Positions 1-24,053 of a stretch of DNA of 24,053 nt are shown one piece after another. This stretch comes from a virus. Below the pieces are notes generated by a model, which ran no database searches, was not told the origin of the DNA, and saw only the letters and a program-made list of their open reading frames with translations. The stretch's first letter is position 1. The number at the start of each line of letters is the position of its first letter. The translations under genes and the position numbers were made by a program. The stretch lies in IMG/VR virus record IMGVR_UViG_3300017593_000141, positions 1 to 24,053 of that record. One strand, given 5' to 3'.

Positions 1-1
1 C

Positions 2-1291
2 TGTATAGGTTTTAAATGTTCTATTAATGGTCTAAGTGGTTATAAGGAACTTATTAATCCAATACCTGCAACGATGGAATTGTACTATAAATGGCCATTT
101 CCTCAGTTATTGACAGGTGAAAAGTTTAACATTCTTGTAGTAAGAAATTCTTTCGATGCTAGTGATAAAATATATTCTTTAAGTAATGATTTCCAAAATG
201 TAGAATTTGTAGCTGATATAGATAAACATACCTATGGCTTTGGAACTATTATGGAAATGGCTGATTTTGGCAAGTATGTTTATTTAACTAATGGAGTTGT
301 AGGAATTTTCTATAACATCGATACAGGAGTTTGGGAAAGAATTACTAATAGTTCGAAAATTCCTATGATGAGAACCATTTGTAATTTCAAAGGTCAAGCA
401 ATAGGTGGTTGTGTAACTGATTCTTGGCAAGGTTGTGATGAAACTTTTTACATCTGGTCTAAGATTGGCGAGATGGATTTTTTACCTGATCGTAGAAATG
501 AATCTGGATTTCGACGCTGTCCGTTTGGAGGTGAAGTATTCCATGTTCGTAGATTAGGTGATTCAGTAATTGGTTACTCTTCAAAAGGAATAACTTTGTT
601 AAACCCAGTTGTTGTTCCAGCAGCTACTTTCAAATTCTCTGAATTATCTGACGTTGGAGTTATAAATAGAGGTGCTGTAAATGGTAACTATTGGAAACAC
701 ATATTTGTTGGAGAAGATTATATATTAAGGGAGGTTACATCTAAAGGTGTAAAAGAATTAGGTTATCAATCTTACATGGAGCAACTTGCTGGAGAGGACA
801 TTATAATATGTTATGATCCGTCTGAAAAGGATTTCTATATAGGTAATAGTACAAAAACTTTCTTGTTAACCAATTATGGATTAACAGAAATTAAACAACA
901 TCCTTCTGCAATATTTAGAATAAATGGCCAGACTTATGCTATTCCAGATAATGTAGACCAAATTAATGATTTAATAGTTACATGGCCATTAAATTTTGGC
1001 TATAGTGGTAAAAAAACTATATTTACAGTAGAATCTGATGCTGTAAATTTTGATAGTGGTAGAATATCTATTGATTATTACATAGATAATGCTTGGAAAA
1101 TTAGTAACTCAGTATTGATAAATCCTAATGGAAATATCAGAAAAGTTGTAACAAGTGACATGTTTAAAATAAGAATGATTTTTGAAGCGTTAGAGGATTT
1201 TAAAATTAGTTATATTAAAACAAGATTCAAAATGACAGATTTAAGGTCTATTAGAGGAATCTACGCTCCACCATTGAGAGGTCAAAGATGA
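2..1291 (+). CDS. Phage virion/tail-associated structural protein, 5' end cut by window
   Basis: The reading frame is open to the left edge: bases 2-73 translate without a stop into the first ATG at 74, so the real start lies outside the window and the ATG at 74 is probably internal. At least 429 residues are visible. The protein is rich in beta-strand-like segments with aromatic and glycine residues, for example the stretch around FYIWSKIGEMDFLPD. From memory this stretch resembles a widespread phage structural protein of the kind 'W-S-IG--DF-PD--NE-G', which may form a beta-propeller or a tail-tube accessory part. No signal peptide or transmembrane segment is seen. It ends in PPLRGQR, and its TGA overlaps the next ATG (ATGA). 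Being first in the virion block supports a head-tail or tail role; the exact structural part is not identified. Confidence 0.6.
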   Translation, partial: CIGFKCSINGLSGYKELINPIPATMELYYKWPFPQLLTGEKFNILVVRNSFDASDKIYSLSNDFQNVEFVADIDKHTYGFGTIMEMADFGKYVYLTNGVVGIFYNIDTGVWERITNSSKIPMMRTICNFKGQAIGGCVTDSWQGCDETFYIWSKIGEMDFLPDRRNESGFRRCPFGGEVFHVRRLGDSVIGYSSKGITLLNPVVVPAATFKFSELSDVGVINRGAVNGNYWKHIFVGEDYILREVTSKGVKELGYQSYMEQLAGEDIIICYDPSEKDFYIGNSTKTFLLTNYGLTEIKQHPSAIFRINGQTYAIPDNVDQINDLIVTWPLNFGYSGKKTIFTVESDAVNFDSGRISIDYYIDNAWKISNSVLINPNGNIRKVVTSDMFKIRMIFEALEDFKISYIKTRFKMTDLRSIRGIYAPPLRGQR

Positions 1292-1767
1292 TAAATAGAT
1301 TAACTCCTGAACAAATTTCTAAATTCTGGGATGTGATTAAATTCGCAGTTGAACAATCTCTGCCGCCAACTGTTGGTGAACATCCTGATAAAATGAACAG
1401 AATTTTAGCTGCAGCATTGAGTGGTAAGATAGATGTATGGGCGTCTTATACAAAGAATGAGAAGGTAAATAGATTTGAAGGAATAGTGCTTACAAAATTT
1501 CTATACGATGATGTTAGTGGAACAAAGAATATGTTAATATATTGTCTTTATGGTTATAGCAAGTTTGAGTCAACAAGTTGGAAAATTGGCTTGGAAACAT
1601 TTGCTAAGTATGCGAAATCTCGTGGATGTTCCAGGATTATAGCTTATACAGATATACCTTATATTGTTAACATAGTTAACAAATTAGGTGGTGAAGCTAA
1701 ATATATGTTTATTTCTTTTGATGTTAATAAGGTTGTTCAAAATTTAAACAATCTTGTTGAGGAATAA
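1288..1767 (+). CDS. GNAT-like acetyltransferase-fold phage protein
   Basis: 159 residues, translationally coupled to the upstream gene through an ATGA overlap. The C-terminal half (GCSRIIAYTDIPYIVNIVNKLGG and on) has the beta-strand, helix, beta-strand pattern of the GNAT N-acetyltransferase fold: a helix ending 'YAKSRGCSRI', a strand 'IIAYTD', then a helix 'IVNIVNKLGGEAK' and strand 'YMFISFDV'. A clear acetyl-CoA-binding Q/R-x-x-G-x-G/A loop is not obvious, so it may be a fold-only relative without catalysis. Proteins like this are often found between tail and internal virion genes in phages, where the role is unknown. The fold guess is fair; activity is not supported. Confidence 0.45.
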   Translation: MINRLTPEQISKFWDVIKFAVEQSLPPTVGEHPDKMNRILAAALSGKIDVWASYTKNEKVNRFEGIVLTKFLYDDVSGTKNMLIYCLYGYSKFESTSWKIGLETFAKYAKSRGCSRIIAYTDIPYIVNIVNKLGGEAKYMFISFDVNKVVQNLNNLVEE

Positions 1768-1772
1768 AGATT

Positions 1773-2729
1773 ATGAAAATAATAACTGAGTGTATTATAA
1801 GCATAAAAACTCTTGAAGTCATTTCTGAAAAATCATACGAATATGAAGGGCCTATAGCTAAATGCAAAGGTGGTGGCGGAAGTAGTTCTGGAAAAGTTGA
1901 TTATCCAGCACATATGAAAGAAGTTCAAGCAGATTGGTTGTATCAAACAGGTTCTGATCATATAACTATGTCAATGACAGATGTTATGAATGCAGCACTT
2001 GGCAGTTCACCTTGGGTTGATCAAGTAGCTTACGACACTGACAATGATGTAGTAGATATAATCAAAGCTTCTGATGACTTACAAACATTGGTTAGTTTAT
2101 TAAGTTCCAATAATTCCCTTGATTCTATAATGGCTGGTGTTTTAGATGATTCGTATATAGATGATGTAGTAAATGAATATGCTGAGGATTTAGATGCTAG
2201 GTTAGAATCTGAAACCTTGCCACGTTTTGAAGCTGGAATGCGTGATATAAATGCTGTGATGTCATCTGCTTTTGCCATTGGAAGAGCAATAATTGAGGAA
2301 AATCAAGATCGGCAAGTAGCTAAGTTCGCAGCTGACTTACATATGAGAAATGCTATTGATAATGCTATTAAAGTTATTGGTTTAAAGCTTGAATATCAAA
2401 AAATTGCGTCGGCTATGACTATCGAAGCTCATAGAATAAAAATAGTGTCTAAAAAGGAAGAATATGAAACTAATATGACTATAGATGAAAAAGACGCTCT
2501 GTGGGATCTTCAAGTATTCCAACATGGAGCTAATTTGTTAGCGTCTATAGGTAGTGGAGTTGCCGTACCAGGTGGAGGCAAAGGACCTTCACAATTACAA
2601 TCAGCTGTTGGAGGTGCTTTAAGTGGTGCTGCAGGTGGGGCAATGGTTGGTAATGCAATTCCTGGCATTGGTACTATAACTGGTGCTGTAGTAGGTGGAG
2701 TACTTGGTGCTGGATCTGCATTTTTATAG
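1773..2729 (+). CDS. Probable internal virion (ejection) protein with glycine-rich hydrophobic C-terminus
   Basis: 318 residues. A short N-terminal region leads into a GGGGSSSGKVDYP segment, a phage-typical motif that in relatives often lies near the start, so the first 30 residues may be a poorly conserved extension. The middle is helical and acidic (about residues 60-235). The last 60 residues are almost wholly Gly, Ala, Val, Ile and Ser with G-x-x-x-G spacing (GALSGAAGGAMVGNAIPG, then GAVVGGVLGAGSAFL). This glycine-zipper pattern is typical of membrane-inserting proteins. Its position among virion genes suggests a protein packaged in the head and inserted in the host envelope during DNA entry. 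The GAGG before the ATG overlaps the previous gene's end. Virion role likely; pore role inferred. Confidence 0.55.
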   Translation: MKIITECIISIKTLEVISEKSYEYEGPIAKCKGGGGSSSGKVDYPAHMKEVQADWLYQTGSDHITMSMTDVMNAALGSSPWVDQVAYDTDNDVVDIIKASDDLQTLVSLLSSNNSLDSIMAGVLDDSYIDDVVNEYAEDLDARLESETLPRFEAGMRDINAVMSSAFAIGRAIIEENQDRQVAKFAADLHMRNAIDNAIKVIGLKLEYQKIASAMTIEAHRIKIVSKKEEYETNMTIDEKDALWDLQVFQHGANLLASIGSGVAVPGGGKGPSQLQSAVGGALSGAAGGAMVGNAIPGIGTITGAVVGGVLGAGSAFL

Positions 2730-2737
2730 GAGGTTTT

Positions 2738-3901
2738 ATGGGAAATAGTGTTATAAATAATAAATTGTTGTTACAATATCTTTCAGCCGCAGGTGCTGAT
2801 ATTGCCAGTGGTAATCCAATAGGGCAAAATATAAATGCTGTAACACAACAACAGATAGGTGCTCAGAGTAAAGTAGATCTAATGAAAAAGATGCTTAGTG
2901 GGTTTTTATCATCTGGTGGAAAAATGTCTGTTGATGGTAAAGGAATTAATCTTCAAATACCACATATGCAAAGTTCGAATCAAACTCAGGGTGTTCAGAA
3001 TCAAGTTTCGCAAATTGCTCAGAGTGGTGTTCAAGGAGCTAATGTTAATAATAATGAAACAGGAGCTGGTCAAATCAATAGTTATTTCATGAATTTATTA
3101 TCGAGTTTCTTAAACCCTAAACAAGGCCAGTTAGAAAACATTACGCCTGATGATCTAGCTGGCCTTTCATCTTCAGACGTTTCTCAGGCGTTGCAAGGTG
3201 CTATTGATATCAGAAATTTAAGCAGAGAACGTCTAAATGCTGTTGTTAATGCTTTGTATAAGAATAAGTTAATGAACTATTATGATACATTGATAGGTAA
3301 AGAAACTCCATCTGTTACAATCCCTGGAACTGATATTAAACTTACAAGAAATGAATTCTTAGAATGGTACAAGAATGCTCAAAAAGATGAACGGACAGCT
3401 GCTATTAAAAACTTTGAATATGCAAAGCAGAATGGCTTTAAAGGTTCATTTGAAGATTTCTTAGGACGTGTTAAGACTACTCACCAAAAAGATTATGAAT
3501 ACTACGTTGAACAAGAAAAGAAAATGGGTAGAGAACCTGAGCCTTTTAATAAATGGTTGTTGGATGTAGCAAAGGCTGGAGGTATTAGTATTGGTGAACT
3601 AATCGGACGTAAAAAATCTATGGCCAATATAGCTGGGCAATTATACTTTAAAGATCCTAAATGGGTAGATGATTTAGATAAATACCTCAATTCTGAATCT
3701 GTGCAGTATGATATAGCTATGTCGGACGATGAAGAGTTAGCTAAAGCAAGAGAAGCTGTTATATATATAGAAAATAAAATAAAAGCAGGTGGTGGAAGAA
3801 TTTTGAAAAATGAATTATCTAAAGATGGAAGGACAATGACTTGGGTAGTTAAATGGCCTTCTGGAGATAAGGAGACTATCAAACATGATATCAGGCCTTG
3901 A
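2738..3901 (+). CDS. Probable internal virion protein, function unknown
   Basis: 387 residues, starting 8 bases after the previous stop behind a strong AGGAGG placed close (about 4-5 bases) to the ATG. The N-terminal half is low in charge and rich in Gln, Asn, Ser and Gly (about residues 20-115, e.g. QTQGVQNQVSQIAQSG), while the rest is charged and helical with many Lys, Glu, Asp and Tyr. No enzyme motif is recognised. Its last 17 bases overlap the start of the giant gene, whose ribosome binding site (GGAGATAAGGAG) lies inside this gene, so the two are probably translated together. The context points to an ejection or core protein; this is inference from position only. Confidence 0.45.
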   Translation: MGNSVINNKLLLQYLSAAGADIASGNPIGQNINAVTQQQIGAQSKVDLMKKMLSGFLSSGGKMSVDGKGINLQIPHMQSSNQTQGVQNQVSQIAQSGVQGANVNNNETGAGQINSYFMNLLSSFLNPKQGQLENITPDDLAGLSSSDVSQALQGAIDIRNLSRERLNAVVNALYKNKLMNYYDTLIGKETPSVTIPGTDIKLTRNEFLEWYKNAQKDERTAAIKNFEYAKQNGFKGSFEDFLGRVKTTHQKDYEYYVEQEKKMGREPEPFNKWLLDVAKAGGISIGELIGRKKSMANIAGQLYFKDPKWVDDLDKYLNSESVQYDIAMSDDEELAKAREAVIYIENKIKAGGGRILKNELSKDGRTMTWVVKWPSGDKETIKHDIRP

Positions 3902-6900
3902 TTTACTTAAAAATGAAGATAACAACAAAAATTCTGAAATCTCTGGACTTGATTTACTTAAAAGTAGAGAAAGTGAAAATGAAATTACTGGATTAGATTT
4001 ATTAAAAGATAAAACAAATTCCGCAGAACAATCACCTGAGGATAAGCTTGTAGAGCCTATAAGAAAAAAATTAAAAGAAGATGCTGTAAAAGATGATCTA
4101 AATAGTTCTGTGTTTAGCAGATATTTGACTCAGAAAATATTTCCTTCTATGGGCAAAGTTCCTTATGCTAGTGGGTATGACAGAGTTGAGCCATTAGAAT
4201 ATGGTATACATAACATGCCTGAACAGTCTATAATTGACAGATTAAAAGGCTGGTGGTATAATCCCGATGTTTCATCTAATAAAGCAAAAAATATAGTTGC
4301 TATTTCTGAACTTACAGGTATAGCACCTACTGAAGTACTTAGAAATTATGATGAATTATCTGCGAAATTATTTCCAGGTGCTTTAGTAAATCCTGGAAAG
4401 AAATTTACTGAAGGTGCTATGAATATGGGAGTAGGTATAGGATTGTTAACTAATCCTTTAGCCACTGCCTCAGCGGTAGGTACATTCTTCGGACTTGATG
4501 AATTAGAGAATTTGATAGTTTCTAAGTTAAAAGATAAACCTTATGAATTTCAAAGAGGTTTAGGAGTAGCTGATTTGTTAGAAGCTGAAGGTTTATCGAG
4601 AGATGCTCTTGAATTGTTAGACTTTGCTTGGAAAATTCCAGCTGTTGGATCTACTACAAGAATGGGCAGAGGTTTGCTTGGAGAAGTTGTTAAGAGGATT
4701 AAAGATAAAGGGAGTAAAATAAAGTTTATTAATAAAGTTAGTAAAGAAGTAAAAGAATCTGGCAAAGCACCTGATGAAGTAATTGTTGAAAAAGCTAAAG
4801 ATTTAGATATTGATTTAGAAACTATTGAAAAAGCTCATAAGAAAATTCTTGAGGTTGAGAAAGATAGAATTGCTTTAGAACCTGACAAATTCAAGAGTTG
4901 GATTGAAGAAGATTTAAGTATAAAGAATGCTAAAATTTTGAAAATTAAGCAAGCTAAAAAATATATTCTTGACGAGGCAGTTGATAAAGCTATAAGGAAA
5001 TTACCTGAGGGTAAGAATGTAAGAGGTTTAAATAAACTAAAAAAACCTGAACAGAATATCAAAGATTTGTATGAGTTAGATATGAAAACTGGTGAAAGAG
5101 AACCTATTGAATTTAGCACTGAAAAGTCGCCATTTAGAGAGCATGACAAAGATGCAACATCCGCTATGACAAAAATTTATCAAGAACATGAAAGATCTAT
5201 TTATGAAGATCCTGAGTTATTTACTGGTAAATTAGTTAATGATGTTAATAGATGGCTTGATGGAGATAGAAAAATACCTATTAGAAAAGTAAGGAAAGGT
5301 TTAAGTGAGTTGGCAGCAAAAGCTGATGAATTGAAAGACTTCTTTTATGAAAGTAATGAATATCCAAGTAATTTTATTAACTGGAAAGAAATGGTTGTAG
5401 AGGCTGCAAAATGGGCTAGGAAAGCTAAAAGAAAAAGTGTTGAGGAAGATGGTTCAAAATTTGAACAGTCTGGTGTTAAACTCAACATGATGATTCCTCT
5501 CGATGAAATCCCTAAAGTTGTAAAAAATTTCTTGAAACTTCCAAAGGTGATTGCTAGAGATGTTTATAGAAATAAAGAATTATTTACAAAAACTGGCTTT
5601 TGGCTTGGAAGAGATGGTAAATGGAGATTTGAGATAGATGATAGTAAAGTAAAGGTGAAACCAAATACAGCATGGACTCGAAAAGATAAATTTGGAGTAT
5701 ATGCAAAAAAAGATGCAACTATTAAGGATATTATAGATTATCCTGAATTATTTAAAGCTGTTCCTGAAGCTAAAGATATAAAAATAGAATATGGACCTCA
5801 TCTGCCTATGACTAATGTTGAAGCAGATTATGACTCTGCACGTAATGTAATAAGTTTCTATGGACGTCCTGAAAAGTATTCTATTCTTCACGAACTTCAA
5901 CATGCTGTGAATGATATAGTTGGGTCTAAATTTCTTGGAACTAATACAAATATTGAGAAAAGAAAATTAGAGGCCAAAAACACTTTACGAATACTTAAAA
6001 AGATAAGGCCTGAAGCTAAAAATGCAGAAATGGCAAGATTTATAGATCAAAATATTGAAAAAATTGAGAAGGATCTATCTAACAAAGCATATATTAAAGA
6101 TTGGCTACACTGGATGAATAGTAAATTTACAAAGTACGCCAAATCATTAGGAGAATCTGAAATAGCGTCAATTACTAAAATTCCCATAGAAGTTTCTACA
6201 GAGAATGCATTTAAATCTTATTTGAAAGACCCTGGAGAAATGGAAGCTAGGTTGGTCAACAAAAGAATGGATATGACTGCTAAGGAAAGGAAAAGAATTC
6301 CACCTTGGAAAACATTAGATGAAATGTTAATTACTGAAGGCCTTGGAGAGCAAAAACCAGGAGAATTTTTATATAGCGGGATTCCTACGAATAAAATAAA
6401 AGATGAGGTAATAAAACTTTATAAAAGCGCTAAGAAAAAAGGTGAGGAAGCAAGAGGGATTAAAGAACTTAAGTTTAAAAAATCTATTAAAAATGCAGTA
6501 GAGGAATATAACAGAGCTTTTATTGATAGGTCTGGGAATATCAGGAAAAGTTTAATCAAGAATTTAAAAAAAGATGGATATAAAATAGTTCAGTTATTAA
6601 CTCTTGCAAAAGGCGCTAATGCTAAATCTGCTGAAGTATTTAGACAAATGCAAAGGGAAGTTTACAATGGATTGAGTAAGAAGGAAAAGAAAATACTTGA
6701 TGATATAATATTTCATAGTAGGATTCTTGATATAGCAAAGTATAAAACAGAGAAGGATTTTAAAGAATTAAAAAAATATCCTCCAGAGGAAAGTGCTGCT
6801 TATTTGGAAATGTTTAGTGAAATGGAAGGGCTTTCGGAAGAAAGAGCTAAGGAACTATATCATGTAAATGAAGATGGTACAATAGGTGGAAGGGCAGGTG

Positions 6901-9161
6901 CTTATTTTGAATGGATGAGGTATGCATTAGAAGATATGTTAAATTCTGGATTGATTTCTGAAAAAGAATTTGATGAGTTAGTTAAGCATAATTATAGGAG
7001 ATTGAAAATAGCTGATGTAATTGATGAGGAAATTCCATCGCTGTCGAAAAAGAAAAAAATTAGTGTTTATGATTCTGGAGTTGAATCTCTTGCAAAGGGA
7101 CAAACAACAACTATTTTTGATAGAGATTCTAGAATAATGGCTTTAGAGGTTTTCAATAGAGCTTATGGCAGAATATTTAGAAACGAAGCTAATAAAAATT
7201 TAATTGAAGTAGCTAAAAAACATCCTGAGAATCCATTTGCTAGAGTAAGAGGAAAGAAAGATATTAAATCGGAGAAGAAGAAAGGTACTAAATCAGGAAA
7301 AAAGAAAGGTACTACAATTCCAAGAGGTTGGACTAGAATATATGCATTTGAAGATGGTAAAAGAAAAACTCTTTACATTTCACCTAAAATGTCAAAGGAA
7401 TGGTTAACAAATGATCCTGAAATGACATACAAGCTTAGTAATTTTATTAGATGGGCAAGTGGTTCTGCATTGTTAAGAACATTTGCTACAGGAATTAACT
7501 GGGGTTTTGCTTTAGCTAATTTACCAAAGGATGCTTTACATACTTGGATGGTAGCTAGAATTTTTGACGATGGAGAATGGAAGAGTGTTTATAGTCCTCA
7601 TTTTCCTGAATTTACACTACAAATTACTGGTGATTACCTTCGTGTGTTTAGAGATGCTTTGTTAAGAAAGGGTAGGTATATAGATTATATAAACGAAGGT
7701 GGTGGTATGGAATTTCTGGTTCATCAAGGTAGATTGTTTAAAAAGGGTAGGCATATAGAAAGTAAATTGGACAAAGTTCAGAATGTACTTGCTTACCCAG
7801 GTGAAACAAGTGAGTTGATGACTAGGTTGGCAATACGAGAGAGGGTTATTAGAAGGAGGGCTAAAGAATTAGGAATCAGTGTTGAGAAAGCTAGGAAGAA
7901 CAAAGATGTGACGAGAGAAGCTACGTTTGCTGCAAGAGATTATCTGGATTTTAGCCAGGGTGGTTGGCTGGTTAAATCTCTTGATAATGCAGTACCTTAT
8001 CTCAATGCATCTGTGCAAGCTACAAGAGGTTTATTTAGAGCTTTGAAGGATGATAAGTTAGTAGGGATGTATAAGTTAGCGCAATTAGCTGTTTTAGTTT
8101 CTGGAATTTATATCAATGGTAAAGTAAAAGATCCTAAAACAATGAGGGAATTGCAAGGATCAATAGATATGGAGAATAACATTTGTATTCCATTAGGTGA
8201 TCAATTCTCGTTTGTTGATAGTAGGGGGAATACAAGATATGTTTATTTGAAAGTTCCTATAGATTCATCACAGAAATTTTTTAAAACTTTCTTTGAAGCT
8301 TCTACGGATAAGTGGTTAGGAAATGAGTTTGATGTAGATAGAGTTGTTAAAGCACTTAAGTGGTTAAGCCCTGTTGATATTTCTAGCTTACCACCTACAT
8401 TTAGTGCATTAGTTGGTTATGTTACTAATAAAAACTTTTGGACAAATGAAGATATTTGGAAACGCACTGAGGCAAATGATTTTCCTAAGAGTAAGGAAGA
8501 ATTTATTCCTGGGAGGACGCCACAGTTGTATATTGACATAGGTAAAGTGACAGGCCTTTCACCGGAAAGAATGAAATATGCTGTTGAGGAATTAGTTACT
8601 AATGGAACAGTTTGGTCTTATTTACTTAATGGAGGTTATGAGAAAGCTTTTGGTGAATTTCCTAAGGGGAATAAAGAACAGCATTTAGCTGAGATTTTAC
8701 ACAGAATGCCAATGCTTAAGAGATTCATAGGAGTTACTAACCCTTATGTTAAGTATAGTAAGAAATTAAAGAAAGTTAAAAAAGATAATGAGTTGGAAAG
8801 GTTTGTTCAAAATAGAGGACTTGATTTAAGAGCTGAGGGTTATATCTTTGATGGAGATTATTCAAGGAAACAGGTTATAGATTATATTAAGAGTTTTAAA
8901 GACCTTGATGTAAGAAAGAGATTGTTGGATAGATTTGAATTTATTAAGAAGACAAAGAATTTAAAGAATAGGACCCTATGGATTACTTTGAAAGATTTAT
9001 CTCCAGAGGCAAGAGCTAAGTTTTATGTAGATGCTTTAAATAATGCCTCTGGAAATGAAAAGGAAGAATTGAAAAAAGAACTTGGGAAAGTTAGAGTAAT
9101 AAGTGGAATTGTTAGTCCTAGGTTTCTTCGTGAGGTGGGGAGGCTTCAGAAGGGGAAATAG
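3885..9161 (+). CDS. Giant virion-associated polyprotein-like protein with metallopeptidase-like domain
   Basis: 1758 residues, the largest gene here. The N-terminus has three near-identical octapeptides (residues 2-9, 19-26, 34-41), followed by long Lys/Glu-rich helical stretches. At residues 669-673 is HELQH, an HExxH zinc-peptidase motif in the context YSILHELQHAVND; GEMEAR at 784-789 supplies a plausible third ligand Glu, followed by MTAKERKRIPPW. This combination is known from large phage polyvalent proteins. A Lys-rich repeat lies near residues 1132-1144. The later part, with TSELMTRLAIRERV and then AARDYLDFSQGG and VPYLNASVQATRGLF, resembles the LPD38-type segment of such proteins. No lysozyme or polymerase motif was recognised. 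It is likely packaged in the virion and injected, with the peptidase acting on virion or host proteins. Its 3' end overlaps the opposite-strand gene by 44 bases. Confidence 0.65.
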   Translation: MISGLDLLKNEDNNKNSEISGLDLLKSRESENEITGLDLLKDKTNSAEQSPEDKLVEPIRKKLKEDAVKDDLNSSVFSRYLTQKIFPSMGKVPYASGYDRVEPLEYGIHNMPEQSIIDRLKGWWYNPDVSSNKAKNIVAISELTGIAPTEVLRNYDELSAKLFPGALVNPGKKFTEGAMNMGVGIGLLTNPLATASAVGTFFGLDELENLIVSKLKDKPYEFQRGLGVADLLEAEGLSRDALELLDFAWKIPAVGSTTRMGRGLLGEVVKRIKDKGSKIKFINKVSKEVKESGKAPDEVIVEKAKDLDIDLETIEKAHKKILEVEKDRIALEPDKFKSWIEEDLSIKNAKILKIKQAKKYILDEAVDKAIRKLPEGKNVRGLNKLKKPEQNIKDLYELDMKTGEREPIEFSTEKSPFREHDKDATSAMTKIYQEHERSIYEDPELFTGKLVNDVNRWLDGDRKIPIRKVRKGLSELAAKADELKDFFYESNEYPSNFINWKEMVVEAAKWARKAKRKSVEEDGSKFEQSGVKLNMMIPLDEIPKVVKNFLKLPKVIARDVYRNKELFTKTGFWLGRDGKWRFEIDDSKVKVKPNTAWTRKDKFGVYAKKDATIKDIIDYPELFKAVPEAKDIKIEYGPHLPMTNVEADYDSARNVISFYGRPEKYSILHELQHAVNDIVGSKFLGTNTNIEKRKLEAKNTLRILKKIRPEAKNAEMARFIDQNIEKIEKDLSNKAYIKDWLHWMNSKFTKYAKSLGESEIASITKIPIEVSTENAFKSYLKDPGEMEARLVNKRMDMTAKERKRIPPWKTLDEMLITEGLGEQKPGEFLYSGIPTNKIKDEVIKLYKSAKKKGEEARGIKELKFKKSIKNAVEEYNRAFIDRSGNIRKSLIKNLKKDGYKIVQLLTLAKGANAKSAEVFRQMQREVYNGLSKKEKKILDDIIFHSRILDIAKYKTEKDFKELKKYPPEESAAYLEMFSEMEGLSEERAKELYHVNEDGTIGGRAGAYFEWMRYALEDMLNSGLISEKEFDELVKHNYRRLKIADVIDEEIPSLSKKKKISVYDSGVESLAKGQTTTIFDRDSRIMALEVFNRAYGRIFRNEANKNLIEVAKKHPENPFARVRGKKDIKSEKKKGTKSGKKKGTTIPRGWTRIYAFEDGKRKTLYISPKMSKEWLTNDPEMTYKLSNFIRWASGSALLRTFATGINWGFALANLPKDALHTWMVARIFDDGEWKSVYSPHFPEFTLQITGDYLRVFRDALLRKGRYIDYINEGGGMEFLVHQGRLFKKGRHIESKLDKVQNVLAYPGETSELMTRLAIRERVIRRRAKELGISVEKARKNKDVTREATFAARDYLDFSQGGWLVKSLDNAVPYLNASVQATRGLFRALKDDKLVGMYKLAQLAVLVSGIYINGKVKDPKTMRELQGSIDMENNICIPLGDQFSFVDSRGNTRYVYLKVPIDSSQKFFKTFFEASTDKWLGNEFDVDRVVKALKWLSPVDISSLPPTFSALVGYVTNKNFWTNEDIWKRTEANDFPKSKEEFIPGRTPQLYIDIGKVTGLSPERMKYAVEELVTNGTVWSYLLNGGYEKAFGEFPKGNKEQHLAEILHRMPMLKRFIGVTNPYVKYSKKLKKVKKDNELERFVQNRGLDLRAEGYIFDGDYSRKQVIDYIKSFKDLDVRKRLLDRFEFIKKTKNLKNRTLWITLKDLSPEARAKFYVDALNNASGNEKEELKKELGKVRVISGIVSPRFLREVGRLQKGK
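3888..4007 (+). repeat. Three ISGLDLLK-type octapeptide repeats at the giant protein N-terminus
   Basis: Residues 2-9 and 19-26 read ISGLDLLK and residues 34-41 read ITGLDLLK, separated by charged variable linkers (starts 17 and 15 residues apart). The amino acids are conserved while codons differ (for example CTTGATTTACTT versus TTAGATTTATTA), which suggests selection on the peptide rather than a recent DNA duplication. Confidence 0.85.
7278..7314 (+). repeat. Short lysine-rich direct repeat in the giant gene
   Basis: The 13-base unit AAGAAAGGTACTA occurs twice, at 7278-7290 and 7302-7314, 24 bases apart and in frame. It codes for a Lys/Gly/Thr-rich low-complexity linker (KKGTKSGKKKGTT) between two globular parts of the giant protein. 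Confidence 0.7.
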
Positions 9162-10380
9162 ATTGTTCAATTTTTGAATCGTCTTTGTTCCATTCTAGAT
9201 TATGTATTATAGTTTCAGACCCTGGTTTTTTAACCATTTTTATGTAATTAGATGTCTCAAGAGTATTTAAAACTCTGTCCATTACTAGTTTGTCCATACT
9301 AGTTTCAAAATGCCTTGCGAATTGCCATAGAGGTATATCAGGAGTTGGTGAATTTTCTATAAATGCTATAGCGTCGCTTATTAAATCTGCTATGTCACTC
9401 TTTCCAACACCTCTGAAGACAAGCCCCATTTTTGATTCGACTTCGTTTAGTAAATTTATAGCTCTTTCAATGTCAGAGCCAGTCAACAACATGTCATTTC
9501 CTCGGCTAGCACTACATACCATTGAGAGTGAGATTAGATGATTCCTTCTTCGTCCACAATAGCCGTCGAAACGCTGGTCGTGAAAAGGTGGATTTGCCGC
9601 AGATTCGATACACCACTCGGTGTATTTAGATATAAAATCCTGAGTCATGTTAAATGAGCCACTTAGTAAAGCTATTTGTTCAAGATCGTATATAAGAGAT
9701 TGTTGTAACTTTAAATCCTCTTCGGAAGTAGTAGGAATTATTACTAATTTTTCTCTCTTATCACCATAAACAAAGATTATTCTTGAAGTTAGTCCGCCAC
9801 CTATTGCGTCCATTGGAAGAGAACTTTGTAGACTGTCAGGAGTAGTTCCGGCAAGTAAATTTACCCACACGCCTATTACTTCTTCCTTGTCACGTTTTAT
9901 AGTGTCGTAAATCCACCTATCATGACAATCGTACCAGTCGCATAAAGCCGCCATTAGTTCTCTATTGTGATAACCTAGGAATACCGTGAATTCGTTTGAG
10001 AAGATAGTAAGTGATGAATGATAGTGCTGTTTGCCAGTGTGGATATCTACGTCGGTTAAATTAGTTTCTTTCATCCTCCTAATTAACGCTTGAAGAGATG
10101 TAGCTTGGGCAGACATTCTTATTGTTGGAACTTGTTCTAAAATATCGTAAGAATATTTTAAAATAGTTCCTTTTCCAGTAGCTGATGGTCCTACCAGGAC
10201 GATGTAAAAGTTTGGGTAGATTGTTAGAGATATTCCTAAATTTACAAAAGTCTTCCGTTGTAATGCAGAAGCTATTGATGAAATAGCTACCCATTTTCTA
10301 AATAACTTAGGTGGTTCAGACTCATTTGTCAACTCCATAAATCCATCTATCCAGTCGTGTAAGATTCTTTTCTCAGACAT
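9118..10380 (-). CDS. DUF3987-like P-loop ATPase, putative replicative helicase/primase partner
   Basis: 420 residues. A Walker A motif GPSATGKGT is at residues 64-72, preceded by a helical segment with WVAISSIASALQR, typical of DUF3987-type phage and plasmid replication proteins. Further conserved-looking parts are IFSNEFTVFLG (strand with acidic residue, a likely Walker B), VNLLAGTTPDSL (sensor-like) and GGGLTSRIIFVYG (arginine-finger-like). The C-terminal ~90 residues look like a winged-helix domain (LWQFARHFETSMDKLVMDRVLNTLETSNYIKM). It overlaps the upstream RepA-like gene by 8 bases, so the two are probably coupled. It is the last gene of the minus-strand block and runs 44 bases into the opposite-strand giant gene. 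ATPase is certain from the motif; helicase function is inferred. Confidence 0.7.
   Translation of the reverse strand: MSEKRILHDWIDGFMELTNESEPPKLFRKWVAISSIASALQRKTFVNLGISLTIYPNFYIVLVGPSATGKGTILKYSYDILEQVPTIRMSAQATSLQALIRRMKETNLTDVDIHTGKQHYHSSLTIFSNEFTVFLGYHNRELMAALCDWYDCHDRWIYDTIKRDKEEVIGVWVNLLAGTTPDSLQSSLPMDAIGGGLTSRIIFVYGDKREKLVIIPTTSEEDLKLQQSLIYDLEQIALLSGSFNMTQDFISKYTEWCIESAANPPFHDQRFDGYCGRRRNHLISLSMVCSASRGNDMLLTGSDIERAINLLNEVESKMGLVFRGVGKSDIADLISDAIAFIENSPTPDIPLWQFARHFETSMDKLVMDRVLNTLETSNYIKMVKKPGSETIIHNLEWNKDDSKIEQSISPSEASPPHEET
9161..9180. promoter_or_regulatory. GATTGTTYAAWTTTTGAAC element, copy 1
   Basis: Reads GATTGTTCAATTTTTGAATC. It starts on the last base of the giant gene's TAG stop and lies inside the 3' end of the opposite-strand ATPase gene, exactly at the boundary between the late and early blocks. 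It matches the other copies in register and orientation. Being coding, a chance match cannot be excluded. Confidence 0.4.
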
Positions 10381-11257
10381 TTATGATATTCTCCAGAGAT
10401 TTATATGCACGAGTAGCTTCCATTTGAGTCGCTCCTCGATCTATGACATATTTACGTAGTTCTTTTTTAGTTGTCAAACCATTTAGTAATCCTTCTCGCA
10501 TGATAGATGTCCACATTTCTGATTTAGTTCCAGAGAATAACTTTACTTTAGATAATGATTTAAGTTCTTTAAAATTTACTATACCTTGGGATGTTAGTTC
10601 AAATGTTGCATCTGGAGATCTTTCAGTGTAGTTATGTTTTATATGGTGGATAGTTCTTAATCTTTCATTGTTGATGTCAGTTGTTAGAAATAACACAGAT
10701 CTGGACATGTCTACTACAGCAGCAGATCCGGTTATGTTATCTATGGATATTTGAGATATGTCATTTACTGCTTTGTTGGTATGGGCTAGTAGTAATAAAC
10801 CACAGTTTAGTTCTACAGATAATTCACGTAGTTCATTTATCAACGCACTACCGCCACGCCTTGATTCAATATCATAGCGGTTGTATAAAGAAGTCATACT
10901 GTCTATTATCAATAAATCAATGGTGTTTTTTAATCCTATGTCCCTTATTTCTTTAAATGTAGGCTTAACAGATTCATATTCACCAATGTTGTTTTTTTCC
11001 ACTGGGATTAACACATAGTCTTTAACATCTGCATATCCCCAGTCACGCCATCTTTGACTCATGTGTCGAGTTGTTTGTTCATAATCTACATAAAGTGTCT
11101 TGAATTTATTTTCTTTAGCGATTGTACTGGCTATGTATAAAGCAAGGCCAGACTTTCCAACACCACCTTTTGCGGCTAAGATGGTAACACAGCCCCTTGG
11201 AATATATTTCTTCCATATCCATTCATGATCTTTCATAGATTCTGAAACTTGTTGCAT
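10373..11257 (-). CDS. RepA-like hexameric helicase/AAA_25 ATPase
   Basis: 294 residues from the chosen ATG at 11257. A longer frame starts at 11272, but the GGAGGT at 11265-11270 overlaps that ATG and sits 7 bases before the ATG at 11257, so the shorter form is preferred. A RecA-type fold is clear: Walker A AKGGVGKS at residues 29-36, a strand YVDYEQ near 56-61, and Walker B DLLIIDS with D119. HIKHNYTERSPDATFEL later matches the end of the RepA/AAA_25 core. The C-terminus may be a helical wing (LLNGLTTKKELRKYVIDRGAT). Such proteins unwind DNA at the phage fork or load a helicase. It sits between polymerase and DUF3987 genes, supporting a replisome role. A Sak4/RecA-like recombinase is the main alternative. 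Confidence 0.75.
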   Translation of the reverse strand: MQQVSESMKDHEWIWKKYIPRGCVTILAAKGGVGKSGLALYIASTIAKENKFKTLYVDYEQTTRHMSQRWRDWGYADVKDYVLIPVEKNNIGEYESVKPTFKEIRDIGLKNTIDLLIIDSMTSLYNRYDIESRRGGSALINELRELSVELNCGLLLLAHTNKAVNDISQISIDNITGSAAVVDMSRSVLFLTTDINNERLRTIHHIKHNYTERSPDATFELTSQGIVNFKELKSLSKVKLFSGTKSEMWTSIMREGLLNGLTTKKELRKYVIDRGATQMEATRAYKSLENIINV

Positions 11258-11264
11258 GTTTAGT

Positions 11265-11270
11265 ACCTCC
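11265..11270 (-). promoter_or_regulatory. Ribosome binding site deciding the helicase start
   Basis: GGAGGT on the minus strand, 7 bases upstream of the ATG at 11257. It overlaps the alternative ATG at 11272-11270, which therefore has no such site in front of it. Confidence 0.75.
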
Positions 11271-11286
11271 ATTTGTACATTCCCCC

Positions 11287-11348
11287 ATGATATTGTTATT
11301 TATGATATTTTGATAATAACGTTAATATCATAATAACAAAAATATCAT
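11287..11348. repeat. AT-rich nested inverted repeat, candidate origin or operator
   Basis: Left arm 11287-11309 pairs with right arm 11324-11348 almost perfectly, apart from a two-base bulge and one extra T. The octamer ATGATATT occurs at 11287 and 11302 and its complement AATATCAT at 11324 and 11341, so four half-sites alternate with GTTATT/AATAAC units. TGTACA hexamers flank the structure at 11274-11279 and 11368-11373. The 92 bases between the polymerase stop and the helicase start are filled by it. The very AT-rich stem has no following T run on the minus strand, which argues against a simple terminator. An origin with iterons or a repressor operator fits better, by inference. Confidence 0.55.
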
Positions 11349-11364
11349 TACAAGCAAGACAATA

Positions 11365-13884
11365 TTATGTACATTTAATTTCCCTTTCATTCAATAGTTT
11401 ATTATAAACTTCTTTTAACTTTGTAGTTAGTTTATCTACATTAGAAGGAATTTCTTTACTCTTCAATTCAATCATGTCTTCTTTACACATATTGAATCCA
11501 ATAGATAAATCGGCAGGTGTTTTTATTTCTCTATCGTGCCAATAAAGAGGTTGTTCGATAGAATTTTTTATTAAAAGTAACATCTTAGCATGTTCTTCCC
11601 AGGGAATTGTTAAAGGAATTTGAAAAACTACTGAGTCATGTATTTGAGTTAATAATTCCAGTGGTTTAAACAAGTGTTGGTTGTAATAGATGAATTCAAC
11701 GCCTTGTTCATTTACTTTGTCAGCAACAGTACTTTGAGCAAAGTGTGCGTAAGCTTCACGATAGGTACTTACGCAAGCACTTAAAGGAACGTTGGGTGGG
11801 CTAGGAATTATAGGTCCTAGGAATAACCTTCTGCGACCGAATAGATTTGTTACTATTCTATTTTTCTTAAGCATCTTTTGTATTATCTGATGATAACCAT
11901 TTCTTATTTGTGGATAGCCCCTGTGAATATTCTCGATTATGAATTTAGCTTCACTTTCAGACATTTCATTTTTAAGAGCAAATGTTTTATAGCCAATATC
12001 ATAGTTGGTCGCGTGATTAGTCTTCTTTCCCCAATAGCGTTCGGATTGTCTTCCATCGCCGAGAGAAGAAGAACCATCTTCTGCTGAGATTTGATCATAA
12101 GGTTTGCCAAAAAGAATTGAGGCTGAAAGCCTATGTAAATCAATGCCTTGTTCAAAGGCTTTTATTTGTTCTACTACTCCACCAACATAAGCTACGATTC
12201 GATTTTCTATCTGTGATAAGTCGAAAGAATAACCTATATAACCTTCATCGAAGAGAAAAAAGCGTAATATGTCATGAGGTATATTCTGTTGGTTTCCTCC
12301 AGTTCCAAATATAGTTGCTCCACTTGAAATCCTTCCAGTTTCAGCACCTACAGGTTTGTATGAAGAACGATATCGCCCGTCTTGGTCAACTTTTCCGATG
12401 TTAAGATAAGTAGAAATACGTTTTGATAAAGATCTAATGTCCAACATTAGACGAGCAACTTTTGATCCAGGGCCTCCAGCCCGAAAGATTCGTTTTAAAG
12501 CGTCAACGTCAGTAGATGCTTTGCCAGTCTTTCGATTGATGTAAGGACGTAAATGTAATTTGTTGTAAAAAAATTCTTTTAATTGCTTTGGTGAGTTGTA
12601 GTTTATTTCGTAACCTACTTCACGATTTAACTCTTCAGCGAGATTTTCTAATTCCGCTTGTTGACTATTTTTATATTTTAACATTTCTTCGACATCAATT
12701 CTGATTCCTCGCTCTGACATGTAAATTAAAGGTTTTATTAACTTCCTCTGACGTTCATAGGTTTCCTCATTAAGTTGTTTTGAAAGAATTTGGAATTGCT
12801 TTGGTAATGCTTCTACAGGAATTATAGCATCCATTCCATTATAGTTCCACCACTCCTCCCATGAACCACTGCCCATCTTCATCCACTGTTTTCCGTCTTC
12901 CTTGTAATATGGTACGTCAGTGTGCATAGTTGTTACAAAATCTAATCCGGCAGGGAAGTCTGGAAAAGATATTTTTTGTGCTATTTGTGTACAGTGTAGA
13001 TCACCACGAGGAATGATTCCATATTTGCGGAATAAGAATTGAGTATCGAAGATGAAATTAGCACCGACTTTAGGTATTTTTTCTTCTTGGATTATTTTAG
13101 CTATAAACAACATTATTTCGTACTCTTGATCAGGTGTGAAATAATCACCTTGTTGATAACGGAATGGGATAGATATTGAATTTAAATTAGACCAAGAAAA
13201 TGAGATACAGTCAAGTTCGCCGTTTATAACTTCGATATCAATACCTATTGTTTGACCCCTTAGACCAATATCGTAGCAGTGAGCTAGTGTGGAGATAGCT
13301 TCGTTGAATGTAGGTTTTATTATAATATTTCGAGATAGTCTTTTAACGTGGTGAAATTCACTTTCGTGTTTAGCTTTTGTTAAATCTTCACAAATTAAAG
13401 GTTTGTTTAAGTATTTGAACTTAGGAGGGATAAATGTAGCTGGGTGAAAAGTAGGGATTACTTTTAATTCTGGAATTATTGTAGAAGTTATTACAGAACC
13501 CCTCCATTTTGTTATACCTATGCGATTTGTAAGAGCTAACAACGCTATGTTTCCGCAAGCTACTACGACATTTAAGTTTGGTAATTTACTTAGTTCGTTA
13601 GCTAATTCTTGTATATACTGATAACCGTCGTCAGATATTTTCCAATTCCCTCTTGTTCCAAGATCTATGTAATGTTTGAGAGGGAAATCTAGATCTTTAA
13701 TTACGTTGGTTAGGTAGATGCTTGATCTCGGAATTTTGGCAATAGCTAGACATTCATCTAAGCCTCTTCCAGCAGGACCTATGAATGGCCTATGGAGTTT
13801 TATCTCTTGAAAACCTGGCTGTTCACCAACTATTGCTAATTTAGCATTTAGATCACCTGAAGGTGGGACAAATGTTCTTTTCAT
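11365..13884 (-). CDS. DNA polymerase A with N-terminal uracil-DNA-glycosylase-like domain
   Basis: 839 residues. The N-terminal ~190 residues are UDG family 4/5-like: GEQPGFQE at 20-27, RPFIGPAGRGLD at 32-43, and TFHPATF later; the N-terminal cysteines of a Fe-S-type family 4 enzyme are not seen. A complete 3'-5' exonuclease follows: D216-x-E218, N276-xxx-D280, and Y348-xxx-D352, so proofreading should be intact. Polymerase motif A is D555-L-S-Q-I-E; motif B is R616...K620...H624...Y628; motif C is H749-D750-S. In motif B the residue after the Tyr is Asp where Gly is usual. GGGAG lies 7 bases before the ATG. It is the main replicative polymerase; the fused glycosylase may recognise or repair uracil at the fork. 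Confidence 0.93.
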   Translation of the reverse strand: MKRTFVPPSGDLNAKLAIVGEQPGFQEIKLHRPFIGPAGRGLDECLAIAKIPRSSIYLTNVIKDLDFPLKHYIDLGTRGNWKISDDGYQYIQELANELSKLPNLNVVVACGNIALLALTNRIGITKWRGSVITSTIIPELKVIPTFHPATFIPPKFKYLNKPLICEDLTKAKHESEFHHVKRLSRNIIIKPTFNEAISTLAHCYDIGLRGQTIGIDIEVINGELDCISFSWSNLNSISIPFRYQQGDYFTPDQEYEIMLFIAKIIQEEKIPKVGANFIFDTQFLFRKYGIIPRGDLHCTQIAQKISFPDFPAGLDFVTTMHTDVPYYKEDGKQWMKMGSGSWEEWWNYNGMDAIIPVEALPKQFQILSKQLNEETYERQRKLIKPLIYMSERGIRIDVEEMLKYKNSQQAELENLAEELNREVGYEINYNSPKQLKEFFYNKLHLRPYINRKTGKASTDVDALKRIFRAGGPGSKVARLMLDIRSLSKRISTYLNIGKVDQDGRYRSSYKPVGAETGRISSGATIFGTGGNQQNIPHDILRFFLFDEGYIGYSFDLSQIENRIVAYVGGVVEQIKAFEQGIDLHRLSASILFGKPYDQISAEDGSSSLGDGRQSERYWGKKTNHATNYDIGYKTFALKNEMSESEAKFIIENIHRGYPQIRNGYHQIIQKMLKKNRIVTNLFGRRRLFLGPIIPSPPNVPLSACVSTYREAYAHFAQSTVADKVNEQGVEFIYYNQHLFKPLELLTQIHDSVVFQIPLTIPWEEHAKMLLLIKNSIEQPLYWHDREIKTPADLSIGFNMCKEDMIELKSKEIPSNVDKLTTKLKEVYNKLLNEREIKCT

Positions 13885-13899
13885 TTAGAGTCTCCCATA

Positions 13900-13919
13900 G
13901 ATTATTTAATTTTTGAACA
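13900..13919. promoter_or_regulatory. GATTGTTYAAWTTTTGAAC element, copy 2
   Basis: Reads GATTATTTAATTTTTGAACA, ending about 15 bases before the polymerase ATG and just before its ribosome binding site. On the minus strand it is followed by AATCTATGGGAG, very like the sequence following copy 3. Confidence 0.5.
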
Positions 13920-13949
13920 TTCTTTTAAAAATCAATCCTTGAACATTCT
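13913..13949. repeat. Direct repeat TTGAACATTCT upstream of the polymerase gene
   Basis: The 11-base unit TTGAACATTCT is present at 13913-13923 and 13939-13949, 26 bases apart (about 2.5 helical turns). The first copy is part of the 20-base element at 13900-13919. The second lies in the frame-shifted tail of the methyltransferase gene. Related half-sites occur at other gene starts. Confidence 0.6.
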
Positions 13950-14012
13950 ATCGACTTTTACTATGAATGAATCTTTGTAGGATTTTCCTAGTTCAAAACC
14001 CACAGCGGCATT
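13932..14012 (-). pseudogene. Out-of-frame C-terminal tail of the ParB-methyltransferase gene
   Basis: In the -1 frame relative to the upstream gene, re-reading one base at codon 414 (GGA) gives Asn and then AAVGFELGKSYKDSFIVKVD and five more residues before a TGA at 13934-13932. G-F-E-L-xxx-Y is the normal closing segment of adenine/cytosine-N4 methyltransferases after the FxGSG motif. The in-frame product instead stops after the unrelated PLWVLN. A one-base deletion (for example a lost A in GGAAT), a sequencing error, or a frameshift during translation would explain it. No canonical slippery heptamer was found. Confidence 0.75.
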
Positions 14013-15253
14013 CCTAGTTTGTGTGCACTTATTAAACCATTACCTGAGCCAAGGAAAGGAATTAAAATTCTTGAACCGACAGGAGTGAAGGTTTCATAAA
14101 GATAATCTGTTAATTCAATAGGTCTTTCTGTCTCATGAGTTTTTTGACTGGGTGGAATAGGTGGATATTGAAAGATGTTTGACCTGCCAGGTTTATTAAG
14201 CGTCGGGCGACCTTTCCAAGCGTAGAAGAATAACTCATATGAATTAGCAAGATATATTTCTGGTCTTCTAGATTGACCTGTAGATTTAACCCAACAGCCA
14301 CACATTCTTGTAGTTGAAAAACCTGCATTTTTTATTTCTTGATAAACTACTTCAAACCAAGGTTCTGGAGCAAACCAGCAGATGAGCCAACTGTGGGGAG
14401 CCATAACTCGGTAACATTCACTTAGTAATTTTGACAAGAAAGTTTGATATTCATTAGCAGGTATTTCATTGTAGTTATTTGTTACATATTGAGATACACC
14501 AGTGGATTTTTTAACTTGTTTTAAATCAATAGCATAAGGCGGGTCTATTTCGACAAGGTGCATTACTTCATTAGGTATATCTTTTACACCTTCAAAAAAG
14601 TCTTTTAAGATAAAACTTCGAATGAGTTGCTGGAGCGTTGTGTTAGAATGTTGTTTTTCTATTTTCTGTGCTATGGTTTGCTTCAGTAATTCCTCATCGA
14701 GTTTTTTTAATACTTTTGTAGCATCACTTTGCGTTTTACAGTGTTCAAACAATTCAGGGACTGCCTCCATAGCTTCAGCACGTTTTATGGCTTGAGAGAC
14801 TGTAGCTTTGGAAACACCACCTATTAAATTGCCAGTGTCTTCAACTGACCAGCCAGAATTTCCAGGGCCTGGAGCTTTTACTCCATGAAGTTCTTGTTGA
14901 AGTTTGTGGATTTCAAGAGTTAGCTTATCTAACTCATACCACTCCATGTCTTTACGGAAAAAGTTTTCGGATTTTTCTATTACCTTCATCTCGATGTTTG
15001 AAAGATTTCTGTCGTAAATTCTAACAGGTACTTGTTTTACGTTGTTTTTCTTTAGTATTGTTAACCTGCGTTCGCCAGCGAGAAGAGTGTAAGTTCCATC
15101 GTTGTTATCTTTTACAGCAATAGGAGATATTAAACCACTTTCCTTCATATTCTGTTCAAGCGATTCAAGATCACCCATTTCCTTACGGGCACGATCTTTG
15201 ATTATTATAGAATTTGTGGGAACCATTCCTACCTTTCCAACTTTGATAGACAT
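13988..15253 (-). CDS. ParB-like nuclease domain fused to DNA methyltransferase, C-terminus frameshifted
   Basis: 421 residues as read, 440 if the frame is restored. Residues 1-105 are a ParB/Spo0J N-terminal domain with LLAGERRLTIL (GERR at 60-63). A helical, HTH-like part follows (SKATVSQAIKRAEAM, about 145-165). The second half is an amino-methyltransferase: motif IV D237-P-P-Y240 and, near the end, motif I FLGSG at 400-404, i.e. the permuted order in which the catalytic motif comes first. It would methylate adenine N6 or cytosine N4 at sites in phage DNA; the ParB part may read DNA or cleave it. The normal last strand and helix are shifted out of frame after residue 414, so the protein may be weakened. 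GGAGG precedes the ATG; a small basic gene ends 3 bases upstream. Confidence 0.85.
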   Translation of the reverse strand: MSIKVGKVGMVPTNSIIIKDRARKEMGDLESLEQNMKESGLISPIAVKDNNDGTYTLLAGERRLTILKKNNVKQVPVRIYDRNLSNIEMKVIEKSENFFRKDMEWYELDKLTLEIHKLQQELHGVKAPGPGNSGWSVEDTGNLIGGVSKATVSQAIKRAEAMEAVPELFEHCKTQSDATKVLKKLDEELLKQTIAQKIEKQHSNTTLQQLIRSFILKDFFEGVKDIPNEVMHLVEIDPPYAIDLKQVKKSTGVSQYVTNNYNEIPANEYQTFLSKLLSECYRVMAPHSWLICWFAPEPWFEVVYQEIKNAGFSTTRMCGCWVKSTGQSRRPEIYLANSYELFFYAWKGRPTLNKPGRSNIFQYPPIPPSQKTHETERPIELTDYLYETFTPVGSRILIPFLGSGNGLISAHKLGMPLWVLN

Positions 15254-15256
15254 TAG

Positions 15257-15460
15257 TTATTTACCTCCTAAAATGTTTAGAATTTCAAGTGCTTGTTTTT
15301 GTGAGATGTTTAAATTATCTTTTTTCTTTTTCTTTGTTATTTTCTTGCGTCTTTTTTCAGGGATACGACGTGATAAGCGAATTTGTCTGAGCATTTCAAT
15401 AGCTTCGTCAACAGACATTTCAGATATTGAAGAGTAATTTAAAGATTCTAAATCAGCCAT
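15257..15460 (-). CDS. Small basic phage protein, function unknown
   Basis: 67 residues. An acidic helix (SVDEAIEMLRQIRLSRR) is followed by a very basic stretch at about residues 36-48 (KRRKKITKKKKK) and a final helix (SQKQALEILNILGGK). This suggests contact with nucleic acid, but no known domain is recognised. AAGGAG lies before the ATG. It sits 3 bases before the ParB-methyltransferase gene and 4 bases after the upstream small gene, so the three probably share one mRNA and may act together. Confidence 0.6.
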   Translation of the reverse strand: MADLESLNYSSISEMSVDEAIEMLRQIRLSRRIPEKRRKKITKKKKKDNLNISQKQALEILNILGGK

Positions 15461-15464
15461 AGTT

Positions 15465-15710
15465 TTAATCTCCTTTTAATTGATCAACTTTGTTTAATGA
15501 AGGGAGGACTTTTCTAGGTTTTATTTTCCCACTTATTATTAAACCTATAGCCATACCTCCGTAGTCTTCGACTAAGTCAAGGACATCGTCTAAGATTATG
15601 TTAAATAGAGCTTTTCTTAGACCATAGGTTCCTAGTAATTTTTGAGTCCTAAGTTGCTGTTCTTGAGAAATTTCGAAACTGAATCTAGGAATATAATCTT
15701 CGTTTGACAT
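15465..15710 (-). CDS. Small conserved phage protein, possible ribbon-helix-helix regulator
   Basis: 81 residues. RFSFEISQEQQLRTQKLL followed by GLRKALFNIILDDVLDLVEDYGG and then GLIISGKIKPRKVLP fits a strand, helix, helix pattern, as in ribbon-helix-helix proteins, where the strand pair in a dimer reads DNA. The type is familiar from other phages, with no known function. A strong GGAGG lies 5-6 bases before the ATG, and a copy of the 20-base palindromic element lies directly upstream. That makes it one candidate for a regulator acting on these elements, though this is inference only. Confidence 0.55.
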   Translation of the reverse strand: MSNEDYIPRFSFEISQEQQLRTQKLLGTYGLRKALFNIILDDVLDLVEDYGGMAIGLIISGKIKPRKVLPSLNKVDQLKGD

Positions 15711-15725
15711 CTTTTGCCTCCAATA

Positions 15726-15745
15726 GATTGTTCAAAATTTGAACG
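15726..15745. promoter_or_regulatory. GATTGTTYAAWTTTTGAAC element, copy 3 (best palindrome)
   Basis: Reads GATTGTTCAAAATTTGAACG; its core GTTCAAA-A-TTTGAAC (15730-15744) is a perfect palindrome around one base. It fills most of the 38-base gap between the stop of the nucleotide-sugar enzyme gene and the ribosome binding site of the next gene. Confidence 0.6.
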
Positions 15746-15748
15746 ACC

Positions 15749-16921
15749 TTACCATTTTATTGTAGGGTTTATTACTTCTTTTTTTATCCTATCTTTGTAA
15801 TGAGATAGAGTTTTTAAAATCGAAGTTATTTCTGGTTCGAGGTAGGTAGTTGCTTTGTAACCTAAGGATTTTAAGTTATTATTTGAAGTGTTATAGTAAT
15901 GTTCTTCGAGTTCCTTTCTTGGATTTTTTAAGTAGTTTATTTCAAAAGATGTTTTTAAACCTAGTTCCAATGTACACTTTTTTACCAAAAATGCTAGGTC
16001 ATTGATATTATGAATAATAGCATATTGGTTAAAAGTTCTATATTCACCTTCTTTTGGAGGATTTTTTATAGCAAGAGTTATACAATTTAAGGAGTCTTTA
16101 AGAGTTAAAAATCCACGAGTTTGGTTTCCTCTTCCATAGATTGTTAAGGGATGATTTGATAAAACTTGTGCACAAAAACGATTTACTACAGTTCCAAAAC
16201 ATTGGTCGTAGTCAAAGCGAGTTATTTCCTCTATTGAATCGACATTGTTTAAGCCTATTACAATACCTTGCATTATGTCAGTGGAACGTAACTTCCAATT
16301 ACGGCAAGCGAATTCGATGTTATAAGTATCATGAACTTTTGAGAGGTGGTAAAAAGATCCAGGAATTCTAGGGAATAACAAACCTTGCATTGGACAGGTA
16401 ATGTTGTGATTTTTTAGACATTTTTCAGGAATTGTACCTTCTGGGATTGGACAGTTAGGAGTTCCATACTCGCCCATTGATCCTAATTTTATTAAGTGTG
16501 CTTTAGGACAATTTTTTCTTATAGCCCAAAGAAGTTGCAAAGTACCTATTGTGTTTCTTGTTTGTGTTTCAACAGAGTTGTAAACATCTTTCATTGACCA
16601 GGGCGCAGAAGGTTGCTCGGCAAGATGGACTATGGTGTCTGGTTCAAAAGATGCTAGAACGCTATTTATGTAATGGAAAGAGTCATTTCCAAGAGATAAA
16701 TCAACTTGGTCAATGAAATTAGGAAATGATTTTAAGTATTTAATTCTTTCAAATACATCGAGGATAGGTGTTAAAGAATCACTGCCGATTTTAGATACTC
16801 TTTCACGTCTGGAATAATCGTCTGCTCCAAATACTTTGAAATTTTCCTTTAGTAATTTAATGGTTAGAGCATAACCTATATATCCATCATTTCCGAGAAT
16901 TAAAATTTTATGATCTTTCAT
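15749..16921 (-). CDS. UDP-sulfoquinovose-synthase-like NAD-dependent epimerase/dehydratase
   Basis: 390 residues, an extended short-chain dehydrogenase. The NAD-binding GNDGYIG is at residues 10-16. Strong resemblance to the SQD1/UDP-sulfoquinovose synthase subgroup: LAEQPSAPWSM at 100-110, TQTRNTIGTLQLLWAI, LGSMGEYGTP at 146-155 (Ser148 where SQD1 enzymes have Thr), and FYHLSKVHDTYNIEFACRNW with the catalytic Y191 and K195. In plants, algae and bacteria these enzymes turn UDP-glucose and sulfite into UDP-sulfoquinovose for sulfolipids. In this phage the product may instead go to a surface glycan or to DNA; a different nucleotide sugar is possible. ATG overlaps the dCMP deaminase stop by 4 bases (ATGA), so the two are coupled. 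Confidence 0.8.
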   Translation of the reverse strand: MKDHKILILGNDGYIGYALTIKLLKENFKVFGADDYSRRERVSKIGSDSLTPILDVFERIKYLKSFPNFIDQVDLSLGNDSFHYINSVLASFEPDTIVHLAEQPSAPWSMKDVYNSVETQTRNTIGTLQLLWAIRKNCPKAHLIKLGSMGEYGTPNCPIPEGTIPEKCLKNHNITCPMQGLLFPRIPGSFYHLSKVHDTYNIEFACRNWKLRSTDIMQGIVIGLNNVDSIEEITRFDYDQCFGTVVNRFCAQVLSNHPLTIYGRGNQTRGFLTLKDSLNCITLAIKNPPKEGEYRTFNQYAIIHNINDLAFLVKKCTLELGLKTSFEINYLKNPRKELEEHYYNTSNNNLKSLGYKATTYLEPEITSILKTLSHYKDRIKKEVINPTIKW

Positions 16922-17460
16922 ATTTCAAAACTCCTTATTTTTATACCTGATTCTTTACACAGAATTTCAGAATAATTATCGTAAAATTTTTCTTCAGTTA
17001 CTACAATTTCCTTCACTCCGGCGTTTATGAGAGTGCCTAGGCATCTTTGACAAGGGATTATGGAGTTTAGATATAAAGTGCTATTGAATATATATACTCC
17101 ATTTTTAGCTGCATTAGTTACAGCATTTTCTTCTGCATGTTGGGCTAAACAATATCGTAGACCTTCACCACTTTTATACGCCATCAAGCGTCGTGGACAA
17201 GTGTTGGAGATTACATCTTCAGGAAATAACTCTTTTAAATCAGGGAGATTTTTATCTTTTAAAGCACGTTCTTTTCCACAGTGGAAAATTCCAGAAGGAG
17301 GGCCATTGTAGCCTGTTGATAAAATTGTGTTGTTTTTAGCTATTACAGCACCTATTTTTCGAGATAAGCAGGGTGACCTTAAAGATATAGTGTTACAAAG
17401 TTTGTAAAAATAACTGTCCCATTTAGAGTTAGGTGTTTTTGGAGAATTTAAATTATTCAT
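16918..17460 (-). CDS. dCMP deaminase (ComEB-like deoxycytidylate deaminase)
   Basis: 180 residues. The zinc-binding cytidine deaminase motifs are complete: H108-A-E110 in the segment LAQHAEENAV and P-C137-Q-R-C140. YNGPPSGIFHCG near residues 50-61 and the CPRR segment before the HAE motif are typical of deoxycytidylate deaminases, which often carry extra zinc ligands. It converts dCMP to dUMP and so feeds thymidylate synthesis; the phage carries no visible thymidylate synthase in this window. AAGGAG precedes the ATG, and the gene is coupled to the sugar enzyme gene through an ATGA overlap. With the NTP-pyrophosphohydrolase-like gene upstream it forms a nucleotide-pool group. Confidence 0.92.
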   Translation of the reverse strand: MNNLNSPKTPNSKWDSYFYKLCNTISLRSPCLSRKIGAVIAKNNTILSTGYNGPPSGIFHCGKERALKDKNLPDLKELFPEDVISNTCPRRLMAYKSGEGLRYCLAQHAEENAVTNAAKNGVYIFNSTLYLNSIIPCQRCLGTLINAGVKEIVVTEEKFYDNYSEILCKESGIKIRSFEI

Positions 17461-17479
17461 TGTTTACTCCTTAATAAAT

Positions 17480-17893
17480 TTAAGAATTGGGATTTAAGGT
17501 AGATGACATCAATGTGATGTTTTCTGCGTTTATAGTAGATTCTTCATCATATAGAGCAGAAACTATCAATGAATATAAAGCATTGTCTAATAAAGTGTCC
17601 TTGAAAGACTCTTCTTTTACAAGCTGTTTTTTCCTCAATAGAGATCTCAATCGTCCCCATTTGTCTGTCATTCGTATAAAAGCACCGAACCAAGCTGGGA
17701 TGTTTGTTATTTGAGATGAAAACTCGAAATTCCCCATAGGGTTATCGACACCATAGTCGTGGCTCTTCTTAGCGTGGGTTTGAATGAGTTTTCCGATTAG
17801 CGTGTAAATTTTATGATGTCCAGGGAAATCCTTGTCCATGTCTATAGATATTTTATCTTTTCCCAGGTCATAGTTTATAGAAATCTTACTCAT
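17480..17893 (-). CDS. All-alpha NTP-pyrophosphohydrolase-like protein (DUF1599/Nmad1-like)
   Basis: 137 residues, mostly helical. The order K-x-x-D-Y-G (KKSHDYG), then PAWFGAFIRMTDKWGRLRSLL, then EESFKDTLLDNALYSLIVSAL resembles the DUF1599 or 'nucleotide modification associated domain 1' family of the MazG/dUTPase-like all-alpha superfamily, where E-x-x-x-D and D-x-x-x-Y residues bind metal and nucleotide. It probably hydrolyses a (d)NTP to the monophosphate, perhaps dCTP to dCMP, which would supply the deaminase next door. That substrate is a guess. GAGGT precedes the ATG. It starts after a gap holding a promoter-like sequence, a hairpin and a copy of the 20-base element, so it may begin a transcript. 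Confidence 0.65.
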   Translation of the reverse strand: MSKISINYDLGKDKISIDMDKDFPGHHKIYTLIGKLIQTHAKKSHDYGVDNPMGNFEFSSQITNIPAWFGAFIRMTDKWGRLRSLLRKKQLVKEESFKDTLLDNALYSLIVSALYDEESTINAENITLMSSTLNPNS

Positions 17894-17914
17894 TGATTTT
17901 TACCTCGTTAATGA

Positions 17915-17944
17915 ATTATCTACCAATGCCACATTGAGTGGCAA
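17915..17944 (-). promoter_or_regulatory. Candidate sigma70-type promoter with overlapping inverted repeat
   Basis: On the minus strand, TTGCCA (17944-17939) and GATAAT (17920-17915) are 18 bases apart. The -35 lies in the hairpin TGCCAC-5-GTGGCA (17927-17943), a possible operator or RNA hairpin. The start would fall near 17908, leaving a leader of about 15 bases before the ATG at 17893, short but workable. Confidence 0.4.
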
Positions 17945-17949
17945 AGGCA

Positions 17950-17969
17950 GATTGTTTAAAAATTGAATT
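17950..17969. promoter_or_regulatory. GATTGTTYAAWTTTTGAAC element, copy 4
   Basis: Reads GATTGTTTAAAAATTGAATT, in the same register and orientation as the other copies. It lies in the 82-base gap between the putative ssDNA-binding protein gene and the NTP-pyrophosphohydrolase-like gene, just upstream of the candidate promoter. Confidence 0.5.
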
Positions 17970-17975
17970 AACTGG

Positions 17976-18395
17976 TTATCTTGGAGCTATGTATTTTGTA
18001 ACAGTGTTTTGTTCCCCGTAGTCATCATCTTTCTTTATCCCAAGAATTACCCAGCCTTCGAGACCAATAAGATCATCAGTCCAACTGAAAGGTTTTGTAT
18101 AGTCAATACCAAAAGCATCGGCAAAAGTTTTGAATTTATAGACGGAACGCTGAGCATTTTTTTCATCAAGTTTACTTGCATCTGCGAGATCCCAGAAGAA
18201 ATCCCTAAACTCAATCACCATTGGGTCGTCAGGTACGTCGAAAACAGGCATGTACCAATGAGCTCCGTTTTTGTCGGAGATTCCTTCATTTACATTGATG
18301 ATTCTGGCCTTTACCTCTGAACCACGAGGAAGAACTTTTGGCTCAGGTGCTTCTGCTATTGCTTGCTCAAGATCGGAGTAATCGACTAAAGACAT
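17976..18395 (-). CDS. DUF669-like putative single-stranded DNA-binding protein
   Basis: 139 residues. RGSEVKARIINVNEGISDKNG followed by WYMPVFDVPDDPMVIEFRDFFW and a final TVTKYIAP strand fits an OB-fold-like beta layout. The family is like phage DUF669 proteins, which often sit next to Sak4-type ATPases and are thought to bind single-stranded DNA. The acidic tail typical of SSBs is not clear. GGAGG precedes the ATG. It follows the unknown helical gene and the Sak4-like ATPase gene, consistent with a recombination or replication partner. The fold and role are inferred from pattern and context. Confidence 0.6.
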   Translation of the reverse strand: MSLVDYSDLEQAIAEAPEPKVLPRGSEVKARIINVNEGISDKNGAHWYMPVFDVPDDPMVIEFRDFFWDLADASKLDEKNAQRSVYKFKTFADAFGIDYTKPFSWTDDLIGLEGWVILGIKKDDDYGEQNTVTKYIAPR

Positions 18396-18425
18396 AATTT
18401 TTGCCTCCTTTTTAAAATAAGTTTT

Positions 18426-18704
18426 TTAAAGTTCCAAGTTTTTCAACATCCAAGATAACATAGCATTGGCTAGGGATATTTTGTTACTAATGTCATGGAT
18501 ATTTTCTGCTAATGGGACAAGGTTTGAAATATCTTCTTTGATGTCATCTTCTGGAAATTTAACTAATTTTAATACTGGACTGATAGATGATCTTAGTTGT
18601 TCTATGTAGTTTAAGAGATCATCTACACCATTTAACAAACGTGTTAATTCAGAAGATACTTGTGGAGCTTTAGGACTTTCACATGATATACAATTTTCTT
18701 CCAT
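18426..18704 (-). CDS. Unknown helical phage protein
   Basis: 92 residues, nearly all helical with heptad-like spacing of Leu/Ile (SELTRLLNGVDDLLNYIEQLRSSI, then DISNLVPLAENIHDISNKISLANAML). A CISC motif at the N-terminus (residues 5-8) could bind metal or be chance. AAAGGAG lies 9 bases before the ATG. The reading frame stays open upstream of the ATG for 22 codons without a normal start, in the frame +1 from a two-codon minigene. No family recognised. Its position between the Sak4-like ATPase and the DUF669-like gene suggests a recombination accessory. Confidence 0.55.
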   Translation of the reverse strand: MEENCISCESPKAPQVSSELTRLLNGVDDLLNYIEQLRSSISPVLKLVKFPEDDIKEDISNLVPLAENIHDISNKISLANAMLSWMLKNLEL

Positions 18705-18759
18705 TGTAAATTTCTCCTTTAAGTTAAATATCTTTGATAAAAAGTTATTTAGTAATTTA

Positions 18760-18768
18760 CTAATCCAT
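18760..18768 (-). other. Two-codon minigene ATG GAT TAG behind a perfect Shine-Dalgarno
   Basis: On the minus strand GGGAGGT (18783-18777) sits 8 bases before ATG-GAT-TAG. The ribosome binding site is among the best in the window but leads only to Met-Asp. If one base were missing after the ATG, the frame would run on as ISKLLNNFLSKIFNLKEKFT into the next gene, so this may mark an eroded or frameshifted start, a regulatory minigene, or chance. Confidence 0.4.
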
Positions 18769-18799
18769 AGCTAATCACCTCCCTTAGTATTTAAAAAAG

Positions 18800-19624
18800 T
18801 TAATCAATTTTCAAAGGTGGCTTATCATCCCATTTTAAGCCAGCTTTTCTCAACAAACCTTTTATATTAGGTTCTTCGACAGAAGATAGTTTACTGTTAG
18901 CTTTGAGTCTAGAACGGGCGATATAAGTACCGGAAGAATCTATGAGCATTTTCCTTTTTAACCCTCTTGGAGATTCTTCAGCGATTAATACATAGATTTC
19001 ATCGAAAAGTAAAGGTATTGTTACTACAGCTTGACCAGTGGTGTAGAAACGGTATTTTATGTTTTTTCTAGTTATGCCAGTTTTTAGGTCTACACTTATT
19101 TTATCTTCGATTGCTCGCAAGTGGCCAGTTAAGATGAAATCGCAAGGGATGGACATTAATTTCTTTATATAATTAACCATCATAGTTTTTTGTGGCATGT
19201 AGTCTTTGCCCCAGTTAGGTGCTTCACCTGCCTGTCCACGTGAATTTAGTTGATAGTTCATTATAGCATCTCCGAATGTTGTAGCACTGTCGATACAGTA
19301 AGTTCCAAAATGATCGAAGTAGTTTAACCTCATTCGGAGGTCAACAGTTTTCATCCATTCTGCGAATTTGTTTGGCTTTAATGGATCATCAGATTCCCAC
19401 TGTGTATCGGCAATTACTTCACCTTTTTCAATCAAGTCTCGAAGGCACTTTGTTCCACCAGGGTCGAAAGAATCTATGTGAATAGGCTTGCGGGCAGTTC
19501 TTAATAAATAAGTTTTTCCAGCATTAGTTTCTCCAGTTATTAGGGCACTAAAGCGCTTTTGTAACGGGTCGCCTTCGTAGTAAGACTTTACTTTTTTTAA
19601 CTCGTTCATGTAATCATAAGGCAT
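18800..19624 (-). CDS. Sak4-like AAA ATPase, putative single-strand annealing/recombination protein
   Basis: 274 residues. Walker A GETNAGKT at residues 31-38 begins a short RecA-like core, followed by PIHIDSFDPGG, a strand YCIDSATTFGDAI (Walker B-like) and FILTGHLRAIED (a sensor-like Gln/His region). This is the phage nucleotide-binding AAA_24/Sak4 type, which helps anneal or pair DNA strands with an SSB. C-terminal residues are basic (RKAGLKWDDKPPLKID). AAGGAG lies 9 bases before the ATG. Next to a RecB/Cas4-like nuclease and a DUF669-like protein it makes a plausible recombination set: resect, coat, anneal. The exact activity is inferred. Confidence 0.75.
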   Translation of the reverse strand: MPYDYMNELKKVKSYYEGDPLQKRFSALITGETNAGKTYLLRTARKPIHIDSFDPGGTKCLRDLIEKGEVIADTQWESDDPLKPNKFAEWMKTVDLRMRLNYFDHFGTYCIDSATTFGDAIMNYQLNSRGQAGEAPNWGKDYMPQKTMMVNYIKKLMSIPCDFILTGHLRAIEDKISVDLKTGITRKNIKYRFYTTGQAVVTIPLLFDEIYVLIAEESPRGLKRKMLIDSSGTYIARSRLKANSKLSSVEEPNIKGLLRKAGLKWDDKPPLKID

Positions 19625-19654
19625 TTTTTTCTACTCCTTTTTAATCATTACTTA

Positions 19655-20638
19655 TTACCAAGTTAGATTCTTTTCCACTGAAGATTCTATTTTTGAAGGA
19701 TCCCAGAATTCAACTTTAAATCCAATAGGTGGTTCTTCACACCGTTGTAGTGGATTAGGCCAGGAGATACAATAGTCGTGAAAAGCACAGCCGAAGTATT
19801 TAGTGCAATTATTAGGCCTCATTGGAAAAGACATTAGAATAGATTCATTTTCAGAAGATTCGAATAATCTATTCATTTCCCTTTCGATGGAATCTAGAAT
19901 GTCAACAACTGTCCATAACCAAGTGTTCATTTGATCAGGTGTTTTAAATGCAGGGACTCGTTCTAAAGTTATGTTATAACCTTTTGAATTTTTAGAACCG
20001 CCACGAGTTAGGTAAGAAAAACTTGTTCCACAGAATTCTACGCCTAAGACTTGTTCGATAGGGAACATACAATAAAGGCAGTGTGTGTAAGTTCCGTTTT
20101 GAATACTTAGTTGAAACTTATCACGCCAAAATCTGGAGAACCTTTTCGCTGATTTATGATCCCAAGAGAAAATCTTACCATCGGACTTTCTTCTCATGAT
20201 TGAATCAAGGCGATAATGAAGGACACGTTTAGAATCGACTGGAACAGTTCCGGAAATTTCCAGCATTTTTGTTCCATCTATTTCAACAACCTCGTTTTCG
20301 ATTAAGTCGGAAGAACGTTCTTCAGAAAATTTCATTAAAGCATTTAATACACCAGTTGGGTCTTTTGGTCGGTAAAGATTGTCCGTGTCAGGTGGAAATT
20401 CTTTCCGATAGTGTTCGATAAAAGCGTTGTAGGCACCTTCTATATCATTGTAGCCGTAGCGAAGTTGATGTTCCCTGGCCTTGTGCCAAGATTCACCAAA
20501 GTAAGCATCGTGATTTGGTAAGTTTAATTTCCAACCTAGGATGTGTTCAAAGAAATATTTTCTTGGACAATCAAGGAAAGTTTCTATCTTTGAAGAGTCT
20601 ATTATTTTCCACTCTTTTTGTTCTTTTAAAGGAATCAT
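19655..20638 (-). CDS. PD-(D/E)XK nuclease of the RecB/Cas4 type
   Basis: 327 residues. KIETFLDCPRKYFFEHI at the N-terminus is the usual RecB/Cas4/AddB opening with Cys24. The catalytic part is W-D160-H-K162 followed by Q180-N-G-T-Y184 (QxxxY), the RecB-family active site. Three cysteines near the C-terminus (NCTKYFGCAFHDYC, spaced C-x5-C-x5-C) together with Cys24 could hold an iron-sulphur cluster as in AddB and Cas4, with unusual spacing. It would degrade DNA ends or make 3' or 5' overhangs for the Sak4-like ATPase. GAGGT lies 7 bases before the ATG. The gene's first 68 bases overlap the preceding small gene. No Cas1/Cas2 or array is present, so a CRISPR role is not suggested. Confidence 0.82.
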   Translation of the reverse strand: MIPLKEQKEWKIIDSSKIETFLDCPRKYFFEHILGWKLNLPNHDAYFGESWHKAREHQLRYGYNDIEGAYNAFIEHYRKEFPPDTDNLYRPKDPTGVLNALMKFSEERSSDLIENEVVEIDGTKMLEISGTVPVDSKRVLHYRLDSIMRRKSDGKIFSWDHKSAKRFSRFWRDKFQLSIQNGTYTHCLYCMFPIEQVLGVEFCGTSFSYLTRGGSKNSKGYNITLERVPAFKTPDQMNTWLWTVVDILDSIEREMNRLFESSENESILMSFPMRPNNCTKYFGCAFHDYCISWPNPLQRCEEPPIGFKVEFWDPSKIESSVEKNLTW

Positions 20639-20807
20639 TTTTTACCTCGTTTAAAAGTTTTATGTCCATTAGATCGGACGTTAAGGAAATTATCTGATTG
20701 GATAAAGTTGTTAGTAATTTGGAAGTTTCGTCAGTTTTAGACTCATTGTGAAGTTTTAGTACCAAAGCATTCTTTCGCCACTTTCTTAGTTTCCTTTCTG
20801 AAATCAT
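20571..20807 (-). CDS. Small conserved-looking basic phage protein
   Basis: 78 residues: MISERKLRKWRKNALVLK, then a helical stretch ending LNEVKNDSFKRTKRVENN. Proteins beginning with this 'ISE-KLR-WRK-AL' sequence are familiar from other phages but have no known role. AAGGGAG lies about 9 bases before the ATG. The last 68 bases overlap the nuclease gene in another frame. This is unusually long for this window, so either the 3' tail is an extension through a lost stop or the frame is shifted. Without this gene a 184-base gap would be left, which supports it being real. Confidence 0.55.
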   Translation of the reverse strand: MISERKLRKWRKNALVLKLHNESKTDETSKLLTTLSNQIISLTSDLMDIKLLNEVKNDSFKRTKRVENNRLFKDRNFP

Positions 20808-20822
20808 TTCTTTTTTACTCCC

Positions 20823-21113
20823 TTAAAATATGTGGTTTCTTTCTACATAATGCCCGCTTTTGAATAATAAGAGGTTTAATCTCTTATGTTTTGCAGCGAA
20901 AATTGCACATGCTAAAGAATTCATTATGTTTAGAGAGCAAGGGACTATATAATCATCTGGTTTTGAATTCTTTAAAACGTCATTGAAGGTTCTAACCATG
21001 TTGTTTGTAGCGTAGCGATTCATAGAACCACTTGAGAGATAGATTAACTTTCCGAATTTTTCAGCAGGTGAAAAATCATGGGAAGATTTATTTACTATAT
21101 ATACATTAGGCAT
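20823..21113 (-). CDS. Conserved-looking phage protein, function unknown
   Basis: 96 residues from ATG 21113. A longer frame begins at a GTG (21122), but GGAGGT at 21126-21121 lies 7 bases before the ATG and overlaps that GTG, so the ATG is chosen. The sequence PNVYIVNKSSHDFSPAEKFG, then NRYATNNMVRTFNDVL, PDDYIVPCSLNIMNSLACAI and LLLFKSGHYVER looks like a compact alpha/beta domain common among uncultivated phages, without known activity. The stop of the zinc-ribbon gene lies 2 bases before this start. Confidence 0.55.
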   Translation of the reverse strand: MPNVYIVNKSSHDFSPAEKFGKLIYLSSGSMNRYATNNMVRTFNDVLKNSKPDDYIVPCSLNIMNSLACAIFAAKHKRLNLLLFKSGHYVERNHIF

Positions 21114-21114
21114 T

Positions 21115-21468
21115 TTAATCACCTCCGAAGTTATCTATGTTGTGAGAAGGAGTGGTATTGGTAAGTGATTTAAGTTGGTTTAGCAAAGTTTGAGGAGCTA
21201 TAGTTTTATTGTTTTTAGGTTCTTCATTTTCTGGTTCTTCAATGTTGAAAGTTTTTGGTTTATCAAGTTTGTTTAAATTTTGAATGAACTTGTTTTTTTC
21301 CTTGTGTTCAATAAAGGTTGGAACATCTATTGGTGACAAGTCGAATTCCACAGGTGTTTCAGAACACTCGTGGTATTCTACGATGTTTATTATTCTTTTA
21401 AATTTTTTGAGAGCTACTCGTTTTACATTCAAGCGTTTTCCGCAGTTGCTACAATATACAGTTTTCAT
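21115..21468 (-). CDS. Zinc-ribbon-like phage protein
   Basis: 117 residues. CSNCGKRL at residues 6-13 is a zinc-knuckle, followed by helix-like KRVALKKFKRIINIVEYHECSE with a His-x-Cys pair that could complete a zinc site. The middle EFDLSPIDVPTF and a long charged, Asn/Glu/Lys-rich tail (residues 60-117) are probably disordered. Such small ribbon proteins often join protein or DNA complexes in phages. GGAGG lies 5 bases before the ATG. A weaker copy of the 20-base element lies in its coding sequence at 21267-21286. Function unknown. Confidence 0.6.
   Translation of the reverse strand: MKTVYCSNCGKRLNVKRVALKKFKRIINIVEYHECSETPVEFDLSPIDVPTFIEHKEKNKFIQNLNKLDKPKTFNIEEPENEEPKNNKTIAPQTLLNQLKSLTNTTPSHNIDNFGGD
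21121..21126 (-). promoter_or_regulatory. Ribosome binding site deciding the start at 21113
   Basis: GGAGGT on the minus strand, 7 bases before the ATG at 21113. It overlaps the alternative GTG start at 21122-21120 and lies in the final codons of the zinc-ribbon gene. Confidence 0.7.
21267..21286. promoter_or_regulatory. GATTGTTYAAWTTTTGAAC-like element, intragenic copy
   Basis: Reads GTTTGTTTAAATTTTGAATG, in register with the other copies and in the same orientation; only the second position clearly departs. It lies in the middle of the zinc-ribbon gene, coding for part of FIQNLNKL. In AT-rich coding DNA this could be chance. Confidence 0.25.
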
Positions 21469-21480
21469 TTCTTCCTCCTT

Positions 21481-21693
21481 TTAATCACTTGAGTCAATGT
21501 TGTAGTAATATTTACAAACAAGGCAAGTAACACGTGTTAAGCATTTGCCAGTTTCTTCAATAATTAATGGATGATTTTGTTTTTCGCAGTTTATTACATC
21601 TTCTGGTTTATGTGTGAATCTCCAGCCATTTGCATAGCCGAAGTAAGTGAAGGTTTTTAAGTGGTTATTGTTAGTTGATTGTTCCAAAGTCAT
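21481..21693 (-). CDS. Small phage protein with paired cysteines
   Basis: 70 residues. Cysteines at C-x15-C and then TCLVC (CxxC) with neighbouring histidines could form a zinc finger: INCEKQNHPLII, then GKCLTRVTCLVCKYYYNID. The N-terminal half has YFGYANGWRFTHKPEDV. GAGGA lies 7 bases before the ATG. It sits between the HIRAN gene and the zinc-ribbon gene. The pattern of a strand, CxxC and aromatic residues is like a small zinc ribbon, but no family is recognised. Confidence 0.5.
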   Translation of the reverse strand: MTLEQSTNNNHLKTFTYFGYANGWRFTHKPEDVINCEKQNHPLIIEETGKCLTRVTCLVCKYYYNIDSSD

Positions 21694-21706
21694 TTTATTT
21701 TCCTCT

Positions 21707-22042
21707 TTAAATTTCTCTTACTATAACTTTACACATTTCCCAAGGTTTTGCTGAAGGTGTTAGTTCGACTATTTTGCATTCTAACTCAGTTAATGTAATT
21801 ATAGCGCTTATTTCAGAACTTAATCTTTTTGGAACATATCCTAGGTTATAGGTGTTTTTTGAAGGATCTACAAAAATAATTTGAATGGCATTAGGATCGA
21901 AATTGTTAGTAGGTTCGGGAACAAGGTCTAGTTTTGTACCTTGTTTGATGTCAACTTTAGATTTAACCAGAGATGGTAATCTATGGTATTGAACACCTGC
22001 AATGTAAAACTCTTTTTCATATTTATTGGTTTCATTTTCCAT
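21707..22042 (-). CDS. Stand-alone HIRAN-domain protein
   Basis: 111 residues, almost the whole length a HIRAN domain: FYIAGVQYH near the start, GTKLDLVPEPTNNFDPNAIQI in the middle, LGYVPKRLSSEIS and a final strand CKVIVRE. HIRAN domains (named from HIP116 and Rad5) bind 3' ends of single-stranded DNA at forks and usually sit on helicases or nucleases; here the domain stands alone. It lies next to the DNA ligase and upstream of the nuclease and Sak4-like genes, consistent with fork or end recognition. AGAGGT lies 8 bases before the ATG. Confidence 0.8.
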   Translation of the reverse strand: MENETNKYEKEFYIAGVQYHRLPSLVKSKVDIKQGTKLDLVPEPTNNFDPNAIQIIFVDPSKNTYNLGYVPKRLSSEISAIITLTELECKIVELTPSAKPWEMCKVIVREI

Positions 22043-22071
22043 AATTTTTTACCTCTTTTAATAATTAATAG

Positions 22072-22905
22072 TTATTTTTCTATACTTACAAAAACAGGAA
22101 ATCTTGGCACTCTTTTTCCTGAAGTTAAATGTTGATAGGTTATAACACAAGTTTTTCCAACAAGTGTTTCACGTTCTTGCCATAATTTATGACGTTGTTC
22201 TTCAGTGAAACCAGTTCCTACATTAAAAGTCTGGCCATCACCACTTGAGCATACCAAAGAGCCGAGTGAATTCTTTGGAATTCCTTCATTGGAAAATTCT
22301 TCGGCAAAACCAACTATTTTATAACTGTCTTTTTTCTTAGGTTTAAATTTCATAATGTATGTACTACGCTTTCGTTCATAAGGACATTGGAAATGCCTTA
22401 CAATTATTCCTTCATAGTTATTGTTTATAAGTTTGTCATAAACCCTCATAATTTCACTTAAATTATTACATATCCAGAAAGGTGAAACTATTATGTTTTT
22501 GTCTAGATTTTTTAACTTCTCTATTGTTAATAATCTGTTTGATTGAAGTTCTTTATTTACTACGTCAAAGATATGGAATTGAATGCTTTTGTAATTAGGG
22601 TGTAAATTAACAGTGCGAGAAGTTATAGAGGAAATTTCTTCAAACCTCATTCCGTGACAATAAAGCTCGCCATCGAGTTCTAGGTTTACATGGAGTTTGT
22701 CCAAAGATTGATTTATATGAGGGACAGAAAAGATGATGTTTTCCTCGCTTGAAAGTAATAGATAATTACCATTGATGTTAATAGCTCGACAACGAACTCC
22801 GTCGTATTTAGGTTGGACTATGTAAGGAGGTTGCCATTTGTTTAAGCGTTTTTCTTCAAATGGATAGCATTTTAGTATGTTTTTCCATCTTTGCCAATTA
22901 CTCAT
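22072..22905 (-). CDS. ATP-dependent DNA ligase
   Basis: 277 residues from the ATG at 22905; a longer frame starts at 22938, but AAGGAGGT at 22920-22913 sits 7 bases before the ATG at 22905, so the shorter start is chosen. Motifs in order: K33-Y-D-G (adenylated lysine, motif I), ELDGELY (III), YEGIIVRH (IV) and MKFKPKK (V); the OB-fold half follows with GSLVCSSGDGQTFNVGTG and VITYQHLT. This is the usual minimal nucleotidyltransferase plus OB layout of phage ligases. It seals nicks in phage replication and recombination. It overlaps the upstream gene's end by 8 bases, and the HIRAN gene follows. Confidence 0.93.
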   Translation of the reverse strand: MSNWQRWKNILKCYPFEEKRLNKWQPPYIVQPKYDGVRCRAININGNYLLLSSEENIIFSVPHINQSLDKLHVNLELDGELYCHGMRFEEISSITSRTVNLHPNYKSIQFHIFDVVNKELQSNRLLTIEKLKNLDKNIIVSPFWICNNLSEIMRVYDKLINNNYEGIIVRHFQCPYERKRSTYIMKFKPKKKDSYKIVGFAEEFSNEGIPKNSLGSLVCSSGDGQTFNVGTGFTEEQRHKLWQERETLVGKTCVITYQHLTSGKRVPRFPVFVSIEK

Positions 22906-23368
22906 TTGAAGAACCTCCTTTTCCACTTTTGTTTCCACAGTCTATTAAATATTCGTATTCAGGAACTTCTTCGATAATAGTTTTTTCTATACATATTTTT
23001 CTTCCAGTTGGAATGGAAATGATTTTGCAAGAGTTGAATTTATTACAGTGGATTGTAATGAAGATGATTATTTGACTTGATTCGCTTTTGTTTATGTATT
23101 TAGTAGCATTATAAATGACTTCGTTTTCATCTACTGTTTTATTCCATTTTAGATTTAAAGTAGAACTTAAATGTGTTAGTTTGAGTTCTACATTTTCAAT
23201 ATCTTGGTTGTAAATGTTTAGAAATACAGAATCTGGGTATATTAAGCCAGATACTTCGCCCAAGTTGTTTTGTAATTCTTGGATGTAAAAATCAATTAAT
23301 TTTTCAGTTTTTATAACTTCCTTGAATTCCTTAGTTCTTTTCCTTATTCTTTCTTTTAAATTTTCCAT
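22898..23368 (-). CDS. Unknown phage protein
   Basis: 156 residues from the ATG at 23368, preceded by AAAGGG about 9 bases before it; an earlier TTG at 23416 would add 16 residues but lies inside the palindromic operators and is rejected. The protein has a helical start (MENLKERIRKRTKEFKEVI), then a beta-rich part (VSGLIYPDSVFLNIYN, IIIFITIHCNKFNSCKIISI) and a disordered Gly/Ser-rich end. Two cysteine pairs are present without a clear zinc pattern. No family is recognised. It is followed directly by the ligase gene (8-base overlap). Confidence 0.55.
   Translation of the reverse strand: MENLKERIRKRTKEFKEVIKTEKLIDFYIQELQNNLGEVSGLIYPDSVFLNIYNQDIENVELKLTHLSSTLNLKWNKTVDENEVIYNATKYINKSESSQIIIFITIHCNKFNSCKIISIPTGRKICIEKTIIEEVPEYEYLIDCGNKSGKGGSSNE
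22913..22920 (-). promoter_or_regulatory. Ribosome binding site deciding the ligase start
   Basis: AAGGAGGT on the minus strand, 7 bases before the ATG at 22905, in the end of the upstream gene. The longer ligase frame starting at 22938 lacks such a site. Confidence 0.75.
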
Positions 23369-23395
23369 TCTTTTATTTCCCTTTATTGTTAAAAA

Positions 23396-23415
23396 GATCG
23401 TTAAATTTTTGAACA
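23396..23415. promoter_or_regulatory. GATTGTTYAAWTTTTGAAC element, copy 5
   Basis: Reads GATCGTTAAATTTTTGAACA, upstream of the unknown gene starting at 23368. It overlaps the long palindrome at 23408-23428, making a compound site. Confidence 0.5.
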
Positions 23416-23428
23416 AACTTTGTTCAAA
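23408..23428. repeat. 21-base perfect palindrome TTTGAACAAA-C-TTTGTTCAAA
   Basis: Ten bases, one centre base and ten complementary bases pair without a mismatch. Its TTTGAACAAA half is shared with the other TTGAACA sites. A dimeric DNA-binding protein could use it; it is also too AT-rich and lacks a T run to act as a terminator by itself. Confidence 0.75.
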
Positions 23429-23457
23429 GCACTTCTTTTCACATTTTTGGTGAGATA

Positions 23458-23489
23458 AAATCCTCTGAGATTGAATTCTCAGAGGATTT
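23458..23489 (-). terminator. Intrinsic terminator hairpin after gene 23506-23883
   Basis: A 13-base-pair stem (arms 23458-23470 and 23477-23489, core TCCTCTGAGA/TCTCAGAGGA) closes a six-base loop. In the minus direction it follows the last gene's stop by 16 bases and is followed by TTTTATCT; in the plus direction a run of T at 23494-23500 follows. It could terminate in both directions and separates the first gene from the rest of the block. Confidence 0.8.
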
Positions 23490-23505
23490 AAAATTTTTTT
23501 AAATG

Positions 23506-23883
23506 TTATGCCGCAGCAGCCCTTTTCTGAAGTTCGGCAAGAAGTTTTTTCTGATCTTTTGGCGTTGACGATTGAAACTTGGCGAGGAAGGCCTGCACAG
23601 GATCGATCTTTGCACCTTTAACACTTACACCCATTTTAGCGTCTTTCAGACGTTCTTGAATCTGCTGAGGAGTTTCACCTCTTTTGAGTCCTCCCCTTAT
23701 GTTACTCTGGAGAGTTACCCGCCAATTGGCGATAGCATTGGAGAGAACTGCTTCTCCTCCATAGGCCTTGATGGCTTCTTCAACAGTTTCAGGCATAGGG
23801 ATTTCGACCGATGCTACCAAGTCCTTTACAATACCCTTTTTTTCATTTCTGGGCACTTTCGCACTCACTATTTCTTTCTTCAT
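23506..23883 (-). CDS. Conserved-looking small phage protein with own promoter and terminator
   Basis: 125 residues. After a charged N-terminus come VEEAIKAYGGEAVLSNAIANWRV, then NIRGGLKRGETPQQIQERL, VKGAKIDPVQAFLAKFQSSTPKDQKKLLAELQKR and an alanine tail. It is helical, and similar proteins ('GGE--L--A-AN----Q---R--L--G' and 'DP--AFLAKF---') are familiar from many phages, with no known role. Base composition is visibly richer in G and C than its neighbours, which may reflect strong expression or a different origin. GGAGG lies 7-8 bases before the ATG, and a strong promoter and terminator bracket it as a single-gene unit. Confidence 0.6.
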   Translation of the reverse strand: MKKEIVSAKVPRNEKKGIVKDLVASVEIPMPETVEEAIKAYGGEAVLSNAIANWRVTLQSNIRGGLKRGETPQQIQERLKDAKMGVSVKGAKIDPVQAFLAKFQSSTPKDQKKLLAELQKRAAAA

Positions 23884-23919
23884 TTTTTAATCCTCCTTAG
23901 AAAAGTTAATATTAAATAA

Positions 23920-23939
23920 TTGTTAAATAATGTTAACAA
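23920..23939. repeat. Inverted repeat over the -10 of the early promoter
   Basis: TTGTTAA (23920-23926) and TTAACAA (23933-23939) pair across six bases and cover the -10 element of the promoter at 23930-23958. With the TTGAACA pair over the -35 it makes a plausible operator set. Confidence 0.5.
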
Positions 23940-23958
23940 TAGTTTGTTCAAATGTCAA
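23930..23958 (-). promoter_or_regulatory. Strong sigma70-type promoter for gene 23506-23883
   Basis: On the minus strand TTGACA (23958-23953) and TAACAT (23935-23930) are 17 bases apart, a near-perfect arrangement. The start would fall near 23923, giving a leader of about 40 bases ahead of the ATG at 23883. The -35 and -10 are both overlapped by inverted repeats. Confidence 0.7.
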
Positions 23959-23982
23959 CGGAATTTTTTACACATTTGAACA
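23945..23982. repeat. 11-base perfect inverted repeat TGTTCAAATGT/ACATTTGAACA over the promoter
   Basis: TGTTCAAATGT at 23945-23955 and ACATTTGAACA at 23972-23982 are exact complements 16 bases apart. The left arm overlaps the -35 box; the right arm lies upstream of it. The TGTTCAAA core is the same as in the 20-base elements, tying this promoter to them. Confidence 0.75.
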
Positions 23983-24040
23983 CAGATGAATATAACTAAA
24001 ATCGTTAACGTTAGAGTTAGACAATACAAAGTTTTTTCTC

Positions 24041-24046
24041 ACCTCC
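24041..24046 (-). promoter_or_regulatory. Unassigned Shine-Dalgarno sequence at the window edge
   Basis: GGAGGT on the minus strand with no ATG or GTG at a normal distance after it. The nearest TTG, 11 bases on, opens only a 24-codon hydrophobic frame. The remaining bases between 23884 and the right edge hold the promoter and repeats listed, and no gene. Confidence 0.35.
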
Positions 24047-24053
24047 TTTTTTT

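Follow-up and report, generated by a model that had tools for sequence, protein, structure and literature searches.

A proline-variant SQD1-like enzyme of uncultured phages and its putative role in virion protein O-glycosylation

The SQD1-like gene and its surroundings

The window, a stretch of 24,053 nucleotides of viral DNA, carries a gene for an SQD1-like nucleotide-sugar enzyme within a block of conserved genes on the minus strand:

11365..13884, minus strand: DNA polymerase A with an N-terminal uracil-DNA-glycosylase-like (UDG) domain, block gene (PF00476 and PF03167, the latter at 4e-14)
13988..15253, minus strand: ParB-like/DNA N4-N6 methyltransferase fusion, block gene (PF02195 and PF01555; in 21/21 near-complete relatives)
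15465..15710, minus strand: conserved 81-aa protein, in most relatives encoded after the SQD1-like gene (46 viral loci, gene order)
15749..16921, minus strand: SQD1-like NAD-dependent nucleotide-sugar enzyme, Pro variant, 390 aa with an ATG start (NF041015, PDB SQD1, AF2 model)
16918..17460, minus strand: dCMP deaminase (PF00383, 6e-17; ATGA overlap with the SQD1-like start)
17976..18395, minus strand: conserved 139-aa block protein (51 viral loci)
18800..19624, minus strand: RecA-like NTPase (AAA_24), block gene (PF13479)
19655..20638, minus strand: PD-(D/E)XK nuclease (Cas4-like), block gene (PF12705)

An earlier note on this DNA had placed the SQD1-like open reading frame at exactly 15749-16921, without giving its strand. 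The ATGA coupling to dCMP deaminase that it described is present as a 4-base overlap, and its placement of the gene in a replication/nucleotide block also holds. The block order is conserved in ~45 contigs: nuclease, RecA-like NTPase, 139-aa protein, usually dCMP deaminase, SQD1-like gene, 81-aa protein, ParB-methyltransferase, PolA with the UDG domain, and primase. In phages of the L003, L004, and L052 type, which have homologous tail genes, the SQD1-like gene instead adjoins the capsid gene. The one capsid-side genome seen whole (G015) has no dCMP deaminase. The DNA-metabolism setting is thus a location rather than a demonstrated function, and it looks incidental.

Relatives of the SQD1-like gene are found on at least 113 viral contigs, and the gene occurs widely in one family of uncultured phages of ~45-51 kb. 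An identical copy lies on a second contig (the window being L001 and the second contig L006). No record in the INPHARED set of isolated phages matches the protein. Comparisons between relatives gave dN/dS values of 0.07-0.19, showing purifying selection on the protein.

Family assignment, predicted fold, and phylogeny

The window protein is a member of the SQD1 superfamily by sequence, predicted fold, and phylogeny. The NCBIfam model NF041015 (UDP-sulfoquinovose synthase) matches it over its full length with 437 bits, while the next family reaches 34 bits. The best PDB sequence match is Arabidopsis SQD1 (E 8e-96). An AF2 model (pLDDT 93) superposes on SQD1 (1qrr) with a TM score of 0.92 and an E-value of 1e-48, against 3e-22 for the next structure. 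Full-length homology and the SQD1 fold, both hallmarks of a UDP-sulfoquinovose synthase, are thus present, as are the three motifs quoted in the earlier note (EQPSAPWSM, LGSMGEYGTP, and FYHLSKVHDT). Ordinary UDP-glucose 4-epimerases and NDP-glucose 4,6-dehydratases were rejected as candidates, as the galE and rmlB models score 22-34 bits compared with 437 for NF041015, and epimerase and dehydratase structures match with E-values of 1e-19 to 1e-22 compared with 1e-48 for SQD1. The proposal of an SQD1-like enzyme rather than a common epimerase or dehydratase is therefore borne out by the family model, PDB match, structure match, and phylogeny.

The score of 437 bits is below the curated NF041015 cut-off of 575 bits. 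This cut-off is also failed by Rhodobacteraceae SqdB-like proteins (339 bits), and it is exceeded by thaumarchaeal proteins L333 and L334 (603-612 bits) despite their lacking the arginine discussed below. We consequently rejected the cut-off as a decisive test of membership.

In the phylogeny, a single clade (SH-aLRT 97) unites replication-block phage genes (including the window), capsid-side phage genes (L003/L052), and one further viral sequence, L050. A larger supported clade (100) encloses this phage clade, all but one pair of the sequences with the window's proline, and the arginine-bearing Agl3-type enzymes. The window protein is thus placed within the superfamily, in one clade with Agl3-type enzymes, among Pro-type sequences of putative function.

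Replacement of an arginine essential in Agl3

Catalytic positions were compared by aligning 214 distinct homologues of viral and cellular origin, 106 representatives of which were used for column comparison. The following sites were located in the window by this alignment:

16337..16351, minus strand: YxxxK catalytic motif, Tyr191-His-Leu-Ser-Lys195
16478..16480, minus strand: Ser148, in the place of Thr145 in the Ser/Thr-Tyr-Lys triad of SQD1
16610..16612, minus strand: codon of Pro104, the counterpart in the alignment of Arg101 in Arabidopsis SQD1 and in Agl3

Nearly all homologues retain His96, Met146, Glu148, Tyr149, Ser180, Tyr182, Lys186, Gln209, and Arg327 (numbered as in the SQD1 alignment). 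The window protein has the Ser/Thr-Tyr-Lys triad and the [ST]MG-E-Y loop (Ser148, Tyr191, Lys195, Met149, Glu151, and Tyr152), and apart from Arg101 it keeps the other published catalytic residues save for Thr145, which is Ser. The Arg101 position itself is Pro in 64 of the 65 distinct viral sequences (63/64 when the window is set aside). Pro is also found here in Thaumarchaeota and some Chloroflexota; Arg (once Lys) occupies the position in plant SQD1, Thermoplasmata, other Thermoproteota, Rhodobacteraceae, and most Chloroflexota. The 106 representatives divide into 72 with Pro, 33 with Arg, and 1 with Lys, with no third residue type. The only other column that separates the Pro-type from the Arg-type groups is a loose Ile/Leu one.

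In Agl3, activity is abolished by Ala at Arg101, His95, Met145, Tyr182, or Lys186, while T144A is still active (PMC4388408). That study assigns no sulfite-binding role to Arg101. On the loss of key residues, by which the earlier note would be refuted, the answer is divided and in part against it: the catalytic Tyr, Lys, Glu, Tyr, Ser, and His are kept, whereas Arg101, essential in Agl3, is Pro. Because of this replacement, we withhold the label UDP-sulfoquinovose synthase from the window protein. It shares the scaffold of these synthases, and its early chemistry is probably the same.

Sulfoquinovose is the main alternative product. A genuine UDP-sulfoquinovose synthase would use UDP-glucose and sulfite, tolerate Pro at position 101, and lead to sulfoquinovose on the virion or another target. 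Consistent with this, UDP-sulfoquinovose synthase is the sole full-length family match, SQD1 is by far the closest solved structure, the Pro-type thaumarchaeal proteins score above the NF041015 cut-off, the Pro-type group shares a supported clade with Agl3-type archaeal enzymes, and Agl3 itself feeds protein glycosylation (PMC4388408). Yet R101A inactivates Agl3 (PMC4388408), the window protein stays at 437 bits against the 575-bit cut-off, and the position is invariably Pro in the Pro-type representatives (72/72) and Arg or Lys in the Arg-type ones (34/34), the two groups having been defined by this very column. Additionally, the two types coexist, with one protein each, in at least one Anaerolineae genome (G038), which suggests different functions for them. 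On balance, we consider a true sulfoquinovose synthase fairly unlikely, though the strongest of the rival readings.

Pro-type proteins of viruses, Thaumarchaeota, and some Chloroflexota are annotated as UDP-sulfoquinovose synthases and read as evidence of sulfosugar metabolism. With the arginine essential in Agl3 missing from this group, such annotations, and inferences of viral sulfur metabolism, could be wrong. The residue comparison suggests that the NF041015 annotation of Pro-type thaumarchaeal proteins may be unsafe.

The neighbors of cellular Pro-type genes gave no hint of the product, neither in the Anaerolineae amino-acid operon nor beside the thaumarchaeal membrane GT2. In Anaerolineae (L088, L089, and L090), the gene lies among prephenate dehydratase, semialdehyde dehydrogenase-like, and histidinol dehydrogenase genes, with no glycan cluster. 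In Thaumarchaeota (L092, L093, and L104), it lies upstream of genes for an NPCBM-domain protein and a membrane GT2 (domains called on L092, with matching gene sizes in L093 and L104).

Co-occurrence with a GT2 glycosyltransferase

Portal-based searches yielded 22 near-complete (at least 42 kb) genomes of the phage family, with only one added by the last two portal scans. The SQD1-like gene is present in 16 and absent from 6, and on the core-gene tree it changes state at least six times. A GT2 glycosyltransferase is encoded in 16/16 genomes with the SQD1-like gene and 1/6 without it (Fisher 2.3e-4). When the ~90 most widespread gene families were compared, GT2 showed the strongest association with the SQD1-like gene (p 8e-4, on 21 of the genomes). 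Six tree-independent pairs were available, of which five change in the same direction, none in the opposite direction, and one is a tie; with so few pairs, the sign test value of 0.0625 is the lowest reachable. Among incomplete records, two with the SQD1-like gene show no visible GT2 (G006 and G018) and one has GT2 without the SQD1-like gene (G021).

The GT2 gene belongs to the late module. Its usual place is between an HTH gene and TerL, often with tailspike-like genes nearby. Hydropathy analysis revealed no hydrophobic stretch that would point to a membrane anchor. The best PDB matches of its predicted model (pLDDT 79, a moderate confidence) are ppGalNAcT-2 and PGANT9 (E 4e-12, TMq 0.5-0.6), so the relatives' GT2 is predicted to have a GT27-like fold. 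By sequence, it has no PDB match at E 0.01 and falls in the general GT2 family of Pfam only, with no GT27 homology detected in these searches. In several genomes, a second nucleotide-sugar SDR and a methyltransferase adjoin GT2, and a B12-radical-SAM/GT2 fusion is also among its neighbors. In G004, the partner GT2 lies beside a fusion of a B12-binding radical SAM protein with a GT2 domain (L169:4046-6064) and beside a protein that by eye resembles a methyltransferase-GT2 fusion, with no Pfam match (L169:2829-4049). The search for a glycosyltransferase elsewhere in the genome, as the earlier note had advised, was thus successful in relatives.

The dCMP deaminase was rejected as a functional partner. 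It is present in 12/16 genomes with and 4/5 without the SQD1-like gene, and 0/5 independent pairs change the same way. The link to DNA metabolism drawn in the earlier note accordingly finds no support, as the SQD1-like gene varies together with GT2 and not with dCMP deaminase. These data bear on the possibility that the sugar serves hypermodification of phage DNA bases, for which a place beside dCMP deaminase, polymerase, and DNA methyltransferase would be fitting. The replication-block position is indeed conserved in the ~45 contigs, and phage glycosyltransferases are capable of such modification (Pyle et al. 2024, as cited in PMC12619734). Nonetheless, replication genes are all equally present in genomes without the SQD1-like gene, no gene of the thymidylate synthase family or for dCMP hydroxymethylase, a sign of base modification, was found in 20 relatives, the gene adjoins the capsid gene in the L003/L052 lineage, and the partner GT2 resembles protein glycosyltransferases. 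We regard DNA hypermodification as very unlikely.

Remodeling of the host surface is a common role of phage glycosyltransferases. By analogy, the sugar could alter a receptor or mediate superinfection exclusion, and other viral homologues do lie in larger glycan clusters (L002 context). However, the hydropathy profile of the partner GT2 shows no membrane anchor, its gene belongs to the late module close to virion genes, and it is found together with virion-module proteins rich in Thr/Ser/Pro, so that a role at the host surface seems unlikely.

A viral UDP-sulfoquinovose synthase has been reported as an auxiliary metabolic gene of a Cariaco Basin Mu-like virus and linked to glycosylation in general (PMC7785012). 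A corresponding function here would be to boost host sulfolipid or glycan metabolism. Against it stand the tight coupling to a phage GT2 and the persistence of the gene across a phage family rather than as a sporadic capture, and no SQDG synthase was noticed in the phage genomes examined; we find this explanation highly improbable. The two genes are alike by description, both being SQD1-like genes on viral contigs. The accessible text of PMC7785012 names neither a glycosyltransferase partner nor an acceptor, and no residue analysis.

Mucin-like repeats in virion-module proteins

Virion-module proteins of genomes with the SQD1-like gene contain mucin-like repeats, such as PTTLAPTTVAPTT or PSTEVPSTEAPST. 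We scored these as P[TS][TSE] or P[GA]T motifs per 60 residues, a measure defined after the pattern had been noticed. Scores of 5-13 were obtained in 15/16 near-complete genomes with the SQD1-like gene, while five genomes without it reach 2. The only near-complete genome with GT2 and no SQD1-like gene (G024) scores 6, in a poly-Thr protein near its GT2. Mucin-like repeats are thus found in 15/16 genomes with and 1/6 without the SQD1-like gene, and in 16/17 genomes with and 0/5 without GT2 (p 2.3e-4). The exception is G015, which has the SQD1-like gene and GT2 and no such repeats. One repeat protein is encoded next to the capsid gene, at the position usual for scaffolding proteins. When the orthologous scaffold-position gene is considered alone, the difference in repeats is significant (p 0.0014), but the two groups overlap. 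The poly-Thr protein of G024 (L285:1234-3717) has 827 aa and a poly-Thr/Ser tract of ~300 residues.

Proposed function and comparison with known systems

Because the SQD1-like gene comes and goes with GT2 and mucin-like virion proteins, we favor virion glycosylation, and think it reasonably likely that the enzyme makes a modified form of UDP-glucose, the donor with which phage-encoded machinery would O-glycosylate virion proteins. Host UDP-glucose would be oxidized at C4 with bound NAD and then dehydrated, giving a modified UDP-hexose (5,6-ene or 6-substituted) that is possibly, not certainly, sulfoquinovose. The soluble, late-module GT2, with its ppGalNAc-transferase-like predicted fold, would move this sugar onto Thr/Ser in the mucin-like repeats of virion-module proteins, yielding a glycosylated virion. 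A more specific form of this proposal is a self-contained mucin-type O-glycosylation pathway in uncultured phages, in which an Arg-to-Pro SQD1-derived enzyme diverted from sulfonation to another UDP-6-deoxyhexose acts with a ppGalNAc-transferase-like enzyme and a repeat acceptor. We put this forward tentatively, leaning slightly against it in this full form. If it is true, the gene sets gained and lost together would form a natural knock-out series.

Our literature search, with subscription papers mostly outside its coverage, found no report of an SQD1-like enzyme, GT2, and mucin-like repeats together in phages. The window protein shares with Arabidopsis thaliana SQD1 (PDB 1i24/1qrr) full-length homology (~41% identity by structural alignment), the predicted fold, the YxxxK and NAD motifs, and the GEY loop. 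It differs in Pro104 for Arg101 and Ser148 for Thr145, and in being phage-encoded and outside the sulfolipid pathway. Sulfolobus acidocaldarius Agl3 has the TDI(M)QG motif in common with it, and Pro-type and Agl3-type enzymes share a clade. The Agl3 product goes onto proteins, as proposed for the phage enzyme, whereas the Agl3 type has Arg at position 101.

In mycobacteriophage virions, subunits of the capsid and tail tube are glycosylated at their C-termini (Freeman et al. 2023, cited in PMC12619734). Glycans on phage capsid and tail proteins would be the shared feature. For the phages studied here, we propose from genomic association that a dedicated nucleotide-sugar enzyme is involved and that the glycans would be on mucin-like repeats. 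Polypeptide GalNAc-transferases (GT27), the best structural match of the partner GT2, share its DSH and WGG(G) motifs. Unlike these enzymes, the partner GT2 lacks a PDB sequence match, is too short for a lectin domain, and probably does not use UDP-GalNAc as its donor. Should virion glycosylation hold, these phages would possess a dedicated set of donor-making enzyme, transferase, and acceptor, much like that of mucin O-glycosylation in animals, and relatives lacking the set would serve as natural controls.

The phage of the window

Neither a GT2 gene nor mucin-like repeats were found in the 24-kb window fragment. Its twin, L006, is 99.98% identical over 12.7 kb. Among 27 records, the tetranucleotide profile closest to that of the window (0.965) belongs to G028, which comes from the same sample as L006 and has relatives like the window's. 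G028 has repeats in its scaffold-position gene, and its contig stops short of the usual GT2 site. Joining G028 to the window was rejected, as the two have no sequence overlap and are alike only in composition and relatives. G028 may belong with the window's phage, and by inference this phage would encode a GT2. On the plus strand, the window also encodes a very large late-module protein with an LPD23 polyvalent-protein domain (3885-9161; 1758 aa, and up to ~2477 aa in relatives).

Follow-up and report, generated by a model that had tools for sequence, protein, structure and literature searches.

Evenly dispersed palindromes near an ordinary early promoter as probable loading sites of a phage ParB-HTH-methyltransferase fusion

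Introduction

The ParB-parS and Noc-NBS systems combine a ParB N-terminal fold, which carries the motifs GERR and ENxxR, with a helix-turn-helix (HTH) domain and a palindromic site beginning with GTT. Noc sites are many and dispersed. Plasmid RK2 carries several KorB operators on one replicon. These dispersed operators act at a distance, and KorB, also a member of the ParB family, is a repressor with KorA as partner. The identity of contact residue 173 tracks base 1 of the site: R173 of ParB bonds guanine 1, and the glutamine at this position in Noc reads adenine 1 (PMC7383237). KorB has been described as a CTPase clamp whose operators can lie up to 1.5 kb away from the promoters it acts on (PMC11790492).

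Fusions of a ParB-CTPase fold with an N6_N4 DNA methyltransferase are enriched in phages, and a function in anti-defence was suggested (PMC12704722). No target is known for this architecture: the sections of that report available to us describe no DNA site, and no description of DNA sites for phage ParB-methyltransferases was found in the open-access literature searched. The sole annotated near relative of the phage studied here is the Desulfofustis phage OP947158.1 (L173). The paper that describes this phage states that it was not possible to predict recognition sequences for its divergent phage methyltransferases (PMC10370329). The stoperators of cluster A mycobacteriophages are likewise dispersed and lineage-specific, and most are not at promoters. 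They are asymmetric, mostly in one orientation, and are bound by the immunity repressor of temperate phages (PMC6550527).

This study concerns a window of phage DNA, i.e. the whole analysed stretch of 24,053 bases of an IMG/VR record. It encodes a ParB-HTH-methyltransferase fusion with a domain architecture identical to that of the known phage fusions and carries an array of palindromes. In comparison with ParB-parS and Noc-NBS, a C-terminal methyltransferase takes the place of the dimerisation domain, and the palindrome is odd, with a central base, and evenly spaced over the phage genome. A search for a ParA-type ATPase (PF13614) found none in 16 genomes. For this reason a partition system was set aside, and the system is filed as a variant of ParB-parS/KorB-OB-like systems. 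Unlike the operators of KorB, which carries no such methyltransferase, the sites lie after stop codons and inside genes and none is on the early promoter. We consider it likely that the promoter is an ordinary one, that its repeats are no conserved switch, and that the palindromes are the cognate, parS-like sites of the fusion, which would load there as a clamp. We propose here the array and its evolution in step with the HTH, which would provide a direct target for an architecture that had none and a new example of an entire collection of sites evolving together with the helix that reads it.

Genome organisation

A plus-strand gene block occupies positions 1-9161; three of its proteins were searched and had no PHROG match. 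Early and replication genes are encoded on the minus strand (9118-23883), including DNA polymerase, primase, a helicase-like protein, ligase, dCMP deaminase, a Sak4-like protein and an exonuclease. The first early gene (23506-23883, minus strand) codes for 125 amino acids and is found throughout the phage group. A family search with it had no match, and a single-sequence search with gene 1 of the window recovered only the near-identical twin contig (L003/G001). A terminator-like hairpin follows downstream of the gene (23458-23489). Rfam and tRNA searches of the window gave no match.

None of 16 genomes searched had a tyrosine integrase. Regulation as in a prophage was set aside on this result, and the phage group is presumably virulent. 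Six relatives came from bacterial genome collections; their contigs of 5-48 kb look like whole or partial phages.

Early promoter and inverted repeats

An earlier note on this DNA described a near-consensus early promoter wrapped in two inverted repeats, which looked like a regulated switch. The promoter is present on the minus strand (23958-23930), with the -35 hexamer TTGACA at 23958-23953, a spacer of 17 bp and the -10 hexamer TAACAT at 23935-23930. The hexamers have 10 of 12 matches and TG precedes the -10. Among 17 promoter-like matches in 20000-24053, it is the joint best; shuffles give 13.9 matches. Its assignment to the first gene of the early block was borne out by the relatives, where the same promoter type precedes the homologues: a TTGACA-N16-18-TATAAT-like promoter lies 75-206 bp before gene-1 homologues in 43 of 46 loci; among the three loci lacking it, the upstream sequence of L195 is just 23 bases long. 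A promoter score of at least 10 was reached in 25 of 26 contigs, the exception being G037. This score alone is not rare in shuffles (up to 13 of 40), so a conserved box immediately upstream of the -35 is the better evidence of promoter conservation. The box at 23959-23977 (minus strand; consensus AAaTgtaCcAAa.att.C, in the window AAATGTGTAAAAAATTCCG) is UP-element-like by inference. Judged by its sequence, with hexamers 16-18 bp apart, a position before a gene and conservation as in sigma-70-type promoters, the interval is a host-type (sigma-70-like) early promoter with a conserved upstream box.

A possible hydrophobic mini-ORF of 24 codons with a TTG start overlaps this region (23955-24029, minus strand). 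Its stop lies within the -35, and a GGAGGTG-like site is located upstream. By eye, a comparable small peptide of membrane-like character is encoded at this position in G002.

The letters of both inverted repeats were verified. The 7-bp repeat TTGTTAA/TTAACAA (23920-23926/23933-23939, spacer 6) extends across the -10 to about +1. The exact 11-bp repeat TGTTCAAATGT/ACATTTGAACA (23945-23955/23972-23982, spacer 16) lies at and beyond the -35, with the half-site TGTTCAAA in each arm. The repeat at the -10 is nothing special, because the window has 36 exact 7-bp repeats with a spacer of up to 10, close to the mean of 33.9 in 10 shuffles. Four exact 11-bp repeats with a spacer of up to 30 were counted, three belonging to one terminator hairpin at 23458 and one to the promoter. 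As 20 shuffles average 0.95, the 11-bp repeat alone is not significant.

The relatives conserve the promoter and mostly not the repeats, the pattern that the note itself had named as refuting its switch; it applies fully to the -10 repeat and almost fully to the 11-bp repeat. Within 26 contigs, repeats of at least 8 bp near the promoter were present in the window, its twin and G016 only, and the half-site TGTTCAAA at the promoter was limited to the window and its twin. On this comparison of sequences, the two inverted repeats do not form a conserved switch. The 11-bp repeat had also been thought to share its core with 20-base elements. This applies only to a half-site; the promoter region scores 4.8 bits at best, which ranks 26th in the window, against 17.4-25.8 bits for eight real sites.

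The 11-bp repeat may still be a true operator of some regulator in individual lineages, as the note had proposed. We regard this as rather unlikely and keep it in consideration because of G016 (L178), which has a perfect repeat, GTGGTTTATTTGT-16-ACAAATAAACCAC, in the same register and with the same spacer as in the window, in other letters. Its length is 11-13 bp. A partial analogue is present in L215. Among 34 related promoters, with redundancy removed, three had at least 9 of 11 pairs at spacer 16, compared to 1.07% of 1122 combinations with arms swapped between them. Two of the 34 were perfect, with differing letters, and no arm swap reached 11 pairs. Against an operator, the repeat is missing from 31 of these 34 promoters and is not rare by count in the window. 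Some of the symmetry is also inherent in conserved sequence, the TGT box lying opposite the ACA of the -35: even with swapped arms, an average of 4.92 pairs is seen at spacer 16.

Dispersed palindromes

Starting from the core common to the promoter repeat, a 19-bp odd palindrome was found in eight copies in the window, with the form TYGTTYAAA-N-TTTRAACRA. An extended 25-bp form, AGWTYGTTYAAANTTTRAACRAWCT, was seen by eye. The copy nearest to the promoter is at 23398-23416 (20.6 bits). The following ones are located within a 117-aa gene (21269-21287, 21.2 bits), 6 bp from a stop codon (17952-17970, 17.8 bits), 3 bp past a stop codon and 18 bp ahead of the next start (15728-15746, 25.8 bits), before the DNA polymerase gene (13902-13920, 17.4 bits), at convergent gene ends (9163-9181, 19.9 bits), within a 1758-aa gene (5450-5468, 23.7 bits) and close to the end of a plus-strand gene (1733-1751, 24.3 bits). 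All are candidate sites of the ParB-methyltransferase.

Matches to TTGTTYAAANTTTRAACAA with up to three mismatches numbered 15 in G002, 16 in G003, 13 in G004, 12 in G009 and 0 in G008; the reversed pattern gave none in all 10 records. A de novo search of 45 contigs required at least six copies and a count above all five shuffles. Of the 18 contigs with a length of 35 kb or more, 16 had a dispersed odd palindrome by this criterion. The words vary by lineage and include GTTYAAA, ATTAAAT, GTTTAAT, GTTAAWT, TTTAAAT and others. The palindromes of G029 were detected only by a wider search, and no array was found in G045, a contig of at least 35 kb, though the fusion is present. In several short contigs, de novo searching was unsuccessful. 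OP947158 has nine sites of the form TGTCCCAA-N-TTGGGACA.

Sixteen near-complete relatives have 9-23 palindromes per genome, about one per 2-3 kb and frequently 2-4 bp past a stop codon. After overlapping matches had been collapsed, 14 of the 16 genomes showed a spacing more even than a null model with matched gene boundaries (CV p ≤ 0.05), and random placement was also beaten; these genomes share ancestry and are not 16 independent tests. The two misses, G012 and G013, are close kin. By the longest gap, the spacing was more even than the same null in 11 of 16 genomes. Non-coding DNA comprises 9.1% of the genomes and contains 186 of 292 sites.

A function as elements of gene starts or ribosome binding was rejected, as 106 of the 292 sites are within genes. 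RNA hairpins were rejected as the main reading. At sites with an assignable transcribed strand, non-Watson-Crick symmetric positions comprised 204 C/A, 146 G/U and 325 others, so wobble is not favoured.

The ParB-HTH-methyltransferase fusion

The fusion of 421 amino acids is encoded on the minus strand (13988-15253) and consists of a ParB N-terminal domain, an HTH and an N6/N4 DNA methyltransferase. The ParB domain matches PF02195 above the cut-off (E 1.2e-9), and an hhalign comparison with three bacterial ParBs gave a probability of 99.1, with the HTH aligned. GERR is at position 60 and ENFFR at 96, followed by DPPY at 237 and FLGSG at 400. The NTP-binding motifs of boxes II and III are thus present (GERR and ENFFRKD), the second residue of the first varying between E and G. 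In 35 sequences, R61, R62, E95, N96 and D236-P-P-Y239 are invariant (numbered as in the first sequence, initiator methionine omitted). The recognition helix covers residues 149-164 and starts with K149; in the model, where the initiator methionine is absent, it is numbered 148-163.

The methyltransferase matches PF01555 (E 9.7e-13) and has the motifs and the fold of the beta class of N6/N4 enzymes. An AlphaFold model of the fusion was of moderate quality (pLDDT 73.5, pTM 0.46). Structure matches to MboIIA, CcrM and RsrI had Z values of 18-21 among the matches listed. The 50 listed VIA structure matches were taken up by the methyltransferase, with ParB and Noc chains not among the matches listed; Foldseek lists ParB/Noc chains for the model. 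The homologue in OP947158.1 (10342-11634) is 41.6% identical and annotated as 'ParB-like partition protein'.

Pairing of sites and fusion

Contigs were also collected by the DNA pattern alone. This search gave 47 stretches, and exclusion of second stretches of the same contig and of contigs already known as relatives left 35 contigs with one stretch each. Twelve of these are at least 30 kb long. The fusion was encoded in all six with at least three sites and in none of the six with one or two sites, a distribution expected once in 924 by chance. The six contigs with a fusion (G009, G051, G052, G055, G065 and G068) have 3-13 sites and fusions of 30-63% identity. The fusion was detected in none of the 23 shorter contigs; three of these, G050, G074 and G077, have at least three sites and may be fragments of relatives.

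Site bases were compared with 2068 alignment columns of 18 proteins in 21 representative genomes. The outermost base, -7, is G in 14 genomes and not G in seven. Its best association was with the K149 column of the fusion: lysine is present in 13 of the 14 G genomes and in none of the seven others (p 6.9e-5). This value fails a Bonferroni correction over 2068 columns (0.14), and the association counts because the top column is a known ParB contact: it aligns with R/Q173 of ParB. Within the close family, the outermost base of the palindrome thus covaries with the residue equivalent to ParB R173. A neighbouring column ranked fourth for G at -7 and second for A at -4. All five ATTAAAT-type genomes of the set have TDAS at the K149 position, including G026, whose protein is otherwise nearest to G004. 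OP947158 obeys the rule with lysine and G. G023, with proline, is the exception within the 21 genomes. Six further GTT-type contigs, five distant ones and G068 (63% identity), have proline or valine instead of lysine, and the rule therefore holds only in the closest relatives.

In G042, a motif chosen by the recognition helix found eight sites, whereas the de novo search found none and the motif of the nearest protein 0. Leave-one-out transfer of motifs was weak, with the helix-nearest choice (mean rank 6.16) hardly better than the protein-nearest choice (6.76). A window-wise distance test placed the recognition helix first within the fusion, yet 16th of 3449 overall. Stretches of p117, which itself encodes a site, a nuclease, the primase and one stretch of a conserved 81-aa protein ranked above it. 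This Mantel-type test had first been run with two outlier genomes; neither that run nor the repeat without them singled out the fusion helix. Taken together, the pairing of sites and fusion is well supported by these sequence comparisons.

Proposed mechanism and alternatives

A dimer of the fusion would bind the palindromes via its HTH. By analogy with ParB, Noc and KorB, nucleotide binding would close the dimer as a clamp able to slide away from the site, and the even spacing would let clamps reach the entire genome. The methyltransferase carried along could modify the phage DNA during the slide, most plausibly as a countermeasure to host restriction. Even spacing is what a sliding enzyme would need, and regulation of a promoter would not need it. 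A more far-reaching version, a 'methylating clamp', is tentative and in our estimate somewhat less probable than not. In this version, an NTP-driven ParB-type clamp loads at the evenly spaced palindromes and slides between them while its methyltransferase protects the whole phage genome. The modification would be set by the loading sites and not by a short recognition sequence, and the mark would stay private to its own genome, as each lineage would alter all of its 9-23 sites in step with the specificity of its clamp. A virus might in this way mark its own DNA by position.

Alternatively, the fusion could be a long-range regulator like KorB, with clamps sliding from the sites to silence the early promoter late in infection and a secondary role for the methyltransferase. 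In its favour are the range known for KorB (PMC11790492) and the distance of the nearest site to the early promoter in the 24 of 26 contigs with a site model (225-1576 bp, mostly 340-700 bp; in the window 551 bp downstream); KorB is also a weak match of the fusion profile (E 0.0013). Silencing of one promoter needs neither even spacing over the genome nor sites in plus-strand genes, and no site overlaps the early promoter. We therefore assign this explanation a low probability.

The sites could also belong to the 81-aa protein mentioned above instead of the fusion. Its gene (15465-15710, minus strand) is near the fusion gene in relatives, and by eye the small protein is ribbon-helix-helix-like. 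One of its columns leads for T at -1 (p 5.2e-4), and one of its stretches ranked just above the fusion helix in the distance test. Ownership by this protein is quite improbable: it was not detected in G009 and G044, which carry arrays and the fusion, and it provides none of the top eight columns for bases -7 or -4.

The nonspecific nicking reported for a ParB-methylase of Bacillus cereus (PMC5512222) is a precedent for a ParB part that acts as a site-loaded nickase, aiding replication or degrading DNA, with methylation marking self. Nonspecific nicking leaves the even spacing and the pairing of HTH and sites unexplained, and the G(E/G)RR and ENxxR motifs of the fusion are those of NTP-binding ParBs, which makes a nickase very improbable. 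Least probable are stoperator-like roadblocks, at which a phage repressor on dispersed sites would halt elongation and confer immunity: the sites are indeed dispersed, mostly intergenic and lineage-specific, and sites and repressors co-diverge in cluster A phages as well (PMC6550527), yet the sites are palindromic and not oriented like stoperators, the 16 genomes searched had no tyrosine integrase, and the six relatives from bacterial collections look like phages.

The twin contig L003 runs about 2.6 kb past the right end of the window, and three further features were seen by eye in this contig. A second promoter-like sequence, TTGACA-17-TAATGT, precedes the early gene cluster that comes next outside the window (887-950). 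A nested inverted repeat at 750-800, AAGTTGTTTAAA ... TTTAAACAACTT around GACCATTCAAATTTTAAACGGTC, resembles a dispersed site within a larger palindrome. The left end of the contig (1-330) has a tandem duplication of about 240 bases, which could be an assembly artefact or a terminal repeat.
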